Shown in pieces: positions 1 through 64,000 of a DNA stretch of 64,000 nt (its first letter is position 1; every line of letters starts with the position of its first letter). The position numbers were made by a program, and so were the translations under genes. A model generated the notes under the pieces. It made no database searches. It saw only the letters and a program-made list of their open reading frames with translations, and was not told the origin of the DNA. The DNA lies in contig JACOEH010000016.1 of the NCBI GenBank assembly GCA_024998685.1, positions 1 to 64,000 on the forward strand, given 5' to 3'. The stretch comes from Nitrospira sp. Lineage in GTDB: Bacteria > Nitrospirota > Nitrospiria > Nitrospirales > Nitrospiraceae.

Positions 1-18
1 GGAAGGTCTGATTTATTC
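1..18 (+). repeat. IS5-family left terminal inverted repeat
   Basis: An 18-bp terminal repeat that pairs with 1162-1179 (17 of 18 positions). It starts exactly at the window edge, so outer bases could be missing. Confidence 0.85.
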
Positions 19-28
19 TCCTCGCGAG

Positions 29-1027
29 ATGTGCTACGGATCGCGCAGCACTGAATGGGAGGCGCACCTCATGCACCAGCAGACCGTTGCCGAAGTCTCA
101 TTCGAACAGTATCGCAAGCCCACTCGCCGCGAACAGTTTCTCGGCGAGATGACCCGCGTGGTGCCGTGGGCGGAATTAGTGGCCGTGATCGAGCCGGTCT
201 ATCCCAAGGCCGATGGGCCGGAGCGTCCACCGGTCGGGATCGACCGCCTGCTGCGTCTCCATTGCCTGCAACAATGGTTTAGTCTGTCGGACCCAGCTGT
301 GGAAGAAGCGCTGGATGACTCGCGCGCCATGCGGCAGTTCGTCGGGATTGATCTGGGCCGTGAGCCCGTCCCCGATGCGACGACGATCTGCAAGTTCCGC
401 CACCTCCTGGAAGCCCACCAGTTGGGGGAGCAGCTCTTTACCCGGATCGGGACGTATCTGACAAAGCAGGGGCTACGGGTGAGCCGAGGCACCATTGTCG
501 ATGCGACCATCATCAGTGCGCCCAGTTCGACGAAGAACCGGACAAAGGCGCGGGATCCCGAGAGGCATCAGACGAAGAAGGGCAACCAGTGGTACTTTGG
601 CATGAAGGCGCATATCGGCGTGGACAGCCAGACCACACTGATTCATTCGGTGACAGCCACGGCGGCCAATGTGCATGACAGCCAGGTGTTGCCCAAATTA
701 CTGCAGGGCCAGGAGACTCGAGTGTGGGGTGCCGCCGCCTACAGCGGGCAACGCGAGGTGATCCGGCAGCATGCGCCCAAAGCCAAAAGTTTTATCCAGG
801 CGAAAGCATACCGCTATCGGTCGCTGAGTGAGGAGGAGCGGGCCCGGAACCGCACGAAGTCGAAGATCCGAGCGAAGGTCGAACATGCGTTCTTGGTGAT
901 CAAGCGCATCTTCGGGTGGGCCAACGTCCGCTATCGCGGACTGGCGAAGAACACCCACTGGCTCCAGATCAGTTGCGGGTTGGCGAATCTGTACGTGGCG
1001 CGGCGGCGCCTCTTGGCGGGAGTCTAG
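29..1027 (+). CDS. IS5-family DDE transposase, catalytic Asp replaced
   Basis: Transposase of an IS5-type element, which cuts and joins the element ends. The first 130 residues form the DUF772-like N-terminal domain (FSLSDPAVEEAL). The RNase H-like DDE domain follows: first Asp at 158 (VDATIISAPSS), the QTKKGNQWYFGMKAHIGVD block at 181-199, and the Glu at 285 (RAKVEHAF). The second Asp is expected in a (A/G)DAxY motif, but residue 235 is Ala (WGAAAYSG, codon gcc at 731-733). The enzyme is therefore probably dead although the frame is intact. A second start at 71 (MHQQTVAEV) is the more usual family N-terminus; the ORF here begins 14 codons earlier. Confidence 0.92.
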   Translation: MCYGSRSTEWEAHLMHQQTVAEVSFEQYRKPTRREQFLGEMTRVVPWAELVAVIEPVYPKADGPERPPVGIDRLLRLHCLQQWFSLSDPAVEEALDDSRAMRQFVGIDLGREPVPDATTICKFRHLLEAHQLGEQLFTRIGTYLTKQGLRVSRGTIVDATIISAPSSTKNRTKARDPERHQTKKGNQWYFGMKAHIGVDSQTTLIHSVTATAANVHDSQVLPKLLQGQETRVWGAAAYSGQREVIRQHAPKAKSFIQAKAYRYRSLSEEERARNRTKSKIRAKVEHAFLVIKRIFGWANVRYRGLAKNTHWLQISCGLANLYVARRRLLAGV

Positions 1028-1161
1028 CGGATGTGTGTGCGAACACGGATCCGGGCAGCCCGACAGCGGGCGACACCCGAGAACGAGGCTCCCGAACCAG
1101 CGAATTTCCAGCTGAGTGCCTGTGTTGATCCATCCAGAAACAGCGTGCTTCGCAGAAACGC

Positions 1162-1179
1162 GAATTAATCAGACCTTCC
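1162..1179 (-). repeat. IS5-family right terminal inverted repeat
   Basis: Reads GAATTAATCAGACCTTCC on the plus strand, the inverted copy of the left end. It is followed by TTAA, a plausible target-site duplication. Confidence 0.85.
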
Positions 1180-1235
1180 TTAAGTCTGATCCAGCGAGTT
1201 ATGTGACCACGGACCCTTGTTGCCGAATCTACTTA

Positions 1236-1326
1236 CTACCCCTGGAGTTGATGGGTTCCAGGGGTTTTTTATTGCCCGTATTGGTCGCTGGGGGATGACA
1301 TGAGTGAATCTAGAGGCGCTCGCGGA
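1236..1326 (+). repeat. Imperfect direct repeat, copy A
   Basis: Shares a scaffold with 2661-2750: CTGGAGT, about 10 variable bases, GGGTTTTTTATTGCC, ATTGG, GCTGGG, TGAG and CTCTAGAG-like blocks in the same order and nearly the same spacing. The two copies flank the His-rich gene group. Confidence 0.55.
1239..1270 (+). terminator. Rho-independent terminator-like hairpin
   Basis: An 8-bp perfect stem (CCCCTGGA / TCCAGGGG) with a 10-nt loop is followed by six T. It lies just downstream of the IS5 element and sits in the first copy of an imperfect repeat shared with 2661-2750. Confidence 0.7.
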
Positions 1327-1406
1327 CACAGTGGAGGGCAATGCAGAGGCGGCGGAGTCCTCCATCTGCGTGGCGCAGAGCTAATCATCAATGGTGCAGT
1401 GAACCT

Positions 1407-1796
1407 CTACGCTGCAAAATTAATTTTATTACTCGTTTCCGAGGTGGTACTCGTCTGAGAAGATCCGGGTGTTGAAGTGTCAGGCAGCGGATTCCCATGG
1501 TGATGGTGATGATGTTTGTGTTTTCCTGCCTGTAATGTGGCGAAGGCATTCTGAGCCGTCGGGAGATCATTCGATTGCAGCGCTTGACCGATTTGTGCGA
1601 GAGGACTGTTTGCCGGAATAGACCCTGCAGGGGTGTTCTGTACGAGCGAAGCATAGGCCTGCTGCGCTGCGGTGAGATCATTTGACTGGAGCGCTTGTGC
1701 GAGGGCATCAAAGCTCTGTCGTCGTTGCTGATAGGTCTTCACTGCGTCCGCTTGATACGGAGACCCGGAACTCAAATGATTGATCGGTGTGCTCAT
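1407..1796 (-). CDS. Small His-rich protein with duplicated QALQSNDL motif
   Basis: 129-residue protein of unknown function. It has two internal repeats about 45 residues apart (ALAQALQSNDLTAAQQAYAS and IGQALQSNDLPTAQNAFAT), each reading as an amphipathic helical pair. A poly-His tract (HKHHHHHH) follows at about 92-99, then a low-complexity Ser/Thr tail. The His run suggests divalent metal binding (nickel, zinc or copper), but this is inference. There is no signal peptide. A strong ribosome-binding site (AAAGGAGA) lies 7 bases before the ATG. The neighbouring gene at 2111-2380 has the same layout of QALQ-type helix followed by a His run, so the two are probably related. Confidence 0.75.
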   Translation of the reverse strand: MSTPINHLSSGSPYQADAVKTYQQRRQSFDALAQALQSNDLTAAQQAYASLVQNTPAGSIPANSPLAQIGQALQSNDLPTAQNAFATLQAGKHKHHHHHHGNPLPDTSTPGSSQTSTTSETSNKINFAA

Positions 1797-1888
1797 CGTG
1801 ATTCTCCTTTGTGATTGAGATGTGACACGTGGAATTGCAAATCTTTTCTGTCCACGTTGGGAGAAACCTGCTCGCGTAAGCGCTGCCT

Positions 1889-2107
1889 TTACGCGACGGC
1901 GCTCACCTGGGGAGGTGAGCCGGTCGATGAGGGAGCCTGACTAGAATCCGTCGCCTGATGGTATTTAGCGAGTACGGTATTGGCGATGGCATTGGCGAGT
2001 CCGCCGATGAATGACTCACCACTGCCATTTGAAGTACTGGAGGAGCTAGTGGCCGACGAGGCTCCTGCATCGTCAGTTTGTTGAAGATCGCTGAGAATTG
2101 ATTGCAC
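1889..2107 (-). pseudogene. C-terminal continuation of the split His-rich gene
   Basis: In the same frame as the gene at 2111-2380 and separated from it only by TAA (2111-2113) and CTG. It could start at GTG 2107, but no ribosome-binding site is visible. It encodes a Ser-rich linker, then a hydrophobic helix (SFIGGLANAIANTVLAKY) and a Ser/Pro-rich tail. The most economical reading is one 163-codon gene broken by a nonsense change, with the downstream part no longer translated or translated only by read-through or re-initiation. Confidence 0.55.
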
Positions 2108-2110
2108 CAG

Positions 2111-2380
2111 TTAAGACCCATTTCCTTGATTGTGGCTTTCTCCTCCGCCATGACGGTGATGATGGTGATGCTGCCCTTGCGTGCCGTTGACGCTGAGCGA
2201 TTGTGAGGCGTCTGTTGGCAATGCCGTCTGATTCGTTATCGCTTGAAGCGCTTGTTGAAACGGCGATCCAGAAGAAGCACCAGCGGGTTGAGGATTGCCG
2301 GAAAGCCCAGCAGCCGAAATCGAGTTGTGAAGCCATTGGAGCGCGGGTGACGAACTGATCTCTGAGGTCGATATAGACAT
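2111..2380 (-). CDS. Small His-rich protein, N-terminal part of a split gene
   Basis: 89 residues from an ATG at 2380, chosen because AAGGAGG lies 7 bases upstream; the longer in-frame ORF has no such site. It contains FQQALQAITNQTALPTD and then HHHHHRHGGG near the C-terminus. Translation stops at TAA (2111-2113), but the same frame continues for 73 more sense codons (see 1889-2107). The function is unknown; metal binding through the His tract is inferred. It may be a real short protein or the stump of a 162-residue one. Confidence 0.65.
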   Translation of the reverse strand: MSISTSEISSSPALQWLHNSISAAGLSGNPQPAGASSGSPFQQALQAITNQTALPTDASQSLSVNGTQGQHHHHHRHGGGESHNQGNGS

Positions 2381-2533
2381 AGAGCCTCCTTGGCTGACGG
2401 TCGGGCTCGCAATCCGTATAAGCCGTCCCACGCTCCAGAACAACAGCTCGTCCTGGAGCTGCCGTGATGCGAGTCTTTCGCCTTTATACAGCAAGCAAAG
2501 ACTGCGCCTCTTGGGGCATGTTCCTAACACCAT

Positions 2534-2881
2534 AATAATAAAATGAGGAATCGAGTGTGTGTCATTTTAGCTCGGCAGGATTGGCGATCGGCTTCCATAA
2601 ACTCCGTTACCCGCACGGCAATTTCTTCCCGGACTAGAGGACATACCAGAAAGGCTATTGGCCGCTGGAGTCGTAAGCCTTCAAGGGTTTTTTATTGCCT
2701 CATTGGCTGCTGGGAGTGGCGTGAGGCGCTCTAGAGTCGTTCGTGGGAGCAATTACCAGCACAGTCGGTGGGCCATCGTCGGCGCGAGTCTTGCGTTTTG
2801 AACTGCGGGGTATTGCGGTAGCGGCCTCACCATCCTCTCGCGAGTCGGTAGTCAGGGTTTTCCTCGTGAAGAAGCATAAGT
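2534..2881. other. Gene-free spacer with repeat copy B
   Basis: I see no supported gene. The only structure found is the imperfect repeat copy at 2661-2750, matching 1236-1326. Confidence 0.5.
2661..2750 (+). repeat. Imperfect direct repeat, copy B
   Basis: Second copy of the element at 1236-1326. The GGGTTTTTTATTGCC core (2685-2699) and the CTCTAGAG block (about 2729-2736) are conserved, but the terminator stem of copy A is not. Confidence 0.55.
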
Positions 2882-4590
2882 CTACGATTCTGAAGGGTTG
2901 TTGACTTCGACTATCGTAATCGACCGATCTTGAGTATGAGGGTTCTGCTGAAGATCCCAACGGCTCCCTACGGTCACTTTGGATCCATCACGGCGCTCAT
3001 GAACGAGCTTCCCTTCCCAGTGGCCTTTTATGCGAAGCGTTTCCTCGATAGCATCGAGAGGAACAGGAAATACAGTTTTGAGAAGCTGATGGGAGGTGGT
3101 TCCCAGCACATCTTGTGACTCCCATCCATACAGCTTCTTTGCCCCCTCACTCCAGTATCGTATGGTGCCATCCAGGTTACGAACCATGATGGCACCGGAC
3201 GACAAGATGCTATTGGCATTCGTCTCATCTTGGGCTCGCTGCGGCCGTTCTGCATACATCACTGTAGGGCTTCTCATGAGCGCTTTGGCAAGGGCTTCAG
3301 AGACCACTTGATGCCCCTCACTCGACCAGTGGGTGTCGTCAGAAAAGAAAACCAGGGTATTATGTTGCGCGGCAGATTTCAGTGCGGGCGTCAAATCGAG
3401 ATAGCCTATGTCCGGAGAGATTTCAGAAATCATCCGGCGTAGACGATCGGGGAGATCATTTAAATCCCATTGGGGAATATCTTCTCCGGCTTGCGTGAAA
3501 TCGGCGATGTCATGATAGACCCTGTATGCGGTTGGAGCAAACACGACGAGAAAGCGGCCCCCGTCGGCTTGTACCAGTCGGTAGGCCTCCTCCATCGCAG
3601 CCACAGATGTCTTGAGCGCACCAAGCTCCTGTCTCGTGAGGCCCACCGAACTTGAACGTCCCTTGAGATAGACCAAATGTTTTCTTTGTTCGGGGCCCGT
3701 GACGATCGCATGGGTTATAATATCCTTCGCCGCGTGAACAGGAGTGCACCCACGGATCATACCCGTCAACCAGGACAGCAAATTCCTTGTAAATGAGCGG
3801 TCCCATAGGGAGTCGATTGCGTTCCAATTGGACTTGAGGAAAGAAACTTTATCTTCATATTTTTGGGCATCTCGGAGATCGTTGCCTTCGTAGAATACCC
3901 AGACGACAGACTTGGGATGGAGCGGAAGCGCGTAACGTTTGAGGACGGCCAGTTCCTGCTGCGGACCATACCATACCCTGATTGTCCAAGATTGGCGACG
4001 GTCTTTTGTATGAGTTCGGCCAACCGAGTGGTCGCCAACATCGAGCCGGGAAGCATCGGTGATTCAACATAGGAGTCGCCGATCACCGCAATATCGGCTT
4101 TTGTAAAATCCTCATCATTTCGGAAGCCGTTCTTGTCATACTTCAGCTCAAATGGCTCGGCAGGGCGAGAGGGAAGGCAGAGAACCTCTCCGAGGTTCCC
4201 TCGACTAAATTCCATTTTGACGGTACGGTAGGGCGCCGGCTTGGCCACAAGTTCGGGATCAGGAAGATAGCCCGGCTCCTCACCGAGGAGATTGCCCGAG
4301 ACAGAGAAGGTCCGCCGATAATCGATCAGCTTCACAACGGCAGGCAACTCCACCAGTAACACGGCCACTCCAAGGGAGATGGTCGTCAGAATAAATTGGC
4401 TTCGAATCTCCTGTCGGGGCACACTCGAAAGCAGAGCATATCCTCCCCACAAAACCAGGTACGATGCTATGAGGAAGCTGGATAAATGCCGTGCATCTGC
4501 AATGCCTGCCGTAATTGTCAAACCGTAGATCGCGACGAATAAGAACAGTGTCAGACCCAGAACGAATCGTCTAACATTTTGACCGGACAT
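2882..4590 (-). pseudogene. Membrane-anchored SGNH hydrolase-like protein with C-terminal PAS domain, frameshifted
   Basis: Two overlapping reading frames form one gene of about 567 codons. The N-terminal frame (ATG at 4590) has three hydrophobic helices (about 9-30, 36-56 and 64-88). It then has SGNH block I (IGDSYVES, Ser173) and GQSGYG. A tandem copy of the pentamer CCATA (plus strand 3966-3975) shifts the frame there. In the other frame the protein continues GPQQELAVLKRY, then VVWVFYEGNDL (block III-like), then FFSDDTHWSSEGHQVV (block V with Asp and His). A PAS domain (SGAIMVRNLDGTIRYWSEGAKK onwards) forms the last 110 residues. The N-terminal half resembles AlgX/DltD-type SGNH proteins that modify envelope polymers. 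Fusion of such a domain to a PAS sensor is unusual. As read, translation ends early and the Asp/His pair is lost. Confidence 0.75.
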
Positions 4591-4619
4591 ATCCTCTACA
4601 CGACTCCTTCTTTATACTG

Positions 4620-5400
4620 CCTCTGAGTTACACCTAAATTTGTGGAAAGTGTAGATTCCTCGCAAGACTTCCACACAGGTATCTCGATACCGTACGAAGA
4701 TCTGAATGAGGAACCCTCCTCATTCCATGGCAGTCTAACTGAAAAACATACATCATACTGAGCCGATCATCAAATAGTGCGTAGCGCGAGCTGCCTGTTT
4801 TGCGTGAAGAAATGTGCTTTCAGAGAAGTGATACACGCACACTTTGACGGTCTCATCAGTAAAGCCTTCAGGCTCTCCAGTAAGATTTCAAGCGTCACGA
4901 TTCTCCCGATACTTCTTCAGCAACTCCTCCCCTGCTTCTTCACTCATGTCGTTCCTACAAGAGTACCGATTGCGTATGTATTTTCTATGGCGGCTGTTCA
5001 GCTCTCTCATGGATTACTCTAGGGATTTGCACAGTACTGGCCGAGACAGGGAGCCGATAGAGTGACCAGTAGACGGCGTGGGGAATGTTTTGAAGTAGGT
5101 GAGATACTACTGAACAAACTATGACACTCGCGCTGTTCGAGAAAGCTCCGCCCTCGGAAGAGGACGGAGCTTTTTTGTGTTCCAGCCGGCTGCTGTCATC
5201 TCGTCGTGATCTCGAAGACCTCGTCACAGATGACAGGGCGCCTCTTCGCTCGATCGGTTCACTCCGCCCATGACGATCTGGACACCACAACATACGCACC
5301 ATATGATACCGCCCTGTTCGATGGGAGCAGGACATGTTAAAAATCATCGTATCGTATAGTCCAAGAGACTTTCACGGCGATGGACATAACGTGAGGTGAC
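4620..5400. other. About 780-bp region without a convincing gene
   Basis: No open frame here has a ribosome-binding site and family resemblance. A short minus-strand frame beginning near 4949 (MSEEAGEELLKKY) runs only about 19 codons. The only strong structure is the hairpin with a T-run at 5142-5176. Confidence 0.4.
5142..5176 (+). terminator. Strong intrinsic terminator-like hairpin
   Basis: AAAGCTCCG pairs with CGGAGCTTT. An inner CCTC/GAGG stem closes a GGAA tetraloop, and six T follow (5171-5176). The upstream A-run makes it partly bidirectional. No gene is evident on either side within 250 bp. Confidence 0.75.
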
Positions 5401-5407
5401 CAATGAA

Positions 5408-5569
5408 ATGGAGCGAGTCTTGATTCACATTCCCAAGCGACTCAACGCCACGCTCGACGCCGAACGGAAACGCGGCACCAGTGCAGCGGAGCTCATCCGG
5501 CATTTGTTGGAGGAGTATTTCAAGGGCAAGAAGGCCGTGGAACTTACACGCAACAAGGGAGGTTATTGA
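5408..5569 (+). CDS. Ribbon-helix-helix (Arc/CopG-like) small DNA-binding protein
   Basis: A 53-residue ORF. Start at ATG 5408, with GAGGTG about 10 bases upstream. The beginning (MERVLIHIPKRLNATLDAER) is an RHH beta-strand plus first helix. It continues GTSAAELIRHLLEEYFKGKK, the helix-turn-helix half with the usual polar loop before SAAELIR. Such proteins bind operators as dimers and are often antitoxins or autorepressors. The stop overlaps the start of the next gene (TGATG), so the two are translationally coupled. A regulatory role over its own operon is inferred. Confidence 0.7.
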   Translation: MERVLIHIPKRLNATLDAERKRGTSAAELIRHLLEEYFKGKKAVELTRNKGGY

Positions 5570-5907
5570 TGGGCATTGCCTCGCTTTTTCGCAAAGTGTC
5601 TCAGCAACAGGGTGCCGCATCCCCGCCTCATCACTATCGCGAGCGCGCAGTCTCCGAAGACTGGCTGTTTCATGGAAAGGATGAGGTCGGACGTGAGGGG
5701 TGGTTTGTACGAATCGAAGTCACCGGGATGTATCCCCGGCGGTATGGGCCGTTTGCCGCGCAAGCAGATGCGTGCGAGTTGTTGGAGGACTTCCTGCACG
5801 ATCTGGTGGAGCCATTCGGCAATCTTGAACGTGACCTGGACCGTCCTGAGCAGACTTGCGTGATCGAAGGAGTTCCCCGCTTGGAGGCGACACCAGGGGA
5901 GTCGTAA
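5569..5907 (+). CDS. Uncharacterised 112-residue protein coupled to the RHH gene
   Basis: Starts at ATG 5569, sharing one base with the RHH stop codon; AAGGGAGG lies just upstream. There is no signal peptide or membrane helix. The middle (DEVGREGWFVRIEVTGMYPR to YGPFAAQADACELLEDFLHD) looks like a small alpha/beta domain with a strand, a GPF turn and a helix, as seen in short proteins of unknown function. Coupling to an RHH regulator is reminiscent of toxin-antitoxin order, but no toxin family is recognisable, so this stays a hypothesis. Confidence 0.65.
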   Translation: MGIASLFRKVSQQQGAASPPHHYRERAVSEDWLFHGKDEVGREGWFVRIEVTGMYPRRYGPFAAQADACELLEDFLHDLVEPFGNLERDLDRPEQTCVIEGVPRLEATPGES

Positions 5908-6114
5908 GCCGGGGCAGTGTCTTCAAACGCCGTGTACTGTCAATTACCGCCGTTTCCCGGATTAATTCACTACGCTTTTCATTCCGTTTTTTCTTTCGGT
6001 AATCGGAGTACCTTAGGGGCTGTTCACATCTTGAATTGTGAATGGAACTCATGTACAAACCCGCCTCCGTTAAGACGCCTCACGGAAAGAGCAACCTACA
6101 ACAAGGAGTTCGAG

Positions 6115-6318
6115 ATGGGAGCACAGTGGTCCCTGAGTCAAGAAGAAGAAGATATGCAGCGCCAGAGTCTGTTTCGAAAGGCGAGAAAGGGCGACGAGAA
6201 AGCCAAGTTGGAATTACAAGAAGTCTATGGCGTGCGACTCTGGTCAGAGCAGGAACGGGCGGAGTTGGTGTATGAAAATCCCCGATACGCTGCCAGACGC
6301 GGTAACCAGAAGTCTTGA
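6115..6318 (+). CDS. Small charged hypothetical protein
   Basis: A 67-residue frame chosen from ATG 6115 because AAGGAG lies 8 bases before it. It is rich in Glu, Lys, Arg and Gln, and is predicted mostly helical (SLSQEEEDMQRQSLFRKARK). No cysteine or hydrophobic segment is present. I recognise no family. A possible following short frame (about 6272-6442) overlaps its end but lacks a credible ribosome-binding site and was not called. Confidence 0.5.
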   Translation: MGAQWSLSQEEEDMQRQSLFRKARKGDEKAKLELQEVYGVRLWSEQERAELVYENPRYAARRGNQKS

Positions 6319-6626
6319 AAATCTCAATAGGCGACACGGCGAACTCCGCAAAAAAATCCGAAACTCCCTTGTGAACACTGACGATGACCTCGCATCTGGC
6401 ATTACCGCCCTCTTTCCCGTTTACCGTGATTTCCCTCTCTAATCCCCGGAATTTCCTATCAGTCACTTAGGCGAAGAACCGATGACATCACATCCCTGTC
6501 CGCAGAGCATCAGGCCCCGAGTAGTTTCCCATATATTGTTGGCAGAGAAGCCGTGTATCCTAAGTGGAGATCTGCTTCTCACCAAGAGGTATCCTGACGG
6601 CCTCACGTCGTGTGCCAAGAGGCGCG

Positions 6627-7457
6627 ATGCGGGCCGACGAACGACTCAGACGCACGGGGCAACAAGCTGAGCAGTTTGCGCAGGCACTGGAATGCCCTCT
6701 TGAGAGTCTGATTGTGCTCGGCACTTCAGCGGGTGGTCATCACGCCCTCCGCGAAGCGATGAAGGGACTCTCGTGCGATCTACCCGCCGCTGTGATTATC
6801 TTGTCCCATTCCGGCCTGAGGACCACGCACGAGTTCTCGATGGAACATTTCCTTAGCCACTCCACGGGCCTCCCCATCCAAGTCGTCCAAACTGAAGAGC
6901 GATTGCAGGCAGGACAAATATACGTGACGCCGCCTGGACATGCCGTCACCCTCCATGAACGGACGGTGCTACTTGAACCGATGATCCCCGCCCATCCGGT
7001 GACCACGATTAATCGGTTATTTGAGTCAGCGGCGAAGATGTATCACGATCGGGTCATTGGCGTCATTCTCTCGGGTCTGCTGCGAGATGGCACGGCAGGG
7101 CTGAAAGCGGTGCACGACGCCGGAGGGCTCACGATCGTGCAAGATCCGGCGGAAGCCGAGTATCCGGATATGCCGGCGAACGCCATGCGCGATCTGCCCG
7201 TTACCTTCTGTCTCCGCCTCGCTGAAATCGGTCCTGCTCTGGACCTGCTGGCCCGCCGAGGAACCGATTTCGAATCCGGCCTGAGCGCCTCGGTGCGGAT
7301 GCTCAAGGAACGGGTGGCATTGTTTCGACGACTGATTACTCAATCGACGAGGAATGTCGACACCCGCGATTTTCTGATGGCTCAGTTAGCGACACTACAG
7401 GCGGATTTGCTCGCGACTCAGAAGTTGCTGAACGACACTCTCAAACCCACAGCTTAG
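6627..7457 (+). CDS. Stand-alone CheB-type methylesterase domain protein
   Basis: About 276 residues from ATG 6627; an upstream in-frame ATG at 6564 adds 21 residues with no family match. The CheB C-terminal catalytic domain removes methyl groups from glutamates of chemoreceptors. The triad is visible: Ser in GTSAGG (residue 34), His in ILSHSG (61) and Asp in GLLRDGTAG (154), with spacings close to those of CheB. The GLTIVQDPAEAEYPDMP block is also typical. There is no receiver domain and no chemotaxis gene nearby, so control is not by CheA phosphorylation of a fused domain. A C-terminal helical tail (about 60 residues) may be regulatory. Orphan CheB proteins often sit near hybrid CheB/CheR sensors, but none is seen here. 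Confidence 0.8.
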   Translation: MRADERLRRTGQQAEQFAQALECPLESLIVLGTSAGGHHALREAMKGLSCDLPAAVIILSHSGLRTTHEFSMEHFLSHSTGLPIQVVQTEERLQAGQIYVTPPGHAVTLHERTVLLEPMIPAHPVTTINRLFESAAKMYHDRVIGVILSGLLRDGTAGLKAVHDAGGLTIVQDPAEAEYPDMPANAMRDLPVTFCLRLAEIGPALDLLARRGTDFESGLSASVRMLKERVALFRRLITQSTRNVDTRDFLMAQLATLQADLLATQKLLNDTLKPTA

Positions 7458-7483
7458 CCGAGAGGAAGAGGATCGCTTGTTAA

Positions 7484-7745
7484 GCAAAGCCGAGAGCCGT
7501 TAAAGCGATGATCCTCGTGGCCATCTACACCGGCGTCCGACTCCGCAGCGGACTGCTCACCTTGCGATGGAAGAATGTGGACCTGGCGCGGAGGATCTTG
7601 ACGATCATCGGCGCGTATGCGAAAAATGGTCGTGTACGGACGATTCCTTGAACGACCTCGTCCACGACGCCCTCACTCGGCATCCCGACCAGTCCGACGC
7701 GGAATGGGGTTTACAACGACGAACGGCATCCCGTATAAATCGATA
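7484..7745 (+). pseudogene. Tyrosine recombinase (phage-type integrase) relic
   Basis: Translating from about 7484 gives VKAMILVAIYTGVRLRSGLL, then TLRWKNVDLARRILTI and AKNGRVRTIP, the catalytic-domain pattern with the first Arg (TGVRL). One missing base after RTIP shifts the frame, and the next frame reads LNDLVHDALTR. Further on another frame gives FTTTNGIPYKSI, which resembles the box before the His-x-x-Arg motif. The C-terminal His-Arg and Tyr motifs are not found. The relic lies just 5' of tRNA-Ser, a common integration target, and points to an old integrated element. Confidence 0.7.
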
Positions 7746-7850
7746 CCCGCAAGGGTATAACGCCGCACGAAGGACTTTCTCGGTGAAATATTCACTCCGC
7801 ACCCGAAAGGCGAATTCTTAGACCAGCGTAACTTATTGAAAACTCGATGC

Positions 7851-7943
7851 GGAGAGGTGGCCGAGTGGCCGAAGGCAGCGGTTTGCTAAACCGCCGTAGG
7901 GACAAAATCTCTACCGAGGGTTCAAATCCCTCCCTCTCCGCCA
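7851..7943 (+). tRNA. tRNA-Ser (GCU anticodon)
   Basis: The acceptor stem GGAGAGG (7851-7857) pairs with CCTCTCC (7933-7939), followed by G and an encoded CCA. The anticodon arm GCGGT-TTGCTAA-ACCGC carries GCT at 7885-7887. A long variable arm (GTAGGGACAAAATCTCTAC) marks a class II tRNA, as expected for serine. The T-arm GAGGG-TTCAAAT-CCCTC is intact. Confidence 0.97.
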
Positions 7944-8086
7944 TCCCACAAACTCGTATGTGCATGAAGCATAGGACCTCTCCTCACCTTTTTCAGTGAG
8001 ATTTCTGTTGTGAGAGTTGAAAAGCCTATCGTATTCTTACGAGCCACATTTGCCCATCGTCCCTCATAAGAAAGGACCGCTACCCC

Positions 8087-8764
8087 ATGAGAAATCGTCT
8101 ATTATGTTTTGCGCTAGGGTTTTCCCTTCTCACGACCCCGCTCTTGGCCGCCTCATCAGATCCGGTCAATGATGATCAGAAAACCTTGTATGCCCTTGGA
8201 TTGGCGATCAGCCAATCGTTGGGAACCTTTGCCCTAAGCGAGACCGAACTCGATATGGTCAAACACGGCATCACCGACGGCGTCCTGAAGCGCCCTCACA
8301 AAGTCGATCTCCAAACATTTGGGCCGAAGATTCAACAATTGCAACAGGGTCGATTGGCCGTTGCTGCCGAGAGTGAGAAGAAGGCCGGCACCGCGTTTAC
8401 GGCGAAAGCGGCTTCGGAAAAAGGAGCGACGAAAACGGAGTCAGGGATCATCATCACCACCATCAAGCCCGGTACCGGAGCGACGCCGAAAGCCACCGAT
8501 ACCGTCAAGGTCCATTACCATGGCACCTTGACCGATGGAACGGTATTCGATAGTTCCATTAAGCGAGGGGAACCGGCGACATTTCCGTTGAACAAGGTCA
8601 TCAAGTGTTGGACAGAGGGAGTTCAACAGATCAAAGTCGGGGGAAAGAGCCGACTGGTGTGTCCATCCAATCTGGCCTATGGTGATGCAGGTTCACCGCC
8701 GGTCATTAAGCCGGGAGCCACGTTAGTCTTCGAAGTGGAGTTACTTGACATCGTCACCAACTGA
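8087..8764 (+). CDS. Periplasmic FKBP-type peptidyl-prolyl isomerase
   Basis: 225 residues with a Sec signal peptide (cleavage likely after LLAA, about residue 22). An FKBP N-terminal helical dimerisation domain (about 30-120; YALGLAISQSLGTF) is followed by a C-terminal FKBP domain (about 125-225). Active-site residues are visible: VKVHYHGTLTDGTVFDSS (Tyr, Phe-Asp), then NKVIKCWTEGVQQIKVGG (Val-Ile, Trp) and LAYGDAG. It would catalyse proline isomerisation or act as a chaperone for exported proteins, like FkpA/Mip. The start follows AGAAAGGA. A hairpin at 8775-8801 likely ends the transcript. Confidence 0.92.
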   Translation: MRNRLLCFALGFSLLTTPLLAASSDPVNDDQKTLYALGLAISQSLGTFALSETELDMVKHGITDGVLKRPHKVDLQTFGPKIQQLQQGRLAVAAESEKKAGTAFTAKAASEKGATKTESGIIITTIKPGTGATPKATDTVKVHYHGTLTDGTVFDSSIKRGEPATFPLNKVIKCWTEGVQQIKVGGKSRLVCPSNLAYGDAGSPPVIKPGATLVFEVELLDIVTN

Positions 8765-8774
8765 CCGCTTCGCC

Positions 8775-8801
8775 GTGCCGCCTCTGTCAAAGAGGCGGCA
8801 C
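8775..8801 (+). terminator. Perfect 11-bp hairpin after the FKBP gene
   Basis: GTGCCGCCTCT pairs with AGAGGCGGCAC around a 5-nt loop. There is no clear T-run, so it may act as an RNA 3' end stabiliser rather than a strict terminator. Confidence 0.6.
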
Positions 8802-8850
8802 GCTATTCAATTCCTCAACGCCTGCCGATTCCAAAACGACCACCCGTCCA

Positions 8851-10188
8851 ATGAATCCGGATGAATCCGATAGTGGAACGATGGTGACCGAGAGGACCTT
8901 CATGAATCCCGAAGGCGCCGCATCTCCTTCGCCCCTCCGTTGGTTGATTCTCGGGCTTCTCTTTGCCATCAGCATCGTCACCTACATCGATCGCGTCAAC
9001 ATTTCGGTCACCGCGCGTCAGATGATGCCGGCGTTGGGACTTACCGAGCAGGAGATGGGATTTGTCTTCTCCGCATTCGTCATCGGATATGCCTTGTTCC
9101 AGATTCCTGGTGGGTGGCTCGGTGATCGGTGGGGCGTTCGCGTCGTTCTCATGATGGCATTGATTTGGTGGTCCTGCTTTACTGCCTGGACGGCCATTGC
9201 CGCTACTTCGTTCCTGACCGCTCCGCTCGGAATCGTCGGAGCACTGGCCCTTGTCAGATTTCTTCTCGGTATCGGAGAGGCAGCGGCATTGCCGGCCTTT
9301 AACCGCGCCGTCACCGACTGGCTTCCCGCTCATGAACGCGGTCTCGGTATCGGCATCGCTATCGGAGGAATCGGGGTCGGCGCCGCGATCACCCCGCCGG
9401 TCACCGCTTGGATCATGGTCAACTATGGCTGGCAATCCGCCTTTTATCTTTCAAGTGGGATCGGATTCGCCCTTGCCGCCGTCTGGTGGTTCTCGGTCGC
9501 CGATCGCCCATCACATCACTACCGGCCCACTCATGACGGAGCAACCTCGTTCACGACTTCAACAGCTCCAACGCGCTCTTCAATCTCCTGGGCTATCCTA
9601 CGAAGGACACCGAGTGTGTGGTGGCTGACGCTGAGTTACGGATGCTTGGGCTATGTCGCCTATGTCTATATGTCCTGGTTCTATCTCTACCTTGTCAACG
9701 AGCGGGGCTTCAGTGTTTTACGAGGCGGAGTGTTTGCTGCCGCTCCATTTTTCGCAATCCTTCTATCGTGTCCGCTCGGCGGATGGGTCACTGATCGATT
9801 GGCGATTCGGCGAGGAGTGACGAAAGGCCGTCAGATAGTGGGCATGATCGGTATGGGGATGGCAGCAGGCTCCATCGCCTTGGGTGCCGCTGTAGAATCT
9901 CCGTATCTCGCCATCGCGAGTTTGTCATTGGGTGCCGGTTGGCTCTACTTCACAGTCGGCGCATATTGGTCCTCAATGAGCGATCTATCACCGACCCACG
10001 CCGGCAGCCTCTCAGGCCTCATGAATATGGGGGGCAATCTCGGTGGGGCAATTTCGCCAACGCTCACGCCATGGCTTGCGCAACGATGGGGTTGGGGCGC
10101 TTCCCTCGGCTTCGCTGCCTTTATTGCTCTGCTCGGGGGGATTATATGGTTGCGCATCAAGCCCGGAGATGGACTCGTAAAAGAGTAA
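8851..10188 (+). CDS. MFS transporter, anion:cation symporter-like
   Basis: 445 residues; starts at 8851, 8881 or 8902 are all possible. About 12 transmembrane segments. The N-terminal signature YIDRVNISVTARQMMPALGL, then FVFSAFVIGYALFQIPGGWLGDRWG (the MFS loop 2-3 motif), is typical of the ACS family of hexuronate, glucarate and phthalate transporters. GIGEAAALPAFNRAVTDW is the family-typical TM4 region. The C-terminal half holds GGWVTDRLAIRRG and GNLGGAISPTLTPWLAQRWG. The substrate cannot be read from sequence; an organic anion taken up with H+ is the family norm. Confidence 0.85.
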   Translation: MNPDESDSGTMVTERTFMNPEGAASPSPLRWLILGLLFAISIVTYIDRVNISVTARQMMPALGLTEQEMGFVFSAFVIGYALFQIPGGWLGDRWGVRVVLMMALIWWSCFTAWTAIAATSFLTAPLGIVGALALVRFLLGIGEAAALPAFNRAVTDWLPAHERGLGIGIAIGGIGVGAAITPPVTAWIMVNYGWQSAFYLSSGIGFALAAVWWFSVADRPSHHYRPTHDGATSFTTSTAPTRSSISWAILRRTPSVWWLTLSYGCLGYVAYVYMSWFYLYLVNERGFSVLRGGVFAAAPFFAILLSCPLGGWVTDRLAIRRGVTKGRQIVGMIGMGMAAGSIALGAAVESPYLAIASLSLGAGWLYFTVGAYWSSMSDLSPTHAGSLSGLMNMGGNLGGAISPTLTPWLAQRWGWGASLGFAAFIALLGGIIWLRIKPGDGLVKE

Positions 10189-10194
10189 AAGACG

Positions 10195-10236
10195 GTGCTG
10201 AGTGCTGAGCAGTACTCTCAGACTCGGCACGCAGCA
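10195..10236. repeat. Intergenic inverted repeat
   Basis: A TGCTGAGTGCTGAG arm faces CTCAGACTCGGCACGCAGCA, giving an imperfect hairpin between the MFS and cyclophilin genes. It could serve as a transcript end. Confidence 0.45.
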
Positions 10237-10280
10237 CTATTGGAAGATCTTGTCACCATGATGACCGCCTTGCTACATTC

Positions 10281-10808
10281 ATGACGATGGCACTCGAGTT
10301 TCGAAAGAAAGATCCCCGGGTCACGATCATCACGAGATTCGGTGAGATCAAGATTCGGTTCTACTCCGATGCAGCGCCACGCCATGTGGAGAACTTCATC
10401 AATCTCGTCAAGATGAAGTTCTATGACGGCACCACGTTCCATCGTGTGGTGCCAGGCTTCCTCATTCAGGGCGGCGATCCATTGAGTAAAACTTCCGATC
10501 GCGTTCTCCACGGCACGGGCGGACCGGGATACTTTCTTTCTCCCGAGCCGAACGATCAACCACATAAGCGCGGCGCAGTATCCACGGCGAAAATGCCCCG
10601 TGAGAGCAATAGCACGCGTGACTTCAACGACAACGGCTCACAGTTTTTTATTTGCGTAGGAGAGAACGGCGGTTTGGATCGGCGGTACACGGTGTTTGGA
10701 GAAGTCTTTCGTGGGATCGAGGTTGTCGACAAGATTGTCGGTGTCCCTCGCGACGAGCGGGACAACCCGCTCGATCCGATCACGATCACGATGACCGTGA
10801 AGGAGTAG
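10281..10808 (+). CDS. Cyclophilin-type peptidyl-prolyl isomerase
   Basis: 175 residues without a signal peptide, so probably cytoplasmic; ATG 10287 is an alternative start. Cyclophilin core: APRHVENFINLVKMKFYDGT, FHRVVPGFLIQGGDP (catalytic Arg and Phe), then NGSQFFICVGENGGLDRRYTVFGEV. The sequence carries a short insert (HGTGGPGYFLSPEPNDQPHK) of the type seen in bacterial PpiA/PpiB relatives. It starts about 50 bases after the hairpin at 10195-10236 and is 34 bases upstream of the Sua5 gene, so those two may be co-transcribed. Confidence 0.92.
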   Translation: MTMALEFRKKDPRVTIITRFGEIKIRFYSDAAPRHVENFINLVKMKFYDGTTFHRVVPGFLIQGGDPLSKTSDRVLHGTGGPGYFLSPEPNDQPHKRGAVSTAKMPRESNSTRDFNDNGSQFFICVGENGGLDRRYTVFGEVFRGIEVVDKIVGVPRDERDNPLDPITITMTVKE

Positions 10809-10842
10809 GGACAGGCGTCGGTGCGGTATTCCTGCAATTCCG

Positions 10843-11844
10843 ATGGGTGGAGAGACCAAGCATGTGAAAGGTGCCGTTCTCTCGGCTGCAGATTCTGAAT
10901 CCATCCGGCTGGCGGGAAGGATCGTCAGAACAGGCGGACTTGTCGCGTTTCCAACCGAAACAGTCTATGGACTCGGTTGCGATGCGATGAATGCCGACGC
11001 AGCAGCAAAGGTCTTCGAAGCCAAGCAACGTCCTCAGTTCGACCCGCTCATCGTCCACATCGCTGATCCGAAGCAGTTGACTGTTGTAATTGAATCTCTG
11101 CCCGTTCTGGGGCAGCGTCTCATAGACGCTTTTTGGCCGGGTCCACTGACGTTGGTGTTACCAAAACAGCCGGCAATCCCGGATCTCGTCACTGCCGGGC
11201 TTTCAACGGTCGCGGTCAGAATGCCGAACCATCCTGTGGCGCAGGCGCTCATTCGAGAAGCCGGTACTCCGATCGCCGCCCCCAGCGCCAATCCCTTCGG
11301 CTATGTCAGCCCGACGACCGCTCAGCACGTTGCTGATGGGCTGGGGAGCAAAATAGATCTCATCCTCGACGGCGGACCATGCCCGGTTGGGGTCGAATCG
11401 ACGATTGTTTCACTGGCAGGACCACAGCCTGAATTGTTACGCCCCGGCAGCATCACCATCGAACAACTCTGCGCCGTCATCGGCTCTATTCGCCGGTCGT
11501 CGTCTGTGAATGAAAAGCCGATCGCACCAGGTCAATTATCACGCCACTACGCGACACGGACGCCCCTGACGATCTTGGCCTCCGTAGGAGCAAGGCCTAT
11601 CCTGAGCGATGACGAGCGCGCGGGCTTATTGATTCACTCGCAAACCGGAGATACCGACGATCGCTTTACAGTCGTTGAAGTGCTCTCTCCTACCGGCGAC
11701 CTGAGGGAAGCTGCACGCTGCCTGTTTGCAGCGCTGCGGAAGCTGGATTCCCTTGGTCTGGATAGGATCTATGTGGAGCCTTGCAAGGAAGAAGGACTTG
11801 GGGTCGCGATCATGGATCGCCTGCGCCGCTGCGCCGCGCCATGA
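10843..11844 (+). CDS. L-threonylcarbamoyladenylate synthase (Sua5/YwlC type)
   Basis: 333 residues. It makes threonylcarbamoyl-AMP from threonine, bicarbonate and ATP, the first step of t6A formation at position 37 of ANN-decoding tRNAs. The YrdC domain (about 15-205) has GLVAFPTETVYGLGCDA, then KQRPQFDPLIVHI (KxR motif) and APSANPFGYVSPTTAQHV. A C-terminal Sua5 domain (about 225-333), joined by SRHYATRTPL, distinguishes it from short TsaC/YrdC proteins. Family length is about 340. The symbol is tsaC or sua5 by convention; I leave it blank because both are used. Confidence 0.93.
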   Translation: MGGETKHVKGAVLSAADSESIRLAGRIVRTGGLVAFPTETVYGLGCDAMNADAAAKVFEAKQRPQFDPLIVHIADPKQLTVVIESLPVLGQRLIDAFWPGPLTLVLPKQPAIPDLVTAGLSTVAVRMPNHPVAQALIREAGTPIAAPSANPFGYVSPTTAQHVADGLGSKIDLILDGGPCPVGVESTIVSLAGPQPELLRPGSITIEQLCAVIGSIRRSSSVNEKPIAPGQLSRHYATRTPLTILASVGARPILSDDERAGLLIHSQTGDTDDRFTVVEVLSPTGDLREAARCLFAALRKLDSLGLDRIYVEPCKEEGLGVAIMDRLRRCAAP

Positions 11845-11968
11845 CGGATGAACAAGCTCTAGCAAGTAAGCTGATGTGGAGAACTAATCAACTGGGGTTC
11901 GCCTAGTGATCGGCAAGTCCGGCTAAGATCATTGTCCAATCAACTCGTAAGCCGAACGTCGGCTCCGC

Positions 11969-13003
11969 TCACCCACCGCCAAGCACGACATGGAACGTCA
12001 AATCAACATCAACTCGACGCACTTTGACCGACACCTCTTGCCCCGGGCTCGTCCGCTCGATGAGGAAATTTTTCAGCTGGGCTCCATCGACAATTTCCGT
12101 ACTCTCGATGGCCAGCAAGATATCGTGTTTCTGAATACCCGCTGATTTCGCGGGTTCAGCGACTTCCTTCACCGCAACGCGCAACTTCGTGCCGTCTTTT
12201 ACCGACGTCATCTGGACCCCAAGTCTTGAGAAAGCCAGCGGCTTTCCTGACAGAGATGCATTGATAATGCGCTCCGCAAGAGTCCCTGGAATGGCAAAGG
12301 TCATGCGACTGCAATGGGCCTGGGCTTCCTCTTTATCGGTTTGGATCACAGCATGCACGATGCCGACGATTTCTCCTTGCGCATTGAACAGACCACCTCC
12401 TGAATTTCCACTGCAGGCCGAAAGATCGGCCTGGATGAGACGGGTATCCACGGTTTGCAGGAAGGTGTTGGTATTACCGATTTTCCCAAAGGCCATGGTC
12501 GGTCCCCAACCAAGCGGATAACCGACGGTGAAGATTTCCATCCCAGGTGATGCCTCGGCCGCGGCAAAAGATGTCCCTGTCTCCAATTTGGAGCGATGCG
12601 GTTCGCCGACTCGGTACAAGACGACATCCATGAACGCACTGTCGCTCACAAGATCGGCAGGAAGCTCATGGAGGTCATTCGTGAGTACGTGTATCCGTTT
12701 CTGAATAACGGGACCTGTTGCAACCCCGTGTTTCTCCACGGTATGTCTCGCGGTAATCACATAACCGTCTCGCAGATGAACGCCGGTTCCTCGTACGACG
12801 ACCTTCCCGGGCTTCTCCGGCATTCGCTGATCTTGCGTATCTGCCAGAATTCCTACGGTCACCTGTCTCGCTCGAAGAAACCCGTCCTGACCGACCGGCG
12901 TCGTTTCAGCGTTGAGCGGGAGGCTGAGCATTGTCGTGGCGACCCACACACCGAACATATGAAGCGAGAGGTAGCGGGCTGCAAATAGGCTGCAGATGCT
13001 CAT
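11969..13003 (-). CDS. Secreted trypsin-like serine protease with PDZ domain
   Basis: 344 residues; AAAGGAGT lies 7 bases before the ATG. An N-terminal hydrophobic segment (about 8-32, ending in LNAET) is a signal peptide. The chymotrypsin-fold domain carries the triad: His in YVITARHTVE, Asp in SAFMDVVLYRV and Ser in SACSGNSGGGLFN. A PDZ domain follows (about 245-344; ILLAIESTEIVDGAQLKNFL). The architecture is HtrA/Deg-like with a single PDZ. It would act as a periplasmic quality-control or processing protease. It is divergent from the SUMF1 gene at 13206, with about 200 bp between their starts. Confidence 0.88.
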   Translation of the reverse strand: MSICSLFAARYLSLHMFGVWVATTMLSLPLNAETTPVGQDGFLRARQVTVGILADTQDQRMPEKPGKVVVRGTGVHLRDGYVITARHTVEKHGVATGPVIQKRIHVLTNDLHELPADLVSDSAFMDVVLYRVGEPHRSKLETGTSFAAAEASPGMEIFTVGYPLGWGPTMAFGKIGNTNTFLQTVDTRLIQADLSACSGNSGGGLFNAQGEIVGIVHAVIQTDKEEAQAHCSRMTFAIPGTLAERIINASLSGKPLAFSRLGVQMTSVKDGTKLRVAVKEVAEPAKSAGIQKHDILLAIESTEIVDGAQLKNFLIERTSPGQEVSVKVRRVDVDLTFHVVLGGG

Positions 13004-13205
13004 GCAAACTCCTTTCCGATGCGGCGCGCATGTTCTGACCGCATACTATAATCGGATCGTGTTGTTTCTGAAAAGATGCCCATGACTGACAACGGCCTGG
13101 CCACTGCCCGAAACAATTGTAAGCCAAGAGTAGTCGGTTTATAGTGCGTTCGGTTTATAGTGCAACGCGATCCGGATCCAGCCATGATCTTCCGGACGAG
13201 AAGTT

Positions 13206-14105
13206 ATGCCGCCCTATTGCATATGGCCGGTCATCACGCTATTTCTCCTGGTCATTATTGAAAGTCCCTCCATCGCAACGGCCGGCTCCAAACCTTCACC
13301 GGAACTCGCACGCCATTTAGCGGAGATCGTCACGCTGGCCAGGCCTTCACCGATGATGACCGTCCCGGCCGGAACGTTCTTGCTCGGAAGCAACAGAGTC
13401 GATAATGATCCCTACGGGGGCCGGACGCAGTTTGACGATACGGAACTGCCTCAACATCGAGTCTGGTTGGATGCCTATGAGATGGATCGGGATGAAGTAA
13501 GCCTTGGAGAATACCTGGCCTTTCTACAGAAACAAAAGATTCATCCCTCGGACGAGTTGCAGAAACTTCTCTGGCACGTCATCACCGTCCACTTCATCTC
13601 CGACCAGATCCTATCCCGCTGGCCTGCCCTCTATGTCACCTGGACGGAGGCGAACGATCTATGCGCGGCAAAACACGCCAGACTACCGACCGAGGCTGAA
13701 TGGGAGAAAGCGGCGCGAGGATCCGAAGGCATTCCTTATCCATGGGGGGACGCGATTCCCAACTCCACACTCGCGATGTTCGGGCAGCACCATGTCCATG
13801 AGATTCCCATTCTCGCAGCAGTCGATTCCTATGAGGAAGGTAAAAGCCCCTATGGCCTGCACCATATGGCGGGCAACATTGCCGAATGGGTACAGGATTG
13901 GTTCGGGTTCGACTACTACGCCTATATGCCGGAGCGCAATCCGTCGGGTCCACTCACCGGGCGCTACAAGAGCGTTCGGGGCGGTTCTTGGAAAAGCCGA
14001 CGCGTCATGCTTCGAACGGCGACCCGAGGCGGTGCCGCTCCGGATCAACGTGCCGCGACGATCGGTTTCCGATGCGCGCGAACATTGATGATCGATAGCC
14101 CTTAG
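13206..14105 (+). CDS. SUMF1/FGE-fold protein lacking catalytic cysteines
   Basis: 299 residues with an N-terminal signal peptide (about 1-27). Formylglycine-generating-enzyme fold: MMTVPAGTFLLGSN near residue 55, ELPQHRVWLDAYEMDRDEVS, LPTEAEWEKAARGSEGIPYPWGD, GNIAEWVQDWFGFDYY, RGGSWKSRRVMLRTATR and IGFRCAR. True FGE has a Cys pair in the RGGS segment; here these positions hold no Cys, so sulfatase activation is unlikely. Related Cys-less family members act as structural or redox-associated proteins. It converges on the second SUMF1 gene at 14137-15009; the stops are about 30 bases apart. Confidence 0.85.
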   Translation: MPPYCIWPVITLFLLVIIESPSIATAGSKPSPELARHLAEIVTLARPSPMMTVPAGTFLLGSNRVDNDPYGGRTQFDDTELPQHRVWLDAYEMDRDEVSLGEYLAFLQKQKIHPSDELQKLLWHVITVHFISDQILSRWPALYVTWTEANDLCAAKHARLPTEAEWEKAARGSEGIPYPWGDAIPNSTLAMFGQHHVHEIPILAAVDSYEEGKSPYGLHHMAGNIAEWVQDWFGFDYYAYMPERNPSGPLTGRYKSVRGGSWKSRRVMLRTATRGGAAPDQRAATIGFRCARTLMIDSP

Positions 14106-14136
14106 CGTTCAGAAACCGTCTCGGCGGTTCAGAGAA

Positions 14137-15009
14137 TTATGGAGTAGACGGATTCCTTGTTGACTGGTTCATCGGTCCACTGGTCGCGCAACGAAATCCC
14201 GTGGACTCGTTTCGAACCGTTGGATCGCTCTCCACGCGAGTAAAGATGCGGACCGTGGGCGTCTCGTTTTGCCAGCCCGCGCCGCGAATCACTTTCTTTG
14301 TGCCCGTGTCCGGACCTTTCGGATTCTTTTTCGGGCTCTTTTCATAGTATCGGGCATCGTACCAGTCATTGACCCACTCCCACACATTGCCGGCCATGTC
14401 ATACACCCCATACGGACTCTTGCCCGCCTCATAACTTCCGACGGGCATGAGCGTCCTCTCCCCGATCCACCGTTGATTGTAATTGAGATGCTTGGAGGTC
14501 GGTTCGACATTCCCCCAAGGGAATCGCCTATCGGACGTCCCTTTAGCCGCCTTCTCCCATTCGGCTTCAGTGGGGAGTCGTTTGTCCGCCCATCTGCAGT
14601 AGGCCTCGGCATCAAACCAGTCGACATTGATGACGGGTCGATCGATCAACTCATCCGTGATGCTCTCTTCTTGCCAGAGGTTTCTGGTCGGATTTCTTGG
14701 ATTTTGTGGAACGCGATGCCCTGTGGATTTTACGAATTCCAGATAACGGCCGTTTGTCACTTCAAATGTGTCTATGGCAAATGTGTCGACGAACACGTCA
14801 TGGCGTGGATATTCATCGCGTCCCCCGTCACGGGCTCCCTCCGGGACACCCATTGGGAACAAGCCGGACGGGACCACGATCATTGGGGCACCGTCTTTGC
14901 CCGTCGGTGACCCGACCGGATCATGAGCCGGTTGTTCATTCGCGAATAGAACGGACGCATCCAATCCAAAGCACAACAACGCCGCCGCAGCAAACATGTG
15001 AACACCCAT
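14137..15009 (-). CDS. Second SUMF1/FGE-fold protein lacking catalytic cysteines
   Basis: 290 residues with a signal peptide (about 1-24, ending LFANEQ). Same fold as the gene at 13206: MIVVPSGLFPMGVPEG, YPRHDVFVDTFAIDTFEVTN, RLPTEAEWEKAAKGTSDRRF, YDMAGNVWEWVNDWYDARYY, VIRGAGWQNETPTVRIFTR and STGFRC. The FGE cysteines are absent. It lies last in the collinear minus-strand series oxidase, cupredoxins, lipoprotein-sorting-like protein and HEAT protein. An exported structural or assembly role in that locus is inferred. Confidence 0.85.
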   Translation of the reverse strand: MGVHMFAAAALLCFGLDASVLFANEQPAHDPVGSPTGKDGAPMIVVPSGLFPMGVPEGARDGGRDEYPRHDVFVDTFAIDTFEVTNGRYLEFVKSTGHRVPQNPRNPTRNLWQEESITDELIDRPVINVDWFDAEAYCRWADKRLPTEAEWEKAAKGTSDRRFPWGNVEPTSKHLNYNQRWIGERTLMPVGSYEAGKSPYGVYDMAGNVWEWVNDWYDARYYEKSPKKNPKGPDTGTKKVIRGAGWQNETPTVRIFTRVESDPTVRNESTGFRCATSGPMNQSTRNPSTP

Positions 15010-15117
15010 GGGTACACTCCTTCGACAAAACTAGAACGTATTCATGGAACCATCGCCATGGAACGGGGTCTCGGGCCAACCATGCCGATGAACGCTGTAC
15101 GACGACACATCTCAACC

Positions 15118-16479
15118 CTATTCTTTCGGCGGCACGACTTTCAACAGCGCTCCTCCGGCCGTTGCCCGAACGGCATCATCTTCATCGTGCAGGCTCTGTT
15201 TGAGGAGTGGAATCGCGCGCTTATCATCAATCTTTGCCATTGATTTCATCGCCGCAATCCTCACTCGAGGCACCGTATCTTGAACCAGCAGCATCACCGC
15301 CGATCGCGTCGGTTCGCGATTCGATTCTACGGCATGCCCCAACGCTCGCGCCACGGCGGCACGAACGGCCGGCTCTTTCGCGTTCGTGAGAGTCTGGATC
15401 GGACCGGTCAGGATCTCATATCGTTCCCCCTGTTCCAATAAAGCACCGATGACGAACGCCCTGACGGGGAGATCGCGATCATCAAGAGCTCCATGCAACG
15501 GCGTACGGACGTCGAATCCGCGCAGCTGCCCTAGACTGACGGCTGCGGCGATCCGCACGGGAGGGAGCGGGTCCCTCAGCAGTCGTGTCAGCGCAGTGAC
15601 GGCTTCGGCAGCGGGCACATGGGCGAACCCTGTGGCTGACGCCCCTCGCACCGACGGCTGTTTGTGCTCGCTCGACTCGATGAGAATCGGCAAAACTTCT
15701 GACGGCTGCCGATCAACCAGGGCACGAATCGCCGAGGCACGCTCTTCCGGATTCGGCGCTTTCGCGTACTGCAAGAGCAGTCCGCAACCCTTGGGGCGTT
15801 TCAGATGGCAGAGCACTTGGGCGGCTGCGACTCGTACCCGTACTTCAGGATCTTTCAGCGACGGCTCGACGAGCGGGATGACCGAAGTATCATCGGATTT
15901 TGCAAATCCCTTGAGTACCGCTTCCTTCACCAATGCCGCCTGATCTTCCAGGGCCTTCCGAAATCGAACCGAGCGACGTCCCGCATCAAGTTTCGCAAGC
16001 CCTTCGGCCGCCAAGGCTCGGACAAGACCGGATCCGTCGCTGAGCCCATCCTCGAAGAATGGAATCGCGTCGGGACTCTGCCATTCTTTTAGCGCCGTAT
16101 AGGCTGCCCCGCGCATCTGCTCTCGCATATCTTTCGTAAGGGTTACGATGAACCCAAGCGAGATCTCTCGAAGGATGAGCGGGTCGTCCTGCTTCAACGT
16201 CTGCACGAGCTTGTCATATTCCGTCAGCGCATCCTTCGGATTGCCGAGCTTCAGCAATGTGCGAATTTTGAGTCGATGAGCATCCGGTGCGTCTGACGTC
16301 TCTCTGTCCAATTTGGCCGCCTCCTCCAGGACCTTTTGGTATTCCTTGCTGTCGTAAAGCGTTTGAATCTTCAGAAGATCGGATTCCGTCCCGCCGAATA
16401 CCGGCTCAAGCATAGGAGAGAAAACCCAAGCCAGGGCAAACAATGCGACGACAACGTGTCGTATGGACGGGACGATCAT
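15118..16479 (-). CDS. Exported HEAT-repeat protein
   Basis: 453 residues from ATG 16479, chosen because it opens with a signal peptide (HVVVALFALAWVFSPMLEPVFGG) and lies 4 bases after the upstream stop; the longer in-frame ORF start overlaps the upstream gene. A short TPR-like region (about 25-90; YDSKEYQKVLEEAAKLD) is followed by at least eight HEAT/PBS-type helical repeats (e.g. PLVEPSLKDPEVRVRVAAAQ, ALTRLLRDPLPPVRIAAAVS, PLLKQSLHDEDDAVRATAGG). Such alpha-solenoids are protein-binding scaffolds. Its place beside copper proteins suggests assembly or scaffolding in the periplasm. Confidence 0.85.
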   Translation of the reverse strand: MIVPSIRHVVVALFALAWVFSPMLEPVFGGTESDLLKIQTLYDSKEYQKVLEEAAKLDRETSDAPDAHRLKIRTLLKLGNPKDALTEYDKLVQTLKQDDPLILREISLGFIVTLTKDMREQMRGAAYTALKEWQSPDAIPFFEDGLSDGSGLVRALAAEGLAKLDAGRRSVRFRKALEDQAALVKEAVLKGFAKSDDTSVIPLVEPSLKDPEVRVRVAAAQVLCHLKRPKGCGLLLQYAKAPNPEERASAIRALVDRQPSEVLPILIESSEHKQPSVRGASATGFAHVPAAEAVTALTRLLRDPLPPVRIAAAVSLGQLRGFDVRTPLHGALDDRDLPVRAFVIGALLEQGERYEILTGPIQTLTNAKEPAVRAAVARALGHAVESNREPTRSAVMLLVQDTVPRVRIAAMKSMAKIDDKRAIPLLKQSLHDEDDAVRATAGGALLKVVPPKE

Positions 16480-16483
16480 TTCT

Positions 16484-17119
16484 CTATTCCCTGCGCCGCT
16501 GGTCGGCCTCGATTCGGCGCTTCCTGTATCCACGCGGCTCCTCGAAATACATGCTGGGCTGGGGCGATATTCGGATCCGCTCATACTCGAGCGACCAATC
16601 ACGGTCCTGGCTGACCAGCTTGAGCATAATCCCGGTCTCCGCATCGACCCATTGGTAGAACCGCTCGAGGTGCCCGTGGCGGTCCGTTTGAACATCAAAC
16701 AACCGCGCGGCACGACCCGCCGCCGTCGCGTCACCGACGGCTATCCTGCATGTTTCTCCGACCAACTCCGGACGTATCGACAGAGTATCGTCCGTGATCG
16801 GCAGGACCAGCAAGTGTTTCTGTTGGGGAAGGACATACCAGATCTCGGCCAAGTCCGGTCGGACGATTTCGATCGCCGCAAACCCCGCCTCTGTTCGAAC
16901 GGCATCTCGGTACTCTAACCTGATGCGCATACCTTTGGCATACACGTGGGCGAGAGATTTCTTGCCGTTGACTCGTTTGATGAGCGTGCCGGAAAATTCA
17001 GGCACGGAAGGAAGCGTGTCGCCGCCTGCTACGTTCGAGATCGGTACACAAGGCGCCATCGCACCGATGCACACAAGGAGCATCGCACTCCGGATCCTCC
17101 TCGCCACGCGCCGATGCAT
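16484..17119 (-). CDS. Exported LolA/LolB-like protein (DUF4412-type)
   Basis: 211 residues with a basic N-terminus and signal peptide (about 8-32). A mainly beta protein: FSGTLIKRVNGKKSLAHVYA, EIWYVLPQQKHLLVLPI, FYQWVDAETGIMLKLVSQD and WSLEYERIRISPQPSMYFEE. This alternation of strands and the PQQ-like tail with PxxMFE/PxxMYF resembles outer-membrane lipoprotein-sorting-type folds that bind lipid or ligand. It has a tight operon position: 6 bases after the cupredoxin gene and 4 bases before the HEAT gene. The specific function is unknown. Confidence 0.7.
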   Translation of the reverse strand: MHRRVARRIRSAMLLVCIGAMAPCVPISNVAGGDTLPSVPEFSGTLIKRVNGKKSLAHVYAKGMRIRLEYRDAVRTEAGFAAIEIVRPDLAEIWYVLPQQKHLLVLPITDDTLSIRPELVGETCRIAVGDATAAGRAARLFDVQTDRHGHLERFYQWVDAETGIMLKLVSQDRDWSLEYERIRISPQPSMYFEEPRGYRKRRIEADQRRRE

Positions 17120-17125
17120 CGGGCA

Positions 17126-18058
17126 TTACTGCTGACGTTCGAGCAACGGCTGGATATCGATGGAATACCCTAAAGACTCGGGGCCGAACCGAGGATTGTC
17201 TGTGACCTTATACGCAGTTCGATTTCCCTTGGGAGCAGGCAGCACAAGTTGCTCTCGAAGCTTTCCATCCGGTCGCACCACAACCGTCCTTGTCGTTCCA
17301 GGTCCTGTCTTCGGGTGCCAGACCACCAACTGATACGTACCGGGGGGAATGCCGGCAATCGAGAACCTCCCCTCGGCATCCGTCAGGGCATAATAGGGAT
17401 TGTTCACGGCCATGGCCCAGCTTTCCATATAAGCATGGAAGCCGCATTGCATGTAGAACGTCCGTCGCCCTTTGTTCAAATAAATCGGCCCGACCAGCGA
17501 TGCTCCCGGCGCATGGTCGTGCGTCGCACGGAGATCCCCTCGCCGATGCTGATGATTCATGACCAAAGGGGTATTGAACAACACTCGCGCCCCCGCTTCC
17601 GGCGACGTCTCATAGCCTTGGATGTCGTGCATAACGGGATCCATGTTGACGACTTCGACTGCATGCCCATTACGGACAACGGTCATGAACGGCAGAAACA
17701 TGCAATCGCGGGCTTCGATCAAAGGAACGGAAACCTCAAACGGTTTCCCGGCTTCGACTCCTTCCAGGAGCACAATGGCATTCCCCAATCCTCCTTGATG
17801 ACCGACGGCAAAGTCATGCAGCAAACGCCACCCGCTGCCATTGGAGATACGACCGCAATAGGCAGGATCCGGAAAGGTAATCAGATTAAACCCCTTCGGC
17901 TCCGGCACCGGTCCATCGAGAGTCACCGTTCCTTCGATGGTTCCACCGTGCTGTACATCTGTGACTTCATAGGCGTGAGCCGGTGTGACTGATGAGGACG
18001 TAACCGCCAAGACAAGTGCGGCACTGAGGCTCAACATGCAATGGGCGACCCTCGTCAT
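17126..18058 (-). CDS. Periplasmic cupredoxin with CnaB-like regulatory domain (copy 2)
   Basis: 310 residues from ATG 18058 (GGAGAG upstream; the in-frame GTG at 18079 is less likely). A signal peptide ends near HAYEV. Two features stand out. First, a cupredoxin-like domain with candidate type 1 copper ligands: His144 in NMDPVMHDIQ, and Cys205, His208 and Met211 in QCGFHAYM. Second, a carboxypeptidase-regulatory/CnaB-like beta-sandwich (about 222-265; PYYALTDAEGRFSIAGIPPG). The protein probably carries electrons in the periplasm. It is a diverged duplicate of the gene at 18090-18995 and probably partners the multicopper oxidase upstream. The short Cys-x2-His-x2-Met spacing differs from plastocyanin's Cys-x2-His-x4-Met. 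Confidence 0.8.
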   Translation of the reverse strand: MTRVAHCMLSLSAALVLAVTSSSVTPAHAYEVTDVQHGGTIEGTVTLDGPVPEPKGFNLITFPDPAYCGRISNGSGWRLLHDFAVGHQGGLGNAIVLLEGVEAGKPFEVSVPLIEARDCMFLPFMTVVRNGHAVEVVNMDPVMHDIQGYETSPEAGARVLFNTPLVMNHQHRRGDLRATHDHAPGASLVGPIYLNKGRRTFYMQCGFHAYMESWAMAVNNPYYALTDAEGRFSIAGIPPGTYQLVVWHPKTGPGTTRTVVVRPDGKLREQLVLPAPKGNRTAYKVTDNPRFGPESLGYSIDIQPLLERQQ

Positions 18059-18089
18059 CGGCACGACTCTCCAATTCACACGAACTGCA

Positions 18090-18995
18090 TTATGGCGTCT
18101 GCAGCTGGAGAGTCGCGGGAATCTCCAGCGATTTTCCCAGCGCCTCCAGCCCGAAACGCGGATTCTCGGCGATTTCGTGGACGCTACGACGCCCTTTGGG
18201 AGATGCGAACGTGAAATCGGCTTGAAGGGTCTGTTTCGCCGAAATCGATATTCTCTTTTCGAGCATCGTCCCTACACCGGGATGCCAGGCCATCAAGGTA
18301 TACTCGCCGGCAGGCACATCGGACAGCGAAAACTGTCCCTTCGAATCGGTCACCACGTAATAGGGATTGTCCACGGCGAACCCCCAGCTTTCCATGTAGG
18401 CATGAAATCCGCACTGCATGACGAAAAACCGACGGTTCTTCGTCAGCTTGACGACTTCGATCATCGGTTGTCCGGCCAGATGCTCATGGCTCTCAGACCC
18501 GGCGTCACGCACGTGCATGGGATTCATCGGAAGGGGTGTGTTGAATAACACGCGTGGACCCAGTTCCGATGTCTCGTACGCCTGAATGTCATGAAACACC
18601 GGATCCATGTTGACGACCCGGACCTCGGCCCGGTTCTTCACCACCGTCACAAAAGGCAGGAACCGGCAGTCTCGCGCCTCGATGGTGGGCGGCTCGAACT
18701 TGAACGGCTTTCCCTTCTCCGCATCGATCAGCAACACAACGGTGTCTTTGAGGCCTCGATCTGCCGACACGCTGAACTCGTCTAAAATTCGCCACCCGGT
18801 CCCGGTGGAGATTCTCCCGCAATAGACCGGATCCGGAAAGGTAATGAGATTGAACCCTTTGGGGACCGGCTTCCCTTCCGTCATCCGCACTGTACCCGTG
18901 ATAGTTCCGCCGTCCGTCACGTCCATTTCCTGATAGGACCAGACCGATGACGCACAGATCAAGAGGAGCAGAGCTGAAACCAACGTTGCTTTCAT
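18090..18995 (-). CDS. Periplasmic cupredoxin with CnaB-like regulatory domain (copy 1)
   Basis: 301 residues; GAAGGTGA precedes the ATG, and a signal peptide ends near VWSYQ. Same architecture as the gene at 17126: GFNLITFPDPVYCGRIS near the N-terminus, a His in NMDPVFHDIQAYET (135), then VMQCGFHAYMES with Cys195, His198 and Met201, and a CnaB-like domain (PYYVVTDSKGQFSLSDVPAG). A cysteine in the N-terminal PDPVYCGRI segment, conserved in both copies, could form a disulfide. It is likely an electron carrier for the oxidase encoded upstream; a terminator-like hairpin (19052-19084) separates them, so expression may be partly independent. Confidence 0.8.
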   Translation of the reverse strand: MKATLVSALLLLICASSVWSYQEMDVTDGGTITGTVRMTEGKPVPKGFNLITFPDPVYCGRISTGTGWRILDEFSVSADRGLKDTVVLLIDAEKGKPFKFEPPTIEARDCRFLPFVTVVKNRAEVRVVNMDPVFHDIQAYETSELGPRVLFNTPLPMNPMHVRDAGSESHEHLAGQPMIEVVKLTKNRRFFVMQCGFHAYMESWGFAVDNPYYVVTDSKGQFSLSDVPAGEYTLMAWHPGVGTMLEKRISISAKQTLQADFTFASPKGRRSVHEIAENPRFGLEALGKSLEIPATLQLQTP

Positions 18996-19051
18996 GGCAA
19001 GTTCACCTTCAATTGTGGTCGGTTTCTCTCATCGTACCAGATGTCTGCCAT

Positions 19052-19084
19052 AAAGAAAGAGGGGGAGCGCAGGCCTCCCCCTCT
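19052..19084 (-). terminator. Intrinsic terminator after the multicopper oxidase gene
   Basis: Reading on the minus strand, AGAGGGGGA pairs with TCCCCCTCT (9 bp) and is followed by TTTCTTTA. It lies about 35 bases past the oxidase stop and about 57 bases before the cupredoxin start. Incomplete termination would give the downstream genes lower expression. Confidence 0.75.
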
Positions 19085-19118
19085 TCTCTCTAGTGATTGC
19101 CCTGGGAGGGCAATTGAG

Positions 19119-22100
19119 TTACTGCCTTGCTACCGGAACGATATACGTCGGTTCATCAACAGACGCGTTCTTCGTTCCTGTGGCGGCACTGGAAAGCGGC
19201 AAGACCCGTTGATCTCCAGCCGGCAATACCCGCAGATAACCCCACTGTCCAGACTGCGAGTAGGGTAACCGCTGATTGCTCCAGACATAATCACCCGGCA
19301 TGCGGAACGGTCCCCCGGCGCTCGGAAGGAACGCGTCCAGAGCCTCCGATCCGGAGAACTCCACCACGCTGATCATGTCGGCTCCCCGCATGAACGGCTC
19401 AATCGGCCACTCATGGCGTTCGACGCTGAACATGCCGTTCTGTTCGTTGCTCGCGCCGAACACGTGGATCCGAACGGGATCTCCGGCATGGGCTTCGATG
19501 ATCGGCGTCACCGGATCTTCCGGTTTGTCCACAACGCAGGGTTGGAACACCTTGCCGAGTGTGCAGCCCTTTTCTTCGCGGAATTTATACGGCTCCGCTC
19601 GGTAGTTGACCGCCGTCAAGCCCGCCGTGTTCTGGATATAGGGCATGAAACTCGTCCCGATGATATTGTCCTCGTCCTGGAAGAAGAGGGCCACGTCGCG
19701 ATAATTCACGCGATGCTCATACCCCTGAATCGTCCGATCGACAATGACATCGGCCACCCAGCTGTTCTTCGTCGAAATGTCCGCCCCGGTTTTCGGGTCA
19801 CGGTACTGGGCACCCTTCGGGCCGATGACCACCGCACCATAGAGTCCGTTCCGCGGATTGGTCATCACATTGGCCCAGTCCCATACCAACGAGGCGGTCT
19901 CTCCCAGGAACGGGTCCGCGTAGTACGTATAGGTGCGGTTCTCTCCCGGTGCGATGGTCTGATCGCCGGGATTGTTCCCGACGTTCGCGCCGAGCGAATC
20001 CTTGGGGTCGAACGCCAAGCCGATGGCGGAGAACGATGCTCGGCTCTCCTTCATCCGGTTGGTCAGCTTCACCTTGAGGCAGTCCCCGACATTGGCCCGC
20101 AAAGTCAGGGGCATCGGCTGGACACCCTCGGCGACCCTCGTGGCATCTTCTTCCAACGCGTAAATCTTTGCGTTCGGATTGACCATCTGGATCGTCCGTT
20201 CGAAGTCGACCTCAATGGCGTCAGGCGCCTTGGGGTTCAACTTCATCGAAGGATAATCCAACGCCACGACGTTGAAGCTTTTCACCGGCGCGTCAGCCGG
20301 GCAGACCGCCAGCGGCTTCGGAATCTCATTTCGGCGGCTGTACCCGGCGGGGAGCTTCTGAAGATCCGGAGTCTCCTTGTCCAACACCCGCATGATGCCC
20401 CAGGCACCCTCAGAGAACTTCGAGCCGCGACCGTTGAAATGGATGTAGTCTCCCGGTTGGAGCCGAGGCCCACCCGCTTGCGGCACCACCAGATCGTACC
20501 GTTCGGCAATGCCGATATGGATCGAGTTCTTCCGGTTCGCATCGCCCGCATAACGTTCGGTCAGATAGGTATGGCCTGAGACCGTCCATACCATCGTCTC
20601 GTTCGCCATGGTCTGAAGCAGCCGGAACACTACGGTATCGCCCAGATATGCTCGTACCATCGGCGTATAGGGGTCGCCGTGGACTGCGCTGCTGAATAGC
20701 TTGGACGAATCAGGATTCAAGGCCAAGCGGCTCGAGATGGGCTCGGCTTTGAAGTTCAATCCGCCGCCCGTCGTATGTGTGCCGCCGTTGAGGAAGGGCA
20801 TCGGTGTCATGGGAATTTTTTCCGGCATCGGGAAGGACACCGTTTTCCCGGCTTCCAACGCCACTTCGATCGGTTGCCCCGGCGGATTACCGGCCGTGAC
20901 GATGTTCACCGTATGCGGCACGGTATCATTGAGCTGCACCAGCAGCTCTCGGAAGCTGCCGTTCACTCCATATCCAACCGGCTCCGCCGTTCGGATATCG
21001 GCAAGCGGCCCGCTCCGGACCTCCTTGCCGGTCTTAGGATTATGGTAGGTCGAACCGACCGGCTCGGCGATGAGAGTGCCGAAGCCCCCGTGAGGCCATG
21101 TGACTCGCCCCAGCGCATGGTCGTGCCAGAAAACCGTTCCGACATCGGAATCCACCCAGAATCGCTGCCGGACAAACTCCACCGTCACGATATCGTTGGC
21201 CGGATGAGCGTTTTTCAACGGACGATAGAGCGTGATCTGATTGCCTTTGATCGACTTGACCCGGCCGATCTCGTTGTCTCCGACGTTGTCCGCTCCGATC
21301 AGAAGTTCCACGTTCGGATGGTATTGGGCGGCGTTTTTGACTGTAATGACCCGGTCGCCCTTCTTCGCCGCCTTGGTGAACACGGTATTCATCGGCACAG
21401 GCAGACCCTTTTTCACCTTCTTCTCCAGCATCGTGAACGGGCGCACCGATTGTTCATAGGAAAAGCCGGTGATCACGCCGTCGGACGATTGATTGTCGAA
21501 CTGCAGGAAGTGCCAATGCGTATTGATCTTCGATGCCTGGAAGTTGATATGGTCATCGTCCAGCCACTCGCTGGTCAACATCCAATCGACACAATCATAA
21601 ATATTGGCGCGTACCACCAGCGGATACTTGATGTCGCTCTTCCTGGTCTGCGCCTCTTCCTCGTGCAGGACATAGATCAACCCGTCCTTGTCCACGATGG
21701 CCGGCGTATCCCCCTGTTTATCGGCCAGCGTCATCGGGGTCTGAATGAAATGCACGTTGTATTTCTTGGAGCCCGCGTTCTCCGGGCATATGCTCCAGCG
21801 TCCATTCTCTCCCGGCTTGGCCGGATAGGAACTGGGCAACCCGTCGTCGTCGAGGTGAATCATATCCAGCCACGGAGCTGGGTTGTGATTCTGAGAGAAG
21901 ATCACACGACGGCCGAAATGCGGCTTCAAATGCGGCCAGGCGATCTTGCCGGTGGCTGCCTCGAACACGATCGGCAGCCGCTCTCCAGGATGCGCCGATT
22001 GGTAACGCGGGTTGGGCACGGTGTTTTCGCGTTCGGTCATCGCGCGATCACCCTGCCAGGCCCAATCCAGCACGCTTGCGTCGTAGGAACGGGTCTGAGC

Positions 22101-23942
22101 ACGCTCATCTTTCTGATGCCCAGGTTGTCCCTGCGGCGGCAGCTGCATGTTGACCCAGTCCTTCACATTGACGACGGCAGGCGATGCCTTCCAGTTTGTC
22201 TTCCCGTCCTTGACGATGGTGAACATCTTTCCGAACCAGTCCACGGTGCGACCGATGAGCTGGTCCGATGTAATACCGGCATGAATACGGCCCGCCCGGT
22301 CCGGCAGCTCTCGCAGATCCGGCATCACATCGTTGTGATCCCCTCCCTGCTGCAGGGTGTTGTACACCCTCCAATAGCCCCACATGCCCGCGATGTAATG
22401 GTGCGCGACGTGGCAGTGGAACAAGAAGTCCCCGGCCAACTGCTGACAGAGTCCGGAACCGCATTCGGTTTCCAGGTCCATCGTCTCGGACGGTCCGATG
22501 ACTTCCACATCGACTCGATCGGACTTCATCCGAATCACGGGGTATTTGACCGGCCCATTCTTGGCCGCATGCCACAGGGGCATTTCGTCGATGGCGCGCG
22601 GACTCCGTGGCCAACGAATCGATCCACCGTGCGGATGGTGGGAGTGAAATACTTCAGACCCTCCGTGCACGAGGCGAAACTTTGCCGGATCACCCAAATA
22701 ACTGCGCGGCACGGTCGTCGCCGGATCGCCGAATGTATAGGCGCTGTAGGCCATGGATTCGTCCTCGAATCCGAAGTACTCGTGCTGCGTTTGCATGTTG
22801 TCGACGCCGAAGGGTTCGCTCCGGTAATTCAACGCGCGGGCCACCGGCCGGTACACGTCGGTCAAGGGATCGCGTTGAGGAATGAAGTCGCCTTTCTTAT
22901 TCAGCGGCCGGAACGCCTCGTCTCCGACTTCATGATAGATCAATACGAATTCCCGGAAGTCAGGCCCCGACCCGTTCTTGATGATGGCCTGCCATCCGCT
23001 GGCCATCGGCGTCGGCTCGCCGGTTCCCAGCGGGTCGAGATATTGAGACCCCTTGGGCTCGATGACGAACGTGCCGAACAGGCCCATGACCGTCAGCTCG
23101 CGATCGTTACTGTACGAGTGGAACTGCCGACCGCCCTCCTGCTGGGTCGGCGGAATGTACCACTCCAGTTCCACGGCCTTCCCTTGAGCCGCGATGCTGT
23201 CCGGATTCGTCGTCGTTGCCGGTTTACCCGTGGAGGCAACGATCATGCTGGAGCCGTGAATGTTGAGGCTCACTTCCTCACCGCCCTCCAGTTGGTTGCG
23301 AAGCGTCATCTTGACGCAATCGCCCTGATTGCCTCGGATCACTAACGGCTGAATCCATTGGCTCTGCAACCCGTTTTTGACGGCTCCGGGATCATAGCCT
23401 TCCTTCTCGCGGGCCGCCCGATTGGCCGCCTCTTCTTCCCGCATCTTTTCAAGGTTCTCGGTCAGGACATACATGTAGCCGGGATAGAAGTCGAGCCACA
23501 TATTGAGCGAAATCTCGACGTTGACCGCCGAGATGTCGTACTTCCGGACCGGCGCGGCTGCCGGACAACGCCCGCCCGACGTCGAAACCGGTTCCACACC
23601 GGAATTCGACATGAGCAGCACATCCTGATTTCCGGCGCCGTACTGGTGCATCATGTTCAGATCGTTGTAGTACCCGCCGGTGCGTTGCGCGGTCGCGTCA
23701 TGCTGCATCTGTTGCATGACGCGTTGGTGCTGCCGCTCGACCATGCCGGTACGTTCCGGCTGGCCTTCCATCGTATTTTCGATAATCGTCTGCCCCTTCA
23801 GCTGTTCGGCCCAACCCGACGGCTGATGGTTCATCGCCACATGCGATGGAGTCTCAGCGAGCAAGGCCGACGGCGCAAGAAACAGCGCGATGCCGGCGAG
23901 TCTGCTCAAGACTCGGATGGATGTGTAATGACGGTGAGACAT
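19119..23942 (-). CDS. Giant multicopper oxidase with permuted copper motifs (candidate metal oxidase)
   Basis: About 1607 residues. ATG 23942 is chosen because AAGGAGGG lies 7 bases before it; the in-frame ATG at 23960 overlaps that site. Signal peptide about 1-29. Three long modules each open with a CP-x-x-A motif: CPAAAPVRKY (Cys126), CPENAGSKKY (Cys719) and CPADAPVKSF (Cys1214). Copper motifs occur as HSHHPHGG (433-440), then FHCHVAHHYIAGM (Cys510, Met520), then THWHFLQF (His809, His811), then WHDHALG (His940, His942). The third module keeps the fold but has VWDWANV in place of WHDHALG. This size and layout recall large Mn(II) oxidases (MofA/MnxG type); iron, copper or organic substrates are also possible. 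It is secreted and probably outer-surface. It is followed by two cupredoxins. Confidence 0.88.
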   Translation of the reverse strand: MSHRHYTSIRVLSRLAGIALFLAPSALLAETPSHVAMNHQPSGWAEQLKGQTIIENTMEGQPERTGMVERQHQRVMQQMQHDATAQRTGGYYNDLNMMHQYGAGNQDVLLMSNSGVEPVSTSGGRCPAAAPVRKYDISAVNVEISLNMWLDFYPGYMYVLTENLEKMREEEAANRAAREKEGYDPGAVKNGLQSQWIQPLVIRGNQGDCVKMTLRNQLEGGEEVSLNIHGSSMIVASTGKPATTTNPDSIAAQGKAVELEWYIPPTQQEGGRQFHSYSNDRELTVMGLFGTFVIEPKGSQYLDPLGTGEPTPMASGWQAIIKNGSGPDFREFVLIYHEVGDEAFRPLNKKGDFIPQRDPLTDVYRPVARALNYRSEPFGVDNMQTQHEYFGFEDESMAYSAYTFGDPATTVPRSYLGDPAKFRLVHGGSEVFHSHHPHGGSIRWPRSPRAIDEMPLWHAAKNGPVKYPVIRMKSDRVDVEVIGPSETMDLETECGSGLCQQLAGDFLFHCHVAHHYIAGMWGYWRVYNTLQQGGDHNDVMPDLRELPDRAGRIHAGITSDQLIGRTVDWFGKMFTIVKDGKTNWKASPAVVNVKDWVNMQLPPQGQPGHQKDERAQTRSYDASVLDWAWQGDRAMTERENTVPNPRYQSAHPGERLPIVFEAATGKIAWPHLKPHFGRRVIFSQNHNPAPWLDMIHLDDDGLPSSYPAKPGENGRWSICPENAGSKKYNVHFIQTPMTLADKQGDTPAIVDKDGLIYVLHEEEAQTRKSDIKYPLVVRANIYDCVDWMLTSEWLDDDHINFQASKINTHWHFLQFDNQSSDGVITGFSYEQSVRPFTMLEKKVKKGLPVPMNTVFTKAAKKGDRVITVKNAAQYHPNVELLIGADNVGDNEIGRVKSIKGNQITLYRPLKNAHPANDIVTVEFVRQRFWVDSDVGTVFWHDHALGRVTWPHGGFGTLIAEPVGSTYHNPKTGKEVRSGPLADIRTAEPVGYGVNGSFRELLVQLNDTVPHTVNIVTAGNPPGQPIEVALEAGKTVSFPMPEKIPMTPMPFLNGGTHTTGGGLNFKAEPISSRLALNPDSSKLFSSAVHGDPYTPMVRAYLGDTVVFRLLQTMANETMVWTVSGHTYLTERYAGDANRKNSIHIGIAERYDLVVPQAGGPRLQPGDYIHFNGRGSKFSEGAWGIMRVLDKETPDLQKLPAGYSRRNEIPKPLAVCPADAPVKSFNVVALDYPSMKLNPKAPDAIEVDFERTIQMVNPNAKIYALEEDATRVAEGVQPMPLTLRANVGDCLKVKLTNRMKESRASFSAIGLAFDPKDSLGANVGNNPGDQTIAPGENRTYTYYADPFLGETASLVWDWANVMTNPRNGLYGAVVIGPKGAQYRDPKTGADISTKNSWVADVIVDRTIQGYEHRVNYRDVALFFQDEDNIIGTSFMPYIQNTAGLTAVNYRAEPYKFREEKGCTLGKVFQPCVVDKPEDPVTPIIEAHAGDPVRIHVFGASNEQNGMFSVERHEWPIEPFMRGADMISVVEFSGSEALDAFLPSAGGPFRMPGDYVWSNQRLPYSQSGQWGYLRVLPAGDQRVLPLSSAATGTKNASVDEPTYIVPVARQ

Positions 23943-24040
23943 GAACCGACCCTCCTTCATAACATGAAAAATGTAAGTGAGCAGCGAGGGCTACTCAGCC
24001 GGCCTCCTAACCAATATGCAAAGTGAGAAGACAAAATAGT

Positions 24041-24143
24041 TTCGGTAACAACCGACCGAACTGACCGAAGGATGTGATGTTCACTGTCGCTATTCGTAGA
24101 TAGTAAGAGCCGCAAGATACTCAAACTTCGCATGGACTGTCAA
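24041..24143 (-). promoter_or_regulatory. Promoter and operator-like palindrome upstream of the oxidase
   Basis: On the minus strand, a perfect -35 TTGACA (24143-24138) is followed after 18 bases by TATCTT (24119-24114), giving a start near 24106 and a leader of about 165 nt. The leader contains TTCGGT-N8-ACCGAA (24041-24060) and an extra ACCGAA (24064-24069), suggesting a repressor or metalloregulator site. The promoter is a reading by eye. Confidence 0.45.
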
Positions 24144-24183
24144 TACGTTCACAGCCGGCGGCCCTCTTCATATTTTCATATCG

Positions 24184-24813
24184 CTATTGTCGACCTGGTG
24201 ACTTCCGGTTCACCGTCGTCAGTAAATCCATATCCAGCACCACGGGACTATCTGATTTTTTGGGGTCGAGCCGAGTCGGCATCCGGTCTATCATCAACTT
24301 ACTCAAGGGGACCGCGACGATGGTGGGCGCCTTATCCACGGAGTTCGAGTAGAGCGCAATGCGCAGATTTTTGGGCCGTTCGCCGGGGGAAATTTGAGAT
24401 GCCGCGTCAGCACTCATGAAACCAATCAACAATCCGTTGCCGTCCGCGACCTTATGGATTTCATAGGCATTCAAAGGTGAAGCCACCCGTTCCAATTCAA
24501 GGTCAGGACTTTGCGTGACTAACGCCATTCCGAGGGACTGTGGCGCAATGAAGCCGAAGCTTCCTATCGGCGCCTCCGAGAACCGGATGGTTCCGGTGGA
24601 GAGTTCAGCGACATGATTCTTGACGCGCATGTGGCGCCGCAATTCGGCTTCGCTCCCGGCCGTTTCAATCACGACCGCGACCGGTGCAGCTTTCTGGATA
24701 GGGAAGACCTCTGTTGGGCCTCCCTGTTCGGCAAGGAGAGGTTTCTCAAGAACACATAAGAACATCAAAACGAGAGACAGGGTAAGAGAAAGTGAGAGGA
24801 GGATACGGCTCAT
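24184..24813 (-). CDS. Exported hypothetical protein
   Basis: 209 residues from ATG 24813, chosen because a signal peptide (SRILLSLSLTLSLVLMFL, then LAEQGG) begins there; the longer ORF upstream reads as low-quality sequence. The mature part is mostly predicted beta and hydrophilic, with KAAPVAVVIETAGSEAELRR and RIALYSNSVDKAPTIVAVPL. There are no cysteines in the mature region. I recognise no family. It lies upstream of and in the same direction as the oxidase gene, with about 240 bp between them containing the oxidase promoter, so it is probably a separate transcript. Confidence 0.65.
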   Translation of the reverse strand: MSRILLSLSLTLSLVLMFLCVLEKPLLAEQGGPTEVFPIQKAAPVAVVIETAGSEAELRRHMRVKNHVAELSTGTIRFSEAPIGSFGFIAPQSLGMALVTQSPDLELERVASPLNAYEIHKVADGNGLLIGFMSADAASQISPGERPKNLRIALYSNSVDKAPTIVAVPLSKLMIDRMPTRLDPKKSDSPVVLDMDLLTTVNRKSPGRQ

Positions 24814-24978
24814 GCGAAAATGATAGGTGCGCGGAAAAATGTACGCGGGAAAATGACGCTTCTCGTCGGTCGATCGGAAGATTCTAAGGAGCCGACTGGT
24901 AAAAAGCAAACAGGAAAAAAGAGATGCACCACGGCACGTGCCGAGAACAGATCTTCGTTGCACTCCTAAAATGATCGC

Positions 24979-25130
24979 CTAGAAGAACTGCGTGCCGGCA
25001 TAGGTGACGGTGGAGTTATACTGGTCGGTAATCCCTCGATCGTAGCGGAGCACGTGGCCATTTTCCGCCTGGATCAATCGCAGCAGACCATCAACGGACC
25101 ACAAGCTGCGGTATGCGGCTCGGCAATCGA
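24979..25130 (-). pseudogene. C-terminal fragment of a second Memo-family gene
   Basis: The minus strand encodes LLRLIQAENGHVLRYDRGIT and continues DQYNSTVTYAGTQFF before a TAG at 24979-24981. It matches the C-terminus of the Memo protein at 37916-39163 (LLRLIQAEKGHVLRYDRGIT, then DQYNSTVTYASMAFF), with near-identical DNA over about 85 bp. The frame is closed upstream near 25128 and no N-terminal part is visible. It is a relic of a duplicated gene or a recombination scar. Confidence 0.85.
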
Positions 25131-25155
25131 ACAGCTAACCTGAACTACTTGGCCT

Positions 25156-25644
25156 TCACCTTACCCTAAAGGCAATATCTGGCCTGTTTCGAACTTGCTC
25201 TGATTTTTGCAAGAGAGGAATAATGTCTTTGTGATCCAGCGTTTCAGCGATTTTTAATGGACTTCTGAGGAACCACCGATCGCTTCCGGAAACAGCTCCA
25301 CGATCCAATAGGAGCGAGACGGTCTCAGAATCCCCCGTGAAGGATCCGGCATGGAGTGCAGTCCACCCAGTAAAATCTTCGGCGTTGATCTCCGCCCCGT
25401 GCTCAAGCAATACACGCACGACATCGGCATGCCCATAGGCTGCAGCAAGCGTGAGCGGCCTTGTCCCTATGATAGGAAGCGCTTCATTCGCGAGGTGCCC
25501 TTGTTTCAAGAGCAGCGAGACCTTCTCGATATCACCTGCAGCCGCCGCATTCAAAAGAGGCGCGGCACAACCGCCAAGCGCCACGAGCACGATCAGCCCA
25601 GTGACGATATTCAAAGCCAAACCTGCTCGTTTCATCACGTTCAA
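25156..25644 (-). CDS. Ankyrin-repeat lipoprotein
   Basis: 162 residues. Signal peptide with lipobox LVALGGC (Cys about 26), so it is probably lipid-anchored in the envelope. Three to four ankyrin repeats follow: LLNAAAAGDIEKVSLLLKQG, PLTLAAAYGHADVVRVLLEH, TALHAGSFTGDSETVSLLLD and PLKIAETLDHKDIIPLLQKS. They serve in protein-protein contact. ATG 25644 or 25635 could be the start. It lies 37 bases after the stop of the outer-membrane protein gene and may share its transcript. Confidence 0.85.
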   Translation of the reverse strand: MNVMKRAGLALNIVTGLIVLVALGGCAAPLLNAAAAGDIEKVSLLLKQGHLANEALPIIGTRPLTLAAAYGHADVVRVLLEHGAEINAEDFTGWTALHAGSFTGDSETVSLLLDRGAVSGSDRWFLRSPLKIAETLDHKDIIPLLQKSEQVRNRPDIAFRVR

Positions 25645-25681
25645 CTCCGGCGCACAAACCTTGTGCGAGGTGTTGTAAGCA

Positions 25682-27049
25682 TCAGAACGGGTAATCCAGT
25701 CCTACAAACGCATTGACACCATCTTTTCCATAGGCGACATCGAACCGGCCGACGACGCTTGGCATTGCCAGCAAGCGAAGCCCGATTCCGGGGTTGACTT
25801 GGACATGCTTGAGGAGATGTTTCGTGATATCAACTCCAGTTCGTCCGACACGCCCTATATCGAGGAAGGGCGCGAGTTCCAATCGAATATCATGATCGAA
25901 AACTTTCTTATCCAGCACACGCACTCGCTCCTCAAGATTAACCAATATGGCCCAGCTGCCGATATATCGATTACGACCGAACGCACGAAGAGTATCTTCT
26001 CCCCCAAGTGTCGGTTGCTCATAAAACGGCACCCCGAGCTCCGACCCTTTACGTTCGACTTGTCCAAATACATCATCGAAGAATATGCGAGAGACAAAGA
26101 CCATGCGGTCCGAAGCATGAGGAATCAAATGCCGAGCATCCAGGGTAACACGCCCCCACTGATTTTCGTCACCCGACTGCAAGTTCTGATTGAACTCGGC
26201 CGAGGCAGTCACATAAGTGCCTTTAATTGGCATGAGTTGGCCATCCCTTGTATCGTAACGGAGAACAAGACCATGTCCCAACACCTGAGATCCCTGGATC
26301 CCTGGAATAGCCGAAAAGCGTTGCCTTATTTGAGGTAGCGAACGAACCACTCCTTCATCGACTCTCACCATACGGAATCTCTCCGTCCACAGAACCGACA
26401 GGTCTGGGGTAAGGTTGAGACCAACGGCCAATTTAACGAGCAGCTCTCGAGAAGTATAATTTGTTTCCTGTGCGTCCGTCGTCCTATTCCCAAGGCCAAA
26501 GAACCGAGCGAAGGGATTATTAAACGCGGCAAAGTCAGCCGCAAGAATGTATCGTCCGCCTCCTGCCGCCACATTCTTGTACCCGAAGTCCACCCCGCGA
26601 TCAACCTTTTCGGAGTACCAGACGGATGCACGGTATTGTTCGTTATCTGAAGGATATCCATAGTAACTCAAACTACCGCCGTGTCCGACAAGCGGGTTAA
26701 ACAAATATTGCGGGGCCCAAATATCTCGGATATTCCCTTTTGAGTCGGTCTTTAAGATGGGCGTTATCGCCCCGGCCCAGTACCGTTCGTTGCGATTGTA
26801 CGAAAATGAGGGAAGAGGAATAATCGTATATTCTGATTTTGTCGGGAGCGACTTGAGAGCATGCTCCGCCGGATGGCCATTGTCATCTACAAATTCTTTG
26901 ACCGGAGCCTTTTCCTGTTCCTCCTCGTGAACGGATACATCATCTTGCTGCGGCGGTCGAGGACCTTGGACCTCTGCAGCATAGGCGACACCAATTCCTC
27001 CAAGTAACAGGGTATGCACTATGAATATTGCCACCCAATCGGTCAGCAC
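25682..27049 (-). CDS. Outer-membrane beta-barrel protein (BamA/Omp85-like surface antigen)
   Basis: 455 residues with a signal peptide (about 1-25, VAYAAEV). A disordered acidic region (about 30-60) is followed by a barrel of alternating strands. It ends in GVNAFVGLDYPF with a terminal aromatic, the signature recognised by the BAM complex. The YKVNVAAGGGRYILAADFAA-type strands and VLRYDTRDGQLMPIKGTYVT (the DTRD-x-x-x-x-P-x-x-G segment) are typical of Omp85 C-terminal barrels. No POTRA domains are visible, so it is a short barrel-only surface antigen with a transport or anchoring role rather than BamA itself. Confidence 0.8.
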   Translation of the reverse strand: MLTDWVAIFIVHTLLLGGIGVAYAAEVQGPRPPQQDDVSVHEEEQEKAPVKEFVDDNGHPAEHALKSLPTKSEYTIIPLPSFSYNRNERYWAGAITPILKTDSKGNIRDIWAPQYLFNPLVGHGGSLSYYGYPSDNEQYRASVWYSEKVDRGVDFGYKNVAAGGGRYILAADFAAFNNPFARFFGLGNRTTDAQETNYTSRELLVKLAVGLNLTPDLSVLWTERFRMVRVDEGVVRSLPQIRQRFSAIPGIQGSQVLGHGLVLRYDTRDGQLMPIKGTYVTASAEFNQNLQSGDENQWGRVTLDARHLIPHASDRMVFVSRIFFDDVFGQVERKGSELGVPFYEQPTLGGEDTLRAFGRNRYIGSWAILVNLEERVRVLDKKVFDHDIRLELAPFLDIGRVGRTGVDITKHLLKHVQVNPGIGLRLLAMPSVVGRFDVAYGKDGVNAFVGLDYPF

Positions 27050-27247
27050 AATAGAATCAAATACCCGCTCGAAAGGAATCGTTTGGTAGTCCGAACGGTA
27101 GGCTCATGAAGGGAAAAATCGGTTGCCGTTCAAGGCAAGCATACCTGTATAGGTATGTTAATACTTAACCAGGAGACAAAAGGCAACTGAGCCGGTCTCA
27201 AAAAGCTGGAGTGAGGGGTTGGCGGAAAGTGGTGGAATCGCTTTGCG

Positions 27248-29401
27248 CTAGTAAAGGCCTCCTTTTAATTCGTGCCAAGACCAGATGCGATCCTGCTCAA
27301 GAAGAACGTTCGACGACAGATACAGGGAGAATAATTGCCGAGAGACCGACGAAGCATCTGCCGATTCATCAGCATTGCGCCTTACGGCATGCATCGCTAA
27401 ATCCGTCCGATCAAGTCTTTCCTTTCGGAACGAATACAGCCAAATTCCTTTCTTTCCCACCAACCCGATCAGATCATCATAGACGCTCGTGACATAGGCA
27501 GTGTTTTTCTCAAGGCAATCTCCTGCCAATAAACAACTCAAGTCGTGGCCGACGAAAGGAGAAATAGCGGGTTCTGAATGGCTGAGGGCGAGAATCGTGG
27601 GAGCCACATCGACCTGACTCGCTATCGTGCCCACAGATCGAGGGCGATACGTCTCGTCGGTCCGCAATGAGTCATCCAGCCATATGAACAGCGGAGTCAT
27701 GAAATGGCCGACCTGTTTTTCAACATCCGTCTGCCCTTGAGGCTCATGTCGCCCATGATCACCCAGCACAAACACAATCGTATTTTTGAGCAAGCCCTCA
27801 CGCTGCACTCCCGTAAAAAATCGTTCAAATTCTAAATCAAAATAGCGAAGGGCTGGTAGGTATCGGTCTTCCTCTGCCTGAAGCGCCTTGACCTCTTGAT
27901 GACCTACCGGAAATACGAATGGATGGTGCATACTCAGCGTGAGCGCCGTCAAAAACAACGGCCGGTCAGAGCTCCGCGCCGTCCTCAGACGCTCGGTGAT
28001 GAAATCGAAGATCGCGGCATCGGTCATGCCGAGCCCCATCCGCTCAGCATGAGGAGGGAAATCTTCGATGTCGTACAACCGCTCGATCCCGTTCTTCCCG
28101 AAAAAGTTTCGCAGATTATTGATATCACTGTGCTGTCCGACCACCATTTCGGTCCTGTAGCCCCGTTCACGGAGTAACGATGGAAGGCACAAGTATTCGC
28201 GTGTCGAGCGAGTCTTCATTGCTGCGGCCCCCTGCCTCGGATAATAGGAACAGAGCGTTGCGAAGAGACCGCGCGATGTTTGGACCCCGTTGGAAAAAAA
28301 ATTGTCGAAATACACGCTGTCCTGCTTCAGGCTATCAAGAAAGGGGGTCACTCGAATGGGACGGTCGGCATCGACTGTCTGCCCCAAGTATCGTCGATCC
28401 AGTCCCTCCACGAAAATGAGCAACACATTCGGCGGTTCTCGAAAATGTCCCACATCATGATTCGGCACTCGCCCAACAAGAGGATAATTCGGGTACGGAA
28501 ATACAACTCTCTGACCTCGGGAACTTTGATAGAGTCCAACGGCTTCGCTGACTGAAAGGCTGTCATCGGGAACCTGAGGAACCCATTCCCACTGGTGGAA
28601 TAATGCGGCGCGTGCCGAATCTTTCGAAAACAGGATAGGGTTTTGAGCAAGCATAAAGTATGCATCGCTCTCGATCGACGGCTTGATCAGGACGTTATCC
28701 GACGAAGCTCCCATGGCCGCGATGGCAACCGCCGTCACTGAGACGGTATTCAATGTAACCGCTTTTGCCCTGCTCCACCCGGTCTCTTTGCGACTCGTTA
28801 ATCGGTGAATGGCTCGCCGCCATGCAAACAATGCCAAACCTTCCAGGAACAAAAACGCGCACGCTTGGGTGCCCCACCTTCCCATGTTTTCAAGCTCGGC
28901 AGTGGTTTGTTGCGCAGCCTGAGATTCTTGCGTTCCACTGACAGGAGCGCTCAAGAAATCGGCGACGTACTCAAAGAACACAAAGTTCAAGTGCTGATGG
29001 TTGAAATGATAGTAGCTCATGTCCACCATCATGATTACCGTCAGCATAAATGCAATGAGCTCAAAACACGCTTTAAGGCAGTTGGCGAACATTTTACTTG
29101 CGGCCGCAACAGTACGACGTCGAACGCACAGAAGGGCGACAAGCGTCACTGATAGTGCGAACACAGTCCCGGCCGCTAACGCTCCTGCTGCGGCGACCAG
29201 ATCTTGCGAAAAACCAGCCACGAGAGTTTGTGTCATGAGCAGCATCGTGGGCGATTCGATGGAGAATGTCGTGGGGAACAAGAAGAACCGCTCGACTTGT
29301 TGAATCAACAGAAACATCCCCCCCCAGAGAATGAGGAGCGACGGAATCGAGAGATGGGCCTGTTCAGCGGAGCCAGCCGCAACGTTGTCTACGGTTTTCA
29401 C
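27248..29401 (-). CDS. Membrane sulfatase-fold phosphotransferase (LtaS/MdoB-like)
   Basis: 717 residues from a GTG at 29401. Five or so N-terminal membrane helices (about 20-240), then a large extracytoplasmic sulfatase-fold domain. Metal and catalytic motifs: LIFVEGLDRRYLG (first acidic ligand), NFFSNGVQTSRGLFATL (Thr nucleophile region), GMTDAAIFDF, LTLSMHHPF and VLGDHGRHEPQG. The fold belongs to the LTA synthase / phosphoethanolamine transferase group, which moves phosphoglycerol or phosphoethanolamine onto envelope glycans. In a Gram-negative host an OpgB-like or lipid-modifying role is likely. It starts 17 bases after the epimerase stop, so it shares that operon. Confidence 0.88.
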   Translation of the reverse strand: MKTVDNVAAGSAEQAHLSIPSLLILWGGMFLLIQQVERFFLFPTTFSIESPTMLLMTQTLVAGFSQDLVAAAGALAAGTVFALSVTLVALLCVRRRTVAAASKMFANCLKACFELIAFMLTVIMMVDMSYYHFNHQHLNFVFFEYVADFLSAPVSGTQESQAAQQTTAELENMGRWGTQACAFLFLEGLALFAWRRAIHRLTSRKETGWSRAKAVTLNTVSVTAVAIAAMGASSDNVLIKPSIESDAYFMLAQNPILFSKDSARAALFHQWEWVPQVPDDSLSVSEAVGLYQSSRGQRVVFPYPNYPLVGRVPNHDVGHFREPPNVLLIFVEGLDRRYLGQTVDADRPIRVTPFLDSLKQDSVYFDNFFSNGVQTSRGLFATLCSYYPRQGAAAMKTRSTREYLCLPSLLRERGYRTEMVVGQHSDINNLRNFFGKNGIERLYDIEDFPPHAERMGLGMTDAAIFDFITERLRTARSSDRPLFLTALTLSMHHPFVFPVGHQEVKALQAEEDRYLPALRYFDLEFERFFTGVQREGLLKNTIVFVLGDHGRHEPQGQTDVEKQVGHFMTPLFIWLDDSLRTDETYRPRSVGTIASQVDVAPTILALSHSEPAISPFVGHDLSCLLAGDCLEKNTAYVTSVYDDLIGLVGKKGIWLYSFRKERLDRTDLAMHAVRRNADESADASSVSRQLFSLYLSSNVLLEQDRIWSWHELKGGLY

Positions 29402-29417
29402 AGAGTACCTGCGATCA

Positions 29418-30335
29418 TTAGCAGACCCATTTCTGCCGGAACCAGTGGATGGTCCGACTCAGTCCCTCTTCGAACGGGGTCGTCGGATACCAATCCAGTT
29501 CCCGACGCGCCTTATTGGCGGTGACTTCTTTTCCTCCGAAATCACCCGGACGTGCCGGAACAAATTCCAGCTTCACATCATCGCCGAGGATTTTTTTGAT
29601 GCCTTCGGCTACCTCCAGAACCGTTACTTTTCTCGTTCCTTCGAGATTATAGGTTTGATTGGCGGCGGTCTCTTTCATGGCATCCACGTGCGCCTCGGCC
29701 ATGTCACGAACAAAGACAAAGTTGCGATATTGTTCACCCTTTCCAGAGATGGTGAGCGGTTGGCCGTTCAACGCCTTCTTGATGAAAATGGGAATGAGGA
29801 GTTCTTCGCGCATGCGGGGACCGTAAGGAATTCCGTACCGCAAGATCGTAAAGGGCACCTTATACAACTGGAAATAATTGTGGCAGAGCATCTCCGCCGC
29901 CATTTTGGTCGAGGTATAGATATGCCCAGCGCCTTCCAGATAAAAGGGCACCGTTTCATCAGCCGGCTTCCCATCCGGCGCGCCATTGTAGACCCAGACG
30001 GTCGAGGCCAGGTGGACGCGTTGAGCGCTGTTGATCCTGGCCGCTTCAAGAATGTTCGTCGTGCCCATCACATTCAGGGCAGCCGTATACACTGGATATT
30101 TGTACGCGTAATTCACGTTTGCAACGGCAGCCAGGTGGAAAATATGATCCGCTCCTTTGGTCGCCGCAAGAACCGACGAGAGATCCATGAGATCCACATC
30201 CTCGAATCCGACGTCGGCCCGATGCGGACGAACACGGTGATCGATGATGGTCACCTGATGCCCGGCATCCGCAAGAGCATCGACGACGTGCGAACCGATG
30301 AACCCACTTCCTCCGGTAACAACGACTTTTGCCAT
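29418..30335 (-). CDS. NAD-dependent sugar-nucleotide epimerase/dehydratase
   Basis: 305 residues; AAAGGAGAG precedes the ATG. Extended short-chain dehydrogenase: Rossmann motif TGGSGFIG (7-14), then HLAAVANVNYAYKYP, ASTVWVYNGAPDG and the catalytic Tyr-x3-Lys in IYTSTKMAAEML. The C-terminal part (VTANKARRELDWYPTTPFEE, LSRTIHWFRQ) is typical of UDP-glucose 4-epimerase relatives. The exact sugar cannot be assigned. It sits 18 bases after the DegT aminotransferase, which suggests an amino-sugar or lipid-linked sugar pathway. Confidence 0.88.
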   Translation of the reverse strand: MAKVVVTGGSGFIGSHVVDALADAGHQVTIIDHRVRPHRADVGFEDVDLMDLSSVLAATKGADHIFHLAAVANVNYAYKYPVYTAALNVMGTTNILEAARINSAQRVHLASTVWVYNGAPDGKPADETVPFYLEGAGHIYTSTKMAAEMLCHNYFQLYKVPFTILRYGIPYGPRMREELLIPIFIKKALNGQPLTISGKGEQYRNFVFVRDMAEAHVDAMKETAANQTYNLEGTRKVTVLEVAEGIKKILGDDVKLEFVPARPGDFGGKEVTANKARRELDWYPTTPFEEGLSRTIHWFRQKWVC

Positions 30336-30352
30336 GACCTACTCTCCTTTGG

Positions 30353-31510
30353 TTAACCGATCACTGCCTTCACTGCCTCGACGACGTGATGGGCCTCTGC
30401 CGCTTCCATGCCGGAAAATATAGGCAAGCACAGATGCCGCGCACAATAATCCTCGGCCACTGGGAGAGGGCCGGCCACGTACTCTGCAAAGACCGGCTGT
30501 TTGTGCAACGGCTCTTCGTACACCTCTCCAGCCAAAGACACTCCGTACTGCTCGCGCAGCAGGTTCTTCAGCACCTTTCGATCCCGCCGCTCGTTGAGCA
30601 CCACGAGATACTTGTAATAATTGCAGACGCCTTTCTCCGGCACCGCCACAGTCGTGAGCCCCTTCAAAGCCTGAAGCTCACGGTCGTACAACGCGGCGAT
30701 TTTCTGACGATCGCTGATCATCGCCGGCAGACGCTCCAGATGCTTCAATCCGATAATGGCGTGCGGTTCGGACATGCGCCAGTTGTACCCCATGCGAATG
30801 TGCGCATTGACGGTGAAGCTGGCTTTGCCTTGATCGCGGTAGATGCGCGCCTCTTCCGCAATGCGCGCATCGTTCGTCACGATCATGCCGCCCTCGCCGG
30901 AGGTCATGACCTTGGTGGGATAGAAGCTGAACGACCCTGCGATACCGAACGCGCCGGCTTGTACACCCTTGTACGATGACCCATGGGCGTGGGCGGCATC
31001 TTCGACGAGACTGATGCCCTTTGAGGCGGCCCATAGCTGTAAATCAGGCAACCGTCTTGAAACGATGCCGCCGATGTGAGCCACGATAACTGCGGCCGTA
31101 TTTCGAGTCAGCTTCTTCTCCAGATCCTCCGGTCGGACGCCGAACGATTCCGGATCCATGTCCACAAGCACAGGACGTCCACCCGCGTGCACGACGGCGG
31201 CCGCCGTGGCGAAAAACGTATTTGTGGGGACCAGAACATCCTTCCCCTCTACTTCCAACACACGAAGAATGATTTCCAGGGAGCTGGTTCCGCTGTTGAC
31301 GGCAATCGCATGCTGCACTCCGCAGAACTGGGCGAATTTCTGCTCGAATTCCGCCCCGTATTTCCCCAGCGTCAATTGCCCCGTCCCCAAAACTTCCTGG
31401 ATCTGATCGGCGATCCATGCCCGGTCTTCCGGCAGAAACTGGATCTTGGCCGCCGGCACTTTTCGGATCGGCGATTGGACCGTCGCACCAGAAGCTGTCG
31501 TCGATGCCAT
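30353..31510 (-). CDS. DegT/DnrJ/EryC1-family aminotransferase
   Basis: 385 residues from ATG 31510, supported by AAAGGAGAAA; the upstream ORF extension is unsupported. PLP fold type I: EFCGVQHAIAVNSGTSSLEI-like N-terminal block, HIGGIVSRRLPDLQLWA, VEDAAHAHGSSYKG, then SFSFYPTKVMTSGEGGMIVT with the PLP-binding Lys. It transfers an amino group from glutamate to a keto-sugar nucleotide (ArnB/PseC/WecE group). Adjacent epimerase, small transporter, HpnK and HpnI genes suggest a role in decorating lipids or surface glycans. Confidence 0.9.
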   Translation of the reverse strand: MASTTASGATVQSPIRKVPAAKIQFLPEDRAWIADQIQEVLGTGQLTLGKYGAEFEQKFAQFCGVQHAIAVNSGTSSLEIILRVLEVEGKDVLVPTNTFFATAAAVVHAGGRPVLVDMDPESFGVRPEDLEKKLTRNTAAVIVAHIGGIVSRRLPDLQLWAASKGISLVEDAAHAHGSSYKGVQAGAFGIAGSFSFYPTKVMTSGEGGMIVTNDARIAEEARIYRDQGKASFTVNAHIRMGYNWRMSEPHAIIGLKHLERLPAMISDRQKIAALYDRELQALKGLTTVAVPEKGVCNYYKYLVVLNERRDRKVLKNLLREQYGVSLAGEVYEEPLHKQPVFAEYVAGPLPVAEDYCARHLCLPIFSGMEAAEAHHVVEAVKAVIG

Positions 31511-31547
31511 AACGATTTCTCCTTTTTGGTATCCGCACGAATTGGAT

Positions 31548-31934
31548 TTAGGCAGTCTCCCCGCCGGCCAAGGCAATCAGGAACACGCCCACGATGACGA
31601 GCGCGATCCCTGCCCAACGCATAGTGGGAACTACTTCGTTGAGCAGAACCACTGCCAGGATTGCGGCCATCCCGAACTCAAGCGCCGTCATCGGCAACAC
31701 CACCGTCACATCCGTCCATGACAAGGCGGCGAGAAACAGGAAATAGAACACCCCGTTGAGCAATGTCCCGATGACGACATAGGGATTCAGCAGCGCCTGC
31801 CCGAAGTACCCCATCAATGCGAGGGGCGCATACTGTTCCAGCGCACCCACTTGTTGCATTCCTTGCCGAACGAAAATTTGGCCGACTGCGGCGGCAGCGG
31901 CTGCGATCGTCATCGCGATCAGAACTTTCAACAT
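31548..31934 (-). CDS. Small four-helix EamA/SMR-type membrane transporter
   Basis: 128 residues with four transmembrane helices and an N-terminal leader that is itself helix 1; RBS AAAGGATG. The C-terminal PMTALEFGMAAILAVVLLNE, then VVPTMRWAGIALVIVGVFLI, is typical of half-size EamA/SMR proteins such as ArnE and ArnF, which flip aminoarabinose-lipid across the inner membrane. Given the adjacent aminotransferase and epimerase, a lipid-linked sugar flippase is a reasonable guess. Such proteins work as dimers. Confidence 0.75.
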   Translation of the reverse strand: MLKVLIAMTIAAAAAAVGQIFVRQGMQQVGALEQYAPLALMGYFGQALLNPYVVIGTLLNGVFYFLFLAALSWTDVTVVLPMTALEFGMAAILAVVLLNEVVPTMRWAGIALVIVGVFLIALAGGETA

Positions 31935-31952
31935 ACGTCATCCTTTGGTCGT

Positions 31953-32813
31953 CTAGTGAGAAAGTAATTGGCTGAACGTCAGCCGTTGGACATCCTGTTG
32001 CATCAAGGCGGCTCTGATATCCGGGTCGATCAAGGCTTTGAGCTCTTCTTCATGTTCGTAGTCGGCCATGGTCTCGTCGATTTCAGGGCAACGCCTCGTT
32101 GCGGGATGACAATAAATCTCCGTGACTCCGGCAGGAATGTACCGGATAAACCGCTCCAATAAGTCCGATGTCAGGTGCCCGCTGTCATGAAACCCGAAAG
32201 CAAAATCGTTACATTCCATACCGGCACGCTTAATCCGAGCTTTGAGCAGGTGCATCCAGGGCCACAGCATGGCCCACGACAGAAACCGGCCCGCACGGCG
32301 ATTCCGGCAGGCGCGCAGAGAAGGCACCAACGGCTCATACGGGAGACGGATGGAGCGCAGCCCGAAGTCTTGCCCGACTTTCAGAATAATGCTCAGCACT
32401 GTCGGATGAAGATGCATGTGATTGTGTGCATTCACGTGGTCGAGCGCCAAACCCGTGCGTGTGAACGCTTGAAACTGCGCCCGTGTTTCGGCTTCCAACT
32501 GCTGCGCGATGCCCGGACAGAAGAAAAACTTGAGCCCCGCCCGCAGGAAACGCGTTGAAAAGAGCCCTCGTTCGTCGACCAGATTCGGAATCAGGGCCGG
32601 GGACAGCACAGGCCGGCCTTCGACGAGGACAAGGTGCAATCCAACCTTAAGCATCGGAAGCCGCTTGGCTCGTTCAATCGCATCAGCAGCATGCACCGCC
32701 CCGACCATCAGGCTGGCGGTCGTCAAGATGCCGTTTCGATGGGCTTCTTCAATCGCCTCGTTTACCGGGATTGCGAGACCGAAGTCGTCCCCTGTGACAA
32801 TGAGCCTCCGCAC
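31953..32813 (-). CDS. hpnK: Hopanoid-associated deacetylase HpnK (ChbG/YdjC family)
   Basis: 286 residues from a GTG at 32813 with AGGAAGG upstream; the longer ORF runs inside the previous gene. YdjC-like TIM-barrel motifs: RRLIVTGDDFGLAIPVN (metal Asp pair), GLHLVLVEGRPVL and LDHVNAHNHMHLHPTVL (metal His). EIYCHPATRRC provides a further His. HpnK removes the acetyl group from the N-acetylglucosaminyl bacteriohopanetetrol made by HpnI. The gene overlaps hpnI by 52 bp, as in known clusters. Confidence in the family is high; the hopanoid substrate is inferred from the hpnI neighbour. Confidence 0.88.
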   Translation of the reverse strand: MRRLIVTGDDFGLAIPVNEAIEEAHRNGILTTASLMVGAVHAADAIERAKRLPMLKVGLHLVLVEGRPVLSPALIPNLVDERGLFSTRFLRAGLKFFFCPGIAQQLEAETRAQFQAFTRTGLALDHVNAHNHMHLHPTVLSIILKVGQDFGLRSIRLPYEPLVPSLRACRNRRAGRFLSWAMLWPWMHLLKARIKRAGMECNDFAFGFHDSGHLTSDLLERFIRYIPAGVTEIYCHPATRRCPEIDETMADYEHEEELKALIDPDIRAALMQQDVQRLTFSQLLSH

Positions 32814-33982
32814 ACAGCACCTTCCTGAAGGACAAGCCGACCGTCCTTCGTCAAGGCAAACTCTGTATCGCGCCACACCGTCGTTCGTTTCGTGAAGGCC
32901 AATACCCAGGACCCTAATGCCGCCACATCACGAAAGGGCACAAGCCATAGAGCGCGGACTCCTTCGCGATCATTCAACCCCCAACGCATGACGATACCGG
33001 CCACGGTGAGTCGAATGATGATCGCGCCGGCCACTACCATGACTCCGAACCATGAACCGAGCGTCGAGAGAGCAAATAAAACCGCACATGGGACCGGCCG
33101 AATAATGATCGTGGAAAAAAGCGCTCCTGGCCTGGCGGCACGATTGTTTTGGTCCCAATACACCAAATGATTCCACCAGGCCATGGCGGTCTTGAGATCG
33201 ACGGTCGTATCGACGAAGTAAGGCAGGCAGACCATATGTTTCCCTCGGGACCAAATGCGTCGGCCCATTTCATAGTCCTCGACCAAATAATCCGCCAGAC
33301 TGGAAAGACCGCCGATTTCATCCAGCGTTGACCTCCGCACGGCGGTGGACGCTCCTAAGCAAAACTTGGCTGAACCGGTCATCAGGGCAAATATGATGTT
33401 AGGCGTCAACTCGGCGTTGATGGTGAGCAACTCCATTTTCTCGAACCACGTGTCCGCCATGACGGCCCTATACAATGTACAGACGAAGCCGACGTTCGGA
33501 TCTTCCAGCGGAGCGACAATGGTCTTGAGGTAGTCCGGTCTCAGCCGCACGTCACTGTCGCTGATGACAAGGACGTCATGCCGCGCGTGGGCCAATCCCC
33601 CGATGAGATTGTTGATCTTCCCGTTACTGCCGGCTTGACAGTTTTCAACGGCGACCGTGACCAGTTCAGGACCGAATTCCGCTTGGAGATTCCTCAAGAG
33701 GGAAATCGTAGGATCATGCTTGTGCTGCACGGAAAAGACGACTTGATAGTGTGGATAGTCTTGTCGGCAGGTACTCCGAAGATTCTGTTCCAGGTTCTTT
33801 TCAAGTCCGTGCACCGGTTTGAGAATCGTAACGGGCGGCCAACCGCCGGTCGGAGTGTTTTGAGGGAGGACAGACTTTGTTCTTGCGATAAGGACACAGG
33901 TCAAGCAGACGAGACTATAGAGCGATCCCACAATGACGGGAATCAACCAGACCCCTTGAAACACAGTAAGACCGCTCACCAA
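32762..33982 (-). CDS. hpnI: Hopanoid glycosyltransferase HpnI (ceramide glucosyltransferase-like)
   Basis: 406 residues; the start is TTG 33982 or GTG 33979. An N-terminal membrane helix (about 8-33), then a GT2 domain: PPVTILKPVHGLEKNLEQNL, YPHYQVVFSVQ, ISDSDVRLRPDYL (DxD), ADYLVEDYEMGRRI and QNNRAARPG (Q-x-x-R-W-like motif). Several C-terminal helices follow. It belongs to the GT21-like family and adds N-acetylglucosamine to bacteriohopanetetrol, making the HpnK substrate. It is a membrane protein. Supports hopanoid production in the host, although squalene-hopene cyclase is not in the window. Confidence 0.88.
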   Translation of the reverse strand: MVSGLTVFQGVWLIPVIVGSLYSLVCLTCVLIARTKSVLPQNTPTGGWPPVTILKPVHGLEKNLEQNLRSTCRQDYPHYQVVFSVQHKHDPTISLLRNLQAEFGPELVTVAVENCQAGSNGKINNLIGGLAHARHDVLVISDSDVRLRPDYLKTIVAPLEDPNVGFVCTLYRAVMADTWFEKMELLTINAELTPNIIFALMTGSAKFCLGASTAVRRSTLDEIGGLSSLADYLVEDYEMGRRIWSRGKHMVCLPYFVDTTVDLKTAMAWWNHLVYWDQNNRAARPGALFSTIIIRPVPCAVLFALSTLGSWFGVMVVAGAIIIRLTVAGIVMRWGLNDREGVRALWLVPFRDVAALGSWVLAFTKRTTVWRDTEFALTKDGRLVLQEGAVCGGSLSQGTTSVSQSR

Positions 33983-34168
33983 ACTACCCCGATGAACGTG
34001 ACGGGACAGAGATTTCTACTCATGCCTATACAAGAATCTGACCAGAGTGACTGTATGTAGGAAGCTCTCTATTTCTGGGAGTAACGAAGCAGCTTCGTTG
34101 AATGGAAGGAGATGAGGATTCGACTTTGTTAAAGAATTTGCATCGCCGTCAAAATATTTGGACGAGTC

Positions 34169-35557
34169 CTACTTTTTTATCGGAGGATCGCTTGGAGGAC
34201 CGGAGAGCGTCTTTAACTTATATTGCAGCAAACTCCGGCTGACCTGTAATAAATCGGCGGCCCTCGCCTGAATGCCGCCTGTGCGTGCCAGTGCTCGACT
34301 AATCATGAGCCGTTCCACGGCTTTCAATGTCGAGTCCAGCGGAGCATCGTCAGGCAAGACACGCTCCAACGCTTGCTCCCATTCCCCGGTCGCCGACAGT
34401 TCCAATGGGAAGTCTCCCGATTGAATTTCATCGCTCTGCGCCATGAGAGCGGCGTGAGCGATTGCGTTCTGCAGCTCACGCACATTTCCCGGCCATCTAT
34501 ATCGCTTCAGCAAATCAATAGTCGCTTGCGAAAATTGCTTGCCACGAACCCTTCCTTCTCGCATCAGCTGCTGAAGATAGGCTTCCGCCAGCAGTGGGAT
34601 ATCGTCCGTCCGCTCACGAAGGGGTGGGATATCGATCTGCACCACATGGAGTCGGAAAAAGAGATCCTCACGGAACCGCCCCTCCTTCACTTCCAACCTC
34701 AAATCGCGGTGAGTTGCGGCCACAATTCTGACATCGACATGGAACGTCTTCTCGCTCCCGACCCGACGGATTTCCTGACTATCAAGGACCCTCAAAAGCT
34801 TTGCTTGAAGCGGCATGGGAAGATCGGCGATCTCATCCAGAAAAAGCGTTCCACCGTTCGCCTGCTCAAAGAATCCCGAATGACGTAACAGAGCCCCCGT
34901 AAAAGCTCCCTTCTCATGCCCGAACAATTCACTCTCAGCCAATGAGTCAGTCAATGCACTACAGTTCACGGCAAGAAATGGACAACCACTGCGGGAGCCG
35001 TTGAAATGAACTGCGCGCGCGACCAGCTCCTTCCCCGCACCGCTCTCACCGCAAATCAACACCGTACTCTTCGAATCGGCGACCCGATGGATCTTGTTCC
35101 AGACTCCTAACATCCCGGCACTTCGTCCGATCAGCCGGTCAGGATGAAATTCCCGAGCCAACGAAATGGATAAACGGACATTTTCTCGTACCAGCACGCT
35201 TCGCTCGATTGCTCGATGGATGGTCCGGATGAGATGGGCGTTCTCGAATGGTTTTACAATGAAGTCATAGGCGCCGCACTTCATGGCTTCGACTGCCCGC
35301 TCAATGGTTCCATAAGCCGTCATCAAAAGGGTAGACGTGGCAGGTGACAGTTCTCGTGTCCTCTTCAGTATGGTCATCCCATCCATTTCAGTCATACGAA
35401 GGTCGGTCAGAAGCACGTCGATCGTCGATTGCTCGAGCAGGGTGAGAGCCTCGGCTCCTTTTTCGCAGGTCGCGACGTCGAACCCTTCTCCTCGGAGTAG
35501 TTCCTCGATCGTCCAGAGGTAGTTTTTTTCGTCATCTACGACCAGAATAGTAGCCAT
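34169..35557 (-). CDS. Sigma-54-dependent response regulator (NtrC family)
   Basis: 462 residues; GAGAAG precedes the ATG. Receiver domain (1-120) with phosphoacceptor Asp52 in LLTDLRMTEMDG. AAA+ domain (about 145-385) with Walker A GESGAGKE (170-177), GAFTGA (217-222, the sigma-54 contact) and LFLDEIADLP. A C-terminal Fis-type HTH follows (about 425-455; GIQARAADLLQVSRSLLQYK). Walker A carries Ala where GESGTGKE is usual. It activates RpoN promoters after phosphorylation by the kinase encoded immediately upstream (stop/start overlap TAATG). Confidence 0.93.
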   Translation of the reverse strand: MATILVVDDEKNYLWTIEELLRGEGFDVATCEKGAEALTLLEQSTIDVLLTDLRMTEMDGMTILKRTRELSPATSTLLMTAYGTIERAVEAMKCGAYDFIVKPFENAHLIRTIHRAIERSVLVRENVRLSISLAREFHPDRLIGRSAGMLGVWNKIHRVADSKSTVLICGESGAGKELVARAVHFNGSRSGCPFLAVNCSALTDSLAESELFGHEKGAFTGALLRHSGFFEQANGGTLFLDEIADLPMPLQAKLLRVLDSQEIRRVGSEKTFHVDVRIVAATHRDLRLEVKEGRFREDLFFRLHVVQIDIPPLRERTDDIPLLAEAYLQQLMREGRVRGKQFSQATIDLLKRYRWPGNVRELQNAIAHAALMAQSDEIQSGDFPLELSATGEWEQALERVLPDDAPLDSTLKAVERLMISRALARTGGIQARAADLLQVSRSLLQYKLKTLSGPPSDPPIKK

Positions 35558-36918
35558 TATGTTCTTCTCAACTCTGCGGCGCCGACCAATTGCCTTGTCG
35601 AGCTGTGTACGAATCTGGGAAGAGAGATCAGGACAGTTGTCCCTCGGTCTTGCATGCTGGTTACCTGTACCTCTCCCCCATGTTCCATGATCACCCGGCG
35701 CGCAAAGGAGAATCCCAGTCCGACACCTCCTTTGCGCTTGGTAAAGAACGGTTCACCTAAGTGCTTGAGATCCTCATCCGACATCCCTACCCCTTTATCA
35801 ACGATCGAGATATCGAGCCGTTGACCGTCGTCAGAGATGATCGAGGAAATTCTCACAACCCCTCGAAACGGCATGGCCTGACAGGCATTCCGGACCAGAT
35901 TGCTAAACGCTTGGTGAAGAAGATCATAATCTCCCGCTAGACCGATTTCCTCCGGCAAGGCGGCAATTTCGATGTTCACTTGGGGAGGGAGGGCCCATGC
36001 AGAAGAGAGTTGCACAACGCTGTGCAAGAGTTGAGTCACATTGACTGATGCTTTGTTCATCTTCAGGGGAGCTCCGAGGCGAAGTACGCCCTCCACGGCC
36101 TTATCGAGCCGAGTCGTTTCTTCGAGCAATACCTGAATGTGGCGTTGAGTGGAAGAGTCTTTCGTTCTCGCTGCCAACATTTCTGCTGAACATTTGATGA
36201 TTCCGAGCGGATTGCGAACCTCATGAGCGATTTGGCCTGCGACTTCACCGAGGACGGCCATCTGACTGATTTCTTGGAGCCGTTGTTCCATCTTCGTCAC
36301 TTGATCAAGACGATCTCGCAATTGAACTTGGGCTGTCTGTAATTGTCCATTGCTCTCGACGAGGGCGGATGCCATATCTTGATACTTTTGGCGTTGTTTC
36401 CGTTCATCCTCCGCAAAGAAATAGACGAGCAACCCTGCCATGGTAAAATAGACCGTTGCAGAAACCGCATCCTGGAATGCCTTGACGTGGACGACGGAGG
36501 GAGTCAACGTCTCACCCGCCACAATGAAGCCGATCATGGAAATCACTGCAGCGCCCACGGCAAAGACCACATCCCGTCCAGGCAGTTTCGTCGCCGCAGA
36601 AACAATCGGCAGCAAGTACACTAACTCGTAAATGCTCCCGCTCCCATCCGTAACGGCAACGAGGGCTGAAGCGAGGATCAGTTGAGCCAGGATGCTGAGA
36701 CGCAACAAGAGAGTTCGATACTTGAGGTCGAGCGCGTTCGTTGAGAGCGAGGGAGCAAACATCTCAATTCCCTGGAGCGCCATAATGGCAAAGAACAACA
36801 GGTAGGCACTGAGAGTGGTGGGATGAGTTGCACTGCCGACAAAGAACAAAAGAACGGCGAGCATGCCGAGAGTCGTGGCCTTAAAGACTTCGAAGAGATT
36901 CAGACGATGCGACAACAT
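35557..36918 (-). CDS. Membrane sensor histidine kinase (PilS/NtrY-like)
   Basis: 453 residues from ATG 36918 (AGGTG upstream). Six predicted membrane helices in the first 170 residues. A coiled-coil linker (about 175-225; QRQKYQDMASALVESNGQ) follows, then the HisKA domain (IAHEVRNPLGIIK, phosphoacceptor His). The catalytic domain has an N-box (HQAFSNLVRNACQAMP), G1 (SIVDKGVGMSDEDL) and G2 (KRKGGVGLGFSFARRV). There is no PAS domain. It pairs with the NtrC-type regulator. The integral-membrane sensor region without a periplasmic domain suggests detection of a membrane or intracellular signal. Confidence 0.9.
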   Translation of the reverse strand: MLSHRLNLFEVFKATTLGMLAVLLFFVGSATHPTTLSAYLLFFAIMALQGIEMFAPSLSTNALDLKYRTLLLRLSILAQLILASALVAVTDGSGSIYELVYLLPIVSAATKLPGRDVVFAVGAAVISMIGFIVAGETLTPSVVHVKAFQDAVSATVYFTMAGLLVYFFAEDERKQRQKYQDMASALVESNGQLQTAQVQLRDRLDQVTKMEQRLQEISQMAVLGEVAGQIAHEVRNPLGIIKCSAEMLAARTKDSSTQRHIQVLLEETTRLDKAVEGVLRLGAPLKMNKASVNVTQLLHSVVQLSSAWALPPQVNIEIAALPEEIGLAGDYDLLHQAFSNLVRNACQAMPFRGVVRISSIISDDGQRLDISIVDKGVGMSDEDLKHLGEPFFTKRKGGVGLGFSFARRVIMEHGGEVQVTSMQDRGTTVLISLPRFVHSSTRQLVGAAELRRT

Positions 36919-36984
36919 AGGTACGCACACCTCATGATGATCGATCACACCAACGGAGACATGATCGCAAAAACACCGTATCTT

Positions 36985-37707
36985 CTACGAATTCTTCAGA
37001 GAAGCCCGCAGTTGTAATGCCTCTTCCCTGTGACGCTTGTCGCTGATAGATGCGTCTGGTTGATGAGGCAGTTGCAGAATGGTCTCCAGTTCTCGAAGGG
37101 CGGAATTCTGATCCTTGCGCTTGATATATGCCTTGGCCAGATCAAGGCGCGCATGGCAATCTTTCGGGTCGGAAATTACAGCCTGCCGGAGATAGGTAAG
37201 CGCGCTATTCGCATCGCCTCCCAAAAACCACGGCAGCTCGTCCATCATCATTCCCATCATATGTAATGCCGGTGCATGGTGCGGATTCAGCTCCAAGGCT
37301 CGCGTGACGTGATGCTTCAAATCTTGAATGGTCAGCGCGGACGCCATCATGCCTTTGAGCTGCGCGGCGTTTCCCAAGTTCGCCGCATAAAGATAATGCG
37401 CCTGAGCATTCGGCTCGCGTAGTTCAATAGCTTGATGCGCAACTCTCGCCCCTTCTTCATACGCATCTCTTCGCTTCGATGTCGCGAGCGAGTCGTCATC
37501 GCCCAAATCCAGATACAAATCCGCCAAGCGAATAAGGAACTCGGGGTCAGACGCGTGGTCATTTTTCTGGCTGAGCAATCCTTGCAGCTGATGTTGCAGG
37601 TCATCTCCAATTATCGACTCAGCAACTGCATGTTCGATGACAAGACCGCCCACTCCGTACAAGAAGAGCATAACAATTAAGCGAGTCATGAGGCGGCCTT
37701 GCATCAT
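36985..37707 (-). CDS. TPR-repeat protein with signal anchor
   Basis: 240 residues; a hydrophobic N-terminus (about 8-28) acts as signal peptide or anchor. TPR-like helices: EFLIRLADLYLDLGDDDSLA, HYLYAANLGNAAQLKGMMAS, HVTRALELNPHHAPALHMMG, LTYLRQAVISDPKDCHARLD and AYIKRKDQNSALRELETILQ. Proteins of this type are periplasmic adaptors. It lies upstream of the two-component genes and probably heads that transcript (66-base gap). ATG 37689 is an alternative start. Confidence 0.8.
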   Translation of the reverse strand: MMQGRLMTRLIVMLFLYGVGGLVIEHAVAESIIGDDLQHQLQGLLSQKNDHASDPEFLIRLADLYLDLGDDDSLATSKRRDAYEEGARVAHQAIELREPNAQAHYLYAANLGNAAQLKGMMASALTIQDLKHHVTRALELNPHHAPALHMMGMMMDELPWFLGGDANSALTYLRQAVISDPKDCHARLDLAKAYIKRKDQNSALRELETILQLPHQPDASISDKRHREEALQLRASLKNS

Positions 37708-37915
37708 CGGAATCCAATGTCGTTCTTCAACGGTCTTCCAAGGATGGCAATTATGCGCGTCATCTAAATGAGGATCAAGGCGGATTAGTGACTGTTGTTT
37801 GAGAATCGGAACCTTCGCTCAATGGGCATGGCATATCCAAAATGAGCCGGAGGAGAATCCGTCTGCGGCAGAGTGAATATCGATGTGCGGGATGGTGAAT
37901 CAGTAGATCACTACG

Positions 37916-39163
37916 TTAGAAGAACGCCATGCTGGCGTAGGTCACGGTGGAATTGTACTGGTCGGTAATCCCTCGATCGTAGCGGAGCACGTGACCCTTT
38001 TCCGCCTGGATCAATCGCAGCAAGCTGTAGATGGGTGAGAAGCCGGATATTCGACGCTGATCACTTTCTTTCTGAATGTACTGGGCGAACCCCTCTGGTT
38101 GAAGCTCCTCCACCTGCTTTAACATTTCCAGATCCCGCTGCATGGAACGGTGGAAGGAAAAATCGGTCGGCGGAGCGCTGTCGCCATAGCGCAGGCCGAG
38201 ATGAGTCAATTCCCCAGCCGCGATGACACACACGGACCGTCCTGAGGCATCGATGGCGTCTCGCAAGGCGCAGAGAAATCGATCCACTGAACTCCGTACA
38301 GTCGGATCATTCAGACTCAATGCAGAAAATGACGACAAAATCGGGACCATTGTGAAAGACTTGCCGATGACGGTCTGGAGGAACGGCAGTTGAAATTCGA
38401 TGGCATGTTCGGACTGGTGAACAATATCCTCTTCAAAGAACTCCGGCGTGACCGCCTTGAGGCGATTCACAATCGGTTGGTCTACCGGTACCACACCGAG
38501 CGGTGTGTCAAAATCCTTGTCCGTAACGGCAAAGAGGTTTTCAAGGCCCGCATGGGCGGTCCCAATAAGAATATAGACATCCGGCTGTCGGGCTTCCTGT
38601 AACTCTTTGTATCCCCAGGCATAGACCGGTCCCGCTTGTTTGAGGTCGTACGTGGGGACGACCAGTCCCTTGATGGGCTTGCCCCGATGCTCGGACGGTT
38701 TGAAATCCGGTCCCTCGTCCGATGTGAAAAAACCGTCGATCTGCTTCCGCAGTTTGGCGCTGTCCGCCTCATAGCTCCGCCCGGCAAATACCGCCGGGCG
38801 GGACAGCCGTTGTCGATAGTCGTGCCGAGCCTGTTGCCGTGCCATCTCAGCTCGCGGGCCTTCCAGGAAGAGCTTCTGGTCCAGATCCGCCACCAGTTGC
38901 TCCACTTTGCTCGGTAAGAGAAACTCGCCGAACCGCTTCAGGTACAACGCACCGATTTCCGGCAGTGAATGTTCACCGTCGAAATGTTGCACGATGAAAA
39001 AAAAGTTCAACGGTAAGACCAGCTTCTCAGGACTCAGCCCACTCGGGTCCCAGAGTACGATCAACTGATCGTCCTCCTGCTTAATGGGCGAGAATTGGAG
39101 ATTCCGCAAGACCGGATACTGAGTTGAATCTTTGACGGTACCGGTGGTCATGGCAGAGGACAT
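37916..39163 (-). CDS. Memo-family protein (AmmeMemoRadiSam system protein B type)
   Basis: 415 residues. An N-terminal segment of about 120 residues (winged-helix-like; FDGEHSLPEIGALYLKRFGE) precedes a Memo domain (about 125-415). Domain landmarks: RPAVFAGRSYEADSAKLRKQ, GTAHAGLENLFAVTDKDFDT, HQSEHAIEFQLPFLQTVIG, AAGELTHLGLRYG and LRYDRGITDQYNSTVTYASM. Memo folds like non-haem iron dioxygenases with a His-His-Cys metal site. The usual PHAGY motif is VVPTYDLKQAG here, so the first metal His is missing. The AmmeMemoRadiSam proteins A and radical SAM partner are not nearby. A C-terminal piece of a second copy lies at 24979-25130. Confidence 0.8.
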   Translation of the reverse strand: MSSAMTTGTVKDSTQYPVLRNLQFSPIKQEDDQLIVLWDPSGLSPEKLVLPLNFFFIVQHFDGEHSLPEIGALYLKRFGEFLLPSKVEQLVADLDQKLFLEGPRAEMARQQARHDYRQRLSRPAVFAGRSYEADSAKLRKQIDGFFTSDEGPDFKPSEHRGKPIKGLVVPTYDLKQAGPVYAWGYKELQEARQPDVYILIGTAHAGLENLFAVTDKDFDTPLGVVPVDQPIVNRLKAVTPEFFEEDIVHQSEHAIEFQLPFLQTVIGKSFTMVPILSSFSALSLNDPTVRSSVDRFLCALRDAIDASGRSVCVIAAGELTHLGLRYGDSAPPTDFSFHRSMQRDLEMLKQVEELQPEGFAQYIQKESDQRRISGFSPIYSLLRLIQAEKGHVLRYDRGITDQYNSTVTYASMAFF

Positions 39164-39211
39164 TGTAGGGGATGGAATGGAGCGGCTGCAAGAACAGAAG
39201 AAGGTTGTTCT

Positions 39212-39279
39212 GGTTTGTTTAGTTCATTTGGTTGATTTGGTGCTCGACGAACCAGATAACCAGATAAACGAGACAAACC
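39212..39279. repeat. Long imperfect inverted repeat downstream of the GlmL operon
   Basis: GGTTTGTTTAGTTCATTTGG (39212 onwards) pairs imperfectly with 39251-39279 (ACCAGATAACCAGATAAACG and on). The arms are about 29 bp with a short loop and also contain tandem ACCAGATAA-like units. It lies just past the last operon stop, where it could end or protect the transcript. Confidence 0.6.
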
Positions 39280-39281
39280 TC

Positions 39282-40040
39282 TTAGACTTCAGGGGGGGTC
39301 GGCTTCGTACGCCGACCAAGAACAATGAGCGTCCCAATGATCAAGACACTCAACCAAATAGTCGGCCGCCCATACGACGCATCGGAGAATTCGATCAAAT
39401 CGGTCAATCGGCCGATCAAGAGCGACATGCGAGCCATGACCGTATAGCCGAATCCTGCGCCGAAGGAAATCATCAGGAAGATGACGCCGGTTCGAGCAAC
39501 AGCCTTTCCTGCCCCGCTATGTTCGATCGAGAAGAAGAAGTAGAACAACACTGAACCGACCCCGAACAAAATGATGAGCGCGTTGAGATTGCTGGCAGGA
39601 TTGAGGAGGTTCATCGAAAAGGTGACGCCGTCCGGTCCGGCAAGCGACAACAACGGACGAACGGTATCCTCGATTTGTTTCAGAATGAAGGAAGAAATCG
39701 TTCTCGGTATCGCCAGCCCCGCCCCCATCCCGACGATGAAGGCGAATGCGTATCGTGACATCCAGGCAGCTTTCGGCACATAGCGAGTCAGCATGAGCAT
39801 CCCGATGGCGACCGGGACCAGAAGAGCGACTTCTCCATTGTCTATGATCGGCTTGACGACCAAGTGGACGATAACGGTATCGTATGTCTTGACGATTATG
39901 TACCCGACGGAAACTCCGACGTAGAGGTGTTCCGCCAGTTTGAACAGCGGGTTGTCTTTGTAGAGGAACGTGAAGATGAGGAGGGTCAAGCCGGTTGCAA
40001 CCCAAGCCCCCACAATCAACTCAAACGGCATGGTCATCAC
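39282..40040 (-). CDS. Integral membrane protein of the GlmL-linked operon (A)
   Basis: 252 residues with about eight predicted transmembrane helices (e.g. LIVGAWVATGLTLLIFTFLY, HLYVGVSVGYIIVKTYDTVI, FAFIVGMGAGLAIPRTISSF, IFLMISFGAGFGYTVMARMS). There is no clear catalytic motif and no resemblance to a known transporter family. It is the last gene of the seven-gene operon and starts 7 bases after its neighbour's stop, so it is almost certainly co-translated. Function unknown; a channel or membrane anchor for the complex is inferred. Confidence 0.75.
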   Translation of the reverse strand: MMTMPFELIVGAWVATGLTLLIFTFLYKDNPLFKLAEHLYVGVSVGYIIVKTYDTVIVHLVVKPIIDNGEVALLVPVAIGMLMLTRYVPKAAWMSRYAFAFIVGMGAGLAIPRTISSFILKQIEDTVRPLLSLAGPDGVTFSMNLLNPASNLNALIILFGVGSVLFYFFFSIEHSGAGKAVARTGVIFLMISFGAGFGYTVMARMSLLIGRLTDLIEFSDASYGRPTIWLSVLIIGTLIVLGRRTKPTPPEV

Positions 40041-40047
40041 TGATGCT

Positions 40048-40872
40048 TCACCCTCTCTGCTGCCGCAGCGAAAAGTAGAATGCGTTGCACATGATCACCA
40101 AGACAATGATGGCGAAATGCGTGGCGGACTGCGCATCCATTCCGGCCACAGCCTTGCCCTTCTGGCCGATGAGACTTTCGTATTCCGCCGCTCCGCGGAG
40201 ACCACCGATGAGACCATTGATCTGCCCGCTTCGTAGCAGCGGATACAGTCCTGGCGCCATGACTCCCGTGCATCCGCCGCCCATTTCAAACTTATATTTG
40301 TCCTTCCCGAAGACGTACCACTCTTCGACACCCGGCTTTCCTGCTCCGAGGCTGACCATGTAGGTCATATCTTTTAAGCTGCGCACCCCTTCTAAAACAG
40401 GCAGGTCCTTCGTGGATCGTCCGCTATAGTCGCTGGGAAAGGCTGACGAGAGGTCTTGCCCCATATTGATGATCACCGCCGGCCCTCCCGGACTCCATCC
40501 GAGAAAGGCATAGTCTTGTCCGTATTCTTTCCCCATCTCTTTCGCGACCTGTGTGACCAACTGATCGGCCATTCCGGTCCCGGACACCCACAGTGTCATC
40601 GTGATCACGCGAAGCTTTTTTTTGAAGGCGTGCCTCAGCAATGCGATCGCTTGGGGATAGAGTTCAGGTTTGGAGGCGGGATCAAAATCGATCGACAGCA
40701 GGAAGACCGAATGTTCCGGTAACGATTCGATATGGTCGTACACGCCGCGCACTTCCGAGGAGATCTTGATCGGCAAGCCGACCGGATAGAGCAACGGCAG
40801 GAGGGTGCAGAGACCGATCACCAGAAAAATAATCCGCCGATCGATCTTGAGCATGCGTTCCGAAAAGCTCAT
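40048..40872 (-). CDS. Membrane-anchored protein of the GlmL-linked operon (B)
   Basis: 274 residues from ATG 40872, because earlier in-frame starts run into the upstream gene. One N-terminal helix (about 12-35; IIFLVIGLCTLLPLLYPVGL), a large globular part (about 40-240; FLLSIDFDPASKPELYPQAI, KEYGQDYAFLGWSPGGPAVI, YMVSLGAGKPGVEEWYVFGK), and a C-terminal helix near 250-268. The core alternates strands and helices in a Rossmann-like way. Function unknown. Its constant position beside the GlmL-like ATPase suggests a periplasm- or cytoplasm-facing subunit. Confidence 0.7.
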   Translation of the reverse strand: MSFSERMLKIDRRIIFLVIGLCTLLPLLYPVGLPIKISSEVRGVYDHIESLPEHSVFLLSIDFDPASKPELYPQAIALLRHAFKKKLRVITMTLWVSGTGMADQLVTQVAKEMGKEYGQDYAFLGWSPGGPAVIINMGQDLSSAFPSDYSGRSTKDLPVLEGVRSLKDMTYMVSLGAGKPGVEEWYVFGKDKYKFEMGGGCTGVMAPGLYPLLRSGQINGLIGGLRGAAEYESLIGQKGKAVAGMDAQSATHFAIIVLVIMCNAFYFSLRQQRG

Positions 40873-40879
40873 CATGGGG

Positions 40880-40948
40880 CCGTTATTCGTGAATCGTTCA
40901 ACGTGAATCGCAGGGATCCCTCGTTTAACGAATACCGTTGAACGATGA
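40880..40948. repeat. Intergenic inverted repeat inside the operon
   Basis: ATCGTTCAACG (near 40897) and CGTTGAACGAT (near 40936) are inverted copies flanking GGGATCCC. A further ACGAATAC/GTTATTCGT pairing extends the arms. It fills the only sizeable gap (79 bp) in this part of the operon, so it may tune differential expression. Confidence 0.5.
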
Positions 40949-40951
40949 CCG

Positions 40952-41602
40952 TCATTCCTTGCCGCCTCCAAGATACGACCGTTCCACGCCGAAGATGATC
41001 TTGAACGACAAGGCGATGGCTCCGAGACTGACCCCGATCAAAATGGCCCGCCGCACGGAAGAATTGAGCACATTCAAAATCCATGAAGACACATCCCCGC
41101 TCAACGGAATCAGATATTCGCCCAGCGGTACCCGTCCCATCATCACGATCACGGCCGCCACCAACAGCACCGCGGCTTCACGACTTCTGGCTCTAAACGA
41201 ACGGTAGGCCGCCGATGCGATGAAGAAGGCCAGGATGGCGAACATCGTACCTTGCAGCGGCACCATCATGAAGTTGTAGACCCAGCCGAATGCCGTCATA
41301 GCCCCATCGACCGCTTCTTTTCCATCGGCCCACAGTCCGGCTGCAATCGTTCCGAGCATGCCGGCATACAAGACAAGGCTATAGCCCCATCCCGCTTCTT
41401 GACGTGTGATCTTCACCGCATGCTGATGAAACAGACTGGTCACCCCCAAGATCAAGGCGAATCCCCCGATGATCTGCAGCCACTTCGTGGCGGAGGTGAG
41501 CATCTGTTCCGAGGCCGGATGCGGCACATAGTACTGTCCCGCGAACAGCAAACCCGTAATCAAAGTGATCAAGAGAGGAAGTTGCCGTCGCAGAAAAATC
41601 AT
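40952..41602 (-). CDS. Integral membrane protein of the GlmL-linked operon (C)
   Basis: 216 residues from ATG 41602, which overlaps the previous stop (ATGA); a start 13 codons earlier is possible. About six transmembrane helices (LLITLITGLLFAGQYYVP, LQIIGGFALILGVTSLFHQH, YSLVLYAGMLGTIAAGLWAD, MVPLQGTMFAILAFFIASAA, AVLLVAAVIVMMGRVPLGEY, AILIGVSLGAIALSFKIIFG). No metal-binding or catalytic motif is evident. Tight coupling to gene D implies a stable complex. Function unknown. Confidence 0.72.
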   Translation of the reverse strand: MIFLRRQLPLLITLITGLLFAGQYYVPHPASEQMLTSATKWLQIIGGFALILGVTSLFHQHAVKITRQEAGWGYSLVLYAGMLGTIAAGLWADGKEAVDGAMTAFGWVYNFMMVPLQGTMFAILAFFIASAAYRSFRARSREAAVLLVAAVIVMMGRVPLGEYLIPLSGDVSSWILNVLNSSVRRAILIGVSLGAIALSFKIIFGVERSYLGGGKE

Positions 41603-42816
41603 TTGAGGTCCCTGAAGAGATCGAGAAAGATCTGCGGCCATTGTGCGCCGGTGACGACTCCGATCGTCGCCACGACCGTTCCGACGGCGAGCACGCTCAA
41701 GACGACGGCTTTCCCAATGTCCTGACCACGGAGCGTTCCGATCTGGACCGGCTCCCTGGACAGGTACGCGCTCGCGGCATAGAGCTCTTCACCGATCAAG
41801 GTGTAGTCGCAGGTCGTCACGAAAAACGGGAGTTGGTGGTCGGCGTCTGTTCCGGCAATTTGTATGGCCCCGGTGCTCGCCCCGGTTTCGGTGAGCAGCA
41901 GCGACTCGGCAAAGTAGTGCCCCATGAAGAAGTTCGCAGCCGGCTTCTTGCGGAGCATGATTCCATCCACCGCCGCCGTGTAACTGAACTGATCGGACGT
42001 AATAAAAAAATTGGCGTCTTCCTTGAAGAGATCGGGCTTCCCCGCTTCCAAATACGCCTGCTTGGTAATCTCCTGGCAGACCGCCATCGTAATCGGCTCC
42101 CGATGAGGCACGATCAGTTCCGTTTCATACAGAGCCGCCCGTTTCGCAACTTTGCCTAAGATGACCGCGGCGGCGATGGTGGAGGGATCATGGAGGTCGT
42201 GCGCACCCGTGAGATAGAGAATGGGCTTTCCCAGTTCCGTCGCGCGCCCGATCGCTTCATCCACCGCGTCGAGACCAGGGATACGGCGAAGAAAAATGTG
42301 ATTCCGCTTGGCATGGCTGATCGCATAGAAGACCAGCCCGCCGAACGAGACCGCAATGATCAGATTGTTGAGCTGGTTCCAGTTAAACCAGTCGGCGGCC
42401 GGTGTGGCGACTTGTAGAGGGCTGAATGCGCGCCGATCTTCTTGCACCGTCGCGACTGCGACGGCGTAGGCTGTATCGTCCTTCAATTCGATGCCCTTCG
42501 CACTCTTGATGATGGCTTGATGCCACGTCTTATCCGACCTCCTCGTCCACCAGGCGGTTTTCACATCTTTGACATATTTGGTGTCGGCAGGAAACTCCGC
42601 AACGATCGTGAATGTCGCCGGATCAGTTGCGATGGCCTCTCCGACCAAAACCTGATACCTGGTGTCTGGCCTATCTCCTGGCGCCGGCGCCCATTGAACG
42701 GTGAGACTGCCTCCTCCGTCGTTCGGCGTATCGAAGACCCGGATCTCTTGCGGAGCGAGGCTCGATGTCTGAGCCAACGTATAAGACGGCAACAAGTTCA
42801 ATACGCATACAATCAT
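41599..42816 (-). CDS. Membrane protein with extracytoplasmic FN3-like domain (operon gene D)
   Basis: About 405 residues from ATG 42816, where a signal peptide begins (MIVCVLNLLPSYTLAQT). A GTG at 42879 is possible but lies in a repetitive GAAGCGTGAAGCG tract. A fibronectin type III-like domain (about 25-135; RVFDTPNDGGGSLTVQWAPA) is followed by a membrane helix (about 152-167; NNLIIAVSFGGLVFYA). A conserved cytoplasmic domain (about 180-385; AIGRATELGKPILYLTGAHD, NFFITSDQFSYTAAVDGIML, FMGHYFAESLLLTETGASTG) and a C-terminal helix complete it. From memory it resembles the DUF6754 family. It shares its stop with the start of operon gene C. Confidence 0.72.
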   Translation of the reverse strand: MIVCVLNLLPSYTLAQTSSLAPQEIRVFDTPNDGGGSLTVQWAPAPGDRPDTRYQVLVGEAIATDPATFTIVAEFPADTKYVKDVKTAWWTRRSDKTWHQAIIKSAKGIELKDDTAYAVAVATVQEDRRAFSPLQVATPAADWFNWNQLNNLIIAVSFGGLVFYAISHAKRNHIFLRRIPGLDAVDEAIGRATELGKPILYLTGAHDLHDPSTIAAAVILGKVAKRAALYETELIVPHREPITMAVCQEITKQAYLEAGKPDLFKEDANFFITSDQFSYTAAVDGIMLRKKPAANFFMGHYFAESLLLTETGASTGAIQIAGTDADHQLPFFVTTCDYTLIGEELYAASAYLSREPVQIGTLRGQDIGKAVVLSVLAVGTVVATIGVVTGAQWPQIFLDLFRDLK

Positions 42817-42882
42817 GAACGGCCAAAGACAGACTGAGAGATCATATCGACGCTTCACCAGATACGCTTCGCGCTTCACGCT

Positions 42883-44016
42883 TCAGACCCCTTCGATGAC
42901 TTCGATATTCGTTCGCGGGATTACGACTCGTGTCCCATCGGAAAACTTCACTTCCAACACCCGCACGTCGCTCTCTGTGGAAATTTTGGTCAGCTCGGAC
43001 GGAAGTGCCGAGACTTCGCCGATACGTCCGAACAAGGGATCACGAATGATGCGGACCGGATCGCCAAGACGAATTCCTTCACGCGGCGTCTGTGCAATCG
43101 TCCCAACACCACCGTCTCCCTTTGGGATAATAATTTCAGGGCGAATGACTCCCGCCCTGATCTGGGTGGCACCGGAAATCGAGGCTTTCCGACCGACATG
43201 GGTGGAGAGCAGCTTGAATGTCTTGGCCGCCATCGGAATCGCCCCGAACCCTTCCGTCAAAATCAGCGTAAACCCCACCTGCTCCGTTCCCGTAATGGCC
43301 ACGCCAAGGTCGTATCCCAATAAGGCGCGGAGGTCTTCATCGTGAATTCCTCCGACGACCACACCCGCGACCCCGACCGACTTTGCCTGCTTCATTGCGT
43401 CGGCTGAAAGGAACGATCCTCCTACTACCACTTTCCCCTTCATGGTCGAGTTGAAATGGGCCGGAGTCAGCGGTTCGTCCGGAGCCTTTACCGCCATGAC
43501 AATTTCACCGGAAGTCTCTCCGCCGATGCCGAAGATACCCTGAACGAAACTACAAGCCGTCTCGACCGCGACGCCTTGCTGCGGAATCGTTTCGATGATG
43601 GCGCCGTCCGTATAGGCCAAGAGCTGAAGGACTTTGGAAGGTTCGCGCAAAAGGACTTGTCCTGTGATGGGCGACACCGATTCGATCGTGCCGGCAACCG
43701 GCGACCGGATCTCCGTCTTGAACCATTTGATCAGGGGCTTGTTCTCCGCTAGGATCTCGTCCTTCCCGACGACATCGCCTTCCTTCTTGACTAAATAGTC
43801 CTTGATCTCACCCGGAGCCACGCTGAGCTGATTGGCAAGATTGATGGGGAATACCTTTCCCGGCAATTCGGCCTGTGCCACAGGTTGATCGGAACGGACC
43901 AGATCACCGACATTGACTAAGACCTTCCCCGGTAGAGGCAGCATGCGGCGACGATGAACAACCGTATGATCGGTGACGGTCAAGCCTGGAGTGTACGAAT
44001 GAGCCATCTTGTTCAC
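42883..44016 (-). CDS. Biotinyl/lipoyl-like (barrel-sandwich hybrid) protein (operon gene E)
   Basis: 377 residues, no signal peptide. The N-terminal half has two barrel-sandwich-hybrid segments: HRRRMLPLPGKVLVNVGDLV (about 21-40) and IRSPVAGTIESVSPITGQVL (about 102-121), similar to RnfC/NqrA or HlyD lipoyl-like folds. The canonical biotin/lipoyl Lys motif is absent. The middle (FGIGGETSGEIVMAVKAPDE, SVGVAGVVVGGIHDEDLRAL) may bind nucleotide or act as a scaffold. The C-terminus is KOW/beta-like (GDPVRIIRDPLFGRIGEVSA). It precedes gene D in the operon and links the ATPase to membrane proteins by position only. Confidence 0.72.
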   Translation of the reverse strand: MNKMAHSYTPGLTVTDHTVVHRRRMLPLPGKVLVNVGDLVRSDQPVAQAELPGKVFPINLANQLSVAPGEIKDYLVKKEGDVVGKDEILAENKPLIKWFKTEIRSPVAGTIESVSPITGQVLLREPSKVLQLLAYTDGAIIETIPQQGVAVETACSFVQGIFGIGGETSGEIVMAVKAPDEPLTPAHFNSTMKGKVVVGGSFLSADAMKQAKSVGVAGVVVGGIHDEDLRALLGYDLGVAITGTEQVGFTLILTEGFGAIPMAAKTFKLLSTHVGRKASISGATQIRAGVIRPEIIIPKGDGGVGTIAQTPREGIRLGDPVRIIRDPLFGRIGEVSALPSELTKISTESDVRVLEVKFSDGTRVVIPRTNIEVIEGV

Positions 44017-44080
44017 CAGGACTGAGTAACGAGGACTGTGGACTGAGTGAAGACGTCTTCTCTTATCACCTTAGTCCTCA

Positions 44081-45913
44081 CTACTTAGCAGCCGGGTACA
44101 ACCCAACGGCGTTGAACCATTTCGTAAGGGCCGCGACACGAACGGGCTGCTCGACGGGAAGGCGAAGCGGTCGGCCACGGCCATCGAGTAACAGTCCAAC
44201 GACGCCGCCATGGACTTCCTTCGTGATCGCCGTGCCTGCGCCCGCACCCATGTTGACGTGTTTGGTAGGCTGGACCTTGATCGTGGCTTGTTTGCCTGAC
44301 TCCAATGGAAACAGCCTCAACTCACCGAACCTCAGTTGCTCCTTCATGGTCTTTCCGTCGGGCCAAGTCATTTCATAGTCGGCACAGAGATCGCCGTCCT
44401 TTCCCAGTCCAATCGGAGCCACACAAGTCCCGAGATAGATCATGCAATCCCGAACGAACACATCCGTGGCCGCCTTCTCATTGATCGTGGACAGCACTCC
44501 GAGATGCGGCATCATAAAAATACTGTCGACCGACAAGCGCGTACAGCCCATCGGCTCATAGGCATCGACCATCATCAACATGGATTGAATCCGGCGTGGA
44601 GCATGAGACAGAATACCGCCGCTTCCGACGATCAGATCCAGTTTCAACATGTCGATCAGCGTCTTGCCGGATGTCTGTTGTTCGAAAACATCCGAGATCG
44701 TCCGCTCTTGCTGCACGCCCTTTAACCCGGTGGCCAGCGACTTGTGATGGATCAAGGCCAGCCGCAAGGCTTCACGCGCGATCGCCTGCTCGATTTGCAG
44801 CTCATCAAGGGTTTGCGGAATGGTCGTCGGACGGATCATCTTGTTCTTGATCCGGTTGCGCAGCGTCTGCTCATCGATCGTGAACGGCACCCAACGCATG
44901 ATGTTGGCCAATCCTGCTTCAGCCAGTACGTTGGACACACTGTACGACATGCCGAGGTTCGCGCTCACTGTTCGGTTGAACCGTCCGTCAAACACCGAAA
45001 ACACATCCGTCGTGGCTCCTCCGATATCAACCCCGATCAGATTCAAATGTTCCCGCTTCGCGATTGTCTCCATGATCAGACCGACTGCTGCGGGAGTCGG
45101 CATGATGGGCGCTCCTGCCATGTCGATGAGCTTCTTGTAACCAGGCGCTTGCTGCATGACATGTTCAAGAAAGAGGTCGTGAATCTTATTACGCGCCGGA
45201 GCCAAGTTCTCTCGTTCCAGGACCGGTCGAATATTTTCCGTCACGACCAACGCCGATTTGTCTTCCAGGATCTTTTTGACTTGCGGTTGGGCTTCCTTGT
45301 TGCCCGCGTAGATCAGCGGCAACTTATACGTCACCCCGAACCGTGGCCGTGGCTCCGCCGCCGCGACATATTCAGCCATCTCCACCACGTGGGTCACGGT
45401 GCCTCCATCCGTCCCACCAGACATCAAAATCATGTCGGGCCTCATGGAGCGGATACGTTCGATTTTTTCGTGAGGCAAACGGCCGTCATTGGCCGCCAAT
45501 ACATCGATGACGATCGCGCCGGCCCCTAGCGCCGCACGTTGCGCGCTTTCACCCGTCATGTTCTGTACGACACCGGTCACCATCATTTGCAAACCACCAC
45601 CGGCGCTGCTGGTGGAGATGTAAATGTCCACACCCGTCTTATCATCCCGGCAGGGTGTGATGATCTTGTCGCCGTCTAAGATTTTCCGTCCGGACAACTC
45701 CTCGATTTCAGCAATAGCATTCAACACACCTCGAGTCACATCTTCGAACGGAGCTTCGACCGTCGTCGGCGCTTCTCCGCGATAAGTCTGCCTATACTCG
45801 TCTCCGACTTTCTCGATGAGAATGGCTTTGGTGGTGGTGCTGCCACAATCGGTGGCGACAATCACATTGAGAGGGCGGTCGATCTTGAGAGGGGTGGAAG
45901 CGGAAGCCGTCAT
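44081..45913 (-). CDS. GlmL/MutL-family ASKHA ATPase-like protein
   Basis: 610 residues. Actin/Hsp70-like nucleotide motifs: phosphate 1 VATDCGSTTTKAILIEK (about 19-35), phosphate 2 IGVDIGGATTDVFSVFDG (near 290) and adenosine motif IVGSGGILSHAPRRI (near 430). The family (PF13941, MutL) includes GlmL, which accompanies B12-dependent glutamate and ornithine mutases and is thought to maintain or reactivate them. No GlmS/GlmE subunit or B12-binding DxHxxG motif is seen nearby. Instead the gene sits with membrane proteins, so here it may power another complex. It overlaps the upstream 123-aa gene by 4 bases (ATGA). Confidence 0.85.
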   Translation of the reverse strand: MTASASTPLKIDRPLNVIVATDCGSTTTKAILIEKVGDEYRQTYRGEAPTTVEAPFEDVTRGVLNAIAEIEELSGRKILDGDKIITPCRDDKTGVDIYISTSSAGGGLQMMVTGVVQNMTGESAQRAALGAGAIVIDVLAANDGRLPHEKIERIRSMRPDMILMSGGTDGGTVTHVVEMAEYVAAAEPRPRFGVTYKLPLIYAGNKEAQPQVKKILEDKSALVVTENIRPVLERENLAPARNKIHDLFLEHVMQQAPGYKKLIDMAGAPIMPTPAAVGLIMETIAKREHLNLIGVDIGGATTDVFSVFDGRFNRTVSANLGMSYSVSNVLAEAGLANIMRWVPFTIDEQTLRNRIKNKMIRPTTIPQTLDELQIEQAIAREALRLALIHHKSLATGLKGVQQERTISDVFEQQTSGKTLIDMLKLDLIVGSGGILSHAPRRIQSMLMMVDAYEPMGCTRLSVDSIFMMPHLGVLSTINEKAATDVFVRDCMIYLGTCVAPIGLGKDGDLCADYEMTWPDGKTMKEQLRFGELRLFPLESGKQATIKVQPTKHVNMGAGAGTAITKEVHGGVVGLLLDGRGRPLRLPVEQPVRVAALTKWFNAVGLYPAAK

Positions 45914-46281
45914 CGAGCCGTTGCTCCCTTTGGAGCAGACTTGGCTTCAATGATGGCAATAAGACGAGTGACCGTGTCTCGGCGCTCGAGCAATCGGGCG
46001 ACCTGCTCGACTTCTTTGACGTTGAATGCGCAGTCGATGATCGGTGTCATAAAATGCAGCGCCTGACTTCCGAGAAAGTTCATGGGCCCCATGGATTCCA
46101 AAAACATCGTCGCCGGAGCCGCCATATCTCGCTTGACGATCGTCTCGGCAATCCGTTCCAGCAATTGAACATCTTCAATGGCGAGAGGCTGAGTCTCAGG
46201 TTGAACGGCAAACGCATGGCGCAGTCCAGCTCGAACTTTCGCCAGCTTTTCAGCGGCATTTCCTCTGAAGAGTGATCTCAT
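45910..46281 (-). CDS. Small operon-leading protein, unknown function
   Basis: 123 residues, first gene of the GlmL-linked operon. Helical, with a charged N-terminus. A well-formed hydrophobic stretch (PATMFLESMGPMNFLGSQAL, then HFMTPIIDCAFNV) sits in the middle and could be an interface rather than a membrane helix, since it is broken by Gly and Pro. No motif was recognised. The ATGA overlap with the ATPase gene implies coupled synthesis and probably direct contact. Confidence 0.68.
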   Translation of the reverse strand: MRSLFRGNAAEKLAKVRAGLRHAFAVQPETQPLAIEDVQLLERIAETIVKRDMAAPATMFLESMGPMNFLGSQALHFMTPIIDCAFNVKEVEQVARLLERRDTVTRLIAIIEAKSAPKGATAR

Positions 46282-46407
46282 AAGTGCAGGCCGGATAAAG
46301 CAAACTGCGAACGAATCGCATTATATGAATGGGGTCAACGAGAGTCAATTCGATGGTAGAACTGCGAGGCCGGTGCTCCCCCATCTCCTTGCAGCTTTGA
46401 GATATTC

Positions 46408-46842
46408 GTGATACTCAAAAGCATGCAACCGCAGGAGCCACCTCTTGTTTCTGATGTCGATCGGAAGATCGAGTCTGTGATGGCTCGCCATCCATCGGTG
46501 GTCTTGGCTATCCTCTTCGGATCGATGGCCAAAAATCGCGCGCGCAACGACAGTGACCTCGACATAGCCATCGCGACGTCGACCCCACTTACCTCTCAGA
46601 CTCACATCGCTATCATTGAAGACCTTGCGCTGGCCTTTGGCCGTCCTGTGGATCTCATAGACCTTGACCAGACTCACAATCCGCTCCTTCAGCAGATCCT
46701 GATCAAGGGGCGCAGAGTCCTGTGTCACGATCGGACGCATTACGCCGAACTTCTTTTGCGTATGGTCTATGAAGAAGCGGACGTCATGCCTTATTACCGC
46801 CGCATTTTATCGGACAGACAACAGGCATGGATCGGGACCTAG
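46408..46842 (+). CDS. mntA: MntA-type nucleotidyltransferase antitoxin
   Basis: 144 residues; start 46408 or 46423. Minimal nucleotidyltransferase fold with GSMAKNRARNDSDLDIAI, that is the GS-x10-DxD motif, and LIDLDQTHNPLLQQILIKGR. In the MntA/HepT system the antitoxin poly-AMPylates the HepT toxin to block it. The stop overlaps the hepT start. The pair begins about 125 bp from the divergent GlmL operon and opens a defence-type region. Confidence 0.9.
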   Translation: MILKSMQPQEPPLVSDVDRKIESVMARHPSVVLAILFGSMAKNRARNDSDLDIAIATSTPLTSQTHIAIIEDLALAFGRPVDLIDLDQTHNPLLQQILIKGRRVLCHDRTHYAELLLRMVYEEADVMPYYRRILSDRQQAWIGT

Positions 46843-47246
46843 TCGAAACTAAACTGGAATCGCTCCGGCGTTGCATCGAGCGGATTACCGGCAAGACTCC
46901 CTCCTCCGTAGATCAACTTGTCCGTGACCCTGACGCGCAGGACATCATCGCGTTGAATCTCCAACGCGCTGTCCAGCTTTCTGTCGATGTAGCTGCACAT
47001 CTCATTGCCGAGACTGACGCTGTTCCTCCCTCTACGATGGCCGAGAACTTCGAGATTCTGCGGAAGCTTCAGATCATAGAGCCTACCCTGGCCGAACGAC
47101 TGACAAAAGCGGTTGGCTTCAGGAATGTCGCCGTTCACAGCTATCAAGCGATCAACTGGAATGTCGTCTATCAAATCTGCCGACATCATTTGGACGACTT
47201 TCGACAGTTTGCCAAAGCGGTTGTCCATCATCTTCAACGGGTATGA
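46827..47246 (+). CDS. hepT: HepT-like HEPN RNase toxin
   Basis: 139 residues, mostly helical. It carries the HEPN catalytic motif R-x4-H-x-Y as RNVAVHSY, near residue 100. Its expected activity is cleavage of tRNA or mRNA. It overlaps mntA by 16 bp, the usual order antitoxin then toxin. Regulation is by the antitoxin's AMPylation of the conserved Tyr. Family length matches. Confidence 0.9.
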   Translation: MDRDLVETKLESLRRCIERITGKTPSSVDQLVRDPDAQDIIALNLQRAVQLSVDVAAHLIAETDAVPPSTMAENFEILRKLQIIEPTLAERLTKAVGFRNVAVHSYQAINWNVVYQICRHHLDDFRQFAKAVVHHLQRV

Positions 47247-47247
47247 C

Positions 47248-47510
47248 GTGACATTTACTACTCGCGAAACCGTTGCTGAGAAATTCTCGCATACCTGCAC
47301 CATGAATTGTCGCTGGATGGCCTGGTAGCCCGGGCGGAATCTGCGTTGATGGATGGCGAATTCGAGCCAGCTCATCTCTCGACCATTCGCGACGTTGTGG
47401 CCAGGATCGGCATCGCCGACGTGCGCGCCTTCGGCCTCACGTGGGAAGATTGTGAGCAACTCCTTACCCAGCTCGACTACTCCGCACAGGTCAGCATTGT
47501 CGCCCGGTAA
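47248..47510 (+). pseudogene. Small gene with a one-base frameshift
   Basis: From GTG 47248 the frame reads MTFTTRETVAEK. The second frame gives ILAYLHHELSLDGLVARAES and continues ALMDGEFEPAHLSTIRDVVA to the stop at 47510. A run of AAA at 47281-47283 looks one base short of AAAA, which would join the two. The full protein of about 87 residues has two HTH-like or helical halves of unknown family. It is likely a recent deletion or a sequencing error at a homopolymer. Confidence 0.6.
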
Positions 47511-47698
47511 ACTCCATCCCCGCAATCGATAGTAGCGGCGTATTCTCACATACCTATCACCAGTGCTTCTCATGCCCTGCTAGAAAAGCAGAACATCTTG
47601 GCTTTTCTGCGAGATCAACTATTATCTAAACACATGTATTGAGCCTGGGTAGGACAATTGTGCGCAGCCCAGTCAGCCCGGCAACGAACTGAGCAACG

Positions 47699-48403
47699 AT
47701 GGACAGGCAGATTCTTTCAAAACAGCGTGTTGCCGATCATGGCGAGGTGTTGACCGGTAAGCGGGAGGTCAACGCCATGTTGGACCTTGAGAAATCCGAG
47801 ACCGAACGGATCGACTCACGCTTTTTAGAACCTGCCTGTGGGACAGGCAACTTCCTGGCCGAAATCCTCGAACGGAAGCTTCGGGTGGTCGAGATACGCT
47901 ACAGCAAGAGTCAACTTGAGTTTGAACGGTATTCCATTCTGGCCATCTCTTCCATCTACGGCATAGACATTCTCGAAGACAACATACAGCAGTGCCGCGA
48001 GCGACTTTTCGAGATCTTTGATCTGAAGTATCTGCGCCTATTCAAGAACAAATCAAGCGACGACTGCCGTGAATCCGTCCGCTACATCCTTGAACGGAAC
48101 ATTATCCATGGTGACGCACTTTCCCTCAAAACCGTGGAGGACAACCCGAAGCCGATCGTTTTCTCCGAATGGTCACCAGTCAATGGGAGCCTGCTCAAAC
48201 GAAGAGATTTTACGTTTCACGAATTGCTGGCGCACGAAGATCTAAAGAAATCGTCGCTTTTCTCCGATCTTGGTGAAGGCGTGTTCCTCCCTACACCTGA
48301 GAGGGAATACGCGCCGGTCCACTTTCGTGACATAGCCAATGTCAAACAGCGGCAGCTACAACCCGGACGTTCTCTCCTGCCTTGCCAATCTGAGCAGCGA
48401 TGA
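47699..48403 (+). CDS. Small DNA methyltransferase subunit of the restriction-modification system
   Basis: 234 residues. SAM-binding motif I in RFLEPACGTGNFLAEILERK (about 42-61). Next come IYGIDILEDNIQQCRERLFE, ERNIIHGDALSLKTVED and FSEWSPVNGSLLKRRDF. There is no NPPY motif; it resembles the first of three genes in type II/III-like systems where a short methylase-fold protein precedes an Eco57I-like methylase. The last about 20 residues overlap the next gene in another frame. Confidence 0.78.
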   Translation: MDRQILSKQRVADHGEVLTGKREVNAMLDLEKSETERIDSRFLEPACGTGNFLAEILERKLRVVEIRYSKSQLEFERYSILAISSIYGIDILEDNIQQCRERLFEIFDLKYLRLFKNKSSDDCRESVRYILERNIIHGDALSLKTVEDNPKPIVFSEWSPVNGSLLKRRDFTFHELLAHEDLKKSSLFSDLGEGVFLPTPEREYAPVHFRDIANVKQRQLQPGRSLLPCQSEQR

Positions 48404-49860
48404 GGTCTTCACGCCGCCGCAACTAGCGAATCAAATCCTCGACTTGCTTCCAACCAAACTCTGGCATGACAAGACAGCGAAGTTTCTGGACCCCGGTTGC
48501 AAATCAGGCGTGATCCTACGCGAGATCGCCAAGCGCCTAGATAAGGGGCTGGAAGCTCAGATCCCCAACCGCCAGAAGCGGATTAATCACATCTTCAACA
48601 ACCAGCTTTACGGACTCGCCATCACGGAGCTGACCGCCCTGCTCTCGCGTCGGTCCGTCTATTGCTCTAAGACGGCCAACGGTGATTACTCCGTCTGCGA
48701 AGCCTTCGACCGCCCCGAAGGCAACATACATTTCGAGAGTGTGGAACACACGTGGGAGAATGGCCGCTGTCGGTATTGCGGGGCCAACAAGGAGAATTAC
48801 GAACGCGGCGGCGAGCTGGAGAGCCATGCCTATGCCTTTATCCACACCGACAAACCGGAGGAACTCTTCAACATGAGATTCGACGTGATTATTGGCAACC
48901 CGCCTTATCAGTTGAGCGACGGCGGCTTCGGAGAAAGTGCACGACCTATCTATCATCTATTTGTTGAGCAGGCAAAGAAACTCAACCCACGTTTCCTGAC
49001 GATGATCACCCCTTCTCGTTGGTTCGCTGGTGGAAAAGGGTTAAACGATTTCCGCGATGCCATGCTTCATGACCACCGCATTTCCCACCTCGTTGACTAT
49101 CCGAAACTCTACGACGGATTCCCCGGCGTGAAGATTCGAGGTGGCGTCTCGTACTTTCTGTGGGAACGTGACCATAACGGTCCGTGCTCCGTGCAGACCA
49201 TGTGGGACGGCGAACCGCTCGGCCGGCCGATGAAGCGAAGATTAGATGCCTACGATGTTCTGGTCCGCCGGAATGAAGCAGTCTCAATTCTTGATAAGGT
49301 CCGCGCTTACCGCGTCAGTGGGCAGCGAGAACCGACATTGGCTGACCGAGTGTCTACAGGTAAACCGTTTGGTCTGCGAACTTTCTTTCACGGTGCCATT
49401 TCACGCAAGGGATTGAAACATCCGGTCAAGCTCCACGGCTCACAGCGCATCTCATGGGTCAGTCGATCGGACATTCAGCAAAACGTCGAGTAGATCGCGG
49501 ACTGGAAAGTACTTATGACCGCTGTGCAGGGGACCAGCGCGGCAGTCGAGACGCAGTTCCTCAGCAACCCGATTATTGCCGGACCTGGCGAGGCGTGCAC
49601 AGAAACCTATTTAGTCGCTGGGCGTTTCGATATCGAGAAGTCGGCGCGGCGCTACGCAGCATATCTGCGGACAAGATTCGTGAGGTTTCTCGTCTCACTG
49701 CGCAAGCCCACTCAACACGCGAATCGTGGTGTGTACGCATTCGTCCCCGACATTCCCATGAACCGCGAGTGGACCGACGAGAAGCTCTATGAGCGATATG
49801 GCTTAACCAAGAACGAGATCTCGTTTATTGAGTCCGTTGTACATCCCATGGGGCCTAAGG

Positions 49861-49868
<8 letters not shown>
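48339..49868 (+). pseudogene. Eco57I-like DNA N6-adenine methyltransferase split by an in-frame amber codon
   Basis: From ATG 48339 the frame reads 384 residues: FTPPQLANQILDLLP, motif I FLDPGCKSGVILREI (about 49-63), a CxxC (144-147) and motif IV VIIGNPPYQLSDGG (NPPY at 187-190). Translation stops at TAG 49491-49493 but the same frame continues IADWKVLMTAVQGTSAAVET and ends with RYGLTKNEISFIESVVHP at 49868. Homologous enzymes would have Trp there (TGG to TAG). The restored length is 509 codons. The protein should methylate adenine to protect host DNA. An ORF from 49515 covers only the C-terminal piece. Confidence 0.82.
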
Positions 49869-52416
<2,548 letters not shown>

Positions 52417-52539
52417 TAGCCGATTGCGGCGGACGGTCCGCTGCGGAATTGGCCGGCGAACCGGAACGTTAACTCTCCCTGTTCGGAATAACATCTTCGT
52501 CTATCCGCTTGCGACTGTTGATCACTGGCCCTTCACTCT

Positions 52540-52589
52540 CCCTTCTCACAAGGTCGGCCCGGTTGAATCCAGAACTGCGCGCATAGAAC
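52540..52589 (+). repeat. 50-bp direct repeat, copy 1
   Basis: Matches 53461-53510 at 44 of 50 positions, including an identical 24-base core GGCCCGGTTGAATCCAGAAC-TGCG. Both encode remnants reading ARLNPELRA. The copies flank the DUF4160/DUF2442 pair. Confidence 0.75.
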
Positions 52590-52775
52590 AAGGATCTTCT
52601 GATGCCACGCATCCCGTCAGCGCCACACGCAAGCTTTCGAGGAACGAGGCAATTCTTGATAAACACCTGAAAAACTTATTAGGATGGATCATCACGAAGA
52701 AAGTATTGGCCGAAATAAACTGACTGCTCGACTTCCCGGTTGGGGTGGGACAAGAAACTCTGGTAGGACAACAGG

Positions 52776-53036
52776 ATGCCGGCAATCTCGATATTTTTCG
52801 GGATCATAATCAGGATGTTCTACAACGAGCACGAGCCGGCGCACTTTCATGCTGAGTACCAGGGACAGCGAGCCAAGTTTGACCTCACCGGTCGGATGAT
52901 GGTCGGCACTATTAGTTCCAAGACGGCTCGGCGCCTGATCAGGCAGTGGACGAAAGCACATGAGACAGAGCTCCGAGCTAACTGGCAACGCATGAAGGCG
53001 GGAAAGCCGCTCGAAATGATTGAGCCGTTGCGATAA
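52776..53036 (+). CDS. DUF4160 family small protein
   Basis: 86 residues. MPAISIFFGIIIRMFYNEHE then PAHFHAEYQGQRAKFDL is the family core with the conserved FH-x-E-Y; VMV(G)TISSKTARRLIRQWTKA and KAGKPLEMIEPL complete it. DUF4160 proteins are usually encoded next to DUF2442, as here, in what is thought to be a toxin-antitoxin-like pair, with DUF4160 first. Function is not established. Confidence 0.85.
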   Translation: MPAISIFFGIIIRMFYNEHEPAHFHAEYQGQRAKFDLTGRMMVGTISSKTARRLIRQWTKAHETELRANWQRMKAGKPLEMIEPLR

Positions 53037-53055
53037 TCGCGAGAGAGGAGACGTC

Positions 53056-53316
53056 ATGGACAGAATCCCATGTGTGACCAAGGCCGAATATCGAGGCGGC
53101 TACCGGATTCACGTAACCTTCGATGACAATTCCGAGAAAACGATCGACTTCCGACGCTATCTGAAGGGGCCGGTTTTTGAGCCGTTGAAAGACGTGAGGT
53201 ACTTTCGGCGATTCTTCCTCGATGGCTGGACGGTCGCCTGGCCGAACGGTGCGGACATAGCCCCTGAGGAACTGTACGAGAGTGCCGACGTCGGTACGGA
53301 ACGAGGGGCGGCCTAG
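53056..53316 (+). CDS. DUF2442 family small protein
   Basis: 86 residues from ATG 53056 (GAGAGGAG upstream). YRIHVTFDDNSEKTIDFRRY, FEPLKDVRYFRRFFLDGWTV and AWPNGADIAPEELYESA are characteristic of DUF2442, the usual partner of DUF4160. Gap of 19 bases to the partner. Proposed antitoxin-like role is inference from this pairing. Confidence 0.88.
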   Translation: MDRIPCVTKAEYRGGYRIHVTFDDNSEKTIDFRRYLKGPVFEPLKDVRYFRRFFLDGWTVAWPNGADIAPEELYESADVGTERGAA

Positions 53317-53460
53317 TCTCAAGATCGAGACCAACGCCAACAATCGGTGCGACTCATCGCCACTCACCCTTCCGAGTGAGGACAGTGCGGCTTGGTCCTT
53401 ACGTGCGCGCGTCCACCGTACATTGCTTCACCAATAGTCTTTCCAATCCCGCTCATTTCC

Positions 53461-53510
53461 CCTCTCTCACAAGGGTGGCCCGGTTGAATCCAGAACTGCG
53501 TGCATGGAAC
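53461..53510 (+). repeat. 50-bp direct repeat, copy 2
   Basis: Second copy of the element at 52540-52589, 921 bp downstream. Here the frame continues ARLNPELRAWNDHVVLLQWN, suggesting the repeat derives from a coding gene whose remnant extends past 53510. Confidence 0.75.
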
Positions 53511-53578
53511 GACCACGTCGTTCTCCTACAGTGGAATATGTATGATGGACAGACGTGGGGGTTCCGCGAGCACTTGGA

Positions 53579-54187
53579 TCAACTGGGCCGACCTTGCCCC
53601 ATCTTACTCTCCGTCCCCTTCCACAATCGTTCAATGTTCCCTTTATGCTTGATCACGATCAGCCCGCTCACCACGGCTGAAAAGAGGATGAATGACATTG
53701 TGGGATGAATCAGCGCGGCGACGACGGGAAACAGTCCGAAAGCCGTCAACGCGCCGCCGGAAGAGTAGCGCCATAGAGCGACTGCTCCAATCCACGCCAG
53801 AAGCAGTAACAAACCGATCAGCGGCGCAACACCCAGGACGGAACCAAGCGCCGTCGCCACACCCTTCCCTCCTTTGAACCCGAGAAACGGCGAAAATAAG
53901 TGTCCCAGAAACGGCGCAAGCGCGACGATCAAAATAGCCCATTCATCCTGTAGCAATTGCATCGCAGCAAAACCCATTACCCATCCTTTACCCATATCGC
54001 CGATCAAGGTCAGGATGCCGGCCTTCTTGCCAGACACGCGCAAGACGTTTGTAAATCCGACATTCTTGCTGCCGACTGTGCGTGGATCCGGCAGCCCCAT
54101 CGCCTTTGAGATGACCACACCAAATGGGACACCACCCAGCAGATATCCGCAGACCGCGAGCCCTATGATCAACCCTGTGTGATCCAT
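53579..54187 (-). CDS. plsY: Glycerol-3-phosphate acyltransferase PlsY
   Basis: 202 residues, about five membrane helices. Family motifs: YLLGGVPFGVVISKAMGLPD, PRTVGSKNVGFTNVLRVSGK, FLGHLFSPFLGFKGGKGVAT (acyl-phosphate binding). It moves an acyl group from acyl-phosphate to glycerol-3-phosphate, the first step of membrane phospholipid synthesis. It is transcribed away from the lipoprotein-hydrolase gene's end and lies next to pgsA, another phospholipid gene, two genes upstream. Confidence 0.95.
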   Translation of the reverse strand: MDHTGLIIGLAVCGYLLGGVPFGVVISKAMGLPDPRTVGSKNVGFTNVLRVSGKKAGILTLIGDMGKGWVMGFAAMQLLQDEWAILIVALAPFLGHLFSPFLGFKGGKGVATALGSVLGVAPLIGLLLLLAWIGAVALWRYSSGGALTAFGLFPVVAALIHPTMSFILFSAVVSGLIVIKHKGNIERLWKGTESKMGQGRPS

Positions 54188-54236
54188 TCAACTCTCGACG
54201 CTATCAGCATGTAGATAGGAGCGATGTCGTTGACGA

Positions 54237-55079
54237 TTACTGAAATTTTTCCGGGTGTGTGAAAAACTCGAGTATCACCCGATTGAGATTCGGCCAATCC
54301 CGGTGACTGCCGGTTCCTTCGCAGTAGAGCGTCGCGCCGCCTGAGATACATCCTTGATATGCGCGACATCCGCCCTCTACCGTTTTTGTCTTGTTCTGAT
54401 CACAGTGATTGCAGCCTGCCCACCAGGCTGCTGTTTGAGCTCCCCAACCGGGAAACAAACTATCGTTCTTGCTGTGCATGATCATGACTGGTATGGGAGC
54501 CGGACATTGAAAAGCATCAAGATCTTTGCCGGTCACTCCAGCGGCACTCGGTGCAATCGCGGCCGGTACCTTCTTCGTCTTTTCGAGTACGGATAGCATT
54601 AAGGACGCGGTGCCGCCGTCTGAATGGCCGGTGACATACACTCTGTGCTCATCGATGCACCATTCCTCTGCCACCAGATCGGGAATCGTCCCAAGCCGCT
54701 CGACAGTAGCAATATTCAACTGTCGATGATCGGCGTATACCACGACAAATCCTGCACCGGTTGCTGCGGTCGTGAGACCCACAAATCGCTCCGATGCCCA
54801 ACGGCTCTGACCCGCCGGTGCATAGATCATTAAGAGTGGGTGCGCGAATGTGGCGTCGTAATTCGAGGGTGTCCTGACCATATAACGAATGCCGTCAGCG
54901 GAGATTTTCCCATCGGTTGCTCCCGCGAGGCCTGGACGTGAACCGACCGGACAATGCCCGGTCGCATTCGCATAGGCAAACGCTTCCAGCTGCGGAGGTT
55001 GCTCGTGTTCACTGCAAGCTGTCATCGTGAGGGGGATAGAGAGAACGGCGCAGGTAAGAAGTCTTGAGTTCCGTCGCAC
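54237..55079 (-). CDS. Lipoprotein alpha/beta hydrolase (PHB-depolymerase/LpqC-like)
   Basis: 280 residues. Lipobox SIPLTMTAC gives a lipid-attached Cys at 22. Alpha/beta-hydrolase: nucleophile elbow VTGHSDGGTAS (Ser in GHSDGG), PVMIMHSKNDSLFP (Asp), and CEGTGSHRDWP (His). Extra cysteines (WWAGCNHCDQNKTKTVEGGC, YQGC) probably form disulfides. The group includes poly(3-hydroxybutyrate) depolymerase-like and feruloyl-esterase-like enzymes. The natural substrate cannot be read. Confidence 0.85.
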   Translation of the reverse strand: MRRNSRLLTCAVLSIPLTMTACSEHEQPPQLEAFAYANATGHCPVGSRPGLAGATDGKISADGIRYMVRTPSNYDATFAHPLLMIYAPAGQSRWASERFVGLTTAATGAGFVVVYADHRQLNIATVERLGTIPDLVAEEWCIDEHRVYVTGHSDGGTASLMLSVLEKTKKVPAAIAPSAAGVTGKDLDAFQCPAPIPVMIMHSKNDSLFPGWGAQTAAWWAGCNHCDQNKTKTVEGGCRAYQGCISGGATLYCEGTGSHRDWPNLNRVILEFFTHPEKFQ

Positions 55080-55162
55080 GCTGTTGGGAGCATTTAAATG
55101 GTGGCTGATTCAAGATTCCATGATGGAGAATCATGCCCAAACACCGCTTTATAGATCATTGT

Positions 55163-55759
55163 TCAGAGGCCCTTCGCGACAACCTGCCTCCAAAAGCTCC
55201 ACACATACTGACCGCCTGAGACATAGCCAAGCACCAGCGACAGGTACAAGGTGACGGTGCCGGCCAAGTGCATGTTGCCGAGTTCGGCGAGGCCTGTCCC
55301 TTCGAGGATCAGTAGAATGATCGCGACGACTTGGAGCGTCATCTTATACTTGCCGGTGGTCTCCGCCGGGATGATCATCCCTTCTCCCGCAGCAATGGCG
55401 CGGATTCCCGTGACGGCAACCTCCCGCCCGATGATCAGCAGCGCCGCCAATGCACTGACCCGATCCACGTTCATGAGGAGGATCAGGGCCGACAAGACCA
55501 GGAGTTTGTCCGCAATCGGATCGAGGAGTTTGCCGAGTTTCGTCACCTGGCCGGTTCGCCGTGCGATGTAGCCGTCCAACATATCCGTCACCGCCGCGAC
55601 GGTAAAGACAATGGCCGCCGCCAGCGACTGATCGGGCGTTGGATTGACGAAGAGAATGATGAAGACCGGAATCAAGAGAATGCGGACGAGGGTGAGGAGA
55701 TTGGGAAGATTGAGCGACTCTTCCCCAATGTCTCGCCACATTTCCAAGACGCGGTTCAT
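55163..55759 (-). CDS. pgsA: CDP-diacylglycerol-glycerol-3-phosphate 3-phosphatidyltransferase
   Basis: 198 residues, four or five membrane helices. It carries the CDP-alcohol phosphotransferase motif D-G-x2-A-R-x8-G-x3-D-x3-D in DGYIARRTGQVTKLGKLLDP (continuing IADK). It makes phosphatidylglycerol phosphate in the inner membrane. ATG 55759 has AGGAGA 17 bases upstream; a more usual start near NLPNLLTLVRI is possible. It is followed upstream by a MITE-like element. Confidence 0.93.
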   Translation of the reverse strand: MNRVLEMWRDIGEESLNLPNLLTLVRILLIPVFIILFVNPTPDQSLAAAIVFTVAAVTDMLDGYIARRTGQVTKLGKLLDPIADKLLVLSALILLMNVDRVSALAALLIIGREVAVTGIRAIAAGEGMIIPAETTGKYKMTLQVVAIILLILEGTGLAELGNMHLAGTVTLYLSLVLGYVSGGQYVWSFWRQVVAKGL

Positions 55760-55805
55760 AGATCGATTCGTCTCCTAATAGGCTGTCAAAACAAACCGGC
55801 ACTCG

Positions 55806-56038
55806 CAGGATGGTCAAAAAGACCGTCCGGCAAGGCCGCAACGAGGTCCGCGACGCGACGAGGAAGGAGCGTCACGTTTGCGGACGGGCGCGAGTCGGTG
55901 AGCGCCCAGTGTCCGAGAAGCCGAGGCGTAAGCCTTCTCACCCACCCACCCCCAGCTGCTCTTGCAGCTCTTGCCCGGTGGTACGTTGAGCCTTTGAGCG
56001 ATGTGAGAACGATGCTGGCGGACTTTTTCACCATCCTG
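55806..56038. repeat. MITE-like element with 25-bp terminal inverted repeats
   Basis: CAGGATGGTCAAAAAGACCG (55806 onwards) is the inverted counterpart of the right end ending ACTTTTTCACCATCCTG (56022-56038). Both arms extend to about 25 bp with few mismatches. The inside (about 180 bp) has no gene. The right end abuts the kdsD stop codon (TAG, 56041-56039). It is a miniature non-autonomous repeat of the kind found dispersed in Nitrospira-like genomes (recalled, not checked). Confidence 0.7.
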
Positions 56039-57121
56039 CTACACAATCCCGTTTTTTAATAGGTCATGCAAATGAATCACGCCGCGAATCGTCCGACCGT
56101 CTTCCGTCACGACCAGCGTCGTGATCGAATACCGCTCCATCACCTCCACCGCCGATGCCGCCAATTCGTGCGGCCCGATCGTTTTGGGATTGTGGGAGGC
56201 CAACTCGCGTGCCGTTGTATTCACCAGATCCGTGCCCCCCTGGATAAAGCGTCGCAAGTCGCCGTCGGTGATGACGCCGACCAACACACCCTCTTGATCG
56301 ACCACGGTCGTCATGCCGAGCTTTTTTGCGCTCATTTCAAGCATGGCCGCCATGCCTCCCACGGTGGCTTGGACCATGGGGATTTCCGAATCGGCATGCA
56401 TGAGATCTTTCACCTTGACCAGCAACCGGCGTCCCAAGGTGCCGCCGGGATGGAACTGGGCAAAATCCTCTTCCTTGAACTCACGTTTCTGCAAGAGGGC
56501 GACCGCCAGCGCATCGCCTAATGCCAACGTGGCGGTCGTGCTGGCGGTCGGAGTCAGTCCCATCGGGCAGGCCTCTTCCTGGACCGACACATCGAGTGCG
56601 ACATCGACATTTTTTGCCAAGGTCGAAGTCATCCGTCCCGTAAACGCAATCACCGGAATGCCCAAACGTTTCACGTATGGAAGCAATTGAAGCAACTCCT
56701 GCGTCTCGCCGCTGTTGGAAATCGCGACCAGCGCATCCCGACGGGCCAACATGCCCAAGTCTCCGTGCACGCCTTCAGCGGGATGCAGGAAGAACGACGA
56801 CGTGCCGGTACTGGCGAGCGTCGCGGCGATTTTCTGGCCGATCAGGCCGGATTTGCCCATGCCCGACACGACGACCTTGCCTTTGCACTGAACAAGCAGA
56901 TGCACAGCCTTCGTAAACTTGGCATCCAGCCGGTCCACCAGCGATTGAACGGCCCGAGCTTCGATTTCGAGGACACGCCGGCCATCGGCAAGGCTTTCCT
57001 CCATTTTGGAGGCCTTAGACTCTCGACCAGACGGCTTCACAGTCACGGGTTCACTGCGTCTTGTTGTAGTCCTCGAAACTGGACTGACTCGCTTCACCTT
57101 TTTGGTTTTGCTGCGTCGCAT
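56039..57121 (-). CDS. kdsD: Arabinose-5-phosphate isomerase (KdsD/KpsF/GutQ)
   Basis: Up to 360 residues from ATG 57121, which overlaps kdsA by 28 bp; ATG 57004 ([10 protein letters not shown]) would give the usual 321-residue length. SIS domain (about 40-240) with [40 protein letters not shown] and [14 protein letters not shown]. Two CBS domains follow. It turns ribulose-5-phosphate into arabinose-5-phosphate for Kdo synthesis. It lies next to kdsA, which uses its product. Confidence 0.92.
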
Positions 57122-57921
57122 ATGCGCATGATCCGTTCCAGCAAGGACTTCAATTGGTGCAACGGGACCATATTCGGTCCATCGGACAGCGCCTCGTCAG
57201 GATTCGGATGGACCTCCATGAAAAATCCATCGACTCCTGCTCCGGCGGCGGCGCACGCCAATGGTTCGACAAATTCCCGCTGGCCGCTGGATTTCGTCCC
57301 TCCACCGCCGGGCAGCTGAACACTGTGCGTCGCATCGAAGACGACAGGATACCCGAAGTTCCTCATAATAGGAAAGGACCGCATATCCACGACAAGATTG
57401 TTGTACCCAAATGAAGATCCCCGCTCGGTGAGCAGAAGGCGGCGGCTGCCGCATTCTTCGACTTTCTTCACCGCGTTGCCCATTTCTATCGGCGAGAGGA
57501 ACTGCCCCTTCTTCACATTCACAACTTTTCCGGTTTGCGCGGCGGCAATCAGGAGATCCGTCTGCCGGCAGAGAAAGGCGGGAATTTGGAGGACATCCAC
57601 GACCGTCCCGGCTTCCGTCGCCTGCGCTTCCGTATGCACGTCGGTCAAGACAGGCAGCGCAAAGTGGTCCTTCACTTTTTTCAGGATCGCCAGGCCATCT
57701 GTCATCCCCGGACCACGAAACGACGTGATGGAGGTACGGTTAGCTTTGTCGAATGATGACTTGAAGATGTAGGGAATACCCAGCGCCTTCGTCATCTCGG
57801 CGACTCGTCCCGCCGTGTCCATCACCAGTTGTTCGCTCTCGATCACACAGGGCCCGGCAATTAAAAACGGGCTCTGCCCTTGACCGACTTTGAACGTTCC
57901 AATATCGACGAGATGTACCAT
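57094..57921 (-). CDS. kdsA: 3-deoxy-8-phosphooctulonate synthase KdsA
   Basis: 275 residues. It condenses arabinose-5-phosphate and phosphoenolpyruvate. Motifs: [48 protein letters not shown]-like [58 protein letters not shown] and [15 protein letters not shown]. Both catalytic and metal residues of the aldolase-type fold are visible. The metal-binding Cys found in class II KdsA is absent (ours has GPCVIES only); class assignment needs an alignment. Directly downstream of pyrG. Confidence 0.95.
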
Positions 57922-57934
57922 AGCTTTAGATTCG

Positions 57935-59536
57935 CTAGTGCCCTAGTTTTTTTCGCAGCGCGGCTCCCACGAATCCGCTAAACAAGGGGTGCGGCCGGTG
58001 TGGACGGGAGCTGTATTCAGGGTGGAATTGCGTTCCCAAGAACCAAGGATGATCTTTCAACTCGATGATTTCGACCAGCCGACCGTCGGGAGAGACTCCG
58101 CTTAGGACCAGCCCCTTCGCGGTCAGTCGTTCACGATACGCGTTATTGAACTCATAGCGATGGCGATGGCGTTCACGGACCTCGCTCACACCGTACATCT
58201 TTTGCGCAAGCGTCCCCTCCCCCAATGTGCAGAGGTACGAACCAAGTCGCATGGTTCCGCCTTTGTCGCTTACGCCATGTTGATCAGGCATGAGATGGAT
58301 CACGGGATGAGGCGACCGCTCATCAAACTCGGCGCTGTTGGCGCCGGCCAATCCGGCCACATGACGAGCAAATTCCACCGCGGCACATTGCATGCCTAAA
58401 CACAGGCCGAGAAATGGGATCTGACGTTCCCGCGCGTACCGAATGGTCGTCACTTTTCCCTCTATCCCTCTTGTTCCGAATCCACCGGGAATCAGGATGC
58501 CGTCGGCCTCTCGCAGAATTCGCTCCGTTCCGTGCCGTTCGATATCTTCGGACTCGATCCAATTGATGTGCACCTTGGTTTCATGATCGATTCCACCGTG
58601 AATCAGCGCTTCTCCCAAGCTCTTGTAGCATTCTTTCAAGCCCACATATTTCCCCACCAACGCGACGGAAATCTCATGCTTCGGACGCTTGATCTTCTGC
58701 ACCATCGCATCCCACTCGCGAAGATTGGGCTGGCCGGTCTCCATATGGAGCTGACGAACGATCAATTCGTCCAGCCCCTCTTTTCGGAATACGATCGGCA
58801 CCTCGTAGATCGTCTCGACATCTTTGGCCGTGATGACGGCATCTTTGTCCACATTGCAAAACATCGCGATCTTGCCTTTGAGCTCCGGCGGAATATACCG
58901 GTCGGTTCGGCACAACAGAATGTTGGGCTGGATGCCGATTTCTCGAAGTTTGTTCACCGAATGTTGCGTCGGCTTGGTCTTCAGTTCACCGGCCGTGCCG
59001 ATGTAGGGCACTAATGTCAGGTGAACGTACAACACATTCTCACGCCCGACGTCGTACGGCATCTGCCGGATGGCTTCGAGAAACGGCAAGCTTTCAATGT
59101 CGCCGACCGTCCCGCCGATCTCGACGATCGTGACATCGATACCTTTGGAAATCCGCATGATCGCCTGTTTGATCTCATCCGTCACATGAGGGACGACCTG
59201 GACCGTCCCGCCGAGATAATCTCCACGCCGCTCTTTGGTGATGACCGAGTGATAGATTCGACCGGTCGTGTAATTGCTCTCCTTGGTCAGCGACAGGGTC
59301 GTGAATCGCTCGTAGTGCCCGAGGTCGAGATCCGTCTCAGCGCCGTCGTCCGTGACAAAGACCTCTCCGTGTTGATAGGGGTTCATCGTGCCGGGGTCGA
59401 CGTTGATGTACGGATCCAACTTGAGAAACGTGATCTTCAACCCCCGGCTTTCCAGCAGGTTTCCAATGGAAGCCGATGCCAGTCCTTTTCCAAGCGATGA
59501 GACCACTCCACCGGTCACGAAGATGAACTTGTTCAT
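57935..59536 (-). CDS. pyrG: CTP synthase PyrG
   Basis: 533 residues from ATG 59536, the family start ([20 protein letters not shown]); the longer ORF overlaps kdsB. N-terminal synthetase domain with SLGKG P-loop and [21 protein letters not shown]-terminal glutaminase domain has [15 protein letters not shown] (nucleophile Cys) and [11 protein letters not shown] (His/Glu). It converts UTP to CTP, which KdsB uses for CMP-Kdo. Flanked by kdsB (49 bp gap) and kdsA (13 bp gap). Confidence 0.96.
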
Positions 59537-59585
59537 ATCTGCCCTCTTTCGTGGATGTCGGACCGCTCCAAACCGGATATGAATC

Positions 59586-60386
59586 TCATGGCTTGAAAAA
59601 TACTCCGCTGTTCTGCAACTCGCGCCTGACCGCCTCGAACTGCTGCAGCCGCACCGCGACATCGGGCACATCCTCCGGCCGATCGACCCGCAGGGAGGCA
59701 TGTTTGGTTTCCCACACGCGAATACGAATTCCGTGTTCCAATGCGCGCAGCTGTTCAAGCTTTTCGGCCTCTTCCAAGCGACTTGTCGGCAGAGCCGCGA
59801 TTCGAAGCAACGTTTCCTTCGTATAGATGTACAACCCCAGATGGATATAGTGAAGCCCTCCGACCACCTTCATTCCCGGATCATCACGGACGAATGGGAT
59901 CGGCGCTCGTGAAAAGTACAGGGCATTGCCTCGGGCGTCGGTCACCACCTTGACCACCGCTGAATGAAGAAGGTCCTCCGTCGGGTCCATCACGCGCTTG
60001 AGCGTCCCCATGCCGGCTCCGCTTTCGAAAAACGGCTCGATCAGGTCGGTCAGTAGTTCAGGGTTCAATGGAATTTCGTCGCCCTGTAAGTTTAAAAAGT
60101 ATTCTCCGGCAAACATACGGGCCACGGCGGCGACACGATCCGTCCCAGTCCGGTAATCTCCTGTCACCATGATCACGCGACCGCCGAACCGCTCGACTGC
60201 TTGCTTGATACGCTCGTCGTCGGTTGCGACCAAGGCATCGGAAACAGCACGGCAAGCCACCGCTCGCTGATACACATGTTGAATCATCGGCTTGCCGTTC
60301 AGCTCGACGAGCGGTTTACCCGGAAACCGTGACGAGCCGTATCTGGCTGGAATCACAACGGTGACCGACTGTGAGGCTTTAGGCAT
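59586..60386 (-). CDS. kdsB: 3-deoxy-manno-octulosonate cytidylyltransferase KdsB
   Basis: 266 residues from ATG 60386 with TTTGGAG just before it, overlapping the rfaE1 stop by 8 bases. Activates Kdo as CMP-Kdo. Motifs: [66 protein letters not shown], and [19 protein letters not shown]. Family length is about 250; the C-terminus [20 protein letters not shown] is slightly extended. Confidence 0.95.
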
Positions 60387-61416
60387 CTCCAAACGCCTCG
60401 GACAACTGTTTGGGCGAGACCGTCGCGGTGCCGACCATTCCCACTACGATCCCGGCTGCGTAGTTCGCCATGATCGCTCCGGTCTTGATGCTTGCCCCGG
60501 CCGACAGGGCCAACGCCAGGGTTCCGATGACCGTATCTCCCGCCCCGGTGACGTCGTACACCTGCCGAGCTTTCGTGGGCAAATGCCAGGAGGCGCCGTC
60601 ACCCTCGTATAAGCTCATGCCTTTTTCACCGCGCGTGATCAAGACGGACCGGCACCCAAGGCGCTGCCGAATCATCGCTCCGGCTTCATCGATCGTCTGG
60701 TCATCATCGCCATGTACACCGGAAGCTTGAGCCGCCTCGAGATGATTCGGCGTGAGTACGGTGACGCCCTTGTAGTAGCTGAAATGTTCGACCTTGGGAT
60801 CGACGACGACCGGAACCTTTTGCGAGGCGGCGAGTCGTGTCATTTCGGACATGAGCGCCGGCGACACGACTCCCTTGGCATAGTCCGATACCACGACGCA
60901 GGACAATTCCTTGATCCGAGACTCCACATACCGGAGAATCTTTTGCCGCAGCGCAGTTTTCAGTTCGCTTCGTCCCTCGATGTCGTACCGCACAATCTGC
61001 TGATTGTGCGCAATGACCCGACTTTTTCTGGTCGTCGGGCGATCATGATCGATCACCACGCCCCCGCGGCTTGATCGTTTGCTGCCGAGCTCCTTCATCA
61101 GCAGGCGCCCGCTTTCATCCGATCCGATCACACCGCAGAGATCGGCCTTCCCTCCCAGCGCTAAGATATTGTTGAACACGTTGGCCGCCCCACCGAGCCG
61201 GAGTGATTCCGACTCGACATGGACGACCGGAACCGGCGCTTCCGGAGAGATCCGACTGACTCGCCCCATCACATAGTGATCGAGAATGAGGTCGCCGACA
61301 ACGAGGACCGATGCTTGAGGAAATCGTTGGAGATACTGTCGGAGTGCTGTGGGCGACGGAACGTCGCTCTTCCCATTCGAATCCTCTCTCGGAAGAGCGC
61401 GACTGCTTTTCTTCAC
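60379..61416 (-). CDS. rfaE1: D-glycero-beta-D-manno-heptose-7-phosphate kinase (RfaE1/HldE kinase domain)
   Basis: 345 residues from GTG 61416, whose GTGA overlaps the lepB stop; the longer ORF start lies inside lepB. PfkB fold: VLVVGDLILDHYVMGRVSRI, APVPVVHVESESLRLGGAAN, VVSDYAKGVVSPALMSEMTR, and VYDVTGAGDTVIGTLALALS with the catalytic Asp (GAGD). It phosphorylates heptose-7-phosphate on the way to ADP-heptose for LPS core. Only the kinase half is present; the adenylyltransferase must be separate. Confidence 0.93.
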   Translation of the reverse strand: MKKSSRALPREDSNGKSDVPSPTALRQYLQRFPQASVLVVGDLILDHYVMGRVSRISPEAPVPVVHVESESLRLGGAANVFNNILALGGKADLCGVIGSDESGRLLMKELGSKRSSRGGVVIDHDRPTTRKSRVIAHNQQIVRYDIEGRSELKTALRQKILRYVESRIKELSCVVVSDYAKGVVSPALMSEMTRLAASQKVPVVVDPKVEHFSYYKGVTVLTPNHLEAAQASGVHGDDDQTIDEAGAMIRQRLGCRSVLITRGEKGMSLYEGDGASWHLPTKARQVYDVTGAGDTVIGTLALALSAGASIKTGAIMANYAAGIVVGMVGTATVSPKQLSEAFGDA

Positions 61417-62179
61417 TGAATCGCCTTGGCGAATCGTTCCCACCTGACCCACTCCGTCCAATTTCCCTGCCCATTCCAGGACCAATAGATACGAAACGCC
61501 TTCCCGCGGATCTTTTCTTCGCGCACGTATCCCCAGAACCGACTGTCCAGGCTTTGGTCGCGATTGTCGCCCATGACGAAGTAAGATCCCTCCGGCACGG
61601 TCACCGGTCCGAAATTATCGCGAGGGTTGACCGTGCCGTCGATAACGCCGGGATCGATTCGTTGTGTAAAAGCTTTGTCGTCGAGCGGCTGGCCGTTCAC
61701 GAGCACCACCTTATTCCGAAGCTGTACGGTGTCTCCCGGCAGCCCGACAATGCGCTTGATGAAATCTTTCTCTTCATCCTCGGGAAACCGAAAGACGATG
61801 ATGTCGCCCCGCTGCGGCTTGCTGAATGCCACGACCGTCTGGGACGTGTAGCAATTGACCGGGGGAAACGCCCATTGCATCTGGCAATCCGTCGGCCACT
61901 GAAGGCCGTAGGAAAGCTTGCTGACTAAAATGTGATCGCCGATCAGCAAGGTGGGAATCATCGACCCGGATGGAATCTTAAATGCCTGCACGACGAACAC
62001 GCGGATGGCGAATGCGAGGAGCATCGCCACGATGATCGCTTCCGCATATTCCCGGACGATGGACTTCCGTCCGGATCGGTCCGTGTTGTCCGCAAGTTTG
62101 GTTTCCCGAAGCGATGCCTGCTCGCCTCCCCGCGGAGAACCCGCGAGCTTATCCACATTTCTTTGATTCGGATCGAGGC

Positions 62180-62183
<4 letters not shown>
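61413..62183 (-). CDS. lepB: Signal peptidase I LepB
   Basis: 256 residues from ATG 62183, which overlaps the lepA stop (ATGA); earlier in-frame ATGs lie inside lepA. N-terminal membrane helix ([20 protein letters not shown]). Ser in [13 protein letters not shown] and Lys in [14 protein letters not shown] are the catalytic dyad. [19 protein letters not shown] closes the family signature. It cleaves signal peptides at the outer face of the inner membrane; the many exported proteins here depend on it. Confidence 0.95.
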
Positions 62184-63979
<1,796 letters not shown>

Positions 63980-64000
63980 ATCCTAGCTCGTTCGTAAAAT

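Follow-up and report, generated by a model that had tools for sequence, protein, structure and literature searches.

Introduction

When two-domain multicopper oxidases (MCOs) become fused into a trimer, the trinuclear copper site can persist at any of the three inter-module interfaces. Ceruloplasmin kept the site between domains 6 and 1, which gives the textbook order of the copper motifs, whereas the bacterial six-domain oxidases kept the one between domains 2 and 3 (d2/d3), which gives the order described below for a protein of Nitrospira. Vasin et al. (PMC3600357) located the trinuclear site in d2/d3, and the type 1 (T1) copper in d2 only, in every bacterial six-domain oxidase that they examined, while in ceruloplasmin and hephaestin, which are likewise made up of three two-domain modules, the trinuclear site belongs to d1/d6 and there may be as many as three T1 sites (PMC3600357). 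Two reports deal with such enzymes in or near the class Nitrospiria. An MnxG-like oxidase was noted in 2013 in Nitrospina gracilis and Ca. Nitrospira defluvii, and a defence against reactive oxygen species (ROS) based on Mn(III) was proposed for it (Luecker et al., PMC3578206); two novel MCOs per genome were later described in Ca. Manganitrophaceae, with the indication that MCO-based lithotrophy would require a periplasmic carrier (Yu et al. 2022, PMC9040806). Both the 2013 protein and the two Manganitrophaceae MCOs very probably belong to the family analyzed here, and the relevant sections of these articles contain neither a class-wide survey, nor a motif analysis, nor the pairing of MCO and cupredoxin genes.

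In this work we have analyzed a 64,000-nucleotide stretch of a Nitrospira sp. genome (GCA_024998685.1, contig JACOEH010000016.1, positions 1 to 64,000; hereafter the window), which carries a six-domain MCO gene. What is new is that the oxidases of this type form a clade of their own, nearly universal in the class, and usually have, just downstream, one or two genes for blue-copper proteins.

Results and Discussion

The oxidase gene is located on the complementary strand of the window (19119..23942), as is every feature of the window given below with a coordinate range and two dots. The full open reading frame extends to 23960 (19119-23960, 1613 aa), but a Shine-Dalgarno sequence (aaggaggg) directly 5' of the ATG at 23942 makes this codon, the one chosen in the first-pass annotation, the likely start of a protein of 1607 aa. 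The protein matches Pfam Cu-oxidase_3 (2.6e-14), with MnxG (9bxa) as its best relative in the PDB. Its N-terminus, about residues 1-36 (23835..23942; RHYTSIRVLSR-LAGIALFLAPSALLA-ET), is probably a Sec signal peptide, judging by eye from the translation. The closest named records with the gene are Nitrospira genomes, including those of N. moscoviensis and Ca. N. defluvii, with at most 98% identity over the matched part.

A sigma-70-like site is present 5' of the gene (24143-24114). Several oxidase copies are preceded by sigma-54 activators, and for this reason sigma-54 control was also considered, but rejected: strict -24/-12 sites were found at 6 of 63 oxidase genes vs. 13 of 615 others, mostly in one family, and no such site was present at the window copy. 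The window does contain a sigma-54 response regulator and histidine kinase pair (34169-36948), around 10 kb upstream of the oxidase, and relatives of these two genes are found directly upstream of other oxidase copies.

All the copper and module motifs listed in the first-pass annotation could be located in the translation at the residues given there: HSHHPH at 433-438 (22629..22646), in which the canonical HxxHxH is H433/H436/H438; the HCHxxxHxxxxM motif at 509-520 (HCHVAHHYIAGM; 22383..22418), with T1 residues Cys510, His515 and Met520; HWH at 809-811 (21510..21518); and HDH at 940-942 (21117..21125). Alignment of 63 oxidase sequences, distant outgroups included, showed that the 12 copper ligands (H433, H436, H438, H509, C510, H511, H515, M520, H809, H811, H940 and H942) are invariant in every one of them, which rules out chance occurrence of the motifs. 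According to the ligand positions, the complete T1 set is confined to d2, and d2 and d3 share the eight trinuclear histidines.

Three modules, each opening with CP-x-x-A, had been recognized before and explained by an ancestral triplication, and both observations hold. The openings are CPAAAP at residue 126, CPENAG at 719 and CPADAP at 1214, and each A half contains an invariant pair of cysteines (126/209, 719/784 and 1214/1288, in 29 of 29 sequences). When the protein was divided into six pieces and these were compared profile to profile with hhalign, A halves matched A halves (probabilities of 98.9% for A1-A2, 99.7% for A1-A3 and 99.1% for A2-A3) and B halves matched B halves (98.5% for B1-B2, 99.5% for B2-B3 and 96.1% for B1-B3), while no A-B match was obtained. 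The layout is thus 3 x 2. In the first module, d1 (about residues 118-335; 22938..23591) retains only remnants of HxH motifs, N/H227-x-H229 and H275-x-Y/H277, which are partial and vary between sequences, as expected for a lost site, and d2 (about residues 336-545; 22308..22937) holds the T1 set and half of the trinuclear site. The other half is in d3 (about residues 710-1000; 20943..21815), followed by d4 (20328..20942), without a T1 cysteine. In the third module d5 (19728..20321) has lost its ligands, with SFSAIG at the position of HWH and VWDWANV (residue 1353) in place of HDH, the latter as previously noted, and d6 (19203..19727) also lacks a T1 cysteine. A ceruloplasmin-type d1/d6 trinuclear site is therefore absent, the d1 motifs being partial and d6 having no HCH.

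The structure of an H340A mutant of MnxG (9bxa) was the best solved relative by sequence (phmmer 1.2e-81, profile 1.3e-131). An AlphaFold2 (AF2) model of residues 115-1210 (d1-d4), obtained with a 48-sequence Nitrospira alignment, was poor (mean pLDDT 49.7, with most of d2 and d4 below 50); even so, 9bxa was its best fold match (Foldseek 7.6e-23; VIA-align Z 17.4 for 508 aligned residues within model positions 17-1072, vs. 12.7 for the next entry). We infer that the motifs of d2 and those of d3 come together in one trinuclear site; given the quality of the model, this proposal is grounded on collinear homology with MnxG and not on a measured distance. H515, the predicted T1 ligand, is aligned to an alanine of 9bxa, consistent with the H340A change of that structure, and Priestia MnxG has a histidine there.

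The first-pass annotation had regarded the order of the motifs, with HxxHxH and HCH ahead of HxH and HDH, as permuted. This was not borne out by comparison with relatives: it is the normal order for bacterial six-domain oxidases (PMC3600357), and was found in Priestia MnxG, in the proteins of Rubrobacter, Nonomuraea, Halalkalicoccus, Indioceanicola and Streptomyces, and in a MofA/OmpB-like protein of the same genome. Judging from its sequence, the Nitrospira oxidase is a member of the bacterial six-domain MnxG/MofA superfamily with an ordinary, already published arrangement. The earlier picture of an exported, copper-competent oxidase of three two-domain modules, arisen by triplication and akin to bacterial Mn oxidases, is otherwise retained.

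The phylogeny with MnxG and MofA types that had been suggested placed the Nitrospiria oxidases in one supported clade, apart from both, although the tree mixes long branches and its deep joins (Streptomyces, L107) are unsure. MofA/OmpB-type oxidases share superfamily and motif order with the Nitrospira protein, but they constitute another clade and are encoded next to genes of the cytochrome c/periplasmic-binding, beta-propeller and SCO1 types (also PMC5566968); no mofB/mofC or SCO1 neighbours were found at the window oxidase. A third oxidase of the same genome, of 2170 aa, does belong to the MofA/OmpB-like clade (locus L066, G000:C16:79000-97000, 7119-13631, complementary strand), and its neighbours fall in the clusters of beta-propeller, SCO1 and cytochrome c/periplasmic-binding genes of other loci.

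A scan of contigs for the oxidase returned Nitrospira-type loci. The oxidase was detected in 162 of the 163 Nitrospiria genomes sampled, which are mutually related and so do not count as independent cases, and nearly all of them gave two or more matches; in the rest of the phylum only distant relatives were found, in 5 of 232 genomes. Two copies are present in N. defluvii FP929003 (L163 and L191). In the genome studied here, a divergent second Nitrospiria-type copy, with about 54% identity, is located at L065 (G000:C84, 9997-14754, forward strand); it groups with L094, a copy belonging to another family, and is preceded by members of the sigma-54 activator, kinase and response-regulator clusters. 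Tandem paralogues a few kb apart were observed at L083, L088, L114, L149, L174 and L181; these pairs are flanked by cupredoxin genes and in many cases by FGE-sulfatase genes.

Directly downstream of the window oxidase there are two genes, both for exported proteins that end in a CarboxypepD_reg domain (Pfam). The first (18090..18995) encodes an exported protein of 301 aa with cupredoxin and CarboxypepD_reg/fn3_3 domains, and the second (17126..18079) a paralogue of 317 aa, with a GTG start and a possible internal ATG. H135, C195, H198 and M201, the T1 residues of the first protein, are invariant in the 71 family members, and its AF2 model (pLDDT 85.4) has the fold of plastocyanin, amicyanin and Cupredoxin_1, with a match at Z of about 9-10 over model residues 78-188. 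With an H...C..H..M set in a predicted cupredoxin fold, both proteins classify as type 1 cupredoxins. They have the CxxHxxM ligand loop and the fold in common with cupredoxins of the amicyanin/plastocyanin type, but are larger and have two extra conserved cysteines in addition to the C-terminal domain.

The pairing extends well beyond the window. Leaving out 9 oxidase open reading frames too near a contig edge, 55 of the 71 assessable ones in named genomes have a cupredoxin gene on the same strand no more than 2.5 kb downstream, and the 16 without an adjoining one belong mostly to a single Nitrospira lineage that has another, paired copy. The cupredoxin family was found in all 162 oxidase-bearing genomes of the class and is absent from the only one without the oxidase, a small genome about 90% complete. 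Outside the class, 42 genomes that lack the Nitrospiria-type oxidase have the family as well. In six of these, chosen among the stronger matches and not at random, the C..H..M loop is conserved in every case. A cbb3 oxidase is encoded next to the cupredoxin in three of the six and a bd-like oxidase in two, one of which has nosD-type genes as well; the sixth has nos-type genes there. According to the pertinent section of Luecker et al. (PMC3578206), the NXR cluster includes cupredoxin-like proteins and a bd-like oxidase. The simplest reading is that the family acts as a respiratory electron carrier; gene neighbourhood alone does not prove electron transfer between oxidase and cupredoxin. Two loci, one in this genome and one in N. 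defluvii (L244, 4914-8211, and L247, 4498-8186), have an additional cupredoxin copy immediately 5' of a hydrogenase-4/complex-I-like membrane operon.

Further downstream are a conserved protein that is probably exported and belongs to no recognized family (16484..17119; no Pfam match), similar to the cluster-8 proteins that occupy this position in other oxidase loci of the class; a HEAT-repeat protein (15118..16734; HEAT_2, 5.5e-52), with its true start probably near codon 86 and relatives at 19 loci; and an FGE-sulfatase (SUMF1-like) domain protein (14137..15009; Pfam 2.7e-59), whose cluster is present at 17 loci. The latter is one of two convergent SUMF1-like genes near the oxidase (13206-15009). 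An FGE-sulfatase (SUMF1-like) domain is also present in NirV, encoded beside the copper nitrite reductase NirK. Upstream of the oxidase there is a conserved protein of no family (24184..24963; a cluster of 7 loci, no Pfam match).

Taking these data together, we consider it about an even call that the protein is a functional, exported, O2-reducing six-domain MCO that exchanges electrons with the adjoining cupredoxin. We infer O2 as the acceptor and the cupredoxin as redox partner. The single T1 copper, in d2 (H433, C510, H515 and M520), would take up electrons, which would travel by way of the Cys-His arms to the trinuclear cluster that d2 (H436, H438, H509 and H511) and d3 (H809, H811, H940 and H942) form, and there reduce O2 to water, with d1, d4, d5 and d6 serving as scaffold. 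The secreted cupredoxin or cupredoxins would shuttle electrons between the oxidase on one side and the respiratory chain, or some other donor, on the other, and could act as donor to the oxidase or as acceptor from it, since the sequence fits both directions. Mn(II), Fe(II) and Cu(I) are all possible substrates on sequence grounds.

A different reading, which we regard as possible though doubtful, is that of a stand-alone MnxG-like Mn(II)/Fe(II) oxidase that passes electrons straight to O2 with no carrier, and which, as suggested in 2013, might provide nitrite oxidizers with Mn(III) against superoxide. In its favour are the position of MnxG, a component of the Bacillus Mnx complex, as nearest relative of solved structure, the Mn(III) proposal and the two MCOs of each Manganitrophaceae genome as set out in the sections of PMC3578206 and PMC9040806 cited above. 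MnxG shares with the Nitrospira protein the six cupredoxin domains, the motif order and a T1 site in d2 only; it is about 400 residues shorter, and the spacing between HxH and HDH is 46 residues in the Priestia protein vs. 131 in Nitrospira. Several results speak against this reading. The score against the NCBIfam MnxG equivalog model NF041487 (138.6 bits) falls far below its cut-off (3100 bits), and the clade is apart from MnxG and from MofA/OmpB-like proteins. In the Priestia operon mnxG follows two small MnxE/F-like genes; no such pair is found directly upstream of the window oxidase, where a gap of about 220 bp separates it from the 259-aa conserved protein, and its neighbour is instead a cupredoxin. 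Moreover, the oxidase is found across the whole class and not just in known Mn oxidizers, and a stand-alone role leaves the cupredoxin pairing unexplained.

That the enzyme oxidizes Cu(I), to give copper tolerance or to supply copper, seems improbable: CopC-type genes do lie near plasmid-borne relatives in Streptomyces, Rubrobacter and Priestia, but none of the ten window proteins examined is of the CopA, CopB, CopC or CopD type, and no Met-rich Cu(I) segment was noticed in the oxidase sequence. Less credible still is a laccase-like oxidase of small organic molecules, which would agree with generic MCO chemistry and with distant matches to two-domain laccases, but not with the six-domain layout, the MnxG branch as closest solved relative or the lack of aromatic-degradation genes among the window neighbours examined. 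A copper-free structural paralogue, to which the ligandless domains 2B, 3A and 3B might point, is hardly conceivable with the full d2 and d3 ligand set invariant in 63 sequences.

Conclusions

Returning to an oxidase that exchanges electrons with its cupredoxin, a bolder proposal, which we advance only as a speculative and rather unlikely one, is that in Nitrospiria the two constitute a single energy-linked redox module, in either of two forms. In one, the cupredoxin would make the oxidase a soluble terminal respiratory oxidase outside the cytoplasm; in the other, the electrons of a metal oxidized at the T1 site would be delivered to the cupredoxin and the chain rather than lost to O2. Should the second form be true, it would supply the carrier that, in the corresponding section of their article, the authors of the Manganitrophaceae study considered necessary for an MCO in Mn(II) lithotrophy (PMC9040806).

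The class comprises nitrite oxidizers, comammox bacteria and Mn-oxidizing autotrophs, and an MnxG-like oxidase is close to universal in it. Its presence in nearly every genome, usually in at least two copies and with a blue-copper neighbour, suggests that it has a central redox function and is not just an occasional Mn oxidant; the question of electron transfer from an MCO to a periplasmic carrier becomes testable with two purified proteins.
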